This document shows, piece by piece, positions 1 to 64,000 of a stretch of DNA of 64,000 bases; the stretch's first letter is position 1, and every line of letters starts with the position of its first letter. A model generated the notes under the pieces. The model worked only from the letters and a program-made list of their open reading frames with translations. It was not told the origin of the DNA and made no database searches. The stretch spans positions 30,715,801 to 30,779,800 of the forward strand of contig JAWZYU010000019.1 in assembly GCA_038380435.1 (NCBI GenBank), in the 5' to 3' direction. Origin of the DNA: Ryuthela nishihirai (Eukaryota > Arthropoda > Arachnida > Araneae > Heptathelidae). The position numbers and the translations under genes were made by a program.

Positions 1-112
1 TTCCAGTGGGTCCCCTCCCCCAACCTTCTCTGAGCCTTCGGGGTCCATGTGACCTGGCCATTTAGCCCATGGTGTGCAAAAAAGTGCCGCTCAGAGATAA
101 AACAATCCAATA
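1..112 (+). repeat. SINE-A copy, 3' part, cut by window edge
   Basis: This is the last 112 bases of a SINE-A unit, from the CCAGTGGGTCCCCTCCCC segment through the GTGCAAAAAAGTGCCGCTCAG segment to AAAACAATCCAAT. It is recognised by its near identity to the many complete copies elsewhere in the window. The head lies outside the window. Confidence 0.95.
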
Positions 113-675
113 CAATCTAGAAAAACAACTAAAGATCAAGCTTCAAATCCGCAAAAAACGAAATCAAAATGCGTCCAGCATTTCTCCTCATAGGAGGAGC
201 ACAATGTATAAGATGTCAATAGCAAGAGCTTGTTCCTTCACTAATCTCCTCAAGGAGGAAGTTCGGCGAATAACTGCGGTTTTCTTTTGCACCGTAAGGG
301 TCAACGTGGGCGGAGACACCCACGGAAGAACGGTGCAGGTCATGCCTCTCGGAAACTCTCAGGGAGAGGCGCCCTGACCCTCGAAGGCCTTTGTCAGGAA
401 GGTGAAGGGTGAGATAGACCATCGTGGCAAAGAACGTCGGAGTGAGGATAAAAATAATCATTTCCTGGTAGATGCGGGAAAGGAATATTAACAGGAAAAG
501 CTGCTGAAGATGAATTGGTAGGTAGGATCAATTTTTTTCTCCCCTACTTTACATGCAATGTAGAAAAAAAAACATTTTATAGAAGGGAAAATTTCGCTGA
601 CAATCAAATGCATGGTTATTATTCTCGACTTTTCGTTTTGTATTCAACAGACCCCAAAGTGCGAGCCATTGGTGG
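113..675. other. Unique sequence, no recognised gene
   Basis: Mostly A-rich sequence with a somewhat GC-richer block at about 280-400. Two overlapping open frames on opposite strands (102 and 81 codons) have no recognisable domain. I see no splice-flanked coding exon. Confidence 0.4.
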
Positions 676-1051
676 AGTTGGGTTGTTTTACCTTTGAGCG
701 GCACTTTTTTGCACACCATGGACTAAATGGCCAAGTCACTAGACCCCGAAGGCTCAGAGAAGGTTGGGGAGAGGACCCACTGGAATTGTTAGGAGACAGA
801 TGTTCCCGTGAAGGCCATCCAGTGTGTTCTTTAACGTGCACAGGGTATGGCTCTCCCACACACGGGGCTACGGCTTAACGCCCCATCCGACGGACGGCGG
901 CCTTTTCAAGCCAATGCTCTCCCCTATTGACCGTTGGCAGGGCGGGGAATTTTGAGGAGATAAATCTCAACGCTGACCCAGCTGGGACTCGAACCTGGGA
1001 ACTGCAGATTACGAGCCTGGTGCGCCACCGACTGAGCCACCCCCGCCCCCA
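676..1051 (-). repeat. SINE-A copy, minus strand
   Basis: Read on the minus strand this is a nearly full SINE-A: tRNA-like head at the right end (GACTCGAACCTGGGAACTGC near 986-1005 is the complement of the B box), core, and GGTTGTTTTACC at the left end as the complement of the 3' terminus. It is moderately diverged. Confidence 0.95.
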
Positions 1052-1290
1052 TTGGTGGAGTGATATTCAACTTCCTTCCATACAAAGCTAAGCATGTCTG
1101 GTTAACACTTGCCACAGCTGCAGTGATTCTTTAAATGCTGTAAATTGCGATAAGAGATGTTTTGAATGTATTCTCCTCAAAAAATATGTCCAATGAAGTG
1201 TGAAATCGAGACTTCTAATGGGACACAAGATCGGTCCACCTCTACCAATACACTGATTTGGAAATTTGGTATTTAAAACATTATAATTAT

Positions 1291-1480
1291 AAAAATAAAT
1301 ACCCCCTCAAGCAGCTGCTTGACACAGAGGTCTGACAGGAACTTGTCAGTTTATATGCGATAGTAGAATGTTTGAGAGGATGGTAGTACCTCAGCAGAAA
1401 AACAACACAAACATCCATACCTTATCCGGGGCTCGAACCCAGGTCTTTTAGATCAGTAGTCAAGCATGCTGACCACGGGA
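1291..1480 (-). repeat. SINE-B copy, minus strand
   Basis: Full-length SINE-B in reverse: the AAATACCCCCTCAAGCAGC tail at the left, then the hairpin body, then the tRNA-like head complement (GGGGCTCGAACCCAGG near 1430). It matches copies at 24643, 26810, 35105 and 43710. Confidence 0.93.
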
Positions 1481-1489
1481 CGGGCGAGG

Positions 1490-2217
1490 AATATTAATTC
1501 CACGAACTCATAACAAGGAAACTTTGAGAGTTTCTTGATATTTTGTACACACAGTTACTTTTGTTACTTAATTATTTTAAAAAATTACCACGCTAAAATA
1601 TAAGTAATCTTTTGTAATAACCTTGTATTTTAAGGACGCACTTTTGCATCGAAATATAACAATATAGAACCATACGAACAATATTTTTCATTATTATTTC
1701 ACAAAAACAATACTTAAATTTGTATGGTAGTATTATTCATTTTTAGTCATTAGAATATTCTTGTTTGTACTTCGTAATAACTGATGGCTGTCTAAAATTA
1801 GATTTTATTTTGCTTTTAGAAATATTTAACGTATCCAAACATAATCATTTATGTTAAAAGAAAACATAGATGATTATTGGTGTAAAAAATCGCATTTTCA
1901 CAACTTGTTGTACTGTTAAACTTCACAATGTCAAACCATGTAATATAACAATAACGTAATTTTTTCGAATAATTTCGAAAAAATATAGAATTGAAATTCG
2001 TGAAAAAATGCAAAGCATATTTTATGTACAATTCTTAACATTTTTTCAGACATATAATATTTCTGCGGGCATTTACGGACAAATTAAATTTCCTAATAAC
2101 TTTTACGAATGGTTGCTAGCCCTGCTTACATGATTATTTCGGTGGTTAGAGTATATGACTACTTATCAAATGGACCTGGAAAAATGCCTTTCTTTCTTGT
2201 GTAGCCGATGATCTTGG
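1490..2217. other. AT-rich intergenic or intronic sequence
   Basis: Strongly AT-rich, with long A and T runs and stops in all frames. No repeat family or exon is recognised. Confidence 0.5.
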
Positions 2218-2650
2218 AAGGTTTTAACGTCCCAATCCGACGGACAACGTTCGGAGAAGTCCGTCGGATGGGACGTTAAGCTGTGATCCCACGTTCAGAC
2301 AGCCATACTCGTGCACGCTGAAGAACACTCTTGAATGGCTTCGAGGAAGGCTTCTTCCATCTGTCTCTTAACACCACTCCAGTGGGTCTCTTTTCCACCA
2401 ACATTCTGAGCCCTTGGGGTCCTTGTGATCTGGCTAATTAGCCTACTGTGTACGGAAAAGTGCCACTCAGAGGAAAAAAACCACCCAACTGGGTAGCTGC
2501 GAGGAGGTATATGCATCCTCCCGTCAAGGCTATCCAGCATGTTTTTAGCGTAAGCAGGGTATGCTTCTCCTTCATGCGGAGTCACGGCTTAACATCCCAT
2601 CCGACGGACTTTTCCGAACGTTGTCCCGTTTCCTACCGAGGGCAGAATTC
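2218..2650. repeat. Rearranged SINE-A with orientation switches
   Basis: A plus-strand SINE-A 3' half runs from about 2259 to 2490 and is followed by a minus-strand fragment to about 2645. At its left edge the arms 2224-2245 and 2259-2279 are inverted repeats of the core motif TTAACGTCCCATCCGACGGAC (one base insertion in the left arm), so the SINE core is folded back on itself across a 13-base spacer. Confidence 0.85.
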
Positions 2651-4035
2651 ATAAAGCGAATGTGAAACAAGCACAATGTGGGAGTGCCTGAAACATAAAC
2701 GCATCTTCAAATGGAATGCAAAACAAACAAATGTGGGCCGCACAAACATATTTGCAAAGAGTTGGAAAAGCGGAGCAAACACGAAAGTGTAAAATAAACA
2801 AGCAAGTTCACAAATTATCCGAACCCCTCAAAAAAAAGAGAGAAGAAATATTGACTTGGAATATTGTTGTAGAGGAATTTCATTGTCTAATTCGTGGGCA
2901 TCTGAACAGCAAAATAGTGCTGTTTACGGGTAAACGCCATTTTTATCGATTAAAAGCACTTTTTTTTTCTTTAGTGTTTCAAGTTATTTGTTAAATGTGA
3001 TGCAATAAGAAACAAAAAATATTTAAAATAGAGGAGAAAAGAACAAAACGTGAATTGGCATTAACGGCAAAAACACATTTTGGAAGAAAATCCTGTTTGG
3101 GTATTTTCAATGAACTTCAGATAGTCAGTACTAAGAGCGGCAACAACAATGGCTAGAAAGAAAATAAATATTTACTTTCACTTAAGATTTGTTGCACAGA
3201 AAAGGGCGTAAACATTATTTTCGAGTAGTACATTGAGTATTGTGTTAACTTTATTGCCGAGCATTTTTGTAAGCCTTCAGAGAGCAAAAAGGAAGTCATT
3301 TCAAAGATGTTGTTCAGAGCGGTTAGCGGGAAAAAGAGCATTTTTCTAGAGGCGATATTCTATTGCAAGCGGAAATTGTTTCTCTTTATAGAAAGAGTAA
3401 GAAGACTAGAAACAAGATTCATTAAAGGCAGTTTGTTGCACGGAAATGGACATCGGTTGTCGGCGAAATATTTTCCCGAAACAGCAAGAAATTTTTCCCC
3501 ATTGAATTTTTTATGACAGGAATATGCTTGTAAAGATTAAAGGCATGTCGTTTCACAATATAAGCGAAGGTTTCTAACTGAAGAGAACCTTAATACGAAC
3601 CGAAGCACCAAGAAATAATAACAGCATTTTCATTTCAATTTTTCTGTATCGAAAGTCGGCAAATACGACGCTCGTAAGGGAGACAAAAACAGTGAATTTC
3701 GAGTTCCGAGAATTGTTTACATGCTGTTAAATTCTTTAGAAAGTTCAATTGTTTGAAAACGTAAATTATGTAAAGAAGGAATAAAAGCAAAAAGCTCTTT
3801 AAAGAGAGATTTCTATTTTGAGGGCTAAACAAGTTTCTGAAGAACTCTAACTTTTTTAACTTTTAACTTTTTTATTATCTCTTTCAATTTTGTGTTTACG
3901 TTTGCGCATTTTGTCCAACTAATTACAACAGAACGATCATATTATTCGACTTTTTTATACATCAGCAGAGAAAACATTCATAAAATAAATGCATTGATTT
4001 CAGTAGTATCAGATCTAGGAAAATGTAAATCAGAA
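2651..4035. other. AT-rich sequence without recognised genes
   Basis: Short open frames (up to 92 codons) occur on both strands but have no domain, no codon pattern I recognise and no splice-like borders. No SINE, LINE or DNA transposon end is seen. Confidence 0.45.
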
Positions 4036-4612
4036 GAGGGCAAGTGGTCTTAGTGAAAGGGGAGGGCAAGTGATCCGAGTGAAAAGAGAGGGGAAAGTGA
4101 TACGAATGAAAGGTGAGGGCAAGTGAAAAAGGAAGTTCAAGCAGTCCGAAGGGAAAGAGATTCCAGTGAAAGAGGAGGAGAAAGTGATCCGAGTGAAAAG
4201 GGAGGAGAAATGGATACGAGTGAAAAGGGAGGGGCAAGCGGTCCTACTGGAAAGGGAGGGCAAATGATACGAGTTAAAAGAGAGGGGTAAGCGATCCTAC
4301 TGGAAAGCGAGGCAAATGATACGAGTGAAAAGGGAGGGGCAAGCGGTCCTACTGGAAAGGGAGGGCAAATGAGACGAGTTAAAAGAGAGGGGCAAGCGAT
4401 CCTACTAGAAAGGGAGGGCAAATGATACGAGTGAAAAGGGAGGGGCAAGCGGTCCTACTGGAAAGGGAGGGCAAATGATACGAGTGAAAAGGAAGAGGCA
4501 AGTGGTCCTACTGGAAAGGGAGGGCAAATGATACGAGTGAAAAGGGAGGGGCAAGCGGTCTTACTGGAAAGGGAGGACAAATGATACGAGTTAAAAGAGA
4601 GGGCAAGCTTTA
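4036..4612. repeat. Minisatellite of about 52-bp dimeric units
   Basis: Purine-rich tandem array. The higher-order unit is about 52-53 bp and consists of two related halves of about 26 bp, one containing GGCAAATGATACGAGTGAAAA and the other GGGGCAAGCGGTCCTACTGG. The left part (4036-4250) is more degenerate and keeps only the 26-bp periodicity; the right part is homogeneous. The minus-strand open frames here are translations of the repeat. Confidence 0.92.
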
Positions 4613-4620
4613 ACGAGTGT

Positions 4621-4650
4621 GTACTCTCTGGCTACTAAGCCAGAGAGTAC
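4621..4650. repeat. Perfect hairpin, 13-bp arms
   Basis: GTACTCTCTGGCT and its reverse complement are separated by 4 bases, directly next to the end of the minisatellite. Confidence 0.9.
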
Positions 4651-4819
4651 TTACTAAGCCTCTTTTTTCACTCGGGCCGTTTTTTTTTATGTATACTGGT
4701 ATAATTTACTCCTGATAATATTGAAAAAAAAAAAAAAATAAATCGGAACAGATTTATTTGCATTGAAAGATGGTTTAATAATAATAGAAGTAAACTGAAT
4801 ATTAAAAAAATATATTTGA
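4651..4819. other. AT-rich spacer
   Basis: T and A runs between the minisatellite hairpin and the LINE remnant. Nothing is recognised. Confidence 0.4.
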
Positions 4820-5768
4820 TTTGATTTGAAAGCTAAATCTTTGAATTTAATGCTGAAACTCCACAATACATTATGCACACCAAGTAGTGATGAATTATCT
4901 TATGAATTAATTGAACAGGTACAAGAATACAAATATTTGGGTGTTTTTATAGATTCTAAATTGAACTGGACAACTCATGTTAACTATCTATTGAACAAAT
5001 TAAATATATTTTATACAAGTTATATACACTGAAAAAAAATAATGGTATCTGTAAAATTTTTACAAGCCTTATATTTTTCTTGGGTCTATGCTAAACTTCA
5101 ATATGGTATACGTAGTTGGGGTGGAATCGATAAAACTAATTTAAAAAAATTAAATAGTCTCCATAAGAGAATAGTAAAATTTGTGTTCCCTCTTGGAGTT
5201 TTCCAATGTCAAAATCAACATTGGATTCAAAAAGATAAGAGCGAAGAAATTTAAGATGTGGTGGTTCCTTATTTAAGGTGCCAATGGCACATAAAAATCT
5301 AATGTAGAGACATTTTATTATGTGGCACCTAGATTATTTAATTCTTTAGATATAAATCTGAGGAACCAAAACTCTGAGACAAAAATTATACTTGTTGAGT
5401 ATTTTTGATATTGAGTCCTTAGTTACATTCAGGACGTCGGATTAGTCTCATTCTCTTTGGTTGCATTTTAATATTGTTAATTTTTTAATTCAGTTTCTTA
5501 ATTCAGTTTATTTAAAGTAATATATTATTTAGTAATAGAGGAAGATGTAAATATTAATTTCCGTATCATATGTTAATGGCACGCAAACGTCTGTTATTGA
5601 AGCTATGAGGATGCCAAGTTTTAACTTATACTAAGTATATGAAACCTGGATGAGTCTGGGGACCCCTTGGTATAACATTTGCATTTTATGTTCTGGTATT
5701 TGATTTTCTGTATTTTTTTGTTACTTTAATCTAGTTGAATAAAGGTGGTATTAAATATATTAATATAT
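4820..5768 (+). mobile_element. LINE 3' remnant with RT thumb region and 3' UTR
   Basis: Two adjoining frames (4826-5032 and 5042-5254) read as the C-terminal, thumb-like part of a non-LTR retrotransposon reverse transcriptase. Visible motifs are YKYLGVFIDSKLNW, followed after a short break by AKLQYGIRSWGG and LNSLHKRIVKF, which are typical of the region after the catalytic YADD box. A stop and frame change at about 5033-5041 separate them. The rest to about 5768 looks like a 3' UTR ending near an AATAAA at about 5737 and a TA-rich tail. The catalytic part is missing, so the copy is 5'-truncated and dead. The clade (Jockey/CR1-like) is uncertain. Confidence 0.82.
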
Positions 5769-6515
5769 ATTATGTTATACGAGAAACCAATACAAGTCAA
5801 AAACTTACAAGTTATCTCCGTTCTTCGCGTATTCTTTTTTTAAATTAAAAATTTAAAAATGATGTGTAAAAAAGGGCTGAAGGCAAAATCTAGTCTCAAT
5901 GAACCTGAACGCCATTCAGCTATAAACTTTTTCCCTTTGTTTTAATGGTCTTTAACAAATTTTTTGAAATATACACTGCCGGAAACTGAAAAAAACTTTA
6001 GTGGAAACAACTTGCTGGGAAAGACAGTGATTACACTTGTGAAGTGATTTAATGTTTATTTTACCTTTCAATGAGTATTACATTTTTACAGAAGGCACAT
6101 TTTAATAAGGGTTGAACCTCCTCGAGCAGCAATACAAGCTTCCAATTTGGCATGCAATCGGTCGTACAAATGCTGGATATCACGCAAGAGGATACTATTA
6201 CATGCGCTTTCAACTGGACGCGTAATTCAGCAATGGTCGTTACCTGCAGCGATCCGCGTAAAAGTCTTTGTCCGATCCACTACCAGACATGCTCGATTGG
6301 AGACAAGTCCGGAGAGCGTGCTGGCCAAGGGATTGGTGCACTGCCTGAAGAGCATGTTGAGTTGCCTGGACAGAGTGTGGGCGGGCATTATCTTATTGGA
6401 ATATCGCAATTGGGACTACACTCAAGTATGGCAGGACGACCGGCTGTACGCTGTCACTGACATACGTATTGCTATTCAGCGTACCCTGTACAAACACCAG
6501 ACACGTACGAGAGTG

Positions 6516-6890
6516 GGGCGGGGGTGGCTCAGTCGGTAGCGCGCCAGGCTCGTAATCTGTAGTTCCCAGGTTCGAGTCCCAGCTGGGTCAGCGTTGAGAT
6601 TTATCTCCGCAAAATTCCCTGCCCATGGTCACTAGGGACACCGATGGGCTTGGAAAGGCCGCCGTCCATCGGATGGGACGTTAAGCCGTGGCCCCGTGTG
6701 CTGGAGAGCCATACCCTGTGCACGTTAAAGAACACGCTGGATGGCCTTGACGGGAGACTGCCATCTGTCTCCCAACAGTTGTTCCAGTGGATCCCCTCCC
6801 CCAACCTTCTCTGAGCCTTCGGGGTCCATGTGACCTGGCCATTTAGCCCATGGTGTGCAAAAAAGTGCCGCTCAGAGGTAAAACAACCCA
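6516..6890 (+). repeat. Full-length SINE-A inside the Tc1 element
   Basis: Complete unit from GGGCGGGGGTGGCTCAGTCGG to AAAACAACCCA. The flanking 13-base ACGTACGAGAGTG at 6503-6515 and 6891-6903 is a perfect target-site duplication, so retroposition was recent relative to decay of the Tc1 host element. Confidence 0.97.
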
Positions 6891-7115
6891 ACGTACGAGA
6901 GTGATAGCTAATCGCTCCCCCACAGCATGATGCCCGGTGTGGGACCTGTGTGACGCTGGCGGATGCGCGATGGAAGAAGCTGCTCACCTGGTCGCCTTCG
7001 GATCCGTAAAAGTTCATCAGAAGCTCCTAAGCAGAAACGGCTTTCATCACTGAAGATCATAGACTGCCATTCTTCCCTTCAATGAACTTGTTCTTGACAC
7101 GACTGCAAACGTGCT

Positions 7116-7184
7116 CGAGAGTGACGAGGTGACAGTGGTAACCGTGCCAGCGTCATATGTGCCACTGTCACCTCGTCACTCTCG
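7116..7184. repeat. Fold-back, 23-bp perfect arms
   Basis: CGAGAGTGACGAGGTGACAG plus TGG at 7116-7138 is exactly reverse-complemented at 7162-7184 with a 23-base loop. It lies in the transposase region and inverts a piece of coding sequence, as expected for a template-switch event. Confidence 0.9.
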
Positions 7185-7756
7185 AAAAGACGATTGCATA
7201 CTGTTCTTGTAGACACCCGGTATAACAGAGTATCGAATTTGTGATGCTGTAGCTATCCGCTCTGCCACTGCTGCCCTCCTGATACACCGTTCCTCTTCTA
7301 TGTCCGTAACTCTGTGTTGCCCAGAACCACGTCTGTGAGTGTGCGAATGCTCTTCTGACCATCGACGCCACCATCGTACCACTGCCGATACCTCTCGTCC
7401 AACGCAGTGTGCAATTTGATGAAAAGACCAACCTGCTTCCCGAAGACCCACTATACGACCTCCCTCAAACTCCGCTAATTGAACAAATGTTGCACGCCTG
7501 TGTCGTCCAGGCGTGGTAGCTCCTTCAAAGTGCACTGAACATCACGACACAAGACGAATAACTTCTTTCTTCACGCCCTAGTCCTAAATACGCGCTGCGT
7601 ACATTTACATGTTGTCGTCCTCAGTGACGTCATTATTTCGTCCAATGACTTTCAATCTTGGATCACGATTTCTGCTGCCCTTAACTATTAACGTATTATA
7701 ATATGACGTTTCTAAAGTAATTCCTTCTGGGTGTTCTTTTTCAATTTCTGCCAGTG

Positions 7757-8071
7757 AATGAAGAATATGTATAATAGTTATATACTCCCTCTACCCTCCC
7801 CCCCCCCCCCAACACACACAACTCCCGGATCTGGCCCTTGACGATTTGAGTATCACTATAACTATGTAACTTGTATCGTAATAAGTAATCCAAACTGGAG
7901 TGTGAACATAGAGAATATAAATGTTTCTTCTACAGCGTGCTGACGTCAGCGCATGCAATGTAGCTTATGTAGAACGCAAAATTTTTAGAAAGTTCATCTA
8001 AATTTCGACAGGTTTTGCCACCCCTTCCTGTAATTCCCCAGATACTTAATAGAATGGCCGTAAATTACGTG
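7757..8071. other. Spacer with poly-C tract and possible hAT-like MITE end
   Basis: A C run followed by ACACACAC at about 7797-7822, then CCGGATCTGGCCCTTG, which resembles the right end of the hAT-like MITEs at 23952, 30655 and 35354. No gene is seen. Confidence 0.35.
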
Positions 8072-8492
8072 GAGCGAGGTTAGCTCACTGGTTAGCATAC
8101 TAGGCTCGTAATCTTCGGTTTCCAGTTTCGATCCTACCTGGACCAGCATTGAGATTTACCTCTGCAAAATCCCCACCCTGCTTTCGGTCAGTAGGCGACA
8201 CAGATGGTCTTCAAAAAGCTGTCGTCCATCGAATGGGATGTAAAGCCGTGGCCACATGTGTAGGAGAGCCACACCTAGTGCACGTTAAAGAACACGCTGG
8301 AAGGCACGTTTGGAAGGCATGATGAATCTCCTATTACTTCGCACCCCAGCGAAAATTGAGGGAGATTGTCTCCTAACAGCTGTTCAGTGAGTCCCCTTTC
8401 CCCAACCTCCGCTGAGCTCTAGGGGTCCTTGGGACCTTGTTATTTAGCCCATTGTGTGAAAAAAAGTGCCGTTCATAGATGAAACAACCGAA
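8072..8492 (+). repeat. Old, diverged SINE-A
   Basis: The head reads GGTTAGCTCACTGGTTAGCA with AGGCTCGTAATC, then the diverged core and 3' end to GAAACAACCGAAC. An inserted stretch around 8310-8360 carries CTATTACTTCGCACCCCAGC, which is repeated with one change near 8868-8887. Confidence 0.88.
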
Positions 8493-9089
8493 CTCAGAAG
8501 AAATCATTTTCCTTCTTTCTTATCGCAGTGAATGATGACCGAAATAGAAAAAAGACCGATGAGAACTCGACACCAACAATGTGTGTCAGAAAACGCCGAA
8601 GAAAACACTCCAGTTGGAAACAAAATGAGAAATTGAACGGGAAACCTGCAATCACAGGAAGCCGAACTCTTCTCTCGAGAAAAAAAAACACGCTCTCAAA
8701 GAGAAGAGGAAGGGGGAGGAGAGAGGGGAAACGAAATCAACTGCTTGTGTACCAAAAACAACTGTCGGTGATGAAATTTTTCAGACTGAATCAACGCAGC
8801 ATCAAGCTTGTGTTTGCCGATAATAGAACGGAAAGAAAAATCGATAGGAATATTTGGGAAAATTCTCCTATTACTTCGCATCCCAGCCAGACTAAATCAT
8901 TGTCGCAGGGGATCAAAATAGAGATGAAAATAATGATGACGTCACTAATGCTTACCAAGGATGATTTTCATCAGGATCTTAGACTGCACCCTTTAATCAG
9001 AAGCTTTAGATGGTGTGTGTGTGGGGGGGGGGATAAAGGTTTTTTTTTTTGGTGCATAATTTATTTCTTGATGTTGTCGGATGAGAAGT

Positions 9090-9324
9090 TGGGTTGGGTT
9101 GTTTTACCTCTGAGCGGCACTTTTTTGCACACCATGGGCTAAATGGCCAGGTCACATGGACCCCGAAGGCTCAGAGAAGGTTGAGGGAGGGGACCCACTG
9201 GAACAGCTGTTGGGAAACAGATGGTAGCCTCCCGTCAAGGCCATCCAGCGTGTTCTTTAACGTGCATAGGGTATGGCTCTCCCGCACACGGGGCCACGGC
9301 TTAACGTCCCATCCGACGGACTGG
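9090..9324 (-). repeat. SINE-A 3' half, minus strand
   Basis: Runs from GGGTTGGGTTGTTTTACCTC to CATCCGACGGAC, so only the core and 3' half are present. It is high-identity to the intact copies. Confidence 0.95.
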
Positions 9325-9817
9325 ATGAGAAGACTTGATGTTCTGTTTACAATAGTTTTGAGACAGCACGATGAGGTCGCCGATGGTACCTGTCAATGCT
9401 TTTGCATCAAGGCTTCGGCGTGGGACTTTTTCTGTACGCTGCAGATGTCAGTATTTCTCTGTGATCTAATTGTAATACCTGAAAGCTTTTTCTATTCCGT
9501 GAATGGAGAGGATGCTTTAGTGCTCTTTCTATAGTAATTATTTTAACAATGTTTTGGGTGGGTTTCGTTGAAATATGAATTTTGGTACTAATATCCTCAA
9601 GGATATTGCTTGCATAATAATACTTGTTTTAAGTTTACAAAACGTTAACAAGAACATATGTAGGTTATCTAAGAGCTATAAATATTTCTTACGGATTACA
9701 AAACTTTGATAGTAGCGTGAGCACAACGTTTAATATAACATACAAAGAGAATAATTCAAAATTAGTACAAATAGAGGTGTATATATACAAATCAGTAAAT
9801 AAAAAAGTCAAAAGACA
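9325..9817. other. Unassigned sequence
   Basis: A 146-codon frame covering 9094-9534 is mostly antisense SINE-A with an unrelated tail. The remainder is AT-rich. Nothing is supported as a gene. Confidence 0.4.
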
Positions 9818-9900
9818 TACACAGTCTTATCAGAATAATATGACCACCTACCATAGTATTTGTATGGCAGGTGGTCATATTATTCTGATACGACTGTGTA
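9818..9900. mobile_element. 83-bp palindromic MITE, copy 1
   Basis: TACACAGTCTTATCAGAATA at the left is mirrored by the complement at the right (CTGATACGACTGTGTA), with nearly the whole element forming one hairpin and a central CCATAGTATTTGTATGG. The ends fall at TA, as expected for a Tc1/mariner-type MITE. A close copy is at 41192-41278. Confidence 0.85.
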
Positions 9901-10091
9901 TATAATATACATAAACATATAGAATTAGAAATAAAATTTTACAACAAAGTAACATCATATAAAGTGATTAGAAAAATTTTTAAAGACATTTGTAAACAAA
10001 TCCAGGTACACGACAGCCGCTGTCCGTACAATTTAAAAAATCTTTTAGATTGAAGAGATTTTTTTCAAAGTGTTTATTCATATATTAAGGT

Positions 10092-10420
10092 AGATATCGC
10101 TCTGAAGTTAACGTCGATCAGTTTATGAGGAAGAATTTTCTTAAGCCGGGTGGCGATACGAACCCACGACTCCTGATAACATGTCAGGTGCTCTGGACCA
10201 TTGAGTTACAGGCCGCCGATCAAGATCTCCTCTGATGCTACGAACTTAATGTTGGTAGAAAGTTCATATCATCAATTAGAGGAGATCTTGATCGGCGGCC
10301 GGTAACTCAATGGCCCAGAGCATCTGACATATTATCAGGAGTCGTGGGTTCGTATCCCCACCCGGTTCAAGAAAATTCTTCCTCTAAAATTGATCGACGT
10401 TAAATTCAGAGTGATATCTT
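10092..10420. repeat. Large inverted repeat with a tRNA-like sequence in each arm
   Basis: Arms 10092-10233 and 10278-10420 are reverse complements at roughly 85-90 percent with a 44-base loop. The right arm reads, on the plus strand, a tRNA-like unit: GGTAACTCAATGG (A-box-like), a CTGA/TCAG anticodon stem around a CATATTA loop, and GGGTTCGTATCCCCACC (B box and T arm). The left arm carries the complementary copy with loop CATGTTA. It may be two tRNA-derived SINE heads in head-to-head orientation or a fold-back transposon. It is not a functional tRNA gene as far as I can see. Confidence 0.82.
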
Positions 10421-10439
10421 TATTAATAGTTGAAAAATC

Positions 10440-10890
10440 TAACCGAAGAAAAATTTATCAATGATTTGATTTATGAAATGGAAGTCTTAAAAATGGAGTG
10501 TTTCTCTTGGGATGCTTTATGAACGCGAAACTCGTTGAAAACACTAGATCGGTGCAATCCATCGTGTTATTTAATAATTTATGAGAAAGATGCAAAGTTT
10601 TTCTACTCTTACTTAATAAGCACACATTATTCATATTTCTAAGTCGTTCAGTAGGAAAATCTCAAAGATAAATCCGGTGTCCCTGTAGTAAAGAACTGTT
10701 TTTGAGCCTTTTCAATATTATGAATATTATATTGATAGTAGAGATCCCATATTAAACTTTCATATTCTAGGTTTGAACGAACTAATGAATTAAATTGATT
10801 ATAGCCCTTATATTAGTAAAGTATTTGGTTTTTCTAACAGTAAAACCGAAATTTCTATTAGCTTTCTTTACAGTTACTTGAATATGTTAC
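10440..10890 (-). mobile_element. LINE remnant, RT C-terminal region
   Basis: The minus strand around 10790-10650 reads, across frame breaks, SLVRSNLEYES and IEKAQKQFF, a pattern of the post-catalytic region of non-LTR reverse transcriptases (L-V-R-S-x-L-E-Y with later I-E-x-x-Q-x-x-F). The rest is degraded. Family not determined. Confidence 0.6.
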
Positions 10891-10902
10891 GTTAAATATG
10901 TG

Positions 10903-11066
10903 TCGTGGCCCCGTTGCGGGAGAGCCATACACTGTGCTTGTTAAAGAACACACTCGATGGTCTTGACGTAGGCTACCATCTGTCTCCCAATAGCTGTTCA
11001 GTGGGTTCCCTTCCTCCAACCTTCTCTAAGCCCTCGGGGTCCTTGTGACCTGGCCATTTAACTCAA
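10903..11066 (+). repeat. SINE-A fragment (core to 3' part)
   Basis: Starts at CGTGGCCCCGTTGCGGGAGAG and ends at TGGCCATTTAACTCA. Both ends are truncated. Confidence 0.92.
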
Positions 11067-11317
11067 AATCAAATCTTCCAAAATTAAATAGGTAACCTTA
11101 CTTTCCGACTTACCGTCGTTGTTATGGAAGCTGGAATATTTAATAGCAACAATGCCTCTTAAGAAAAACAAAACTGACAAATATCGTAAGAAATAATTTT
11201 CGAAAAAATTTCTAAAATAGGCAATTGTTCTATTGAAAAATTCAATACTATATTAAATTTATAAAAAAACCTCTGCGATAAACTCTTATGATTAGCAAAT
11301 GTTGTTAAATAATAGAA

Positions 11318-11706
11318 GGGGCGGGGGTGGCTCAGTCGGTAGCGCGCCAGGCTCGTAATCTGTAGTTTCCAGGTTCGAGTCCCAGCTGGGTCAGAGTTGA
11401 GATTTATCTCCGCAAAATTCCCCGCCCTGCCCACGGTCAGTAGGGGACACCGATGGGCTTGGAAAGGCCGCCGTCCGTCGGATGGGACGTTCAGCCGTGG
11501 TCCCGTGTGCGGGAGAGCCATACCCTGTGCACGTTAAAGAACACGCTGGATGGCCTTGACGGGGGGCTACCATCTGTCTCCCAACAGCTGTTCCAGTGGG
11601 TCCCCTCCCCCAACCTTCTCTGAGCCTTCGGGGTCCATGTGACCTGGCCATTTAGCCCATGGTGTGCAAAAAAGTGCCGCTCAGAGGTAAAACAACCCAA
11701 CCCAAA
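11318..11706 (+). repeat. Full-length SINE-A with 13-bp TSD
   Basis: Intact copy. TTAAATAATAGAA at 11305-11317 and 11707-11719 is a perfect target-site duplication. The 3' end is AACAACCCAACCC with no poly-A, so the AACCC terminus is the real end of the family. Confidence 0.97.
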
Positions 11707-11719
11707 TTAAATAATAGAA

Positions 11720-12125
11720 ATTCAATATCTCTTTAAATACTAAAAGAGTAATAACCACAATAATTTATTTATTCACAAACTGTAAAATACAATGCAATAT
11801 AGTTTTGAAACATTGCAACTGTTGAGACGTTTGGCCATGTTTCTGCTTATTTCTCTATTCACATTATTAAAAATATTAACATAACAATGTACATAGTATA
11901 CGGAAACAACTAATATGTACTATATAAAATAATGATATAAATGGTATTATTTGAATGTATTATATGACATAGACTAGAACAGTTGGACCAAGAAACCGAA
12001 CAGTCGACCAATATTGACATATATGTATTGTATGGAACAATGAGGTATGAGCTGCAACAAATGCATTAAAGGAGATGCTTTGTGTGGGCAACAACTGCAA
12101 AGCCATTCGAAATAAAGGCGTTGAA
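11720..12125. other. AT-rich spacer
   Basis: No gene or repeat recognised. It contains a TTTAAATACT-type AT-rich segment similar to others near 12525 and 13670. Confidence 0.35.
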
Positions 12126-12300
12126 ACCATTATTCTGATAATGCATTGTATGAGATCAACAGATGGAATGCCCGCAATAAAGGCACAACACGTGTTATTG
12201 TCAGAATTGAAGCCAGTCTTGAAGCTTTCCCTAAAGCGTTGAAATGTTTTAAAATCAGAGTAAACAACCATTTAAGAGCGAGGGAAAATCTCGACTATTC
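12126..12300 (+). mobile_element. Possible LINE C-terminal tail
   Basis: The plus strand reads FPKALKCFKIRVNNHL near 12225-12275, resembling the F-K-x-x-[LV]-K-x-x-L tail of LINE reverse transcriptases. Only a short, degraded stretch supports this. Confidence 0.35.
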
Positions 12301-12566
12301 GTAACGATTATCTTAAGTATAATATTCATTATTTAAATGTATAATCTTCACCGGAGAAACTTGGACTGCCCTACCAAAATATTAGATAATTTCCATGTTA
12401 TATCAACGGAAATTCTACTTCCAAGTTGTACAAACTCCTAAGTATGCATTTAATGGGAAAATGAGACTGAAAATAAATTCAAGACAGTAACAAAATTTAA
12501 TCTCTGTTTTCAATAATCTTATTCAGTATTTAAAGAACTATAGAAGCTAATATATTTTACAATAAA

Positions 12567-12606
12567 CGGGCAGGTTCCCGTCAGACCTCTGTGGCAAGCA
12601 GCCCCC
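12567..12606 (+). repeat. SINE-B body fragment
   Basis: GTCAGACCTCTGTGGCAAGC is an exact match to the SINE-B body. Both flanks are lost. Confidence 0.7.
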
Positions 12607-12850
12607 TTTGAAGTGGTATATATTTATTAATTTTTATGCTTCAGAAGAATATAGCTCAGATTTTAATTCAAATATAATAAGTATTGTAGTAGTAGTAGTC
12701 TTTATTCCATTCATATTATATATAATACAATATAGCCATTTACAAGATATCTTTGGAAATATAAAACACCACAAGAATTCAAAGATTCGCATGTGGGTTA
12801 GCAGTTAAAAAAACACTCAAATGAACATTAAAAGCAACGTTTTTAATATA

Positions 12851-13183
12851 CAGTGGACCTTCGTTATAGCGCTGCTCGCTATACCGCGCACTCGGTTGTA
12901 GCGCTGGCGATGTTCGCGATAAGTTCAAACATGTTTATACAGGTCCGTGCGGCGTTAGTGAGTATCGCATTTTATTGTTACTGCGTATTGAGTAATTGTG
13001 TATGTATTGAGTTCCTGCATGTATTTTGAATAGTGTTTAATTATTGTATGCATGATGAGTAAAAGAAAAGCTTACAGTGTGAAATTTATTGTGTCGCCAC
13101 CGCGCCGCTCGGTATAACGCGGTTCACCTTATAACGCCGGTGTTGTTTCCCGCCCGACATGCGCGTTATATCGGGGTCCACTG
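12851..13183 (+). mobile_element. pogo/Tigger-like MITE
   Basis: Terminal inverted repeats CAGTGGACC...GGTCCACTG follow a TA at the left (the right TA has become CA). Subterminal sequences such as CGCGTTATATCGGGG are typical of pogo/Tigger elements. At 13053 an ATG opens a short frame reading MSKRKAYSVKFIV, like the start of a CENP-B-type transposase N terminus, after which the coding part is deleted. A non-autonomous deletion derivative. Confidence 0.85.
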
Positions 13184-13293
13184 CATTATAAAATAAATAC
13201 TTTCTATCATGATCACATCAATAGCATAGAAAGCAACAGATTTAATTAAAAAACTGTAATTCCAACAATTATTTAATTCAAAATTTTGACGTC

Positions 13294-13548
13294 TTAAAGA
13301 GAGATCAAAAGAAAGAAGTAAAACATAAAAAAATTAGAAATTAGGAACAGTCCCCCTAATTTTAAAGAATTTTTTTCTATATCCTCAAAATCATAAATCC
13401 AATTTTTTAGTTTTCGTGAAAGCGTATGAACATTTATTTCATCTTTCATGATTTCTAGTAAACCGTGGGAGATTTTTGGCGCCAAATATATGTAATATTT
13501 TTGTGTAATGGTTTTCCTCGGGGTGGTACAAGTATTGTTTGAAATCAT
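13294..13548 (-). mobile_element. LINE C-terminal tail remnant
   Basis: An 84-codon minus-strand frame reads SNNTCTTPRK, then YLAPKISHGLLEIMKDEINV and LSRKLKNWI, matching the general layout of the end of a LINE ORF2. A related sequence sharing SNNTCTT is at 45383-45589, so the two may belong to one LINE family. Confidence 0.6.
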
Positions 13549-13789
13549 TTAATAGAGCAAATATGTGTTTTAGAAGTTTTCGTAACAATTATTTCAATAT
13601 TAGACAATTATGAACGATTTTTTTTAAACGAGAAAATTTATTGTTAAATATTCCAGCTTCCACAAATCTCTTTAAATACTGAACATATACTTTATATTTG
13701 AATATCGAGATATAAATAGCATTAACGATCAACTCATAGATCAGACCGGTGATTCTCTATGCTTCACCCATATGGGTGAATACTACACC

Positions 13790-14700
13790 CACTACTTATT
13801 CGTAAGATTTGGGTCTTACGAAACAAGATTTTGAGAACTGCGGTCGATGCCTCCTGGTTTGTCATTAACAGACAACTTCATAAAGACATGGGCATCGACC
13901 ATATATGTACACATATAAAACGCACCTCAAAAAGTTTTTTTGAGGCTGTAAGCAATAATCCCAATGAGGTTATTTCTTCTCTGATTCTTTACGATCATAC
14001 TGTTTTGAACAAGTACAGAGGCCTAAAACGGTAGTGTTCTCTGAGGAGACCTACCCGTTTTAGGTTTCTTATACAATTTTACTGCTATTTTTAGTGGGGC
14101 GGGGGTGGCTCAGTCGGTAGCGCGCCAGGCTCGTAATCTGTAGTTCCCAGGTTCAAGTCCCCGCTGGGTCAGCGTTGAGATTTATCTCCGCAAACTTCCC
14201 CGCCCTGCCCACGGTCAGTAGGGGACACCGATGGGCTTGGAAAGGCCGCCGTCCGTCGGATGGGACGTTAAGCCGTGGCCCCGTGTGCGGGAGAGCCATA
14301 CCCTGTGCACGTTAAAGAACACGCTGGATGGCCTTGACGGGAGGCTACCATCTGTCTCCCAACAGCTCTTCCAGTGGATCCCCGCCCCCAACCTTCTCTG
14401 AGCCTTCGGGGTCCATGTGACCTGGCCATTTAGCCCATGGTGTGCAAAAAAGTGCCGCTCAGAGGTAAAACAACTGCTATTTTTAGCTTTTCTTATGTTT
14501 GTCCTTAGGGGCCACCTAAGGGTGGTTTACTTATATATTTTGTTCTTACTCATGCCAAATAAGCATATCTTTATGATGGAGATGATTAGGGGTAAAATCA
14601 TTATCCGGTACATCGAATATGATTATACGATCTACGAAATAGCTTTGATTATGCTCATTATCTTCAGTCACATTTTTTTCCTTAAACACATATTTTAGAA
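13790..14700 (+). mobile_element. LINE (Jockey-like) 3' remnant, interrupted by SINE-A
   Basis: The frame from 13831 reads LRTAVDASWFVINRQLHKDMG-like sequence, the APWYV-N-x-x-[IL]-H-x-D-L block near the C terminus of Jockey-type ORF2 proteins, and ends at 14032. A 3' UTR-like stretch follows. It is split by the SINE-A at 14095-14473 and resumes with CTTTTCTTATG. 5'-truncated and non-functional. Confidence 0.75.
14095..14473 (+). repeat. Full-length SINE-A with 13-bp TSD
   Basis: CTGCTATTTTTAG flanks it perfectly at 14082-14094 and 14474-14486. Confidence 0.97.
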
Positions 14701-15117
14701 GTTATAGATCTCCAAAAATAGATTCTTATTGACATAATATAGAAATTATTTAATATTTTTGTAGGGCAGTGTATTATTCCTAGTATTATGTTTAAAAGTT
14801 ACGATTAAAAATTACTGAAGAAGACTGAAGAACTAAAATGCTGATATTTCTATAAATGAAGAATACGATCGATGTGATTATAAAGGTGTCAATTAAGATA
14901 CGCGAATCGGCAGAAGAATTGGGGAAACTGTATAAGGGAATGATATGAAATATGGTTAACATGCAAAATTCGCAATAAATAAAAAGACGAATATGCGTTC
15001 ACATTTAACCAATGTGGCTGTGCAAATTAAGGTTAATATTTAAAAATCAAAATGTTGCTGATGGCACTCATTTTTATTTCAGCCATTCTGGCGTTAAATT
15101 TTTGTAACAATATCTGC
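14701..15117. other. AT-rich spacer
   Basis: No exon, repeat end or long frame recognised. Confidence 0.4.
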
Positions 15118-15228
15118 TTGAGGTCCTGCCATCCTCTCAGATCTTCTACTATGGCATATAAACTGACAGGCTCCTGTCAGACCTCTGTGGCAAGCAGCTG
15201 CTTGAGGGGGTATTTATTTTTATTTTTT
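15118..15228 (+). repeat. SINE-B body and tail, head missing
   Basis: Begins at GAGGTCCTGCCATCCTCTCAG and ends in GGGGGTATTTATTTTTATTT. The tRNA-like head is absent, so this is a 5'-truncated insertion. Confidence 0.93.
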
Positions 15229-15279
15229 TTATAATTTCACCATTTGCCGTAAAGCGTATTGATGTTCCTGTCTGCATGG

Positions 15280-15983
15280 GGATGAATGCCACTCTCAAGG
15301 TTCGTTACGGCTGGTTCTTTTTCCCCACGGGATTGAGATCTATTTTCGGTAATCCTCGCCCTGCCCTCAATCAGAAAGAAGACGCCGACGGGTTGGAAAG
15401 GCCGCCGTCTCTCGGATGAGAAGTTAAGCCGTGTCCCTCATTTAGGAGAACCCTACCCCTGCGCACGTTAAAGAATACGATGGATGGCCTCGACATGAGG
15501 CTTCCATCTGTCTAGTGAGTCCTTTTTTCTCATACGCTGGGGCGGGGGTGGCTCAGTCGGTAGCGCGCCAGGCTCGTAATCTGTAGTTCCCAGGTTCGAG
15601 TCCCAGCTGGGTCAGCGTTGAGATTTATCTCCGCAAAATTCCCCGCCCTGCCCACGGTCAGTAGGGGACACCGATGGGCTTGGAAAGGCCGCCGTCCGTC
15701 GGATGTGACGTTAAGCCGTGGCCCCGTGTGCGGGGAGCCATACCCTGTGCACGTTAAAGAACACGCTGGATGGCCTTGACGGGAGGCTACCATCTGTCTC
15801 CCAACAGCTGTTCCAGTGGGTCCCCTCCCCCAACCTTCTCTGAGCCTTCGGGGTCTTTGTGACCTGGCCATTTAGCCCATGGTGTGCAGAAAAGTGCGCT
15901 CAGAGGTAAAACAACCCAACCCTTTCTCATACGCAACAAATTGTGTGCATAAAAGTGCTGTTTAGAGCTAAAACAACCCATTG
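15280..15983 (+). repeat. Old SINE-A split by a younger SINE-A
   Basis: The older copy occupies 15280-15537 and resumes at 15935-15983 (GTGTGCATAAAAGTGCTG... AAAACAACCCA). It has lost the segment normally between CCATCTGTCT and CCCAACC. Confidence 0.88.
15538..15922 (+). repeat. Full-length SINE-A nested in an older SINE-A
   Basis: TTTCTCATACGC at 15526-15537 and 15923-15934 is the target-site duplication. Confidence 0.96.
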
Positions 15984-16100
15984 TGTCTCATTTTTGTCTT
16001 CTATCATCCCTTCGTCACTCAATGAGATAGTAATGAGCTTGAAAAGAAAGTCTTCCCATAGAACATTAAGAATTAGACAGGAAAAATCACACCCTGTAAA

Positions 16101-16485
16101 GGGACGGGGGTGGCTTAGTCGGTAGCGGGCCCAGGCTCGTAATCTGTAGTTCCCAGGTTCAAGTCCCAAATGGGTCAGCGTTGAGATTTATCTCCGAAAA
16201 ATTTCCCGCCCTGCCTACGGTCAGTAGGGGACACCGATGGGCTTGGAAAAATCGCCGTCCGTCGGATGGAACGTTAAGCCGTGGCCCCGTGTGCGGGAGA
16301 GTCATACCCTGTGCACGTTAAAGAACACACTGGATGGCCTTGACCGGAAGCTACCATCTGTCTCCCAACAGCTGTCCAGTGGGTACTCTCCCCAAATCTT
16401 CTCTGAGCCTTCGGGGTCTAAGTGACCTGGCCATTTAGACCATGGTGTGCAAAAAAGTGCCGCTCGGAGGTAAAACAATCCAATC
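16101..16485 (+). repeat. Full-length SINE-A with 13-bp TSD
   Basis: CACACCCTGTAAA at 16088-16100 and 16486-16498 is the duplication. The target itself resembles the SINE-A core (CATACCCTGTGCACG), and SINE-A sequence continues to the right. Confidence 0.96.
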
Positions 16486-16498
16486 CACACCCTGTAAA

Positions 16499-16672
16499 AA
16501 TAAAGAACACTGGATGGTCTTAATTCTCTTTCGTTTCATTACAGCTGTATAGTTGATCCCCTTCCCCCAACCTTCTCTGAGCCCTTGGGGGGGGGGGACC
16601 TTGTTACTTGGTTATTGAACCCTCTCTGTTCAGAAAAAATGCTTGGCCAGAGTGTAAAACAACCCAAATTTC
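16499..16672 (+). repeat. Older SINE-A 3' half
   Basis: From AAAGAACACTGGATGGTC to GTAAAACAACCCAAATT, diverged. It is the right part of the copy into which the 16101-16485 unit inserted. Confidence 0.85.
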
Positions 16673-17515
16673 CGGTGAGAATTTCTGTATGAGATTCAAA
16701 CTCCGATGAAACGTTGTTTCCATATTGTGCTGATCTAAAACGGGAGGAAATTGTGGAATTCATAAGAAATTTATTTCAAAATCTTAAGTGTTGTAGAATT
16801 TATTATCCTGAGGCATTTCCAAAGGAAGTTAACTCAAATTTGTTCCATTAAGCAAAATAACATTTATGTACGGTGGAAAGAGATGAGATGGATGGAAGTA
16901 GGTCAAACCTAAACCGAGGTATTCAGGATTCAAATATACCACAAAAAATATCTTAGTGTATTTTGAAGAGTTTTGAGAAACAGGAAAAGTTAATCGTAAA
17001 CCGCGACAAGGTCATCCTGTTGAGAGCAGCCGCTATACACTGCCTGACCAAATTATTACGAACACCGCATCATTCGTGAAGTACCATGAAGTAGGAAAAT
17101 ATCTTACTGACGTATTCTACGAAGTCCTATAGAAGTCCAATAAAAGTCCTATAAAAGCCGTAAAGACATGGCGGAAAGCAAAGTCAAGTACGACGTAGGC
17201 AAAAAGGCTGACTGACTTAGAAAGGAAATTCATCGTTGGAGCGGGATGGGCAGAAGCAATCATAACGGAGGTGATGGAACTCAGCGGAAATTCATGGACG
17301 CAATATCCAAGAGTATGGAGAATGATAAATGTCTCGAAATATTGACGCTAATCGTGGCAAATGCAGGGATAAAAAAACCTGATAGAGACGCGTTTTTTGG
17401 CACGAACTCTATGACAAAACAAAGCTACTACAGTTCATCAGCAGAGAGAGAAGACTTCAGTACTTCAACACATTTGTTTCAAAATGTGGACACGACGTAT
17501 CTGTATGGGCTAAGT
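16673..17515. other. Unassigned; possible decayed DNA transposon
   Basis: TACACTGCCTGACCAAATTA at about 17036 looks like the end of a Tc1/mariner-type element. A 104-codon plus frame from 17246 has no recognisable domain. I find no matching right end. Confidence 0.3.
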
Positions 17516-17526
17516 CCCACTCGCCA

Positions 17527-17901
17527 GGGTGGCTCAGTCGGTAGCGCGCCAGGCTCGTAATCTGTAGTTCCCAGGTTCGAGTCCCAGTTGGGTCAGCGTT
17601 GAGATTTATCTCCGCAAAATTCCCCGCCCTGCCCACGGTCAGTAGGGGACACCGATGGGCTTGGAAAGGCCGCCGTCCGTCGGATGGGACGTTAAGCCGT
17701 GGCCCCGTGTGCTGGAGAGCCATACCCTGTGCACGTTAAAGAACACGCTGGATGGCCTTGACGGGAGGCTACCATCTGTCTCTTAACAGCTGTTCCAGTG
17801 GGTCCCCTCCCCCAACCTTCTCTGAGCCTTCGGGGTCCATGTGACCTGGCCATTTAGCCCATGGTGTGCAAAAAGTGCAGCTCAGAGGTAAAGCAACCCA
17901 A
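17527..17901 (+). repeat. SINE-A with imperfect 11-bp TSD
   Basis: CCCACTCGCCA (17516-17526) and CCCACCCGCCA (17902-17912) flank it. The head has lost its first few G residues. Confidence 0.93.
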
Positions 17902-17912
17902 CCCACCCGCCA

Positions 17913-18479
17913 TGTTGTTGTTAAGGTCCTAGCCTTCCCAGAACTTTTTCACGCAGAAGAAAAAATTAGCCCGCGGGCCTTGGACACGGAAAACTGCCAA
18001 GAAGGGACCCAATCTGGCGAAGATCCCTCGGCAAGAACTAAAAGCAAGTACACAACTGGACCATATAGATGGACTGATATCCGTTTCTTATAAACGAGCA
18101 CCAATCACCGCCTCACACGGCAACCCAGATGGTTTTGCCCAGCCCGCTTCGAGGTTGGAGAGAAATGCGCGTTTGGACACTCTTCTTTGAACTCTTGGTG
18201 TTAATGGTTGACTTCGGCGGTTGTGCTTCTTTTTTCTTCATTCACGAACAAAGACCTCGCATATTCTTCCCTGGCGTCGAGGTGCCCAGCTATGGACAAT
18301 AGCGAGAGACAATTTCACTGATGGGCCGCAGGTTTCTGAGGTCGGTAAAGAACGACCAGTGGGATATGAATGAGTGAGGGACACCTTTTCTGTCCACTCA
18401 CGTCAAAGGAACGAGGTAGGGTCATTTTACCTGATCTAGTTTCCCACCCCCCATGTTAGATAGAAGTTTGTCGCCGCCA
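17913..18479. other. Unassigned sequence
   Basis: Moderate GC; short frames only. Nothing recognised. Confidence 0.35.
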
Positions 18480-18870
18480 CGCATTCCTAACAGGTTGACC
18501 CATCGAACACTTGTTAGGAGACAAATCTCCGGTTTCTCCCAATAGAGAAGGGGACCCACCAGACATCTTCTCCATCAGGACTTGATGGCAGGTTTCCATT
18601 TGTGGGTTGGAAACCTCCAAATGGAGGCCATCCAGCGATGGAAACCTCCCATCATGATGGAAACCTCCCACTGGGCCATCCAGCGGTTTATCTAACGCAC
18701 AGAGTGTATGGCTCTCCTCGGACGGACCCATAGCTTAACGTCCCATCCGATGGACTTTCTCCAAACCCATCGTTGACCCTTTTCTGTCCGAGGATAGAAT
18801 GTTGGCTTAGCGAAGATAAATTTCAAAGTTGGTAATGGTGGGACTCGAACCTGGGAACTGCAAAGTCAGT
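18480..18870 (-). repeat. Diverged SINE-A with internal duplications
   Basis: The right end shows the complement of the tRNA-like head (GGGACTCGAACCTGGGAACT). The middle contains three variants of a GGAAACCTCCCA/GGCCATCCAGCG segment at about 18590-18680, so the core has been locally duplicated. Confidence 0.82.
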
Positions 18871-19084
18871 CAGTGTAAGACGTCATAAGTAAGAAAAGCG
18901 ATGCGAGACCTCGCCGAAAATAGTCAACGTACATCAAAAAGAAATCATCGTAATTAAGCATTTTTCTTGTTTAGAAGAAAATGAATTTATCTTTTCTAAA
19001 GCTCATTTATTTCATTTATCTGGAGATTCTGGGATTCGAACACGATACCTTACACTTTTAAACAATATCCGATCGAGGCAGACA

Positions 19085-19290
19085 ATGCCCTATCGATATT
19101 GGGTCACACTCGTAATCTGATGCTCCCAGGTTTGAGTTCCCACTGTGACTGCTTTGAAATTTTCTCCGCTACTCACATCTGACATCGGCGAGAAAGGAGA
19201 CACTGATAGATTGGAAAATGAGGCCGTCAGTCAGATGAGAGGTTAAGAAAGGGTTCAGGAGACCCGTGCAACAACGAGAGTTGAACCACA
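19085..19290 (+). repeat. Very old SINE-A
   Basis: The head (CACTCGTAATCTG...CCCAGGTTTGAGTTCCC) and part of the core (GATGAGAGGTTAAG) are recognisable but strongly diverged. Confidence 0.7.
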
Positions 19291-19341
19291 TTGGCCATCC
19301 ACCGTGTTAAAAAACTCATTAGTTGGCACACACCGATGAAC

Positions 19342-19825
19342 TTGGGTTGTTTTACATCTGAACGGCACTTTTTTTGTACACAATGGGCTAAATGTGGCCA
19401 GGTCACAAGGAGCCCAAAGGCTCAGAGAAGGTTGGGGGAGGAAACCTATTGGGACAGCTGTTGGGAGACAGATGGTAGCCTCCCGTCAAGATCATCCAAT
19501 TTCTTCTCTTGTGCACAGGGTATGGCTCTTGTGCATAGGGTTTCTTGTGCACAGGGTATGTGCACAGAACAAAAATGAACAGCACATTTTTTTTCTGTGC
19601 ACATTTTTATGTTTCTTGTGCACAGGGTATGGCTCTCCCGTACACGGAATCACGGCTTAACATTCCATTCGACGGATGGCGTCCTTTTAAAGCCCATCGG
19701 TGTTCCCTACTGACCGTGGAAGGGCGGGGAGTTTTACAGAGATAAATCTCAAAGTTGACCCAGCTGAGACTCTAACCTGGGAACTGCAGATTACGGACCT
19801 ATCGCGCTTCAGACTGACCCCCCCC
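19342..19825 (-). repeat. SINE-A, minus, with expanded internal motif
   Basis: The segment around GTGCACAGGGTATGG has been copied several times between 19510 and 19632, making a short local repeat array inside the SINE. The head complement ends at about 19820. Confidence 0.88.
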
Positions 19826-19837
19826 CCTTCCCCTATT

Positions 19838-20078
19838 AGGAGAGCCATACCCCCATGCGACGGGGAGAGCCATATTCTCAAGGCCATCCAGCATGTTAAC
19901 ATGCTGGATGGCCTTGTAAAGAACACACTAAATACCCTTGATGGAAGGCTACCATTAATCACCTTAACAGATATCCCTTCCCCTACCAAACGAAGGTATC
20001 TTGAAGTCCTAACTATGTGGCCTGGCCGTTCAGCCAATTGTGTGCACAGAAACTCTTCTCAGAAGTAAAACAACAACC
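19838..20078 (+). repeat. Rearranged SINE-A, plus, with perfect palindrome
   Basis: Starts in the core and runs to GTAAAACAACAACC. It contains the 38-bp perfect palindrome 19879-19916, in which the AAGGCCATCCAGC segment is duplicated in inverted orientation with no loop. Confidence 0.86.
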
Positions 20079-20847
20079 TAAAATAAAACCTCTTCCAACT
20101 TTAATTCTAAACCATTTGCCCTTTAACGGAGTAAAGAAAAAAGCCCTTTCAGAGGTTAAAACAAGGAAAAGCAAGCGTCGTCTCTCTCTAGCAAAGGATC
20201 TGTTCCATAATTTTTTTCCGAAAGTTTCAAAACTTCTACTCGCTCAACACTTTCGATGATTTTTAATGCGGAATACGAAGACGCAACTGTCTTTGATCTT
20301 CCTAACGAAGCTCCTGAACTTCCGTTCTCCCCCAAAAGTAAGTTGAATTATCGATCCATCGTCTCCAATGAGCTGCGGCGGGGGTGGGGGGAGGGATATA
20401 CGAAAGGATAAAACATATCGTTCAATATAGTTTCCCAGAGGAAGAGAGGAGAGAAAAAAAATGCGTAAATTCTGACGAAAGAATTTCCTTTTATTCTCGT
20501 AGCATAAGAAACACATCCATTTCAAAAATCTTTCAGATATTGTTAGCAGGGTTGAAATGGGACAAGGGCTCGTTCGTTGATCACGTGAGTACTGGCAGTT
20601 TGAGAAGATTTTTTGTCTCTCGTGCGTCTGCTGTCATTTGTTCAAGTGAGTGCTGATTTCTATGATTTTGTGAATCAAAGCGTGTCCAGGTGCCATTATT
20701 CTTTCGCCAATGCGTCTACTTCTCTACTGTATCACTCGTAATGTTCTTACTGTCTAGCTCTCTCTTCAAATATAGATTCAAAATAAGCGCTGGAAAAATC
20801 ACTACCACGATGAGAATGAAAGTTGAAATTTTCGCAGGGTTTGAGAT
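20079..20847. other. Unassigned sequence
   Basis: Several 80-93 codon frames on both strands without domains; a G/C-run at about 20376-20396. No convincing exon. Confidence 0.35.
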
Positions 20848-21090
20848 TATGGGTTAGTTTATATCTGAACAGCACATTTTTTTAACACAGTGTGTGCTAA
20901 ATGTCTGGTCACGAAGTCTCCAAGGTATCAGAGAAGGTTCCGGGCAGTGGTTCCTCTGAACAACTGTCCGGAACCTTCTCTGATACTGTTAGGAGACAGG
21001 TGGCAGCCTACTTTCAGGGCCACCCAGCGTTTCTTTAACGTGCACATTGTATGGCTCTCCTGCACAGAGGGACAGGGTTTTATGTCCCAT
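20848..21090 (-). repeat. Old SINE-A, minus, 3' half, with fold-back
   Basis: Inverted arms GTATCAGAGAAGGTTCCGG (20925-20943) and its complement (20968-20986) with a 24-base loop sit within this copy. The copy continues after the inserted unit at 21098-21482. Confidence 0.85.
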
Positions 21091-21097
21091 CCGATGG

Positions 21098-21482
21098 GGG
21101 GCGGGGGGTGGTTCAGTCGGTAGCGCGCCAGGCTCGTAATCTGTAGTTCCCAGGTTCGAGTCCCAGCTGGGTCAGCGTTGAGATTTATCTCCGCAAAATT
21201 CCCCGCCCTGCCCACGGTCAGTAGGGGACACCGATGGACTTGGAAAGGCCGCCGTCCGTCGGATGGGACGTTAAGCCGTTTGTCCCGTGTGCGGGAGAGC
21301 CACACCCTGTGCACGTTAAAGAACACGCTGGATGGCCTTGACGGGAGGCTACCATCTGTCTCCAAACAGCTGTTCCAGTGGGTCCCCTCCCCCAACCTTC
21401 TCTGAGCCTTCGGGGTCCATGTGACCTGGCCATTTAGCCCATGGTGTGCAAAAAAGTGCCGCTCAGAGCTAAAACAACCCAA
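21098..21482 (+). repeat. Full-length SINE-A nested in an older minus copy
   Basis: A short duplication CCGATGG (21091-21097, 21483-21489) flanks it. The target is the CCATCCGACGGAC core of the older SINE-A. Confidence 0.95.
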
Positions 21483-21700
21483 CCGATGGACGTCTGTTTT
21501 TCGTAGCCCAACCGTGTATCCTTTCTCACAAAGGAAAGGGTGCATATAAAACTTAACAGTGACACAATTAGGAATTTACGTAAGAAATGGCGGAAGAGTT
21601 ATTTTCCTTTTCCCTTTTCGTGAGAAGGTTAAAATATAAATTGTTTTTGAAGTTATTGTGAATTCCCATGGTGTCACCTCTCACACTTCACATTTTATCC

Positions 21701-22086
21701 GGGGGCGGGGGTGGCTCAGTCGGTAGCGCGCCAGGCTTGTAATCTGTAGTTTCCAGTTCGAGTCCCAGCTGGGTCAGCGTTGAGATTTGTCTCCGCAAAA
21801 CTCTCTGCCCTGCCCACGGTCAGTAGGGGACACCGATGGGCTTGGAAAGACCACCGCCCGTCGGATGGAACTTTAAGCCGTGATCCCGTGTGTGGGAGAA
21901 CCATACAATGTGCACGTTAAAGAACACGCTGGATGTCCTTGACGGGAGGCTACCATCTGTCTCCCAACAGCTGTTCCTGTGGGTCCCCTCCCCCAACCTT
22001 CTCTGAGCCTTCGGAGTCCATGTGACCTGGCCATTTAGCCCATTGTGTGCAAAAAAGTGCGAAACAACGTAAAACAACCAACCAAC
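21701..22086 (+). repeat. SINE-A with 11-bp TSD
   Basis: ACATTTTATCC (21690-21700) and ACATTTCATCC (22087-22097) flank it. It lacks the CGCTCAGAG stretch near the 3' end. Confidence 0.94.
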
Positions 22087-22154
22087 ACATTTCATCCGAC
22101 ATCCGCAGTTGTTTCTTCGTGTCCTGTTGTTCCATTTCCAGATTCTTGTCTTCA

Positions 22155-22738
22155 GGGGTGGAATTCCGCTCAGCCAGTAGTGTGCCAGGCTCGTAATCCG
22201 TAATTCCCATATTTGAATACAACCTATGCCAAAGTTGAAATTTATCTCCACTAAACTCTCGGCAGCCAAAGGCAGTACCAAGCTGAAAAGACCGGTTCTC
22301 GTCCGATCACCGCAGTTAAGCAGATTTGGTCGCGGTCAGTACCTGGGAACAACACCGCGTGCATTGGCAAAAAATCTGCTGAGACCCCGCCATCCTGACA
22401 GATCCTTCTACTATGGCGTGTTAAGCTGACAGGCTCCTGATAGACATCTGTGTCAAGTAGCTGCTTGAGGAGGTATTTATTTATTTTTATTAAATTCTCG
22501 GCATAAAAGAGGTCATTGATGGGCATTGAAAAGGTCACCGTTCTTCGTATGGGACGTTAAGAGACCTGTGCTCGTTAAAGAATACGCTGGGTGCCCTTGA
22601 CGGGAGGCTGCCATCTGTTTTCCAACAACTGTCGAGTTGGTCCCCTTCCCCAAACCTTCTCTAGCCATCGGGATCTTTGTAATCTAGCCATTTAGTCAAC
22701 TGTGTGCAAAAAGTGCCGCTCAGAGGTAAAACAACACA
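22155..22738 (+). repeat. Old SINE-A split by the 5S-headed SINE
   Basis: The head part is 22155-22252 (GCCAGGCTCGTAATCC...) and the core to 3' part is 22504-22738. The interruption falls in the CAAAACTCCC-type segment. Confidence 0.88.
22265..22491 (+). repeat. 5S rRNA-headed SINE with SINE-B body
   Basis: The first ~95 bases follow 5S ribosomal RNA from its 5' end: GCCAAAGGCAGTACCAAGCT, then CCGGTTCTCGTCCGATCACC, GTTAAGCAGATTTGGTCGCG, and GTGCATTGGC at the end. A piece between the TACCTGGGA and ACACCGCG parts is deleted. From about 22375 the sequence is the SINE-B body (CTGCTGAGACC...GCTGACAGGCTCCTG...GCTTGAGGAGGTATTTATTT). Target-site duplications AAACTCTCGGCA (22253-22264) and AAATTCTCGGCA (22492-22503) fix both ends, so the 5S head and body moved as one unit. 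This is a SINE of the 5S-derived class, not a 5S gene. Confidence 0.92.
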
Positions 22739-23951
22739 ATCGGAACAGATGCGAGAGGTGACAAGGAATTGATGGACGATCGATATAAATATCTGAGTAG
22801 AAGCGAAAATTTCAGTCTCATAGTTTCCTAAGCTTTCCCTCACAAAGCCCTCTGCTTATTAAATTACTGTTCAGTAAATAAAAATATTTTGATCCAACAA
22901 TACCGAAAAGCACTGATATCTGAGAAACAGAGATTTAGATTATCGAGTTTATAGAGCAATTAGCTGAGATAACCAACGAGCAGAAATTCTTACTGTATGC
23001 TCTCTCAGTTGTTCCGTATTCTCGTTTCGTTCTGCGCACGTCAAATACAAGGTAATCTGATCGTAATCCCAATAGGTGACGCACATTTCTCGAATCACGG
23101 AAGCTGTAAACATTCATCTCCTAGAAATTGTGATGACGTTGAACGCCGTGAACGAACTCACGATGTGCAAGGAACGCGCGCGTTACCGGAGGCGCGTCGG
23201 TTTGCACGCGACGTGCTCTCGCCTCTCGCTGGTTTCCTGTGGCGATTGCGGTTGAGTGAGCGTAAAATAGGCAGAAAAGGTACGTGGGGGGGAGACCGTA
23301 GAAGGCGGTGAAACTGGCAGATGTCAGTTGCAAGGGAGTTTGCCGCTATAGGTTTAATAAATGGAGACAGGCTCGCCAGTAACGCCGAGATCTCTGCTCA
23401 GCCCGGAATGCGGCGGGTGGTAGAGGGAGTGATGGATTGGGGGAGGAGCAGATACGGCCGATGCTGGAGCCGATAAGTAAACGAGGGAGATGAACGAGAG
23501 ATAGTGATGGATGGGAGAGTAAATGCTACTCTTTGTGGAAAAAAACGTAAAGATACAGTTAAGGGACAAATTATACTGATTTCTAATCACTGTCAAATAG
23601 GGTTGGTTGCAAGAAGGAAGAGTTCGTGGCAACTGGATGCTGATTTGTTTAGATCGTTGAGATAGGGAAGGTTTGATTGTCATAGTTTAGATTCTGGCAA
23701 TTTAGATGATTGCGATAGTTTAGGTTAGAGCATTTAGTTGATTGTGATCGTTTAGATTCTTATATTTTGTTCATTTGTGATCATTTAGATCCCGGCATTT
23801 AGCTGATCGTGATTGTTTAGGCTCTTGTATGTATTATTATTATTTCTTAATAAATATAAAGAAATTTGGCTTAATTATATTTTTTAATTAATGAAAATAA
23901 ATTAGGCTTACAAATTGTATTTCTTATTAAATAGGAAGAAATTAGCTATAC
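22739..23951. other. Unassigned, with a CpG-rich block
   Basis: At 23140-23300 the sequence becomes CpG-rich (ACGCGCGCGTTACCGGAGGCGCGTC) unlike its surroundings, and a GT-AG-type donor GTACGTGG follows at about 23280. This might be a promoter or first exon, but no coding similarity is visible. At 23690-23830 a short degenerate repeat of TGATTGTGATCGTTTAGATTC occurs. Confidence 0.35.
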
Positions 23952-24545
23952 ACAGGCCCGGACCTAAAGAAGGTGGGTTGGGTTGTTTAACCATTGAGGG
24001 CAGTTTTTTGCCACAATGGGCTAAATGGTCAGATTCCAAGGACCCCGAAGGCTCAGAGAAAATTGGAAGAGGTGCCCACTGGAAAAACTGTTGGGAGATA
24101 GACGGTAGTCTCCCGTCAAGGTCATCTAGTATGTTCTTTAACGTGCACAAGGTATTGCTCTTCCGCACAAGGGACCATGACTTAACGTCCCATCCGATGG
24201 ACGACCTTTCCAAGGCTATCGGTGTCCCCTATTGACCGTGGGCAGGGTGGGGAGTTTTTCGGAGCTAAATCTTCATTGTGGCCCAGCTGGGATTCGAACC
24301 TGGGAACTGCAGATTATGAGCCTGGCGCGCTACCAACTGAGCACCCCCCACCACAAAAAAAGGGGGGGGGGAGGACTGAATCTCCATCTGCAGTGTAATA
24401 TTTTCTCTTTCGCTTTAGAGGTTTTTAAAAAAAATTTGAAAAATATGTAAAATATTCACAAGTTTAGCAATTTATGACCTCCATTACCCTTACATTCTCA
24501 AAGGGGTAGAGCTGCTGAGCTCCCCCTCCTAGATTCGGCCCTGGC
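23952..24545. mobile_element. hAT-like MITE, interrupted by SINE-A
   Basis: The ends CAGGCCCGGACCTAAAG and the complement of CTAGATTCGGCCCTGG are inverted repeats. Similar ends bound elements at 30655 and 35354. A SINE-A is inserted at 23971-24352. Confidence 0.65.
23971..24352 (-). repeat. SINE-A, minus strand, nearly full
   Basis: GGGTTGGGTTGTTTAACC at the left and the head complement ATTCGAACCTGGGAACTGC near the right. Confidence 0.94.
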
Positions 24546-24642
24546 CTTAGATGTACCTAGAGGTGTCCATTAATTGTTCCATATTCTGCGCAAAATAAAA
24601 TTATTTCGGATACCGATCGACTATTTTTCAATTGGCTGTCTC

Positions 24643-24845
24643 GTGGCCGAGTGGTTAGCGCGCTTGGCTACTGATCTACGGGACCTGGGTTCGAGCCCCG
24701 GGTAAGGCATGGCTGTTTGTGTCGTTTTTCTGCTGTGGTCCTGCCATCCTCTCAGACCTTCTACTGTGGCATATAAACTGACAGACTCCTGTCAGACCTC
24801 TGTGGCAAGCAGCTGCTTGAGGGGGTATTTATTATTTTTATTATT
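24643..24845 (+). repeat. Full-length SINE-B
   Basis: Complete unit. The tRNA-like head has GTGGCCGAGTGGTTAGCGCG (A box) and GGGTTCGAGCCCCGG (B box); the overall layout recalls tRNA-Ser/Leu-type GTGGCCGAGTGG heads. The body has the hairpin CTGACAG...CTGTCAG, and the end is GCTTGAGGGGGTATTTATT. Confidence 0.94.
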
Positions 24846-24915
24846 TACACAGCGTCTAGTGACGAAAGAGTTAGCTCAATGTGATACGACTGAAAAACTA
24901 ATTGATTACTACAGT

Positions 24916-25016
24916 AGGATGGGAATTGACTCAGTCGGTAGTACACCAGTATCCTAATTTACAGTCCTCAGGTTTTAGTCGCAACTCTGCCTGCGTTAAG
25001 AGTTTTCGCCGCTAGT
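24916..25016 (+). repeat. Old SINE-A head fragment
   Basis: TTGACTCAGTCGGTAGTACACC to CGCCGCTAGTCCC, diverged and truncated. Confidence 0.7.
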
Positions 25017-25450
25017 CCCCCCCCCCCCCCCACACACACACACGGGGGCGGGGGTGGCTCAGTCGGTAGCGCGCCAGGCTCGTAATCTGTAGTTCCCAGG
25101 TTCGAGTCCCAGCTGGGTCAGCGTTGTGATTTATCTCCGCAAAATTTCCCCGCCCTGTCCACGGGCAGTAGGGGACACCGATGGGCTTGAAAAGGCCGCC
25201 GTCCGTCGTATGGGACGTTAAGCCGTGGCCCCATGTGCGAGAGAGCCATACCCTGTGCACGTTAAAGAACACGCTGGATGGCCTTGACGGGAGGCTACCA
25301 TCTGTCTCCCAACAGCTGTTCCAATGGGTCCCCTCCCCCAACCTTCTCTGAGCCTTCGGGGTCCATGTGACCTGGCCATTTAGCTCATTGTGTGCAAAAA
25401 AGTGCCGCTCAGAGGTAAAACAACCCCCCCCCCCCCCCACACACACACAC
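25017..25450 (+). repeat. SINE-A inserted in a poly-C/(AC)n tract
   Basis: A full-length unit (25044-25424) is bordered on both sides by a C run followed by ACACACACAC, as expected for a duplicated low-complexity target. Confidence 0.93.
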
Positions 25451-25485
25451 ACCATCACCACTACTACCACCACCTACCCACCATA

Positions 25486-25865
25486 GGGCCGGGGTGGCTC
25501 AGTAGGTAACGCACCAGTCTCGTAATCTGCAGTTCCCAGGTTCGAGTCCCAGCTGTGTCAGCGTTGAGATTTATCTCCGCAAAACTCCCCACCCTGCCCA
25601 CGGTCAGTAGGGGACGAAGATGGGCTTGGAAAGGCCATCATCCGTCGGTGGGACGCTAAGCCGTGGCACTGGGTGTGGGAGAGTCATACCCTGTGCACGT
25701 TAAAGAAAACACTGGATGGCCTTGACGGGAGGCTACCATCTGTCTCCCAACAGCTGTTCCAGTGGGTTCCCTCACTAAACTTCTCTAAGTTCTCGGGGTC
25801 CTTGTAACCTGGCCATTTAGCCCATTGTATACAAAAAATTGCCTCTCAGAGATAAAGCAACAAGC
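25486..25865 (+). repeat. SINE-A, moderately diverged
   Basis: Head to 3' end (GATAAAGCAACAA) present. It follows the previous copy by 60 bases. Confidence 0.94.
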
Positions 25866-26619
25866 CTATACCGTTGACAATATTTTTTTCCAAATAATTA
25901 TTTGCCTATTTTAATATCAGAAGCATAACTTACTTTCACTTGGAAAACTAATGTATTAGAAAAGAAAATGTTCCACACAGTCACCCAAGTGTTATTGCTA
26001 AATAAGAATATCTACGAGTAAGATAATCCCCCCCCCAAAAAAAGTTTCTAATTGACTTAGAGAGATCATTTCTCTAATTCCATAATGGGGAAAGCACACC
26101 CGAAGGAAAAATATTTGTTTGAAGTGTACCTAAATCTTCAGTTTTGTAAGCATTATTTGAATGTCTGGAGAAAAAGGGTCATTGTAATATTACGCAACTT
26201 CAATTTTCTCAGATTTTTCTCCTAAAATCCATTAATAAATAAGTAGGTAGCTGTTATAGCCAAGTGTTCAGTTTATAATTGGTGAATATGCTGTTAAATT
26301 ATCTAATTACCATTAAATATTATAATAATATTTTCGAAAATGAAGATTTAACCCTTAACGATAAAGATTAAGCCTGAAAACGATATCATTCTTTAAGGAA
26401 ACTTCAGTAGGCCCTACTAAGCATTAACACATAAAGAGAGACAACTGCATTTCTTCAAGTCGACGTAATAATTTATTATTATTAGACTTTTTGAACGGAA
26501 TTCAACAACACGTGATCATTGTTAGCACTTTTTGAATGTAGCTTACATGACAATGAACTGTTGTTGGCATTTCTCCAAAGGGTTCACAGATTTATAATGC
26601 GCTGGCATTGTTAAACTTG
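25866..26619. other. AT-rich spacer
   Basis: No gene or repeat recognised. Confidence 0.45.
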
Positions 26620-27240
26620 TTGAACAACAACACAACGCTGCTGTCACTTTTCAACAAGGCTCACAACAATACACTGCTGCTTTTCAATATGTTTCACAAC
26701 AATACACTGCTGTTTTTCCAATATGTTTCACAACAATACAAAGCTGCTATCACTTTTTCAACAAGGCTCACAACAATACACTGATGCTTTTCAATATGTT
26801 TCACAACAATAAATAAATAAATACCCCCTCAAGCAGCTGCTTGCCACAGAGGTCTGACAGGAGCCTGTCAGTTTATATGCCACAGTAGGAGATCTGAGAG
26901 GATGGCAGGACCTCAGCAGAAAAACGACACACACATCCATGCCTAATCCGGGGCTCGAACCCAGGTCCCTTAGATCAGTAGCCAAGCGTGCTAACCACTC
27001 GGCCACTGCTGTTTTTCCAATATGTTTCACAACAATACAAAGCTGCTATCACTTTTTCAACAAGGCTCACAACAATACACTGCTGCTTTTCAATATGTTT
27101 CACAACAATACAATGCTGCTGTCACTTTTCAACAAGGCTCACAACAATACACTGTTGCTTTTCAATATGTTTCATAACAATACAACGCTGCTATCACTTT
27201 TCAGCAAGGTTTACACAACAATACACAGCTTTTTACACAT
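26620..27240. repeat. Tandem array with CACAACAATACA units
   Basis: Units of about 33-40 bp alternate between a form with CTGCTGCTTTTCAATATGTTT and a form with GCTGCTATCACTTTTTCAAC, all linked by CACAACAATACA. Irregular copies extend to about 27400. Open frames of 118 and 152 codons here are repeat translations. Confidence 0.88.
26808..27004 (-). repeat. SINE-B inserted in the tandem array
   Basis: Tail first (AAATAAATACCCCCTCAAGC), head complement last (TAACCACTCGGCCAC). The array resumes directly with ACTGCTG on the right. Confidence 0.93.
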
Positions 27241-27689
27241 TTCGACAAGAATCCTACATCATCAATGGCAGTTTTCGACGTTGTTCGCAAAATAATGCAT
27301 TATTTCTGGTACTTCTGTACGCTGTTCATACAACAATGTGTACCGATGTCGGCACTTTTCAACAAGATTCACCCAATAACACCATTGGTCATGCATTTGA
27401 ACGTCATTCTGGCAACTCTTACTATCGTTGGCACTTAAAAGGTTAATCAGATTTTATTGAGGTTTTCATACGTCAGAAACATCTTTTTATAATAATATTT
27501 GAATAAGTTGTTAAGGTTCGAATTTTCCGGAAAATGCTAATAGAGCCATATTTTTTGTTCATTAAAGAACATAATAGATACGATTGACATAATTCCCGTG
27601 TCAACGTTTATTTTATTCTGTGGTTCTTTCCAAATTATGAGAACTTTATGACCACTTAAGCCTATTCTACAATAAAAGCGTGACTATTA

Positions 27690-28236
27690 TGTCAGGGGCG
27701 GAAGTAAGCTCATCGGTAGGTGGCCAGGCCAGAAGGCTTGTAATATGTGGAGCGGAGGTGGCTCAGTCGGTAGCGCACCAGGCTGGTAATCTGCAGTTCC
27801 CAGCTGGGTCAGCGTTGAGATTTATCTCCGCAAAACTTCCCGCCCTGCCCACGGTCAGTAGGAAACACAGATGGGCTTGGAAAGGCCGCCGTCCGTCGGA
27901 TGGGACGTTAAGCCGTAGTCCGTGTGCATGATCGTGGTTGTCATGGCCATACCCTGTGCATGTTAAAGAACACGCTGTTGGTTCACGCCATTGGAACAGC
28001 TGTTGGGAGACAGTTGATCATGGCCATACCCTGTGCACGCTGGATGGCCTTGGCGGGAGGTTACTATCGGTCTCCTAACAGCTGTTCCAGTGGGTTAAGA
28101 TTTATGTCGATTATATGATTTTATGCATATATCTTATCCCATAACCTTCTCTGAGACTTCGGGGTCCATGTGACCTGGCCATTTAGCCCATGGTCATGGT
28201 GTGCAAAAAAGTGCCGTTCAGAGGTAAAACAACCCA
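27690..28236 (+). repeat. Rearranged SINE-A with partial duplications
   Basis: Two heads (27695 and 27750) precede one core. The GGCCATACCCTGTGCA segment occurs twice (27945, 28022) with a short inverted piece (GGAACAGCTGTTGGGAGACAG at 27992) between them, suggesting template switching. Confidence 0.85.
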
Positions 28237-29084
28237 ACCCAAAAGTCACCAACGGAGCTATAGACTAGGTGGAAATCGCAACACTCAAGCTCATCGCATG
28301 AATGATGGCATTTTCCCCAAAGCCAAAGGGAAAAGAAAAACCACTTCTTCTTCTCCTTCCTTGGCTTTGCATTTTGTTACAATTACCAGCGTAGGCAGAA
28401 TGCATTCCGGAAAATAAAATCCTTAATGCAAAAATGCGTACGGAAGGAGAAAGTGCAGAAAGACTTCACTGCGTTTTGTTGTCCTTCGCTTCCTTCGCCT
28501 CTCGCTTTCTGCAAACAGGCTCTTTATCCTCTCGTCGTATTAAGGGGACGACTTTGCCTCGAGGGAGGTGAAAGTTTATTTCCAACGACAAAATCATTTG
28601 CTGCAGGTTTCGGCTGAAAGAGTCGCGTGCGAGAGAGAAAGAAGGAGGAGTCATCCCAATCCCGTGCCTCTAATAGAGACGAGCTGGAGCTCAAGTGGGG
28701 CTAAAATGGACGTAAGATTGCCTCGCTTCACTCACAATGGCAAGGGAGGTGCCAATTGAGCCCACGTGGTTTCCGTCACGTTGCTAGGAGACTGCTAGAT
28801 GATGTTTACGCTTGGAAAAGATTGTTGCTAATGGACTTACCTTTCCACCCCTCCCTGTGTTTGAAAATGTTTTACCTCTTATTTCGCAGCTATTAAGGGT
28901 TGGTAGTTACTTTGTTTACGTGCCTGTTGAGAACGGTAATGAGTGTTGTTATGTAGAGCCATAAAATTGATAGTGTTTTTGGGACTTACGAAGTAAGCAC
29001 GTTGTGAAAGATTTGGGTTATTGGCCTGTTTCACCTATAAGGAACTGTTTCTTTACAACTGGGGTAAAACAGAGATAATAATCA
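28237..29084. other. Unassigned; locally GC-richer
   Basis: 28430-28760 is GC-richer, with several short overlapping frames and no recognisable domain. It may hold an exon or regulatory sequence, but I cannot support one. Confidence 0.3.
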
Positions 29085-30010
29085 TGAATTTTTGCCACCC
29101 TCGATTTATATAATCATGACTTTTTTCGATAACCGATCTAAAAATCATGAGTTTGTTTCCCTCGGTTTACATGATCATGAATATTTGCTCCTAGATCTAC
29201 ATGATCATGGTTGTTTGCTCCCTAGAGCTACAAGATCGTGGTTCTTTGTTCCCCAGAATCTACATGTTCAAGATTTTTTCCCCTAGATCCACATGATCGT
29301 GGTTGTTTGCTCCCTTGATCTTACAGGATCGTGGATATTTGCACTCTAGATCCATAGGACCATGAATGTTTTGCGCCCCCCCCCCCCTCTAGATCTACAG
29401 GATCGTGAATATTTGTTCACTGGATATACAAGATCCGTGGGTATTTGCACTCTAGATCTACAGAATCGTGGATATTTGTTCACTAGATATCAAGATCCGT
29501 GTGTATTTGCAGTCTAGATCTATAGGATCACGGATGGTTGCTCCCTAGATCAGCATGATCATCTAGTTTTCTCGATCAGCAAAATGAAAATTTTTTGTTC
29601 CTCTTGATCCATGTAATCGAATTTTGAATCCACGATATATATTCCTCTATTTGGTTTCTTTAATCAACATAATGATTTTTTTAGGCCCTCGATTTACATG
29701 ATCATCGATTTTGATTGAGACTCTCAATCAACATGGTCTTGAATCCTTCCCTCGATTTGCTTCATCACGGAGTTAGTTTCTTTAATCCACAAAATTATTT
29801 TAATTTCTTCAATTATAATAGTCATGAATTTTTGCTTCTTTCGGTACACATAAAAAAGGATTTTTGCATCCACATCTTTTAATGCATTTTGTTTTTCTTG
29901 CTACCAGTTTTCGGGATTTTTATCCTATAATCAACATAATCATTTGTTATTTCAGAAACTTTATCTTCATAATCATAATTTTATTTTACTCTCTTTACAT
30001 GATCACAGAT
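29085..30010. repeat. Degenerate tandem array with GATC-centred units
   Basis: About 30 units of roughly 30-36 bp follow the pattern CTAGATCTACATGATCATGG-TGTTTGCTCC. Divergence increases to the right. A related array follows at 30950-31230, interrupted by SINE and hAT-like sequence. Confidence 0.82.
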
Positions 30011-30211
30011 GTTTACTCTCTCGATCTATCTTAATTTATTTTTATTTCCCTTTTTATTTTAATCCCTTCTTTTCGCCCACGATCTAGTTTCCTTTTTCTT
30101 TGCGACTATTAAGGATTGGTAGTTAATTTGTTTACGCACGTATTGAGAAAGGTAACCAGTACTATTATGTAAGGACAAAAATTAGTAGTATTTTTAGGGA
30201 CTTAGAAAGTT

Positions 30212-30630
30212 TGATTGGATCGTTTTACCTCTGAGCGGCACTTTTTTTGCACATCATGGGCTAAATGGCCAGGTTACATGGACCCCGAAGGCTCAGAGAA
30301 GGTTGGAGGAGGGGACCCACTGGAACAGCTGTTGGGGAACAGATGATGGCCTACCGTCAAGACCATCCAGTGTGTTCTTTAACGTGCACAGAGTATGACT
30401 CTCCTGCACACGGGGCCATGGCTTAACATCCCATCCGACGGACGATACCCTGTGCACGTTAAAGAACTCGCTGGATGGCCCTTGATGAGAGGCTACCATC
30501 TGTCTTCCCAACAACTGTCCCGTGAGTCCCATCCCTCAACCTTCTCTGAGCCTTCGGGTCCACGTGACCTGGCCATTTAGCCCATGGTATGTAAAAAAGT
30601 GCCGCCCAGAGGAAAAACAACCCAACCCTC
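30212..30630. repeat. Head-to-head SINE-A pair
   Basis: A minus copy (30212-30445, 3' end to core) abuts a plus copy (30446-30630, core to 3' end) at the GACGGACGATACCC junction, giving an inverted pair able to form a long stem. Confidence 0.9.
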
Positions 30631-30654
30631 CCCCAATCTTCTCTGCCTTCGGGG

Positions 30655-30918
30655 TAGAGCCGGACCTAGGAGGTAGGTTTCACGGGGAGATCCTCCCCCC
30701 CCCCCCTTCCTGTTAATAATGATGGTAAGGTAATGGAGGCCGAAAATTATTAAGCCTATGCATATTTCACCCATTTTTCATGAAAATAAAAGAAAAAAAA
30801 ACTGAAACGAAGGGGAAAACGTTACACTGCAATAGAAACCCAGTCTCTTGTGCCCCTTTACCTTTTTTCCGACTCGATTGCATCTCTACCCCCCTCAATT
30901 TTTATAGATCCCGGCCTG
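30655..30918. mobile_element. hAT-like MITE copy
   Basis: AGAGCCGGACCTAGGAGG at the left and the complement-like TAGATCCCGGCCTG at the right. The interior (poly-C, GTAATGGAGGCC, TTACACTGCAATAGAAACCC) matches the element at 35354. Confidence 0.65.
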
Positions 30919-30949
30919 CCCATAACCATACTATTTTTTCTTCCTTTTA

Positions 30950-31230
30950 TATATATTAATGAATATTTCCTCCCTCGATCGCACAATCGTATATATATTT
31001 CTTTTCTCGATATACGTGTTCATGTATATTTCTTTTCTCAATATACATAATCATGTATATATATATTTTTTTCGATCTGCGTAATTATGTATATTTCTTT
31101 TTTCGAGCTATGTAATCGTGTATATTTCTTTTCTCGAGCTATGTAATCGTGTATATATATATTTTTTCGAACTATGTCAACTGTATGTTTCCTTTCCGAT
31201 CTATATAATGGATATTTAGCTCCCTTCTCA
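30950..31230. repeat. Second GATC-type tandem array
   Basis: About eight units of CTCGATCTACGTAATCATGT-ATATTTCTTTT type, about 35 bp. It is the same general pattern as 29085-30010, so probably one array that was split and diverged. Confidence 0.75.
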
Positions 31231-32453
31231 ATAATGAATCTTTCGTTCATGTTTTCTTCAGTTTTATTTTTTCAACAAAATAATTGAACTTCTAATTATC
31301 TTTCACCACGCTATCTGGCCATAATCAATTTGGCAGACTCTTACTCCCCGTTTTAAACCGTATAACGCTTCATCAATTTAGTTGTCCTTCTCTCTCTTCG
31401 AAATAATGGACCTTTTACCTATTCTTCTACGCGTCTCAAAAGAAAAAACTTCTTTTATATTAACATCATGGCTTGAAATGTTACATTCCCCGCAACCCGA
31501 TCTCCAGATGACGAAATAAGACTCGAATCTCTCCCTAACACGAAGGAAAGCACATTAGCGTAATGTTCTAGTCAATGTAGAGAGATTTCCTTCCGAATGA
31601 ACTAATATTTTCGAGAGCTGGAAAAAAGAGGGAAAAGTACACGATGATTGTTCTGCTTTAATGTGCCTCTGAATTTGCTTTCAGATTTCCGCGTTCCTAA
31701 TTTGTCATGATCTGCAATCTTCTGTTTTGGCAATGTTCGACCAGAACCCATTAAAGGAGAGAGAGTTTATCTCTCTCTGTGCTAACATTCTTAAGTAATT
31801 TCTTTCTTTCTTAACTAAGATCAAGAATCTTCGACATCCATAAGTTGCTGGTTATTCATTAAGCATCGCCATCAACGAGATCTCGTTTATTCTAACAAAG
31901 GAACTTGATTGCTGTTATTTAGACAACGTTTTTTTTTTTTAAATCATTTAATGGAATATATTAATTAGTATGCATTCTTGGACAGTATTCTCACACTTCC
32001 ATGGCTTCCAAACCGAAAGCCATATTCAAGGCTCCTTAAATTTTGAAAATAAGCTTTCTAATAAAAATCCGCATTAACTTTTCCTAAATCTCAATTTTTG
32101 AACACAACTATTTCGGAATGCAACAGTATTCGTTTAATATTTAAAGAGCTATCGAAGCTGGAACATTTAACAGCATCAACATTGTACTGAATCTAAGCGA
32201 TTTTTCCTTGAAACTGCCACTTTGAAAGATTAATTAAATAATTTTTAAATTACTTTTATTTTAGTAAACAACTTGTTATAATACTTATTATTTTTGTTTT
32301 AAAGTTCTTGAGGCAAAAATCTTACGACTATCAACGTTGCTGCTAAAAATCAGTTTTTTCATAATTTTTTTTAATATTAAATAAATATTCATTGCAATCG
32401 AGATTCTGAGAGATTTGATTAGGTTATTAAGGTTTATCTCCTGAGAAATGCGG
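31231..32453. other. AT-rich sequence without recognised genes
   Basis: No exon with splice borders and no transposon ends recognised. The segment at 32120-32200 (AAAGAGCTATCGAAGCTGG) recurs in related form near 11125 and 12530, hinting at an unrecognised old repeat. Confidence 0.4.
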
Positions 32454-33218
32454 GATGGGAGTGGCTCAGTCGGTAGCGCGCCAGGCGCGTAATCTCCAGT
32501 TCCCAGGTTCGAGTCCCAGCTGAGCCAGCTTGGAGATTTATATCCGTAAAACTCCCCTCCTGCCCTCGGTCAGTAAGGGACACCCGATAGGCTTGGAAAT
32601 GCCGCCGTCCGTCGGATGGGACGTTAAGGCTGACCCCGTGTACGGGATAGCCATAAACTATGCAATTTAAAGAACATACTGGATGGCCTTGACGAAAGCA
32701 TAACATCTGTCTCCTAACAGCTGTCCAGTTGATCCCTTCAACCCTCTGAGCCCTAGGGGTCCTTATGACATGGGGGCGGGGGTGGCTCAGTCGGTAGCGC
32801 GCAAGGCTCGTAATCTGTAGTTCCCAGGTTCGAATCCCAGCTGGGTCAGCGTTGAGATTTATCTCCGCAAAATTCCCCGCCCTGCCCACGGTCAGTAGGG
32901 GACACCAATGGGCTTGGGAAGGCCGCCGTCAGTCGGATGGGACGTTAAGCCGTGGCCCCGTGTGCGGGAGAGCCATACCCTGTGCACGTTAAAGAACACG
33001 CTGGATGGCCTTGACGGGAGGCTACCATCTGTCTCCCAACAGCTGTTCCAGTGGGTCCCCTCCCCCAACCTTCTATGAGCCTTCGGGGTCCATGTGAACT
33101 GGCCATTTAGCCCATTGTGTGCAAAAAAGTGCCGCTCAGAGGTAAAACAACCCAACCTTATGACATGGACATTTAGCCCATTGTGTGCAAAAAAAAGTGA
33201 CGTTCTGAGGTAAAATCC
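32454..33218 (+). repeat. Old SINE-A split by a younger SINE-A
   Basis: The older copy is 32454-32773 and 33156-33218 and is complete apart from the insertion. Confidence 0.92.
32774..33155 (+). repeat. Full-length SINE-A nested in SINE-A, 13-bp TSD
   Basis: CCTTATGACATGG at 32761-32773 and 33156-33168 is a perfect duplication of the older SINE's 3' part. Confidence 0.97.
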
Positions 33219-33221
33219 AAA

Positions 33222-33283
33222 ATACTGGGAAATGCAAATTACGTGTTTGAGGCGCTCCCGACTGAGTCAACCCCCGTCCAAAG
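33222..33283 (-). repeat. SINE-A head fragment, minus
   Basis: Complement of the tRNA-like head (GGGAAATGCAAATTACG...GACTGAGTCAACCCCCG). Confidence 0.75.
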
Positions 33284-34214
33284 TCGAACGGTACAGATCT
33301 GGCTTTCGGGGATTGGTAACGGATATATCGTAACACCCTACAGAAAAAGTTAAAAAAACAAAACTCGATTATTGTTCCGATGTGTTTCGGTATTGAAGAT
33401 ACGCAAGTTCTATCTGAAACATTGGAATAGTGCCCAGGTGATGGCTGATATTTTCACCACACATATTTTGTTTTAGCAGTGAGAATTTTCGAAATTACTT
33501 GAATCTTCATGAATAACAATGTTAAGTCCCGTCTTCAAAATGTCTACTTGTGTAAAAAATATATTGGAAAGTTTCATTTATCTATACTTTTTAATTTCCA
33601 AGTAACTGTGGTAACTGAAGCTCTTCCTTATTTTAATTAGGCTACATATTTTTCTTTGGCACATAATTAATAATAAGCTACAGTTCTATTACTAAAATTT
33701 GCTGCGGTAATGAGAAGATAATGTTTTTTTTTTCCTTTCCTTCGTTATCTTAGAAAATTGATATTGAAAAAAAGAGCTAATGTTTCTTTTAATTAATTTT
33801 TTCAGCGAAGCAAAAGCGAAATTTTCTGACTTGTTGTCAGTTGTTTTATACTTCCACTAATGAATAAATTGCGTAAACAGAAAAATCAGTCACTTGCCTA
33901 TTGCGGAAAGCTAGCAAGCAAATCTTGTGGACCATGTATAATGCAGTGGCTGTCTCATGAGAGAGATGGAAGTGGTGGGGGGGGGGGAGGAAAGGTCTTT
34001 CTCTGCAAAGGCTAAGAGAAAGAAATAGAACCATTGGATATTTTAAAGGAGTTCCGATTTTAAAAGTTGTTGGTTGACCCTATCCTAGATTTGATTCCAA
34101 AGATTGCTTCTTTGTAAATAACATCGGCAAAAAAATTAGAAGTGTTGCTTTGGTGGTATTAGCACCGTATGATTGTGATGTTCTGACACTCAGATCCTGT
34201 CAGACTGAGCCAGA
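33284..34214. other. AT-rich spacer
   Basis: No recognised gene. A poly-G tract occurs at about 33978-33990. Confidence 0.4.
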
Positions 34215-34942
34215 TGTGATGTCCTCCTCCGTATTCGGAATGCATTGAGCTAGGCCAAATGTCGTGGCCCCCGGAGGACGATGATATTATTGCTTATTTA
34301 TCTTCACTCTCACGGGTTCGCGAGTTTTTACGCCCGTAGCGCCGTATGACCCATATTTGCTATGTTGAATGATGAATGAAAATAGTCCATCAATTAACTG
34401 CACGAGAGTTGTAAAGGGACAACACAGTTTATTTACAGTTTATGCACTCAAGTGCTGGGGATGCGCTCAACTCCGTGGGCCTTTGCTGCTGCAAACATTA
34501 ATAATGAGGTGGAGAATCGCACACTCTGCAAATTCTCTCTTCAAACTCGGCGAAAGGATAATCAACCTTTGCCTACACTGTGGTTTGCTCTGAATCTACA
34601 AGACAGATTCACCAAGAATCTCGATTCTCCTTGGAATCGCACCCTCCCTTCAAGGGTTACTTCGAGTAAGAGGCGGCGGCCCTTTTGACGCGTATCGAAA
34701 CCTTTCTCTCTACAGCCACGAACTGTTGTTTCAATCTCCCGCTCTCACCTCCTGCGTCGACTGCGCGCCCCAGGCCAGTCGTAAACGGCCATAAAAGACT
34801 TCTGGAATCGTGATCTCAATGCAAGAAGCCAACTTTAAGCCCGAAAACAACACCAGTGAGTCACGCACCCCACCAGCACTTCAAACAACACACTTAATAC
34901 ATAAAAATATCTACAAAAACAAAAATACAATAAAATACAGTA

Positions 34943-35100
34943 TCCAAGGGACCTGGGTTCGAGCCCCGGATAAGGCATGGATGTATGTGTCGTTTTTCTG
35001 CTGAGGTTCTGCCATCCTCTCAGATCTTCTACTGTGGCATATAAACTGACAGGCTCCTGTCAGACCTCTGTGGCAAGCAGCTGCTTGAAGAGGTATTTAT
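34943..35100 (+). repeat. SINE-B, 5'-truncated
   Basis: Begins at AAGGGACCTGGGTTCGAGCC; body and tail are complete. Confidence 0.92.
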
Positions 35101-35312
35101 TTACCGTCCCGTGGCCGAGTGGTTAGCGCGCTTGGCTGCTGATCTAAGGGACCTGGGTTCGAGCCCCGGATAAGGCAAACCATGGATGTTCGTGTTGTTT
35201 TTCTGCTGAGGTCCTGCCATCCTCTCAGATCTTCTACTGTGGCATATAAACTGACAGGCTCCTGTCAGACCTCTGTGGCAAGCAGCTGCTTGAGGGGGTA
35301 TTTATTTATTTT
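35101..35312 (+). repeat. Full-length SINE-B in tandem with the previous copy
   Basis: Starts CCGTCCCGTGGCCGAGTGG directly after the tail of the upstream copy. It may be a dimeric retroposition or two independent hits at the same A/T-rich tail. Confidence 0.93.
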
Positions 35313-35353
35313 TTTTTTAATAAATAAAAATAAATTAGAAGGACATGACAATG

Positions 35354-35622
35354 ATCAAGGCCGGATCTAGGGGACAGGCAAGGAAGGCATGCCCCCCACC
35401 TGAGAATGCTAATAATAGAGGCAAAATTATTTTATAATTATTCATATTTCATGCATTTTTCAAAATTTTTAAAGACCTATAAAAAAGAAGGGAGAGATGT
35501 TATACTGCATTAGAAATCCATTCTTTGCATCCACTCCACGGTTTTGCATTTTTTCATCTCGATTGTGTTTCTTGCCCCCCCCCCCTCCACACCCTCGAAT
35601 TTTTTTCTAGATCTGGTTATGA
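35354..35622. mobile_element. hAT-like MITE copy
   Basis: AAGGCCGGATCTAGGGG at the left and TCTAGATCTGGTT at the right, with an interior poly-C tract and TTATACTGCATTAGAAATCC shared with the 30655 copy. It directly abuts the end of the solo LTR. Confidence 0.65.
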
Positions 35623-35669
35623 CGATGATAGTGTTTGTTCGCAGTTTGTAAGACTGAAATCTCTATCTG

Positions 35670-36035
35670 CTAGAGGCAGGGGTGGCTCAGTCGGTAGTCG
35701 GTGTCGGTAGCTCGTAATGTGCAGTTCCCAGGTTCGAGATGTGCAGTTCCCAGCGTTGAGATTTATCTCAGCAAAACTCCCCACACAGCCCACGGTCAGT
35801 TGAAGACTCTGATGGGCTTAGAAAAGCCGCTGTCTGTCGGATGGAACGTTAAGCCGCGGCCCCGTGTTTAGGAGAGCCATACCCTGTGCACTTTAAAGAA
35901 CACACTGGATAGCCTTGACGAGAGGTTACCATCTGTCTCCTAACAGTTATTCTAGTGAATTCTATCCCCCCAACCTTCTCTGAGCTTTCGGGGTCCTAAT
36001 GATCTTGCCATTTAGCCCATTGTTTGCAAAACAAT
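35670..36035 (+). repeat. SINE-A with scrambled head
   Basis: The head shows small internal repeats (GTCGGTAGTCGGTGTCGGTAG, and GTGCAGTTCCCAG twice). Core and 3' part are recognisable to CCCATTGTTTGC. Confidence 0.88.
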
Positions 36036-36159
36036 TGGCTAGAAAATGGCTAGAAAAAAATGGCTAGAAATTTCATTATTAAATAATATGGCTAGAGTTT
36101 TGAACTATAAGTTTTGTACTGTAGGATGTTATATGCAATGTACCTGCGAAACACCTACC

Positions 36160-36870
36160 TATCCTCGGTCAAAAAGGAAACACCAATGCGCTTGAAAAGG
36201 CCTTAGTCCGTCAGAGGGGACGTAAAGCTATGGCAGGTGGGTTGTAAAACAACCCACCTGCCATAGCTTTACACACTGAGCAACACTTTTTTCCACACAA
36301 TGAGCTAAATGGCTAGGTCAGAAGCACCCCGAGGGATCGGAGAAAGTTGGGGGGAGACCCACTGACTAATTGTTTCATGGTAGCATCCCGTCAAGGCCAT
36401 CCAATATGTTCTTTAAGGTGTACAGGATATGGCTCTCCCACACACTTCGCTAAAATTTAACATCCCATCCAATGGATGGTGGCCTTTCCAAGTCCATCGG
36501 TGTCCCCTACTGACCGTTGGCAGGGCGTGGAGTTCTGAAGAGATAAATCTCAACGTTGGCCCAGCTGGGACTCGAACCTGCGAACTGCAGATTAGGAGCA
36601 TGCCAAGCTCCTAATCTGCAGTTCATAGGTTCCAGTCCCAGCTGGACCAACGTTGACCAACTGAGACCCCCCCTCCATAAGCAATGTGCACGAGAGTCAT
36701 ACCCTGCTGAAAACTTTAAAGACCACTCCAGATAATCTTGATCGGAGTCTTCCATCTGTCTGCTCGGAGTTTTCCAGTAGGTACTCTTCCCCATATCTGC
36801 TCTTATGGCCTGGACATTTAGGCCCTAAGGGAACACAAAAGTTGCAAGCAGAAGTAAAGCATCACTAAAA
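36160..36870. repeat. SINE-A with two orientation switches, each at a palindrome
   Basis: A plus fragment (36160-36245) flips to a minus near-complete copy (36249-36599) at a 24-bp-arm palindrome (36222-36245 / 36249-36272, 3-base loop). It flips back to plus (36607-36870) at an 18-bp-arm palindrome (36582-36599 / 36607-36624, 7-base loop). Confidence 0.92.
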
Positions 36871-36944
36871 CCAAATGACCGGACACTGTTTAAAATTAAG
36901 ATGTAGTAGAGTGATCTGATTAACATCCTTAACCTACTTACAGA

Positions 36945-37236
36945 TCTCTTAATCTAACATTCCCGCATTTGAGCCCACTTTATGCAAGCGTCGAAATTTT
37001 CCTCTCTTTGCCCTTGTTGAAAGAATATTCCTAAAGGCTTGGAAAGTTGATGTTGATCAGAATGGGACGTTAAACCACGATTCATGTTCAGAAATTCCAC
37101 TCAGAGTGTTAAAAGAACAACTCGATGGTCTTGATGAGAGGTTTGTCTCCTAATAGCAGGCCTGGGTTTTTGTAAACTGGTCATTTAGTCCATTGTGTGA
37201 GTAAAAACGCCACTCAAAGGTGAAATAACCCATCCC
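36945..37236 (+). repeat. Very old SINE-A
   Basis: Recognisable by AATGGGACGTTAAACCACG and the end TGAAATAACCCATCC. Confidence 0.72.
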
Positions 37237-37284
37237 AGGTACATTGTACGATAAAATATCATATTTTCCAAAGTTTTATTTGCT

Positions 37285-37365
37285 ACGTTCAGCAAACCGG
37301 ATCTAGTTGAGGGAAGGTGAAGTAGCCATGCCCTCATCCCTTTTATCTAAAGCGGAGTGGAAAAT
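37285..37365. repeat. hAT-like MITE fragment
   Basis: AACCGGATCTAGTTGAGGGA resembles the left ends of the MITEs at 30655 and 35354. No right end. Confidence 0.4.
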
Positions 37366-37408
37366 ATTAAACATATATACATATTACATAATATATCATA
37401 TATATATA

Positions 37409-37836
37409 CAGGGTGTCCCTGAATTCATTGCCCAAACGTGAGGGGATGGTAGTACACACCGACAACCAATATTCGTCATAGAATATGAGGCCGCAAGTGC
37501 AGTGAGGAGTCGGAAATGAAGGACAGACACAGAGGTTTCCAGAGTGACATTTATTGGAGATCATTGCAACAAATGCTCAAACATCCGCCCACCAACGTTG
37601 ATGCAGGCGGACAACGGCGGAGTAGTGATCGGTGTACTTGCTCGTAAACACCGGGCTTGTCGCACACATTGGCGGCTGCGACGGACAGTCAGACCAATTT
37701 TACAGTTCGGACCTTGTCTGCGCCCCCTACTGGCACCATACTGCGTTTGCGGCCGCTTATTCTATGACGAATATTGGTGGGTTCGGTGTATACTACCATC
37801 CCCTCACGTTTGGGCAATGAATTCAGGGACACCCTG
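37409..37836 (-). mobile_element. Mariner-like MITE with long inverted ends
   Basis: The ends CAGGGTGTCCCTGAATTCAT and its perfect complement extend inward as imperfect inverted repeats of over 80 bases (GCCCAAACGTGAGGGGATGG, TATTCGTCATAGAATA). TA precedes the left end. On the minus strand around 37600-37560 the interior reads GGRMFEHLLQ then a stop, like the C terminus of mariner transposases. A deletion derivative. Confidence 0.82.
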
Positions 37837-38302
37837 TTATTTGCAGAGTACACCCATATTTTGGAAGAGAATTCTTAACGACCATTGAAACGGAAAGAAC
37901 GTTGTATACCGAACACTGTTTCGGCCAGTTTCGTCTACATCCAGTCTATTAGCCCTTCCTTACCTTTAATTTCCTTCTGGATACTGGCTTGCTTTCCGAT
38001 AACAAAACTGCGTTCTTGTTACTGGGCATTTTCTCCTAAGAGTTCTGAATAGTGTATGATCTGTTTTTTCTCTCGACACAAGAGTAGTTTTTAGCCTTCC
38101 CATGCAAAAATATGCCTCACTAAGACCGAAGTCAACACAGACAAACAACCATGCCATCTCAGGACTCGGATCCAGACCCCAGCAGTTTCAGTACCACTGC
38201 GAAACAACGCAATACCACTGCCTCACGAAGGTGGCATTTTTCTAAGTTAAGAAAAAAAACAGCTCCAAAGGAAAATGTGGTTGTCGGCAGTCCAAACATA
38301 AA
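37837..38302. other. Unassigned sequence
   Basis: A 61-codon plus frame at 38151 (MPSQDSDPDPSSFS start) is open to 38333 but has no domain; its status is unknown. Confidence 0.35.
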
Positions 38303-38389
38303 TTGCGTATCGTCAAACACTGCAAATTGCTTGTAGAACTGTTTTTTTGTGTACCGTTACGTAATAATTACAAACTGATATCAGGAAAT

Positions 38390-39015
38390 TTTGTGTATTC
38401 GATTACAATGAGATTGATTAAATTGGATAGATTTAAAGACTATTTTCAGAGTCTTTCGAATTTTCATAATTATGAAACACGTCATAGAGAGGATCTGAGT
38501 ATACCTATGTGTCGATTGTCCATTGGGCAGAGATCTATCAAATACAATGCAGTAAAAATTTGGTCTGAATTTCCTGATGATGTTAAAAATGCAAAATCTT
38601 TAAAATTATTTAAAATCAAATGTAGAACGTTTCTTCTTACAAAGCAATGAAACCTTCTTCTATGTATCAGTGTAATATGTCTCATAACCATTTGACCTTT
38701 TATACTATTGAATTATTGTACTATTTGAATTATTGTATACTTTACTGTTGTCATAATTGAACTTTGAAGGAAATAGGGAGCATTAACTAAAAATAAGCGT
38801 CAGCTTACTATGCTCTCCTTTTTTGTTTCGCCTTTCCTATTAAACACCAATATTTAATACGATTGTTATTTACCTTTTCTGATGCAATTGATATTTCTCA
38901 GGTATTTCACTTCTCAATTTTTCTCATGTATATTAATTGTTATTAGATAATTATGCTATGTAAATGTATATTGTATTGACTGGCGGAATAAAATAAAGAT
39001 TATTATTATTATAAT
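38390..39015 (+). mobile_element. LINE 3' end with C-terminal tail and (TTA)n end
   Basis: The frame ending at 38650 reads HNYETRHREDLSIP, then SIKYNAVKIWSEFPDDVKN and LKLFKIKCRTFLL, the usual tail of a LINE ORF2 (H-x-Y-x-TR, W-x-x-[LF]-P, FK-x-x-[LC]). A 3' UTR follows, with AATAAAATAAAG near 38987 and a TTATTATTA terminus at about 39001-39015. Severely 5'-truncated. Confidence 0.83.
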
Positions 39016-39212
39016 AGTAAAATGATGCACTTTATAATTTTTTGGTCCACCAAACCATACAAACTTGCACACTTTTAATAATATTTACAGATTGGTGACT
39101 GAACTATAAGTCAAAGGAAAAGATAAATATTTGATCTCCAACCGAATTTTACACTTTCGCAATAAAAGAACAGTAAATATGAAACTGAATAATTTGTTTT
39201 CCAATTTTTCAG

Positions 39213-39358
39213 AGACGTTGATACCCATGGCACTCAATCTGCTAATGTAGGATCACCAAACGTCACAATGAGAATTACGGATCGTCTGGGTCATGACCTG
39301 TACACCGCTCAAGTTGGGGACGCTCTTTCTCTTCAATTTGAAATTGCAGATCCTAAAA
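39213..39358 (+). CDS. Internal exon of a ZP-domain protein gene
   Basis: A 146-base exon is bounded by a pyrimidine-rich acceptor (TTTTCCAATTTTTCAG) and a strong donor (AAGTAAGT). Only one frame is open; it starts after one leftover base and ends with one base of a split codon. It reads GSPNVTMRITDRLGHDLYTA, then AQVGDALSLQFEIADP. This matches the [N]VTMRI-x-[RS]-x-G-x-[DE]-x-x-x-AQVGD-x-L-x-L-x-F-E-I-x-DP block of arthropod ZP-domain (zona pellucida) proteins, which are extracellular, often membrane-anchored polymers that organise cuticle and apical matrix. The neighbouring exons are not in this window, so the introns are long and full of SINEs. The gene within the ZP family cannot be named from one exon. 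This is the only host coding sequence I can support. Confidence 0.85.
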
Positions 39359-39360
39359 GT

Positions 39361-39864
39361 AAGTATCCTTTTGATTCCATAAATTTTCCTCCTTCTTGCT
39401 TTCGCCATTGCCATCGTTTTTGAAAGTAAAACAATCCCACATCACCAGACTTCGAAAAAGGATAAATGTTAGAAGTACAAATAAGTCAACGTAAACAAGA
39501 GTTTACCCAGTAGACAAGAACGCAGTTACGTGAAAGTAAAGAACATTGTGGGGGAGCAGTGACGGTCGTAAGGAGGGGGCCACGGGAGTTATAAGCTCCA
39601 AGAGATCCACAAATGTTAAATTTTTTCATTTCTAAAGCCAGCCAATTTCTTTTCCAAGAAGGCAACCCCTCACACCTTCAATACCCCACATGAAGGCAAT
39701 TGTAAGGAAATATAAAGGATTTTGTACTTCAGAAATGACACTTTTCACTACAGAAGCCATCGTATGCCCTAAATGGATTGAGACTTATGGACTCCCCCTT
39801 CAGGATTGAGACTTATGGCAACCCCTGTGGGGGACAGGGGACTATGTTTTTACTACCAAAGGTG
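39361..39864. other. Intron sequence
   Basis: Downstream intron of the ZP gene. No repeat is recognised except a short direct repeat GATTGAGACTTATGG at about 39776 and 39804. Confidence 0.5.
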
Positions 39865-40297
39865 GAACTATCGTTAGTGCAAGAGGTTGGATTCGAGTCC
39901 CACCTGTGCTAGCATTGAGATTTATATCCGATAAATCCCCCCCCCCCCCCTGTCCTCGGCCAGAAAGGGAGCTACGATGGGCTTGAAAAGACCGTCATCC
40001 TTCTGACGGGATATTAAATCGTACGCTGTTCACGTTAAAGAGCACGCTGGATAGACGGCAGATGACTTCAATCTGTCTTCTAACAGCTGTCCAGTGGATA
40101 TCCTTTCCCAACATTTTCTGAGTCCTTGAAGTCCTTGTGACCTGGTCATTTGGTCCATAATATTCAAAAAAGTGCCACTCAGATATAAAACAATCCAAGT
40201 CCTTGTGATCAATGTGTATGTATATGTATTACATATGTAAGTTTGTATCGTAGCCCACTATGTGCAAGAATTCTGTTCAGATATGAAACAACCCAAA
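39865..40297 (+). repeat. Old SINE-A and adjacent 3' fragment
   Basis: Diverged copy 39865-40200, then a second short 3' end (40250-40297, GCCCACTATGTGCAAG...AAACAACCCAAA). Confidence 0.82.
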
Positions 40298-41191
40298 TTA
40301 TTTTAATTCTCGAAGTGTGTATTCCTACTAGATTCCTTTCAAGCAGCAAATAGCGAGCATTAATCATTCCATACATATACATTCGGAACATAAATTTATA
40401 ATAAAAGTCATTTGCCAAAACGTGAAATCCTTTCACATATCTCAAGTAGAGAAAGCATTTTGTTCCTGTTTGCCGAGCAAATCATCCACCCAAATCTTTT
40501 TTTATCTCTCGGATACATAAAAGAACAACAACCGGAAAATGTAGTCAACCTCCTCGAACTCGGCAGCCGGATCTTCCAATCATCGCTTCAGTGCTCTCGG
40601 AAGTTGAAGTTTTGGCCTGTGCATCCCAAAGCACTTAAAAATGCACGTACACAGAGAAAAAAACCTGAAAAATCATAAACCTTCTAGCGACAAAACGTAC
40701 AATTTGTTTCCCAAATAGTTCACTGCAAATGGGCTTTGTTGGAGTAGTCTCTATCTATGGGAACGGTGACAGAGACGCCATTGGGAATGAAATTTAGCCT
40801 CGGCCACCTAACAGAATTGATTATTTCCTGAAAATCCATTCTTTAGGTCATTTCTCATCAAACTTCAATTGAAATTTATATTATTACTTTCACAAAACTT
40901 CCTTTAGAACTTACATTGCTGTTTTCATCAAACTTCATCTATAATTTAGATTTTTATTTTCATTGCCAAATTGACAAAATCGACAAAGGAAATAAAGGCG
41001 ATTATATAATATATATAGTATTATATAACATATATAATATATATGTAGGCGATTATATAATATAGGTTATATAATATATATAGTATTATATAACATATAT
41101 AATATATATGCGATTAGCAGAAACAAACAAAAAATATATATCTAGTTTTTGAATAATATATTAAAAACAAAAATATGGCACTTATTGTATA
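40298..41191. other. Intron sequence with an AT tandem repeat
   Basis: At about 40995-41112 a unit of GCGATTATATAATATATATA with AGTATTATATAACATATATA is duplicated with a small gap. No exon is seen. Confidence 0.5.
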
Positions 41192-41278
41192 TACACAGTC
41201 GTATCAGAATAATATGACCACGTACCATAGTATATGTATGTATGGTAGGTGGTCATATTATTCTGATACGACTGTGTA
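41192..41278. mobile_element. 87-bp palindromic MITE, copy 2
   Basis: TACACAGTCGTATCAGAATA with its complement at the other end; a close relative of 9818-9900, differing mainly by a 4-base TATG duplication in the loop. The TA ends suggest mobilisation by a Tc1/mariner transposase. Confidence 0.87.
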
Positions 41279-41899
41279 TATTAAAGAGAAAGAAGTCGAC
41301 TAATCTGCAAATATATTAGACCAAATGGCTGAATTGATGGAACTTTATATACATTATTTAATACGTATTGAGTGCTTTCATGTTATGTGAATGTAAAACC
41401 ACATTACAAGTCATTAATTTTTTTGAAAAAATAGTCAGTGGAGATGTATATAAATTCTCACACAAATACATCTAAATCTTCACTTTTTTTGTGAAATGAA
41501 CAATTTCCAATATTTTCTCTTGGTCTTCTATGTCTGTAGATATTAAACATTTTTGCTCTTAGAAAGAAATTAAAAATTTCTTTTGGGTTGAATAGATATT
41601 GATAAAATATTATCATTCGTACTTTGGGAATCTTCCAATAGCTTTTACACTGCCCGGTTACCATGGAAAAATTCAAAATTTCGAGTAAATATTGTAAACG
41701 ATCGATTTATGATAGATATATGAAAATTTGATGGCGGAGTGTCATGGCCAAGAAATTTACGTAGTCAGCAATGATTTAACCCCTTATCCCCAGAAGGAAT
41801 GGTAAACGTAATTTTTTTTGTTATTTTTATGAGATAAGTGAAAATTTCTTTTTGTGTTTTATAAGTGCTAATTAAATATTACTATCTGCATTTTTTCCC
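41279..41899. other. AT-rich spacer
   Basis: No gene or repeat recognised. Confidence 0.4.
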
Positions 41900-43131
41900 A
41901 ATCATCGATTCAATCGGTAGAGCACCAGGCTTATAATTTGCACTTCCCAGGTTCAAGTCTCAATTGTTCCAACGTTGAGATTTACCTCTGTGCTACCCCT
42001 TACCCTGACCTCGTTGCGAAAAGAGATATCGTTGGGATTGTAAAATCCGCCATCCATCGGATGGGATGTTAAACCGTGATCCCTTGTGCAAGAGAGCCAT
42101 CTCCTGTATACGCTAAATAACACGATGGATGATGGCCTTGATGGAAATTTTATCTATCACTTAAGAGATATCCAGTTGTGATGTCCTCCCTTCTCAGATC
42201 TGTGGAGACAGCCAAACGCCGTGGCCGCCGGAGGACGATGCGATTGTTGCTTAATAATTATTTCACCCTCACTTGGGTGAAATTACAGGTTCTCGGGTTT
42301 TTAGGCCCGTACCACTGCACGCCTTTAAAGAAACCGGTGTCGAATGACGAATAACAACAGTCCATTAATTACTGCACGAGAGTTAGATAGGGACGACACA
42401 GTTTTATTTAACATATATACAGCTACGTGCTGGAAATGCGCTTAACTCCGTGGGCCTTTGCTGCTGCAAACATTAATAATGAGGTGGAGAATCGCATGCT
42501 TTGCAAGTCCTCACTTTAAAGACCTCAAAATTCGGCGAAAGGATAACCAACCTTTCCCTACACTGTGGTTCCTTCTGAACCACAAGAATAAAACAGATTC
42601 ACACAAGAATCTCGATTCCCCTTTGGAATCGCACCCTCATTTCAAGTTTTTTTTTTTAGTATGGGCGGCGTCCTTCCGATGTTTGTTGACACGATCTTTC
42701 GTTCAACGTGCTCGCACCAAGACTAAGGCTTCAAATCTACCGCCTAGCCTCGTAGCTGCACTAGCGCCCCCTAGACTAGTCATTTACGGCATAAACAACT
42801 GCTGGCATTCGTCACCACTTACACGGAGCAGCTTTAGACCCGAAAAACTACAACAGTGAGTTATCCCAGCACAAACATTTCCAAGAACACATAAAAATAT
42901 ATACAACAATAAAATACAACAAAAATATACAATAAATAAATAAATATAAAAATTCGAGGGACATGACACCAGTGGATCCCCTTCTCCAACTTTCACTCAG
43001 TCCTTGGGGTCCTAGTGACCTGGCCATGAGTTTTGCCAGTTGGTGGCTCCACTTTAGGCGCCACTTTAGTGCACACGATGAGATAACTCATTGTGTGCAC
43101 TAAAGTGGCGCTCAGAGATAAAACAACCCAA
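41900..43131 (+). repeat. Old SINE-A split by a solo LTR, with terminal fold-back
   Basis: The head and core are 41900-42176 and the 3' part is 42969-43131. Near the end, arms 43058-43082 and 43087-43111 (25 bp, one mismatch, 4-base loop) duplicate the GTGCACTAAAGTGGCGC segment in inverted orientation. Confidence 0.9.
42177..42968 (+). mobile_element. Solo LTR, copy 2, with 5-bp TSD
   Basis: 792 bp, starting TGTGATGTCC and ending GGACATGACA, flanked by CCAGT at 42172-42176 and 42969-42973. TG...CA ends and a 5-bp duplication are the signature of an LTR retrotransposon (Gypsy- or BEL-like lengths fit). No gag-pol is present, so it arose by recombination between two LTRs. A 133-codon frame inside it is non-genic. 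Confidence 0.92.
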
Positions 43132-43705
43132 CTGAATTTCTTAGACTCTAAAAAAATTCCTGAAAAAATTATATAAAGTAATTTTAATCTTTTATTTTTC
43201 TTTTAATAATATTTACTCAGCAAATAGAATTGACGTTTATAATTAGTATCTTAAGTAATCATTAATAGGCCCTTCGCAAATTTTATTATTTTACAGTAGG
43301 GGCAATATTTCATTCCTTCTACTGTCTTCTTCGGTCAGACTTGTGCAGCCCAACGACAAAACTCATGAGCAGCAACTGACCTGAACAATGAACTTAGGGG
43401 ACTTTATGACCTTGTAAAACACGATTGGACAACCAGTCGATTTTGAAGCAATTTTAAGTCGATCTCTTTATAAATTCATTAACAAAATATTTCGTATGAA
43501 ATTCCTTTTCTGTCAGTGAAACATCATTTATTGTTTTGTTTGTTTCTGTACACTAGATACGTTTGACTGATAATTATGTTGGTAACTGTCTTCATTTAGC
43601 TGTTGGTAATTAAGAACTGTGATTATTTGAAAATAACTTGTGATTTACAATGCCAAATTTCCCCCACTAATTTAAATAAATATACTTGTATAATTTTTTT
43701 GTCTT
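43132..43705. other. AT-rich spacer
   Basis: Nothing recognised. Confidence 0.4.
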
Positions 43706-43908
43706 TCTTTTCCGCGTGGTTAGCATGCTTGGTTACTGATCTAAGGGACCTGGGTTCGAGCCCCGGGTAAGGCATAGATGTATGTATCGTTTTTCTGCTG
43801 AGGTCCCGCCCTCCTCTGACCTTCTACTATGGCGCATTAAACTGGCAGGCTCCTGTCAGACCTCTATGGCAAGCAGCTGCTTGAGGGATATTTTTTTTTA
43901 CGTCTACC
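43706..43908 (+). repeat. SINE-B, nearly full
   Basis: Head from CGCGTGGTTAGCATGCTTGG, with the usual body and tail. Confidence 0.93.
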
Positions 43909-45379
43909 TTGGAAAGTACATTTATTAAAAGACTGAGTTTTTTGCCTAATTTTTTTCTTATTGGTGATGCTAAAATATTTTTGAAGGGATTTGGGAGTAT
44001 ATGTGAAAGTTGGATAGCCTACAAGTTAAAAATGAAATGACGATACAAAACTCATAATGTTGGTTAACCCTGTGGTAAAATTTTCGAGTCGTCTTGCATC
44101 CTCTGCTGTAAATATTTCAGTAGTGAATTACATCTCAGATTATTTCGTCTTATTAATTTATATCTTCGTACGAAAATTTAATTCACATCGAAGCCTTTCT
44201 TTTAATTGTATGCATTCCTCTCTCACATATCAATACACCACGAAGAGTTTTTTGTCTGACCGATTCTTCTCATATATTCTGATTCTATGCGTAGACATCT
44301 AATATTTATGGTCAACCAGGCAACAAGTCTTCTTCATCCTCAGCAGAAACGAAGAGATGTTTTTCCTTCTTCCCAAAATGCCAAAGGCGAGAGTTGCATC
44401 AATGTCTCGAGCGATGCCTGTTGCATAAGCAATGACATCGTTCGGGAATGCATAATGCAGCCGAGACATTTGGATGACACTCGACTGAGCTCGGAAGAAA
44501 AATTCTTCCTCCGTGAAAGGAAGAAGGAATATCTGCTTCTTCGCCACATTAAATGCTAATTAATTTATCTCTCATTCTCTTCGACTGAGCAGGAAGATAA
44601 TAATAGCACTCTGGCAAAAAAAAGATCAAACAAGCGCTTCCTAATGCGATGCAAATCGCGTCAGTAAAAGAAATCTCATCCGCATCATATCGAGACTTGA
44701 TCGGCGAACATCAGAAAAGGATTGCCTCCAGGTGGGCATTTTGAGTGTGGACTGAACAATGCGGTGCGAACAGAAAATGTTGTGTTTGAAAGGCAGATCG
44801 TGGATTGATCTTTTATGAATGTAAATTTTCACGGATGATTTGCCTGGAGAGTAAAAAGGAGCATCCGTATTGACAATTTTTTCTTTATGAATATGTTTAA
44901 GGCAATTAGTCTTGTCATTCTTATTCTCCTTGCAATCCTTTATATAATTCCTTCTCTTTACACGAAGGCACTTCCTTCCTGTTCCTTCTACAGGAATGGT
45001 AAATAGATGGTACTGCTGCACGCGTGGGTGTGAGTAATGCACTTGACTGGCAGATAGCTGTCAAAGATATCTGATTAAGGAGTTTTTTATGCTAAAGGTT
45101 GACCGGGAAAACTGAAATGGAATTCTGCTAGAATAAATTGGTGCCTAGGCAACCTATCTGACTAATTTATTTTTATAAATAATATGATTTAAATCTCCTT
45201 TGGAGAACTTCAATTTTATCTACTTGAAGCTATTACTATTATTGTTATAACTATCTACTTAATATGTAGGCAAAACATTAAAAATAGGAGCACTTATATG
45301 AAACAATGGAATACAGAACAATTGTTAATTATTATGTTATTATCTTATAAGATTTGCTAATCTGATCAGGAATTGAGTA
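43909..45379. other. No recognised gene or repeat
   Basis: Overlapping frames of 80-133 codons exist on both strands (44287-44559, 44641-45042) with no domain and no splice context. Left as unassigned. Confidence 0.4.
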
Positions 45380-45602
45380 AACCTACATATAAATGAGCTT
45401 CTTGGTTTTCTTCATTCTTAAAGGTAAATTTATTAAAATAATGAATAAAATACAATAATTATTTCGACATACAAAACTCCTGAATAACCATAAGTAGATT
45501 ATTCTTTCCCAAGTGGTACAAGTATTGTTGGAATGAGTGATTAAATATAAAGATTCATGATATGTACAGTTAAATTTATTCAACAACACATACGTATATA
45601 TT
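45380..45602 (-). mobile_element. LINE C-terminal remnant (continuation of the split LINE)
   Basis: The minus strand reads a short SNNTCTTWERI segment shared with the LINE tail at 13294-13548. It lies immediately beyond the SINE-A that interrupts the reverse transcriptase, in the right orientation to be its continuation. Weakly supported. Confidence 0.45.
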
Positions 45603-45603
45603 G

Positions 45604-45988
45604 GGGCAGGGGTGGCTCAGTCGGTAGCGCGCCAGGCTCGTAATCTGCAGTTCCCAGGTTCGAGTCCCAGCTTGGTCAGCGTTGAGATTTATCTCCGCAA
45701 AATTCCCCACCCTGCCCACGGTCAGTAGGGGACACTGATGGGCTTGGAAAGGCCGCCGTCCGTCGGATGGGACGTTAAGCCGTGGCCCCGTGTGCGGGAG
45801 AGCCATACCCTGTGCACGTTAAAGAACACGCTGGATGGCCTTGACGGGAGGCTACCATCTGTCTCCCAACAGCTGTTCCAGTGGGTCTCCTCCCCCAACC
45901 TTCTCTGAGCCCTTGGGGTTCATGTGACCTGGCCATTTAGCCCATTGTGTGCAAAAAAAGTGCCGCTCAGAGGTTAAACAACCCAACC
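45604..45988 (+). repeat. Full-length SINE-A inserted in LINE RT
   Basis: Intact copy. Its right border abuts minus-strand LINE sequence encoding the catalytic VVFAGDG (FADD-type) box. No clean target duplication is visible. Confidence 0.94.
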
Positions 45989-46760
45989 ATCACCTGCAAA
46001 TACTACAATTTTCCAGTTGAGTGATATTTAAAAATATAAAGTATCAGGCCTAACTCTGATCCCTGCATTACTCTATATCTTATGTTAGCGTATTCACTTT
46101 TCCACTTATCAAATCTAAATTCTTCCTTCCGATTAAATAACTAGAAAATGAAAAAGGCATTTTTCCTCTAAAATACTGCATTTTAAAGTTTGTGTAGCAA
46201 AAGTTTCAGGTGAAACTGAATCAAATGCCTTTAGGATATCCAAGAATAAGATTACAGTTTTAATGCTGTCGTTAAAGTTTTTGTAAATAACTGACGGAAG
46301 TTCAATAACTGCAGTTTCAGTACTTAAGTTTTTTCCTAAACCCGAATTAATTTACAGAGAGGAAATAATTTTTGTTAAAAAAAAATTATCACCTTTTGTT
46401 TAGATTTTTTTCTATGAATCAATAAATAACTGAGAGTAAGAATATAGGTCAGTAATTCTCTATTAAATCAGTTTTGCCTTCCTTGTAAATCGTTATCTCT
46501 ATAGCTGTTTTTAAGATTTCGGGAAAGATCCTTTTTCCTAACGAATAATTCATTAAATAGCATAGTACATGTTTGATTTCCTCGTATCATTCCATCATTC
46601 CCCTGAGATTTATCATTTTCCAATTTTTTGACAACATGAGCAATTTGTCTTTCAAAAATATAACAGAAAAATTTGCTCTTAACGTATGTAAATGAATTGA
46701 CAATCAATATGATCTGAATGTTCTCTTGCATGAATGAACTGATGATTTCAGTGTGATGTC
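45989..46760 (-). pseudogene. LINE reverse transcriptase region, broken
   Basis: On the minus strand, from right to left: VVKKLENDKSQGNDGMI (the K-S-x-G-x-DG block before RT motif 1), NELFVRKKDLSRNLKN, then ILFLDILKAFDSVSPE (motif A), SYLIGRKNLDLISG, YRVMQGSELG (motif B, QGS) and VVFAGDG (motif C, normally FADD). Several frameshifts and a changed motif C (AGD instead of ADD) make it inactive. It belongs with the endonuclease at 47519-48204 and ORF1 at 58560-59200. Confidence 0.85.
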
Positions 46761-46986
46761 AGTAGTTTGTTCCCAACCTGGCGATCCCCCACTAGTGCTT
46801 TCCCCCTAAGACTTCTTCCCCCTATTTTAAGTAATTTTTAATTTTTTTAAATTAATCATGGGTTATTAATTAGTTATTAATTGATTATTAATTAGTTATT
46901 ATTTTAGGGGCGTGGCCGGAAGTGGGCGGTGACGTCATAGGGGGGAATGCACTAGTGGGGGATCTCCAGGTTGCGAACAAACTACT
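46761..46986. mobile_element. Miniature Polinton-like element (226 bp)
   Basis: Begins AGTAGTTTGTTCCCAACCTGG and ends with its near-perfect complement, giving inverted repeats of about 48 bp. GATGTC at 46755-46760 and 46987-46992 is a perfect 6-bp duplication. AG...CT ends with a 6-bp duplication are the Polinton signature. The block CCCCCACTAGTGC-TTCCCC and a TGACGTCATAGGGG motif are shared with the ends of the 9.8-kb element at 48205. The interior is AT-rich and non-coding. Confidence 0.88.
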
Positions 46987-46999
46987 GATGTCTATTCAC

Positions 47000-47518
47000 C
47001 AACCGATTAGTGTCTGAATCTATGGAGTGTGTTTCATTGTTCATCTAAATCTGAGGAGAAAGTAAAGTTTCGTTGATGCTCCCTGTAACACATAATTCAT
47101 TAAATGTTCTCCAATATTTCCTGGAAACACCATCGTTGTTCAGAAATCTATTCGTATAATAAGCAATAATTTGCTATTCGAATACGGAATGTCAATTTAT
47201 TTTTATTCATTTATTTCATCTTCTGGTCATTTTATTGGATTTATACTTTTTACCCAAATACCTTCTGTTATTCAGGGAAATAATAAGACCATTGGAAATC
47301 CATGGTTTCAGTTTTCTTTATTTTTTGCAAGTAATCCTAATTTTAGATTCCTCAATACAATGTTGCAACATGTGTATAATTATTTAAAAGCTTCATAAAG
47401 TTTAATTTCTTCAAAAAATTCCAATTCTTTTTGTGCTAATTTTTGTTTTAATGTAACAAAATTTACTGATTTACTTTCATAATTCTGAAATATTGACGTT
47501 TGTTTTGCAATTATTCTC
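47000..47518 (-). pseudogene. LINE ORF2 linker region, degraded
   Basis: Lies between the endonuclease and RT parts of the split LINE. A minus-strand YWRTFNELCVTGSIN segment at about 47117-47073 fits the linker of LINE ORF2 proteins. Frames are broken. Confidence 0.5.
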
Positions 47519-48204
47519 CTATCTATAGTAAGACCAATAATAAAAGTGATCTATAAGCACTAACTTAACAATATACGTTTTTAAATAGTTAATATTTCTG
47601 ATAAATTCGTGATCCAAGCAAATACCCATGTCATATCTAGTGATAGCCTCATGTGAAGGGCTAAAACCATTTGCAACTAGCAAATTTTTATGCTCTTGGA
47701 CATAAAAACTAGTTCCCAAGCGATCAATATTGAAATCTCCTGTCTCAATAACAAATATGTCATATATATGAATTAATTTTGATTCCAATTTTTCATTAAA
47801 AGACTTAATTGAAAAGTTATGTATTCTATAAAGTACCCATAAGCAATATTCCACTTAGATTTAAATAAATGTGATCCATAATATATAACAATGATCAAAA
47901 TCATATAACAATTTTTTTAAAGATATATTTTTATTGATATAAACTATTTAATCACCAGATTTATTATGATTCCATATTTACAATATGCATTAAATTCTTC
48001 AATTTCATAATTCATTGATAATTTTCCTTAATCGAAATCTCCGGCAATATTATCATATCAGGTTGCAAATTTGCAAAGTACAGAAAAAGAAAAAAAAAAT
48101 ATCGAAAATTTTCCTAACGCTCTTAATATTGCCCTGTATAATTTTTAAACCTTTACCCCAATTGTATTGATTTTTATCATATACATTTTCATTCTCAATA
48201 CAGA
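47519..48204 (-). pseudogene. LINE endonuclease domain, broken
   Basis: An APE-type endonuclease read on the minus strand: KIIQGNIKSVRKIFDIF near 48158-48108, then PDMIILPEISI (counterpart of P-D-[IV]-[IL]-x-[LI]-x-E), and in the 111-codon frame 47854-47519 the blocks ETGDFNIDRLG (GDFN) and CLDHEF...KLVLIDHFYY (counterparts of the T-x-IDH and SDH motifs). Frameshifts break it. The 5' side is cut off by the Polinton-like insertion at 48205. Confidence 0.85.
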
Positions 48205-48735
48205 AGTATTTTCAAGACAGGATAGCGTACCCCCACTAGTGCTTTCCCCTTATGACGTCACAGGTCACGCCCCCTTATTAATATTCATAATTATTTAAAA
48301 ATTAATCCACCTTTATTAAAAAATCCTCCCCACTTTATTAAAAACCCGTGGCGCCATCTAGTGCATATGATGAGTACTATTTTTTTTAGAAAAACCCTCA
48401 ATTTTAGTCGTAATTTTCCAAATTTTGACATCCCCTCATTAAACCCCCCTTTATCAAAATTCCTCCCACTTTATTAAAAAAAAACGTGGCGCCCTTAGTG
48501 TGTATGATGAGTACTATTTTTAGAAAAAGCCTTCAATATTAGTCGTAATTTTTGACCCCCCCCCCATTAAAAAAACCCTTATCAAAAGTTACAACCCCCT
48601 TTATTAAAAAAACTCCTTATCAAAAATTCTACCCCCTTTAAACTCCCCCTCAGCGATTGCAAAATCCCGTCCCCTGGTATTTACTCTCATCTGAAATTTT
48701 CCAAGTCCAACTAAACTTTGGGTGGCAACGATCAG
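48205..48735. repeat. Left terminal inverted repeat of the Polinton-like element
   Basis: Matches the complement of roughly 57145-57969, with gaps. Inside are repeated blocks of CCCTTTATTAAAAA-type sequence and two copies of a segment containing GTGGCGCC-TAGTG-ATATGATGAGTACTATTTTTAGAAAAA (near 48349 and 48485), also present twice in the right repeat (about 57615-57660 and 57738-57790). Confidence 0.88.
48253..48260. promoter_or_regulatory. CRE-type palindrome TGACGTCA near the left end
   Basis: An exact CREB/ATF consensus 49 bases inside the left end. The same octamer is at 57914-57921 in the right end and at 46930-46937 in the miniature element. A regulatory role is inference. Confidence 0.5.
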
Positions 48736-48871
48736 AATGGCTGATGCAATCCTCTAAATAATTACAAAACTAAACTTTGGGTGGCAACGATCAGAATCTC
48801 TGATGCAATCCTCTAAATAATTACAAAACTAAACTTTGGGTGGCTGATGCAATCCTCAAAAATAATTACAA
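48709..48871. repeat. 59-bp direct repeats (2.75 copies) inside the left end
   Basis: Units AACTAAACTTTGGGTGGCAA... start at 48709, 48768 and 48827; the third has an internal deletion. The right end has single diverged counterparts near 57140-57180 and 57360-57425. They could be iterons for replication or packaging, by analogy only. Confidence 0.85.
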
Positions 48872-49033
48872 GGTCCCCATATTTTGCTCATACCGTGTGT
48901 CATGTGTTCTTTGATCGTATCACGTATTTATCAGATAGGAGATGTGTAAAGGTCGTGGTTCTGGTTGTATATAACGGATGGAAAAGGTCTGTATTTCAAA
49001 GTTTCTTCTGAGCTACGTGTTATAGTTGTCACA

Positions 49034-49281
49034 ATGGATTTTGGACGAGTGACGAGGATTCAGGCTACGAAAGCGAGCCTCAACACTTCAGGCCGCATAT
49101 CTGTCGGTTGTTACGTCAACCTGTGGTTGTGCCTCCTCCTCCACCACCCCCACCACCAACTGTTAGAATGGAGCTACGTCCTGGGTTTAGTGGTCCTACG
49201 CTTCAAGCCGTTCTTATTGACGATGAGACACCTCTACTAACACCGAGACCACAACGCTCTCTGGTTATAAAACCCGCCTGA
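49034..49281 (+). pseudogene. Proline-rich ORF, unknown function
   Basis: Starts at ATG 49034 (MDFG). A one-base shift near 49050 gives a 77-codon frame to the TGA at 49279-49281 containing DEDSGYESEP, a run of nine prolines with VVVPPPPPPPPP, and a tail QRSLVIKPA. There is no known domain. It is the first gene in from the left end; acidic-plus-polyproline composition suggests a regulatory or adaptor protein, but that is a guess. Confidence 0.5.
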
Positions 49282-49439
49282 AACCTGGCCCCCTGGTCTG
49301 TGGCAGAACATCATTCCGGCCCTGAGCACGTCAAGCATCGGAGACGTCTCTAGTCTTGCCTGTGTGAAGTCGCTAAGCGTTTGCCTTCCATCTTCTGTAT
49401 TCGAATTAGGGTGAATTAGTTTCAGAGTGGTTGTGAAAC

Positions 49440-49965
49440 ATGCAAAATATCTGTATAGTTCTAGATCTCAACGGTTTTCTGTAAACGGCCATTTCCTAGT
49501 GCGTGAACTTGGATATGCAACTCTGAATGGTAAACAAGGCGTCTATCGGTTCAATCTTCGACATTACCAAGCTTTGTCGACAAAGGACAGGAAGACAGTC
49601 AACTACGTGTCTAAACATATGTTAGGCCTACCCTTTTCATCCTCTACCTAGCGAAAATGGATGGACGTTAGATCACGATCCTAACATCGTGAAATATGCT
49701 TACAAACTTGCACATACTGAAGAAACTAATGTGGTGGGTTACAAAGGAGGAAATGTGGAAAGAATTCTCTTGGAACAATTAAATCTTCCCAGCGTTAATC
49801 TTGAACTTTACGGATGTCCCAAATATTGTGAGCTCCCAAAAGTTTCTTTTATTGTGAGCTCCCAAAAGTTTCGAGTGTGGATATCACACAGGAGAGGGAG
49901 TCCACTGGTCTTTAGCCGAAACAGCTGTTTTTTTTGCATGGATTGATCGAGGCTTCAAGTATTGA
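49440..49965 (+). pseudogene. RNase H-fold exonuclease-like protein, frameshifted
   Basis: ATG 49440 opens MQNICIVLDLNGF, a hydrophobic strand ending in D-x-x-GF as in DEDD-type or related RNase H-fold nucleases. The reading then shifts frame (near 49480 and 49640) through FLVRELGYATLNG, VGYKGGNVERILLEQLNLPS and NLELYGCPKY, and ends with a C-x-x-H...HWSLAETAVFFAW block and a TGA at 49963. A 23-base tandem duplication (TATTGTGAGCTCCCAAAAGT plus TTC, at 49824 and 49850) breaks the frame near the end. Proteins with this layout recur as unnamed proteins in arthropod genomes. The nuclease role is inferred from the pattern only. Confidence 0.6.
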
Positions 49966-50109
49966 GAACATGTTACACCAAGTGTTGCATCACCAGGTGT
50001 TCGCCTATCGGACTATCAGGTTTTCTGTATAATTATCGTTCCTCATTCCAGAGGGTGGCGCTGTCTCTAGTTAAATAGGGGGCAACCGTCGAGTGTGTCA
50101 TTGTCCACG

Positions 50110-50903
50110 ATGCAGGCTAGCAATCCAGATGCATGGTGTCTCAGTGAAGATGTTTACATCGTGCCTTCGCTGTTCAAAAATAAGTTTTCTGTGCACATAC
50201 ATCGCTACAGAATTATGAAAATGGTGAACTCATCTACCCAACACCTGCAGGGTTTACCCTCTCCATACCTGAATGGGAGGCTTTGTGTGCCACGGTGCCC
50301 CACATAGAGGACCAAGTGAAAAACGGTCCCGATCAGCAGACATGGCACGTGATGCCTAGTTTACGTGCCTACATGTATCGCAATGAATGTGGTGAATGCT
50401 GTGTCGACTTCATCAAAGAATCAGCTGCTATGAGAACTCTACAGTTCCGTGTTGTGAGTCGCAGTATAACTCTGAACTCGTTGCAGTAGTTTACGTTGGC
50501 TATCCATGTAGATGAACTGATGCGTGTCGTGCATAATGTGTATGGAACTCTCAAAGATCACCATCTCCATATTGCTATTATGGAACATTCTGAATCAGTT
50601 CTACCCTTCCTGCTGGGTCCTGTTTTCAAGGGACCCGAGTGTGTTTATCAGCTGTTGGTGGACATTTTCCAACAAGAATGAACACGTCTGATTCCGTTAG
50701 ATGGACAACATCCTGAAGAAAAACTACTGACCATCGTAGGGTGGTCTGGTGACTTGGACATTAACGCCTTGACACAAGTGTTTGTGGATACAGCCTGGAA
50801 AAGAGGTCTGTTGAATTATGTAGATTCTGGATTTGTGTGTACTCTGAAATGTAAAACTATTGTGGACGATGCAAAAAATGAAATGTATAAATTAAATAAA
50901 TAA
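50110..50903 (+). pseudogene. PC4-like DNA-binding protein, broken
   Basis: ATG 50110 starts MQASNPDAWCLSEDVYIVPS. After KFSVHIHRYR a frameshift near 50215 leads into ENGELIYPTPAGFTLSIPEW and EALCATVPHI. The order F-x-[VI]-x-I-[RH]-x-Y, NGE-x-x-PT-x-x-G-[FI]-[ST]-L, W-x-x-L matches the PC4/p15 single-strand DNA-binding fold. The downstream part continues in one frame to TAA 50901 but carries an in-frame TAG (50487-50489) and TGA (50679-50681). Total length would be about 265 codons, longer than cellular PC4. In the element it may replace a viral single-strand binding protein; that is inference. Confidence 0.6.
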
Positions 50904-50957
50904 TTGTAACCTATATAATGTGTCTGTCTTTTCAACCTATGTCATTTTATTCTTGGT

Positions 50958-51179
50958 ATGAATAGGAGAAAGAAGGTGTTAGCTAGTGTTGGAAGTGTAA
51001 TCATAACAGTGTTAACGATAGTGGTGCTTGTATTAGAACTTTTGGTCCCTAGTAAAAATATTCAGTGTGGAGAGTCAAAAGTCTTAGGCAGTGAATACAA
51101 AATTCGCATGTATAACTTAATAGTGGACATCAGACAGTTTATAGGAGACATCCCTACAGTTACAGGTGTTGCACTTTAA
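50958..51179 (+). CDS. Small single-pass membrane protein
   Basis: An intact 73-codon frame. A short basic N terminus (MNRRKK) is followed by a 20-residue hydrophobic helix (about residues 10-29) and a mixed C-terminal part ending TVTGVAL. The N-in, C-out or signal-anchor topology is a prediction. It sits between the PC4-like gene and the integrase. Small membrane proteins are common in virus-like elements, but no specific homologue is recognised. Confidence 0.6.
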   Translation: MNRRKKVLASVGSVIITVLTIVVLVLELLVPSKNIQCGESKVLGSEYKIRMYNLIVDIRQFIGDIPTVTGVAL

Positions 51180-51187
51180 TTACACCA

Positions 51188-52035
51188 ATGGCAAAACCTG
51201 TTGGGATATGACGTTTGGGTGCAGCAGAAAACAAAACTTTGGAATCCCATTATTTCGACCCTGAAAGAGGATTCGGTAGTGTAAAAAAGTTAGCTCAAAA
51301 TACAGGACTGCCACTGAAACTTGTCTGAGAATGGTTAGAAAAACAACCCGCCTACATGCTACATAAACCTGTTCGCAGAAAGTTCCCCCATAACAAAGTT
51401 TACATCACAGGTTTAGACAAACAATGGCAAGCCGATCACGTAGTTGTGAAAAATCTAACTCGCTTCAATGACTGTTATCGCTACATATTAACAGTCATCG
51501 ATGTGTTCTCAAGGTATTGGTGGGTGGTGCCTATGAAGACAAAAACAAGGAAAGAAATGATGTTGGCTTTCAAAAAAATCCTTTCCAAGGGGCGATCTCC
51601 CATGAATTTAAATACGGATCAAGGTACCGAATTTACCAACAGAGTGTTCCAGAAATTCTTGAAAAAGAAAGGTATTCGATTCTTCGTCACCTACTCTGAC
51701 AAAAAAGCAGCTTTGGTGGAGAGATGGAATCGCACACTATGCGAGAGACTGGGGAGATATTATACATGTACCCTTCAAGAAGGCATGTATGCATTTGTGG
51801 ACCGAAGAAATTTTTATAGTCAACAAGGTGTTACAACTTCAACCTCCTGTATATGTCATATGGGATTCCGGGGGAGAAGTGAAGGGAACATTCTATAAAT
51901 CGGAACTTCAAAAAGTGACCGAACCCGAACTTTGTTGAGTAAATAATCGGGAGAAAAGGTCAAAACGCACTGGTCAAATTTAGTGGTTATCCCAAACCTT
52001 CATGGATTCCTAAAAAATGGATAGTTTCTACCTGA
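51188..52035 (+). pseudogene. Polinton-type DDE integrase with chromodomain-like tail, broken
   Basis: Would insert element DNA with a 6-bp staggered cut. From ATG 51188: an N-terminal part with HYFDPERGFGSVKKL, then EWLEKQPAYMLHKPVRRKF. The catalytic core has QWQADH (first Asp, codon at 51434), VIDVFSRYWWVVP, NTDQGTEF (second Asp) and ALVERWNR (Glu); the spacing between the second Asp and Glu is 33 residues, near the usual 35. After a break near 51790 the next frame reads WTEEIFIV...GTFYKSELQKV, then a chromodomain-like VKFSGYPKPSWIPKKW. In-frame TGA codons occur at 51209 and 51326. Very characteristic of Polinton integrases. Confidence 0.92.
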
Positions 52036-52079
52036 CCCTACCCTTCACGGTTAGATAGAATATTTACCCAAACAATTCG

Positions 52080-53058
52080 CAGAGTGATTTCATGGTTCGT
52101 CTAGCATAACCCCTAAGACTAAGTGGAAAATGGAAAGTGGGACTAGCAGAAGTTCACTTACCCATGAGCTGGTACAATGTGGATAGTTCTAATGACACGT
52201 ATGAATATTATGCTCCTGCACCCTTTGAAGAATACTGGAAAATCAAGCTTAAACCAGGCAAAATAACTCGAATGGAACTGTTGTCTCTCACCTCTCCACT
52301 CAACTCCCCAAAGAAATATTGGTGTCATATAACAATTGTTACTGGGTATTCAAACCAAGTGAGGGATACGTTTTGATGTCCCTAAAACGAATTTCAGCAG
52401 GCTTCTGTGTGTCGGCGAGGGAGAAGTTGGCAAACCCTTCCACTAACGATTTGTTAGCAAACTTTGCAATACTGCAACATTCGAGATAGATGATGACTGT
52501 TATTTCTACGTGATTCCACTGGGTAGTTTCCACGAACGAAAGGTACCCCACGGACGATACGAAACTGCTGAATCATTATTCGATGCAATGAACCAGGTCA
52601 TGCCCTACAAGTTGAGAAAAGCTTACAGTTTCAAGCAACAGGCAGATCACACCGTATTGATGGATACAGACAAGTTACATTTCATTAAATTCTCTCATTC
52701 AAACCCCGGATTAGGAGACATGCTAGGAATCACTAAATTAGATATTCCACTGAATAAAGCCATGGGTGACTACCCCATCGATATGAACAGAGGAAAGTAC
52801 AGTATTTATTTGTATTCAGACCTGATTGCACCTCAATTGTTAGGCGATACTCATGGTGAACTGTTGCATGTTGTGAATCTTGCCGTCAGAACCAGTAATA
52901 ACAAAATAATCATTGCAGTGTCTCAACAACCTGATTACTACCCCCTGGCAAGAAACAGTTTTGAGAGTGTAAGAATATTCCTTTGTACCGATACAGAACC
53001 TCTGCATTTTAAATTCGGTAAACTTTTAGTCAAGTTACTTTTCTGCCATGAGGGTTAA
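52080..53058 (+). pseudogene. Penton / minor capsid protein, broken
   Basis: Structural protein expected at virion vertices. The N-terminal half is spread over frames with GLAEVHLPMSWYNVDSS (typical W-x-VGLAE-[IV]-x-x-P-x-SW region) at 52137-52200. The long open C-terminal frame 52510-53058 has YVIPLGSFHERKVPHG, GDYPIDMNRGKYSIYLYSDL with IAPQLLGDTHGELLHVV, and NSFESVRIFLCTDT...FKFGKLLV. The same order is seen in the minor-capsid/penton proteins of Polintons and adintoviruses. At least one frameshift lies between 52376 and 52510. Immediately upstream of the pX-like gene. Confidence 0.85.
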
Positions 53059-53431
53059 ATTCGTTCCCTCTTCTGCAGACACCTATGTGAGGTACTACAA
53101 GAGCCAAAGAGGGTAGGGTGTGTTCAGGGGCCCTCGTTATCAGAGAGGTGACAGGCTCGGTAGCATCTTTGCCACTATTGGACGTTTCATCAGCCCTCTC
53201 GTACGACCGCTGCTGTCCACCCTACGTAAGGGTGGGTTACGGTTCGTTTCAGAGATGGCCCAAGGGCAAAACTTCAAAGCGGCCACCAAAGCAGGGTTGC
53301 GTGAAGCCGGTGTAGACCTCTTGCAATGTTCCAGTTCCAAGCTGCAGGGAGGAAAAGGGATAAAACGCTGTCGTCGTCATCCTAGTGTTCATAAAGTGAA
53401 GACTCTGTACTATAAAGGACGTGTTTTCGTC
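53048..53431 (+). pseudogene. Basic pX-like virion protein
   Basis: ATG 53048 overlaps the end of the penton frame. It is rich in Arg, Lys and Gly and includes RGPRYQRGDRLGSIFATIGR, FISPLVRPLLSTLRKGG, then AATKAGLREAGVDLL. This combination (G-rich start, hydrophobic FISPLVRPLL helix, basic tail) is the layout of the small pX/core-associated proteins of adenovirus-like elements. One in-frame TAG at 53114-53116. Without further stops it reads straight into the capsid start at 53432. Confidence 0.65.
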
Positions 53432-54725
53432 ATGAGCATTCAGAAAATTCACGCTGATTCTGGGGATTGTAGCAGTTCCGAACTGGACCTGTTTCTGGTT
53501 CCTCCCACTGTCTCACAACTGGAAAGAGGGTGCTATGTTAATTATTTACCTGTGGCTTCGCTGGAAGGTAAAGCACCACTTGAATTCCTCGTGAAAGGAA
53601 CAGATGATTACATTGATCCATTCCGCTGTCACCTGTGCCTCATCTTGAAAATTGTGAAATCCAATGGTACACCCCCGTCGGAAGTGATTGCCCCCTGCAA
53701 TCATTTCTTTCACGCCCTCTTCAATCAAGTAGACGTCTTCCTCAACGATCACCTAGTGAGTGCTTCTCACACCCTGTACTCCTACAGGGTGTACCTGGAG
53801 ACTATTGAATTACAGTAACAATGCCATACAAAGTCAGCTCGGTACGTTACTCTGGTACCTCGACACCCCCGGTAAAATGGAACTGACCAGTCGGGACAAC
53901 GAGGGATGGCATCAGCGCAGGGGGTACGTCAAGTCAACAGGTATCGAACTCATCTCGTGGATCCATGCCGACCTGTTCAATCAAGAACGTTACCTACTCA
54001 ATCAAGTCGATCTGAGACTGTGTTTGTTAAGGTCCAAGCCCGAATTCTATCTCGTGACACTGAAGCAGACCCCTCTTACAAAGTATAGATTCACGAAACT
54101 GAATTTTTCATGAGCAAAGTCAAACCCACTTCCAGTGTCATCCTTGCACACGCTTGTCTACTGGGTTCAGAGAGTGCCAAGTACCCCCTACGAAGAACGG
54201 ATTTACGCATGTTCTCCATCGTTGCTTGTCTGACGAGTGTGAACCATGACAATTTATTTCTTGGCCAACTTCCAGTATATCTGGTACTGGGTATGGTGGA
54301 AAGTACCAGTCTGAATGGATCGTACGAAAACAAATCTCTTCCACTTCCAACATTTCGACTTAAACTATATCAGCCTTCACATTGACAGTGATCTGCAGTC
54401 CTACATCCCAGACTTTATGAATGGACGCTATCTCCGATGTTACCAAGGATTATTGGAAGCTCTGGACGCGTGGAAATCCGATAGTGGTATTAACTTATTG
54501 CGAAAAGCCTATGGCAAGGGTTTTACACTGTTTGGATTCCAATTGACCCCCAAGCAACGTGAATGCAATCAAGTGTTTTCTTTAATAAAGAGTGGTAGTG
54601 TGAGAGTCCAATTCAAGTTTACCAAGCCACTATCCACATTAGTCACTGTAATCCTCTATGTAGAATACCAGAATTTGCTGGAAATCCCATTGGATCGTAA
54701 AATCCTGTTTGACTACAGCTCATGA
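53432..54725 (+). pseudogene. Major capsid protein, F54H12.2-like family, frameshifted
   Basis: ATG 53432 starts MSIQKIHADSGDCSSSELDL, with ELDLF-x-VPPT then following. Other blocks are DDYIDPFRCHL, FFHALFNQVDVFLNDHLVS, TLYSYRVYLETI, ISWIHADLFNQERYLLNQVD, KVKPTSSVILAHACLL, ESAKYPLRRTDLR, DNLFLGQLPVYLVLGM, GKGFTLFGFQLTPKQRE and VILYVEYQNLLEIPLDRKIL. The order agrees with proteins widely annotated in invertebrate genomes as F54H12.2-like, which I take to be the double-jelly-roll-type major capsid of this group (inference). Frame changes near 53815, 54110 and 54350. Total about 430 codons, the usual size. The stop (TGA 54723-54725) overlaps the ATG of the protease by the ATGA pattern. Confidence 0.88.
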
Positions 54726-55168
54726 ATACCTATCAGTTACAATCCATCCTCTCGATGTTACCTACAAGTCTTGGTGTGTTCCCACGTGACAGACTACCTC
54801 GCAGAATCGACCAGTCAGAAGCCTTGTTTATCTACAATACTGATCCGTCCTCCCTGCCTGGAACCCACTGGAAAGCTGTTTAGAAGAAAGGAATGCATGT
54901 GGATCACTTTGACTCCTTGGGCACAAGTCCCGATGTGTCCATGCAAGAATACTACAGTCAGCTAGGCATACGTCACGTGTTACACCCCTCGATACCTCTG
55001 CAGGACCCTATGGGAGACACTTGTGGTGCTCACTGTCTGTATGTCCTGTTTAAAAGAGCGAGCGGTTCGACTCTTCCCACAGTATTGCATCGTGATTACA
55101 CGTGTAGAGTAGACTTTAACGACTGCGTGGTGGTACGATGGCTCTCCAAACTCCTTCAAATATTTTGA
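54722..55168 (+). pseudogene. Adenain-like maturation cysteine protease
   Basis: 148 codons. The catalytic triad pattern is visible: His49 in GTHWKAV, Asp64 in HFDSLG, Cys101 in GDTCGAHCLY, with Gln94 (IPLQDP) as the likely oxyanion residue. This is the C48/C5-type fold used by adenoviruses and Polintons to process capsid proteins. One in-frame TAG (54881-54883), four residues after the His, separates the His from the rest; otherwise open. It overlaps the capsid stop at its start and the ATPase start at its end. Confidence 0.88.
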
Positions 55169-55765
55169 TTGCCGTTCCTTCTCAGTGTGGAAAGACGACT
55201 TTCACTCTGAAACTCATCAAAGAATCCGCTCAAGTGTTCGAACCCCCGTCCTAACGTGTCGTTTACTGCTATGGGGAGTGGCAACCTGCCTTTGAACCCT
55301 TTAAGAAAACTGGAATTTTATGAAGGACTACCTGTAGATCTGGAATTTGACCCCCTCAGACCTACTACGCTTCTGGTACTGGACGACTTGATGGAACAGT
55401 CTGTAGCTAGCGAACGCATATCTCAATTGTGTTTTCGTGGCGGTCATCATAAAAATATCACGATTGTCCTGATCTTGAAAAATCTGTTTTTAAAGAGAAG
55501 ACATTCGAGAACTATATCACTCAATGCTCACTATATGTTTTTATTTCGCAACTGTCGGGACGTTTCACAAATAACGCATCTGGCAAGACAAGTATTTCCA
55601 CATCATTCCAAACTCCTGACTGATGCTTATAGACTAGCAACACAACCTCCCTGTGGCTATTTGTGCGTGGACCTCCATCTCAAAACGTTAGATACTGAAA
55701 GGCTCCGTGCAAAGATCCTCCTTTCAGAAGAACCCGAGATACTCTATGTCCCAAATGAAAGTTAG
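55138..55765 (+). pseudogene. Packaging ATPase, FtsK/A32-like, broken
   Basis: ATG 55138 begins MALQTPSNILIAVPSQCGKT: Walker A with GKT at residues 18-20, with Ser in place of the usual first Gly. TAA at 55252 and a frameshift near 55315 follow. The next frame has TTLLVLDDLMEQS (Walker B, Asp codons near 55382), GGHHKNITIVLILKNLF and SLNAHYMFLFRNCRDVSQI, ending at 55765. The enzyme would drive DNA into capsids. It starts inside the end of the protease frame. Confidence 0.9.
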
Positions 55766-56075
55766 ATCTCAAGGCCTGTTCCTTCAGTGTTTACCAAAAC
55801 TTGGGGGAAAGCAACGTGCAGCTCTGTTGAAGCACATCTCTGACCCTCAGATGTATGCTCTATGTGAAGTGTGTACCAATTTCTTAAAAGGCAATATACC
55901 TGGCTCCCATCGAGTATTAAGGAATTTACGAAGTCACAAGACTGTCATAAGAAGTTTAGCTTCCAAACGTGCATTTGTCCGTCACAAGAAACGTCCCTTG
56001 CAAAAGGAATCGGAATTTTTTCTCCCCCTCCTCACTGCTGCATTACCTCTGTTGGGATCGTTATTTCGAAAATGA
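55755..56075 (+). CDS. Small basic protein with hydrophobic C terminus
   Basis: An intact 106-codon frame. It has Lys/Arg-rich middle segments (LRNLRSHKTVIRSLASKRAF, RHKKRPLQ) and a C-terminal hydrophobic stretch FFLPLLTAALPLLGSLFRK. A similar small gene follows the ATPase in related elements, possibly a minor virion protein with a membrane-active tail. Function is not established. The start overlaps the ATPase end by 11 bases. Confidence 0.7.
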   Translation: MKVRSQGLFLQCLPKLGGKQRAALLKHISDPQMYALCEVCTNFLKGNIPGSHRVLRNLRSHKTVIRSLASKRAFVRHKKRPLQKESEFFLPLLTAALPLLGSLFRK

Positions 56076-56333
56076 TTTCAGTGAAGGCTGTTCAAAGACA
56101 AAACATACGAAAAAAAGTGCGTGATTCAGACACAGAGATGATTATTTAACCAACAATTGGAAGCCCCCCACGAGGTCAAGGTTGACATTCCACAGCAAAT
56201 ATTATCAGTACCTCTGTCGAGACAGAAAATATTATCAGAGACTTTTGGTCAGCCTCAAGACGACATTGTCGATTTTGTTCAACCCCCCATCCATCGAAAG
56301 AAAAGGAAATTAATTGACTGGACTCCATATTGA
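56071..56333 (+). pseudogene. Short lysine-rich ORF, frameshifted
   Basis: ATG 56071 overlaps the preceding stop (ATGA). It reads MISVKAVQRQNIRKKVRDSD, then a stop at 56146. The next frame continues with SVPLSRQKILSETFGQPQ and ends HRKKRKLIDWTPY at TGA 56331-56333. No domain recognised; last gene of the element. Confidence 0.45.
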
Positions 56334-57144
56334 AGATATCTGTTTGAAGAATTGTGTTAAAAATATGAAAGATTCATGTTAAAAATATTGTATGCCTTGT
56401 GTTAAAATGAAACAATGTATTAAAAATTTGTGATATTCAATAACAAAAATTAAAATTGATATACATCTCTGTGTTGTTTACATGAATTAGTTTTTTACAG
56501 CACCACTAGATGGCTCTCCTCTGAAGCATTAGCTTACGAACTCTACTCCTTAAATAGCACAAAGACAGACTTCAAAACTAAGAGCAAAAACTTCTGACCA
56601 GTAGCAAGGAATGACGTAGCAAGTGGCGTGCGAGCTTATATACAGGCAAATGTTATCTCATAAACACCCTAGATACATCTTTCGACATGATCAAGGTTAA
56701 ACGACCTTTACCAATATCTGATAAGCCCCTCGTGAGATAGTTCGGAGTAATCATTGGGAGTAAAGCGCAGTCTGAATTATTTACTTAGTTTCTATTTTTA
56801 ATGAAGGAAATCGTTTATCAGTAGCAAATGTAAACAGATAGTGCATTCACCCTTTGACAATGTAGCGATAAGAACCATCACTCGCTCTGGCGCAGTTGAA
56901 GCTTGTAGATATTAAAATACAAATTCAGATCTTATCAGCAACAAATGCAAATACTGCGCTGCAGATAGTGTGCATTGGTTGTTCTGTCTGCAATCACCCT
57001 CTTGACCTCCTCACCCAATAAGAAGAGACCTGTATCATGCGTTCTGCACGTTTGTTGCAACATGTACGTCACACGACTTGATGAAGATCGAATTTGCAGA
57101 ATATGTAACTTTGTTCAATAATTGCATCAACCGTTCTGAGAGTG
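56334..57144. other. Non-coding right interior of the Polinton-like element
   Basis: Two AT-rich stretches and no frame of note. It is too short for a polymerase gene. TAGCGATAAGAACCATC and similar give nothing recognisable. Confidence 0.6.
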
Positions 57145-57969
57145 GGTTGCCACCAAAAAAAAGTTTAGTGGACTTGGAAAATTTCAGATGAGGTTAGATA
57201 CCAAGGAACGGGAGTTTGTGATCAGTGAGGGGAAGTTTTAATAAAGAGGGGGCAGTACTTTTAATAAGTGGGGTTTTAATAAAGGGCAGGGAATTTTAAT
57301 AAAGGAGGTGGAACTTTTGATAAGGGGTTTTTTAATGAGGGGATTAAAAAATTGGGACTTTGGCTGATGCAATCCTCAAAAATAATTACATTCTGATTGC
57401 TGCCACCCAAAGTATAGTTGGTAGAAACTCTGGGACTTATTCGGAGATTTCTAATAAGGGGGGAGTTTAATAAAGAGGGAGAGGAATTTATTTAATGAGG
57501 GGGGGTGGAATTTTTGATAAGGGTTTTTTTAATGAGGGGGCAAAACTTTTGATACGGGGATTTTTAATGAGGGGAGTCAAGAATTACGACTAAAATTGAA
57601 GGCTTTTTCTAAAAATAGTACTCATCATACACAATAGAGGGCGCCACGGGTTTTAAATAAAGGGGGAGGGATTTTTGATAAAGGGGTTTTTAATGAGGGG
57701 AGGTCAAAAATTGGAAAAATTACGACTAATATTGAGGGTTTTTCTAAAAATAGTACTCATCATATACACTAGATGGCGCCACGTGTTTTTCATAAAGGGG
57801 AGGGATTTTTAATAAGGGGGATTAATTAATTATTAATTATGGATTATCAATTATAAATTACGAATTATTAAATATTAATTATGGACATTAAGTGTGAATA
57901 TTAATAACTGCTGTGACGTCATAGGGGGAAAGCACTAGTGGGGGTATGCTATCCTGTCATGAAACTACT
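57145..57969. repeat. Right terminal inverted repeat of the Polinton-like element
   Basis: Complement of the left repeat, longer by expansion of the AATAAAGGGG-AGGG type blocks. It contains TGACGTCA at 57914-57921 and ends GAAACTACT. Confidence 0.88.
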
Positions 57970-57999
57970 TACAGGCGATGTTATTAACATTGTCACAGC

Positions 58000-58475
58000 A
58001 GTCATCAAAATCATCACACATTTTATCACACATTATACACCTTATCACACATCTTATCACATATTATACATCTTATCACACATAATATACACCATATCAT
58101 CACATATATTATACACCTTATCATCAGACATCTTATCACATTTATACATCTTATCACACATCTTATCCCATCTTATTACATATTATACATCTTATCACAT
58201 ATTATACATCTTATCATCACACATCTTATCACATATTATATATCTTATCACATCTTATACATCTTATCATCACACATCTTATACATCTTATCACACATAT
58301 TATACATCTTATCACACATATTATACATCTTGTTATCACACATTTTATACATCTTGTTATCACACATATTATACATCTTATCACACATATTATACACCTA
58401 TCTTCACACATCTTATCACACATCTTATCACATATTATTCATCTTATCATAACACATCTTATCACATAGTAATAT
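58000..58475. repeat. (ATC/ACA)-rich minisatellite
   Basis: Irregular repeats of ATCTTATCACACAT and ATTATACATCTTATCAC, 14-33 bp. A 185-codon frame spanning 57938-58495 is its translation (His/Thr/Tyr/Ser repeats). It lies within the LINE, between ORF1 and the insertion site. Confidence 0.88.
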
Positions 58476-58559
58476 CAGTATGGTATACTGAATGATCAAG
58501 ACCAGCAGACATGTTAAATATATCACTCATAGTTTTTCTAAATAACTAAATTTCTAATT

Positions 58560-59200
58560 GCTTTAGAATCCTCATCTTTCCTCACGTAGATTTTAGAATC
58601 TCTAACCCATGTAAATTTGCATCATTTTTCCCTTTGCTTGATTTTTACTTCATAAAGTAATTGTTTTTCCTCAGGTGTCATATGATCGCTGATGAAAAAT
58701 TTCCCTTCATGAAAGTTTCCATTTATTTCAGTGCTTTTCAGTTCTTTTTTTGATCTTCCATTTCCTGATCCAAACCTCTTTCGTTTTTCTTGAGCTGAAC
58801 AACACTATAATTGGTTTAATTCTATTTTCATTCCTTTTTGAAATTCTGTGTGCTGCTTGTATTTCCACGTTTTCCTTTTCAATATTCAAGACATTTGCAA
58901 CTTTGGATATCAGATCCGTGATGTTCTCTCGCTTTCCTTCTGGAATACCAATTATCTCAGAGCAGTATATGAAAAATATTAACTCATTTATTTTCCACTC
59001 CAAGATTTTTAACTCTGCTTTCATTTCTTTATTTTCCTCCGTTAATTTTTAATTTTTGCAACTGAATTTCTTTTACAGACTTCGTCATTTTATCCATCAT
59101 TAACATATACTGATCCAATTTAACTGAACAGAATGCCACCCTTTTTTTTTAAATTCCACCATTCTTTCATAATATTGTTTTTGACCGTTGTATTCTTGTC
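58560..59200 (-). pseudogene. LINE ORF1 protein, broken
   Basis: Minus-strand frame 59024-58728 reads SEIIGIPEGKRENITDLISK, VANVLNIEKENVEIQAAHRI and KRNENRIKPIIVLFSSRKTK. The order G-[IV]-P-E...L-x-I...AHR-[IL]...KP-I-[IV]-V-x-F matches the RRM-plus-CTD region of LINE ORF1 (transposase_22-like) nucleic-acid-binding proteins. Upstream the minus strand is Lys/Glu-rich (KMKAELKILEW), compatible with a coiled coil. Same orientation as the endonuclease and RT pieces on the other side of the Polinton-like element. Confidence 0.82.
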
Positions 59201-59294
59201 AAACATATCTGCCGTAAATCTATTAAATTGAAATATCCCGATTGAAATACCCCGACGGTCTTTCTTACTCTGTCTTCACTTCCTCTGTGGTTTT

Positions 59295-59664
59295 GGGGCG
59301 GGGATGGCTCAGTCGGTAGCGCGCCAGGCTCGTAATCTGTAGTTCCCAGGTTCGAGTCCCAGCTGGGTCAGCGTTGAGATTTATCTCCGCAAAATTCCCC
59401 ACCGCAAAATGCCCACGGTCAGTAGGAGACACCGAACGGCTTGGAAATTCCGCCGTCCGTCCGATGGGACGTTAAGCCGTGGCTCCGTGTGCTGGAGAGC
59501 CATACCCTGTGCACGTTAAAGAACACGCTGGATGGCCTTTGCTGGATGATCTGTCTCGCAACAGCTGTTCCAGTGGGTCCCCTGAGCCTTCGGGGTCACT
59601 GTGACCTGGCCATTTAGCACATGATGTGCAAAAAAGTGCCGCTCAGAGGTAAAACAACCCAACT
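59295..59664 (+). repeat. SINE-A with small internal deletions
   Basis: Full head and 3' end. The core has CACCGCAAAATGCCCACGG and a deletion before GAGCCTTCGGGG. Confidence 0.94.
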
Positions 59665-59814
59665 CATTGTGACACAAAATATTGTGCCTGTCATATTTGA
59701 TTAGATAACTTGTCTAATCTGGAAATGTTTTATCATCAACTGCCGTGAAACTGAAAAACAAAATTTTTCATGTTAATGGAGGTTATTAACTAATATTTAA
59801 TTACTTTACTAACT

Positions 59815-60590
59815 GGAGTGCGGGTGCTCAGTCGATAGCGCGCCAGGCTCGTAATCTGCAGTTCACAGGTTCGAGGCCAGCGTTGAGATTTATCTCCGCA
59901 AAACTTCCCCCGGCGCACCCTTCGTCCATAGGGGATACTGATGGGCTTGGAAAGCCGCTGTCCTTCGCATGAGGCGTAAAGCTGGGTCTCTGTGTGGGGT
60001 AGAGCCATACCCTGCGCATGTTAAAGAACACGCTGCATGCACTACTGCATTGACTGGAAGCTAACATCTGTCTCCCAACAGCTGTCCAGTGGGTCCCCTT
60101 CCCCCAACCTTTTCTGAGCCCTCAGACTCCTTGTGACAGTGGGGCGGGGGTGGCTCAGTCGGTAGCGCGCCAGGCTCGTAATCTGTAGTTCCCAGGTTCG
60201 AGTCCCAGCTGGGTCAGCGTTGAGATTTATCTCTGCAAATTTCCCCGCCCTGCCCACGGTCAGTAGGGGACACCGATGGGCTTGGAAAGGCCGCCGTCCG
60301 TCGGATGGGACGTTAAGCCGTGGCCCCGTGTGCGGGAGAGCCATACGCTGTGCACGTTAAAGAACACGCTGGATGGCCTTGACGGGAGGCTACCATCTGT
60401 CTCCCAACAGCTGTTCCAGTGGGTCCCCTCTCCCAACCTTCTCTGAGTTTTCGGAGTCCATGTGACCTGGCCATTTAGCCCATGGTGTGCAAAAAAGTGC
60501 CGCTCAGAGGTAAAACAACCCAACCCTTGTGACAGCCATTTAGCCCATTGTATGCAAAAAAATACTGCTAAGAGATAAAATAACCGAGTC
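59815..60590 (+). repeat. Old SINE-A split by a younger SINE-A
   Basis: Older copy 59815-60139 and 60525-60590; its head has lost several bases (GTGCGGGTGCTCAGTCGATAG). Confidence 0.9.
60140..60524 (+). repeat. Full-length SINE-A nested in SINE-A, 11-bp TSD
   Basis: CCTTGTGACAG at 60129-60139 and 60525-60535. The same part of the older SINE was hit as in the 32774 insertion (CCTTATGACATGG). Confidence 0.96.
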
Positions 60591-61164
60591 AGATATCACC
60601 TATTTACGGAAAAGATCTTGTTTAGCCTTTCGAATTGAAATATCCTATAAAAAAATATAATGCACAAGAAAAAAAACACTGCAACCAAAAAACCCTCTGA
60701 CTTTTTGAATATTTGCTGTTAGTTTCTAAAGAAGGCGTTTTGCCGTCTCGAATAGGCTGTTTTTTTTACGACTGCCACAAAAGAAAGTATTTAAACGGAA
60801 GTAAAAAACGAGAAAAATCCTGTTACACTGTCGTCGCCTTATTTTTGTTATTTTTTTTTAGAAAATATTTGCTTTTTGCTGCCAGTTTCTCCAGGAAATG
60901 TAACAGAAGTATCAAAATCAGATTTACATTCGTGCATGACGCCATCAGTTGAATCTTGACAATTGCAATACGTGTTATAAAAAAACTATCTTTTGTATTT
61001 TCCAGTTTTGTGTGTCAAAAAATGGTTTGAAATTAATTCTTTCTGTTCACGGATATGGACGTCTGCCAGTTTCCATATTTATGGCAGATTTTTTTTCTTT
61101 ATATGAAATTACGTGAAGTGAGAGGATTGTCTTTTATATAAATTCCCAAGGGGAAGGTAAGACG
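60591..61164. other. AT-rich spacer
   Basis: No recognised gene. Confidence 0.4.
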
Positions 61165-61527
61165 ATTGGGTTGGGTTACCTCTGAACGCACTTTTTTGCA
61201 CACCGTGGGTTTAAAAGGTCAGGTCACAAAGGACCCCGAGGGTTCAGAGAAGGTTGGGGGAGGGTGCCCACTGGCACAGCTGTTGGGAGACAGATGGTAG
61301 CCTCCCGTCAAGGCCATCCAGCGTGTTCATTAACGTGCACTGGGTATGACTTCCCGCATGCAGAGCCACGGCTTAACATTCCATCCGACGGACTGCGACC
61401 TTTCCTAACCAGTCGTAGGACGAGGAATATTGCGTAGATAAATCTGAAAACTTGCTCAGCTGGGACTCGAATCTGGGAACTGCAGATTGCGAGCCTGGCG
61501 CTACCGACTGAGCAGCTCCACCCCCTT
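61165..61527 (-). repeat. SINE-A, minus, near full
   Basis: GGGTTGGGTTACCTCTGAACG at left, head complement GGGACTCGAATCTGGGAACT at right. Confidence 0.93.
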
Positions 61528-62351
61528 TGTTTCAGGTTTAATAGCGCATCAGCAATCGATGATGTTCTGCGACAAACTAGACCCTTTCCATTATACATGC
61601 TGAAGGAGAAGAAGAATGTTCGTTTTGCATTTTATTTATTTCCAAGGTAAAGATTCCATCTCATCGGAATATAACCACAGAACTCGAAAACAACAAAAAA
61701 AAAAAAACAAATCTATTTCGACTCTATATCTTGTTGAAAAGAAAAAAATAGGATATATTCATTTCATTCCTTTGATTTCGCAGTTTAAATATTTTAATTA
61801 AAAAAATATCCTAGGAAAGATTGTTTTGCATTCCTTAGGGAAGATGATGGAAGACAAACGTCCTTTTTCATCTTCCTGGAGCCGCCTCTGTTTAAACAAA
61901 TGTCAATACTTTCTATCATTCTGTTCCTAAAGTGGGGAAAAAAGAAATTATTTTGCTTACAAAAGGAGACTAGGAATGAAAAAAAATTCGATGTGTCAAA
62001 ACAGAAAATTCGAAATGGCAAACTTAAAGAAATTGGGTTGAAAAAAGTGTTTTCATTCTGGAAATCGGGTCGTACCTCAGGTGTTTTACGAAACAAATTT
62101 TGCGTTGAAAATAATCGGGAACGTTGACCTTGCACCTTACTTCTCCGGTGAAGTGGATAACTAAAGGTATTCTTGAATCCGAACTCTAACATAAGTAGAG
62201 ATTAATTTTTAACGCAAAATGCAAGGGAGAAATCCGTAAGAAAAATTCGGGGCTGGCTTTAAATTATTTATGATGTTAGGGAGTGTGTGTGTGGGGGGGA
62301 GGGGGATGTACCCAGGATTTAATTTCAGTGGGGGGTCAGAAAATAAAACTT
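61528..62351. other. AT-rich spacer
   Basis: Frames up to 132 codons on the minus strand (61794-62192) lack domains. Unassigned. Confidence 0.35.
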
Positions 62352-62470
62352 GAGAGTGTGGCCGAGTGGTTAGCGTGCTTGGTTAATGATCAAAGGGACC
62401 TAGGTTCGAGCCCCGGAGAAGGCATGGATGTTTGTGTCGTTTTTCTACTGAGGTTGTCTACTGAGGTTTA
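62352..62470 (+). repeat. SINE-B head fragment
   Basis: GAGTGTGGCCGAGTGGTTAG through the B box GGTTCGAGCCCCGG. The body is truncated after a duplicated CTACTGAGGTT. Confidence 0.9.
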
Positions 62471-62494
62471 CTACAGGACGGGGACTTTTCCTAG

Positions 62495-62546
62495 GTAATC
62501 TCAATACTGGCCCAGCTGGGACTCGAACCTAGGAACTGAAGATTAC
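62495..62546 (-). repeat. SINE-A head fragment, minus
   Basis: GGCCCAGCTGGGACTCGAAC with CTAGGAACTGAAGATTAC is the complement of the SINE-A head. Confidence 0.85.
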
Positions 62547-62723
62547 TTTTCCGTGATGGATTTCATTGAAGCAGTTTCCTAAGTTTTTGTTAAGGGCACG
62601 GATTTAGACATTCCTTAAAAGTAAAATTAGCAAAAACAAAAACAATTATATTTTGGATATTTACATTTGTATTTAAATGCATTATACTTCATTTTTCTTT
62701 TATTATGTTTGAATGCAAAATGG

Positions 62724-63030
62724 GTTGGGTTGTTTTACCTCTGAGCGGCACTTTTTAGCACACAATGGGCTAAATGGCCAGGTCACATGGACCCCGAAGG
62801 CTCAGAGAAGGTTGGGGGAGGGGACCCACTGGAATAGCTGTTGGGAGACAGATGGTAGCCTCCCGTCAAGGCCATCCAGCGTGTTCTTTAACGTGCACTG
62901 GATATGACTTTCCCGCACACGGGACCACAGCTTAACGTCCCATCCGACGGACGACGGCCTTTTCAAGCCCATCGGTGTCCCCTACTGACCGTGGGCAGGG
63001 CGGGGCTACCGACTGAGGCACCCCCTCCCC
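62724..63030 (-). repeat. SINE-A, minus, with head deletion and 12-bp TSD
   Basis: AATGCAAAATGG at 62712-62723 and 63031-63042 flanks it. About 80 bases between the core and the first bases of the head are missing (GGGCGGGGCTACCGACTGAG), so the deletion is internal. Confidence 0.93.
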
Positions 63031-63212
63031 AATGCAAAATGGTATTGCCGTATTTGGTTTCTATAAAATTATTTCTCATGTAACCGACAATCCCCATTCT
63101 CCATAAATGCCGAATAACCGTGAGTTTATAGTATTTTGAAAATTACAGAGAACCAAAATCTGGTAAAATTAAATGGGAAAAATTTGTGATAATTAAGGTC
63201 TCGTCAACAATG

Positions 63213-63390
63213 GGGACGGCCGTTGGCTCAGCCAGTAGTGCATCAGGCTTCTAATTATAGTTCTCAGGTTCGAATCCAAACTGCCCCTGAGTTGATATTT
63301 ATCTCCGCCAAGCATTGTGTCAGATATCGTACACCGATGGGCTTTAAAAAGCTGCCATCCGTCAGATGGGGCATTAAGTCGTCGCCTCTT
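63213..63390 (+). repeat. Old SINE-A, head and core part
   Basis: CGTTGGCTCAGCCAGTAGTGC and GGTTCGAATCC, ending at GCATTAAGTCGTCGCC. Confidence 0.85.
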
Positions 63391-63394
63391 GTGG

Positions 63395-63780
63395 AGGTGG
63401 GGTAGCTCAGTGGACAGCACGCCAGGTTCGTAATCGGCAAAACCATTAGTTCGAGCCCCAACTGCGCCAGATTTGAATTTTTTTATTTCTCAGCAAAACT
63501 CCCTGCCCTATTTACTAGTTTCTAGGGGCCACCGTTGGGCTTGGAAAAGCTGGCGTCCTTTGGATGGGACGTAAAGCCATGGCCTGGGGTGTGGGAGAGC
63601 CATACCCTTAGTGCGTTAAAGAACACGTTGGATGGCCTTGACGTGAGGCTACCATCTGTCTTCCAACAGCTGTCCAGTTGTCCCCTCTCCCAACTTTCTC
63701 TGCGCCTTCGGGATCCTTCTGACCTGGCCATTTAGCTCATTGTGAGCAAAAAAAGTACCGCATAGAGGTAAAAATCAACC
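63395..63780 (+). repeat. Diverged SINE-A, full
   Basis: Head GGTAGCTCAGTGGACAGCACGCC, 3' end TAAAAATCAACCCAATC. It follows the previous copy directly. Confidence 0.9.
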
Positions 63781-63783
63781 CAA

Positions 63784-64000
63784 TCAGGTCATAAGGACCC
63801 CAAGGACTCAGAGAAGTTTGGGAAAGCCCTTACCTTTCTATATATAATAGCTGTAACGAAACAGGTGGTAGCCTCCCGTCAAAGCCATCCAGCGAGTTCT
63901 TTAAAGTGCACAGGATATGGTTCTCCCAGCACATGGAAACGGCTCTCATCCGACGGACGTCGATCTTTCCAAACACATTGGTTTCCCCTACTGACAGAGG
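63784..64000 (-). repeat. SINE-A, minus, cut by window end
   Basis: CAGGTCATAAGGACCCCAAG to CCTACTGACAGAGG. The copy has lost its extreme 3' end and runs out of the window. Confidence 0.9.

Follow-up and report, generated by a model that had tools for sequence, protein, structure and literature searches.

The window, a 64,000-nucleotide stretch of a contig from Ryuthela nishihirai, contains a copy of a Polinton/Maverick element at positions 48205–57969 (9,765 bp), with the ends typical of this class: inverted repeats, AG..CT termini, here AGT...ACT, and a 6-bp target duplication (Table 1). The terminal inverted repeats (TIRs) are each about 0.55 kb long, and their outermost bases are identical at 55 of 60 positions. 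Local alignment of 48205–48739 with approximately 57389–57969 gives 460 matched and 51 mismatched positions, with 94 gap columns, the arms differing at 51 of 511 aligned bases. The target duplication reported in a first-pass annotation of this DNA is present but imperfect (5/6); a sister copy, C5:47.04, has a perfect one (6/6). The first 60 bp of the left repeat match at least 39 other rows in the genome, including the window's own right end.

The virion block lies on one strand, as first annotated, and comprises PC4-like, transmembrane-type, integrase, penton-like, pX-like, F54H12.2-like capsid, protease-like and ATPase genes. The integrase piece matches the rve family PF00665 at 1.3e-15, which bears out the earlier assignment and is as expected of a Polinton/Maverick; in a relative, the integrase C terminus looks chromodomain-like by eye, and Pfam at E ≤ 1 returned rve alone. 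Pieces of the capsid gene match a relative's frame whose homologues reach 5.6e-128, some of them named 'F54H12.2-like', and a structural model of one homologue, P0034, matches double jelly-roll capsids with E 2e-14. Through this frame and model, the window gene is predicted to encode the double jelly-roll capsid protein of Polintons/Mavericks, in line with its first annotation. No direct match of the capsid to PDB sequences was found, nor any viral-contig relative in the capsid alignment. F54H12.2-like proteins are adintovirus hexons.

The penton-like protein has 35 distant homologues, but its model has low confidence (pLDDT 61) and no PDB match at E ≤ 0.001 was found for the fold. The protease-like gene carries motifs spotted by eye, but no Pfam match was found for it. 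Pox_A32 matches the ATPase of a relative at 1.1e-3, below the curated cut-off, and the window piece has no Pfam match. PC4 matches in relatives (2.1e-5 and 1.6e-4) are likewise both below the cut-off. For a proposed RNase H-fold-like replication gene, Pfam support was not found.

Each of 11 frames from relatives, when aligned to the window, runs into a stop or frame change there (only part of the protease was compared), and about 60 residues are missing from the integrase. The genes of this copy are not intact, a correction to the first annotation. The frame of orfE, which lies outside this 11-frame comparison, is uninterrupted over 109 aa. By its sequence, the window copy is old and inactivated, with decayed genes.

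Table 1. Features of the window copy and its flanks, with the basis of each assignment.
Feature	Positions	Strand	Basis
Left target-site duplication, TACAGA	48199–48204		5/6 match to right flank
Left TIR, AGT at start	48205–48739	+	End comparison and local alignment
ORF1 remnant, proline-rich, frame-shifted	49030–49336	+	59–64% to a relative
ORF2 remnant, without Pfam family, stops and frame change	49440–50013	+	Relative's frame, Pfam
PC4-like gene remnant, frame change and 2 stops	50110–50900	+	Relative's frame; PC4 Pfam matches in relatives
Small transmembrane-type protein remnant, 1 stop	50958–51281	+	Relative's frame; transmembrane nature judged by eye
rve integrase remnant, stops, frame changes, ~60 residues missing	51188–52032	+	PF00665, relative's frame
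Penton/minor-capsid-like gene remnant, stops and frame changes	52017–53055	+	Relative's frame, distant homologues
pX-like small basic protein remnant, 1 stop	53048–53401	+	Relative's frame; pX is a putative label from the first-pass annotation
F54H12.2-like double jelly-roll major capsid protein remnant, stops and frame changes	53432–54722	+	Relative's frame, homologues
Adenovirus-type cysteine-protease-like remnant, 1 stop in part compared	54726–55165	+	Motif, relative's frame
Packaging ATPase remnant	55138–55762	+	Relative's frame
orfE, family ORF, open in window	55746–56075	+	ORF list, relatives
orfF remnant, small family ORF	56072–56330	+	Relatives' frames
Deletion junction	56558		11 related loci with 2.3–12.6 kb here; PolB, opposite strand, in 7/11 (probed stretch)
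Right TIR, ACTACT at end	57389–57969	-	End comparison and local alignment
Right target-site duplication, TACAGG	57970–57975		Flank comparison

PolB in related copies

No DNA polymerase B (PolB) was found in the window (best tblastn match, E 0.37), in agreement with the first reading, so this copy lacks the protein-primed PolB of Polintons/Mavericks. PolB was identified, however, in 17 of the 23 related loci that we examined, these being near relatives and not a random sample, drawn from searches that scored 40–150 rows of 337 to 7976 candidates. In fuller members its place is the interval from orfF to the right inverted repeat, where it is encoded on the strand opposite to the virion genes. 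This convergent arrangement with the virion block was seen in 8 of the top 10 integrase relatives, and likewise in 7 of the 11 loci that have both halves of the junction described below. A 1193-aa frame of one relative matches PF03175 at 1e-41, and a whole-protein Pfam scan gave DNA_pol_B_2 alone; judged by its family, this polymerase would be protein-primed. PolB-bearing copies have ends similar to those of the window copy and the same genes in the same order, with approximately 90% DNA identity in shared stretches; the distance between end matches is 12.75 kb in the PolB-bearing C20 copy and 12.98 kb in the PolB-bearing C1 copy. PolB was not seen in the remaining six loci (C25:46.04, C15:6.80, C5:47.04, C1:104.5, C23:60.7 and C13:9.98); homology at C25:46.04 ends inside the capsid gene, and coverage at C13:9.98 is 1.3 of 6.3 kb. 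The PC4-like gene, considered as a substitute for PolB, was rejected because it is also found in PolB-bearing copies.

A junction private to the window copy

We queried the host genome (3.1 Gb) with window positions 56200–56860 and scored the best rows of 1382 candidates. None of the 40 other rows crosses 56558, which is spanned by the window alone; they stop at query 306–359 or begin at 359–391. A copy sharing the junction would be expected to rank beside the window unless strongly diverged. Both halves occur in order at 11 loci, separated by 2.3–12.6 kb of extra DNA. In the C20 copy, for example, window 56233–56512 corresponds to L009:7530–7234 and 56587–57094 to L009:2698–2223, with PolB in between. 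On these alignments, the window holds an internal-deletion copy, its junction being private among the rows scored.

The first-pass annotation had suggested that this copy might belong to a separate lineage relying on a borrowed polymerase, or to a family in which PolB has been lost. Neither suggestion is supported for this copy, given the frequency of PolB among the relatives and the absence of other rows across 56558; the check it suggested on other copies returned the very outcome it had named as contrary, PolB between such ends. Its full accounting of about 7.3 kb of coding sequence without PolB applies to a copy with a deletion, from which a segment is missing at 56558.

Sister copies without PolB

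A dispersed repeat shared by C5:47.04, C1:104.5 and C23:60.7 occupies the PolB zone, and no PolB was found in these three inserts; C13:9.98 and C27:63.57 probably belong to the same form. Penton and ATPase pieces were detected at C5:47.04, C1:104.5 and C27:63.57. The insert-type copies have four unrelated right flanks, with right ends intact in four and both ends plus the perfect duplication in one. Because the right flanks differ and one copy has a perfect 6-bp target duplication, the PolB-less form, including capsid-type genes, seems to have spread to independent sites, its polymerase presumably supplied in trans. The idea of PolB loss thus recurs in another form, in repeat-insert sister copies. 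Separately, the insert repeat holds a short frame that resembles, by eye, a piece of another PolB type; one protein matched it, and Pfam gave no confirmation.

The window copy could itself derive from such a mobile, virion-gene-bearing subfamily replicated in trans, its short form arising by further deletion of the repeat insert. Besides the PolB-less inserts, the retained penton and ATPase pieces and the evidence of spread, this origin is favoured by the ATPase region, in which insert copies are 93–94% identical to the window and PolB copies 88–92%. We nevertheless consider it unlikely: the window junction contains no insert sequence, the tree does not resolve the position of the window relative to PolB-bearing and insert copies, and the window keeps 56558–56589, whereas the right-hand matches of the C5, C23 and C13 insert copies start at query 390–391. 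The last point is weakened by C1:104.5, which starts at 361 and so keeps these bases.

One further copy without PolB, C15:6.80, is a 16.3-kb palindrome that looks to have been integrated as one unit. Defective palindromes are known from adenovirus-type replication. Three other inverted pairs were rejected as integrated palindromes: C25:38.67 and C25:39.06 extend past the expected element end or to the edge of the DNA compared, and the outer match of C27:11.38 sits, by eye, in another dispersed repeat.

We tentatively suggest, at somewhat under even odds, that the family includes a satellite-like subfamily that lacks PolB and keeps capsid-type genes, with the PolB zone replaced by the repeat, integrated at at least three independent sites and replicated, perhaps also packaged, by PolB-bearing relatives; palindromic copies that lack PolB and have terminal duplications would then be fossil defective genomes of protein-primed replication, and the window copy a further helper-dependent form.

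Relation to known elements

The rve integrase, TIRs, AGT...ACT ends and virion block support the original identification as a Polinton, and the likeness to Polintons/Mavericks extends to the double jelly-roll capsid, a putative ATPase, the 6-bp duplication and PolB in relatives. For vertebrate Mavericks, (AGT)2//(ACT)2 termini are reported (PMC8097293). The window copy differs in lacking PolB and in its length, 9.8 kb as against the 15–20 kb stated for Polintons in PMC4028283; in its relatives, moreover, PolB faces the whole block of virion genes, integrase and ATPase. An rve integrase with an adenovirus-like virion block is shared with adintoviruses, whose definition in PMC11071296 combines an OTU-bearing PolB with a chromodomain-containing integrase, whereas the window copy has no PolB. 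That survey also notes genomes that have adenovirus-class virion genes without recognizable PolB and integrase. Virion genes without pPolB also resemble Polinton-like viruses (PLVs), but these, as characterized in PMC11071308, mostly lack an rve integrase and carry other replication genes; the window copy has the integrase, and its PolB loss appears secondary. Among literature matches judged by title and abstract opening, none concerned palindromic Polintons or an animal Polinton subfamily that has capsid genes without PolB.

Discussion

We conclude, with a probability of roughly 0.93, that the window contains an old and no longer active member of a large Polinton/Maverick family, and that this copy lost its PolB zone through an internal deletion at 56558. 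Fuller members combine the same virion block with PolB on the opposite strand. Going by the families involved, replication would start from a protein primer at the AGT-type ends, with PolB copying the linear element; the integrase would insert it, duplicating 6 bp of target, and the capsid genes would serve to package its DNA. PolB-less members could then spread only if another copy gives PolB in trans. The deletion may have preceded integration, in which case a helper's PolB would have replicated the defective genome, or it may have followed; with no second copy found to have this junction, either order is possible.

Two other explanations fare far worse. A misjoined assembly of a copy that truly contains PolB is very improbable: the evidence does come from one assembly, but the window copy differs by approximately 6–12% from the others in each stretch compared, its flanks are its own and its target duplication is near-perfect. 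Any misjoin would therefore have to lie within one distinct copy. A distinct lineage that never had PolB, suggested by its absence from the window, can be practically dismissed given the PolB-bearing copies of similar ends, gene order and approximately 90% identity and a junction found only here.

A Polinton without PolB seen once can be a mere deletion copy, and a junction query against the genome is an easy check. The internal-deletion copy in the window is in this sense ordinary; its family is mildly interesting owing to the PolB-less spread and the palindrome. This one family combines PolB-bearing, repeat-replaced, deleted and palindromic forms, so that genome sequence alone lets one ask whether a Polinton polymerase works in trans and whether defective genomes get packaged and integrated, questions that bear on whether Polintons act like viruses.

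Structure and gene content of the window element

The window element, a Polinton/Maverick copy of 9,765 bp without PolB, is bounded by inverted repeats that agree at 55 of 60 terminal bases and, across both repeats, give 460 matches, 51 mismatches and 94 gap columns in local alignment. The window element opens with AGTATT, closes with ACTACT and lies between hexamers, TACAGA and TACAGG, alike at five of six positions; vertebrate Mavericks are reported to have (AGT)2//(ACT)2 end motifs and 6-bp duplications (PMC8097293). The inverted repeats described in the first-pass annotation are thus borne out, but the 6-bp target duplication only to that extent. A low-complexity tandem array of ATCACACATCTT-like units directly adjoins the right end.

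Every listed gene lies on the plus strand, in the order ORF1, ORF2, PC4-like, TM-type, integrase, penton-like, pX-like, major capsid, protease-like, ATPase, orfE and orfF, the last two being family ORFs. The remnants from ORF1 to the ATPase were ordered by comparison with the open frames of one sister copy, and a stop or frame change interrupts each of the 11 frames compared (the protease only partly covered); about 60 integrase residues are absent as well. orfE, outside this comparison, is open over 109 aa. The virion gene set reported earlier is therefore present in order on one strand, but not as intact coding sequence.

The integrase piece matches PF00665 (1.3e-15), and the other nine pieces run against Pfam gave no convincing match. 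The capsid frame of a relative has 1,265 homologues at E ≤ 0.001; among the 120 listed, several from sea urchins, a sea cucumber and a spider are named F54H12.2-like, and identity is 45% for a gastropod match and 47% for the best unnamed one. In structure comparison, the model of that gastropod homologue (P0034, pLDDT 76.8) resembles the capsids of iridovirus, PBCV-1 and Sputnik (best E 2e-14), whereas the fold of the penton-like protein was not confirmed. PC4 matches in relatives' frames (2.1e-5 and 1.6e-4) are both under the cut-off, the ATPase match is weak (Pox_A32, 1.1e-3), and the protease-like gene is a putative assignment from a motif.

Loss of PolB at a junction found only in the window

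The host assembly (3.11 Gb, 1,680 contigs) was searched with the element's left 60 bp. The best 40 of 337 candidates include facing pairs on contigs C20 and C1, separated by 12.75 and 12.98 kb respectively, and both copies contain PolB pieces on the strand opposite to the virion block (PF03175 in three of four tested: 1.3e-19, 1.3e-13 and 4.7e-9). A capsid-gene gap and the flanking sequence of one side are common to both copies, which are therefore probably a single insertion, later duplicated.

Aligned to L009, a stretch of host contig, the window jumps from L009:7234 to L009:2698, passing over the PolB zone. The junction query (window:56200-56860) scored 41 rows of 1,382 candidates, the window and 40 others; these others stop at query 306-359 or begin at 359-391, and none spans position 56558. 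A copy with the window's junction should rank next after the window; none did, so among these best 41 the junction is found only there. Both halves occur in order at 11 loci, separated by 2.3 to 12.6 kb, and a 1.3-kb probe of each gap found PolB in seven.

Of the ten top-ranking integrase relatives among 149 other scored rows (17 kb taken around each), eight have PolB, on the opposite strand and 6.8-12 kb downstream from where the integrase starts. The other two are C25:46.04 (contig:Mb), where homology stops inside the capsid gene, and a palindrome at C15:6.80. Together with the junction loci and the C20/C1 pair, PolB occurs in 17 of 23 loci, which are near relatives and no random census. On these alignments, the window element is a decayed member of the Polinton family whose PolB was lost through a deletion that no other copy compared shows. 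What the first-pass annotation observed was mostly right, but its main reading, a distinct PolB-less lineage, fails for this copy.

Another PolB, more distantly related (35-46% identical), lies immediately left of the C58:2.02 copy and probably belongs to a separate element.

Palindromic copy and other repeats

The C15 copy consists of two virion blocks, tail to tail; its arms are 96-99% alike, about 105 bp separate them at the centre, and no PolB match lies between the blocks. As both ends read AGTAGTTT and the flanks, GAAAGC and GAAAGG, agree at five of six positions, the sequence suggests integration in palindromic form. A defective product of linear protein-primed replication would have such a form, and this copy may stem from one; later rearrangement or an assembly error could also have produced it. 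Four further tail-to-tail integrase pairs under 20 kb occur among 150 scored integrase matches (C25:38.67, C25:39.06, C27:11.38 and C16:70.83); both C25 pairs seem to extend past the element.

The window holds many copies, complete or partial, of a dispersed repeat whose translation gives a recurring '..SERHFFAHHGLNGQVTWTPKAQRRLGEGTHWNS..' frame; by eye, the outer ends of the C27:11.38 pair carry it too. On C28, twelve Polinton-end matches (among the best 40 of 337) share one strand, eleven at a spacing of 2,096 bp, double that or about 5,962 bp; this looks like a tandem array with a captured Polinton end.

Coordinates of features in the window and in related host loci
Feature	Location	Remark
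Polinton element	window:48205-57969	
Inverted repeats	window:48205-48739 and about 57389-57969	paired
Low-complexity array	window:57979-58470	
'..SERHFFAHHGLNGQVTWTPKAQRRLGEGTHWNS..' repeat	window:6601-7026	
'..SERHFFAHHGLNGQVTWTPKAQRRLGEGTHWNS..' repeat	window:9085-9534	
'..SERHFFAHHGLNGQVTWTPKAQRRLGEGTHWNS..' repeat	window:20928-21575	
'..SERHFFAHHGLNGQVTWTPKAQRRLGEGTHWNS..' repeat	window:25012-25473	
'..SERHFFAHHGLNGQVTWTPKAQRRLGEGTHWNS..' repeat	window:32434-33266	
'..SERHFFAHHGLNGQVTWTPKAQRRLGEGTHWNS..' repeat	window:60260-60595	
Insert copy C5:47.04	C5:47035729-47048355	12.6 kb
Palindromic copy	C15:6797685-6813944	L031, L032, L033
Polinton-end array	C28:26383816-26472429	
Second PolB	L019:358-1442	upstream of C58:2.02 copy
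Repeat-insert frame	L046:676-1023	repeated in L048, L049, L051

Copies carrying a repeat in the PolB zone

In three copies (C5:47.04, C1:104.5 and C23:60.7) the gap measures 2.3-2.9 kb, carries a common repeat also present elsewhere in the genome, and gave no PolB match of note over all but about 0.5 kb of each. The same repeat is present in the C13:9.98 gap (1.3 of 6.3 kb read). Among the best 40 of 4,143 candidates, 14 loci match a 587-bp part of it over the whole or most of its length, including the Polinton copies C23, C5:47.04, C13:9.98 and C27:63.57. ATPase and penton probes are both positive for the C5, C1 and C27 insert copies, C13 is positive for ATPase alone and C23 for orfE alone; these probes were set by offset, so a negative is no proof of a gene's absence. 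The right flanks of the C5, C1, C23 and C13 copies are unrelated (261-428 bp compared), and all follow ...AAACTACT. C5:47.04, the one copy of these four whose left end was seen and the one checked for a target duplication, has AAGATG on both sides (6/6).

A short frame of the repeat insert resembles, by eye, part of a different PolB type; it has no Pfam match and a single unnamed homologue (1.7e-12).

The simplest reading of these sequences is a single replacement of PolB by the repeat, after which the PolB-less form moved into several sites, with other copies supplying PolB. Against this, insert copies number just four or five, the duplication was checked in one of them, and the ATPase-region tree (578 columns, 16 rows) does not group them firmly: the four insert rows need two changes (as low in 18 of 500 shuffles), and one change suffices in 8% of bootstrap trees. 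In this tree the window sits among the insert copies and five PolB copies, a star-like and older group in which terminal branches are mostly 0.03-0.06, apart from those of the C20/C1 pair; the remaining five PolB copies and the palindrome form a second group with mostly shorter branches. The tree singles out no nearest row for the window. In penton DNA, 39 rows next to the window are 91-93% alike (best 39 of 1,377 candidates); four coincide with PolB matches (C10:49.46, C12:70.92, C17:65.70 and C1:105.43), and the best is C27:63.57, an insert-type copy.

The part worth following is the PolB-less, capsid-bearing form that exists elsewhere in the window copy's family and seems to have spread.
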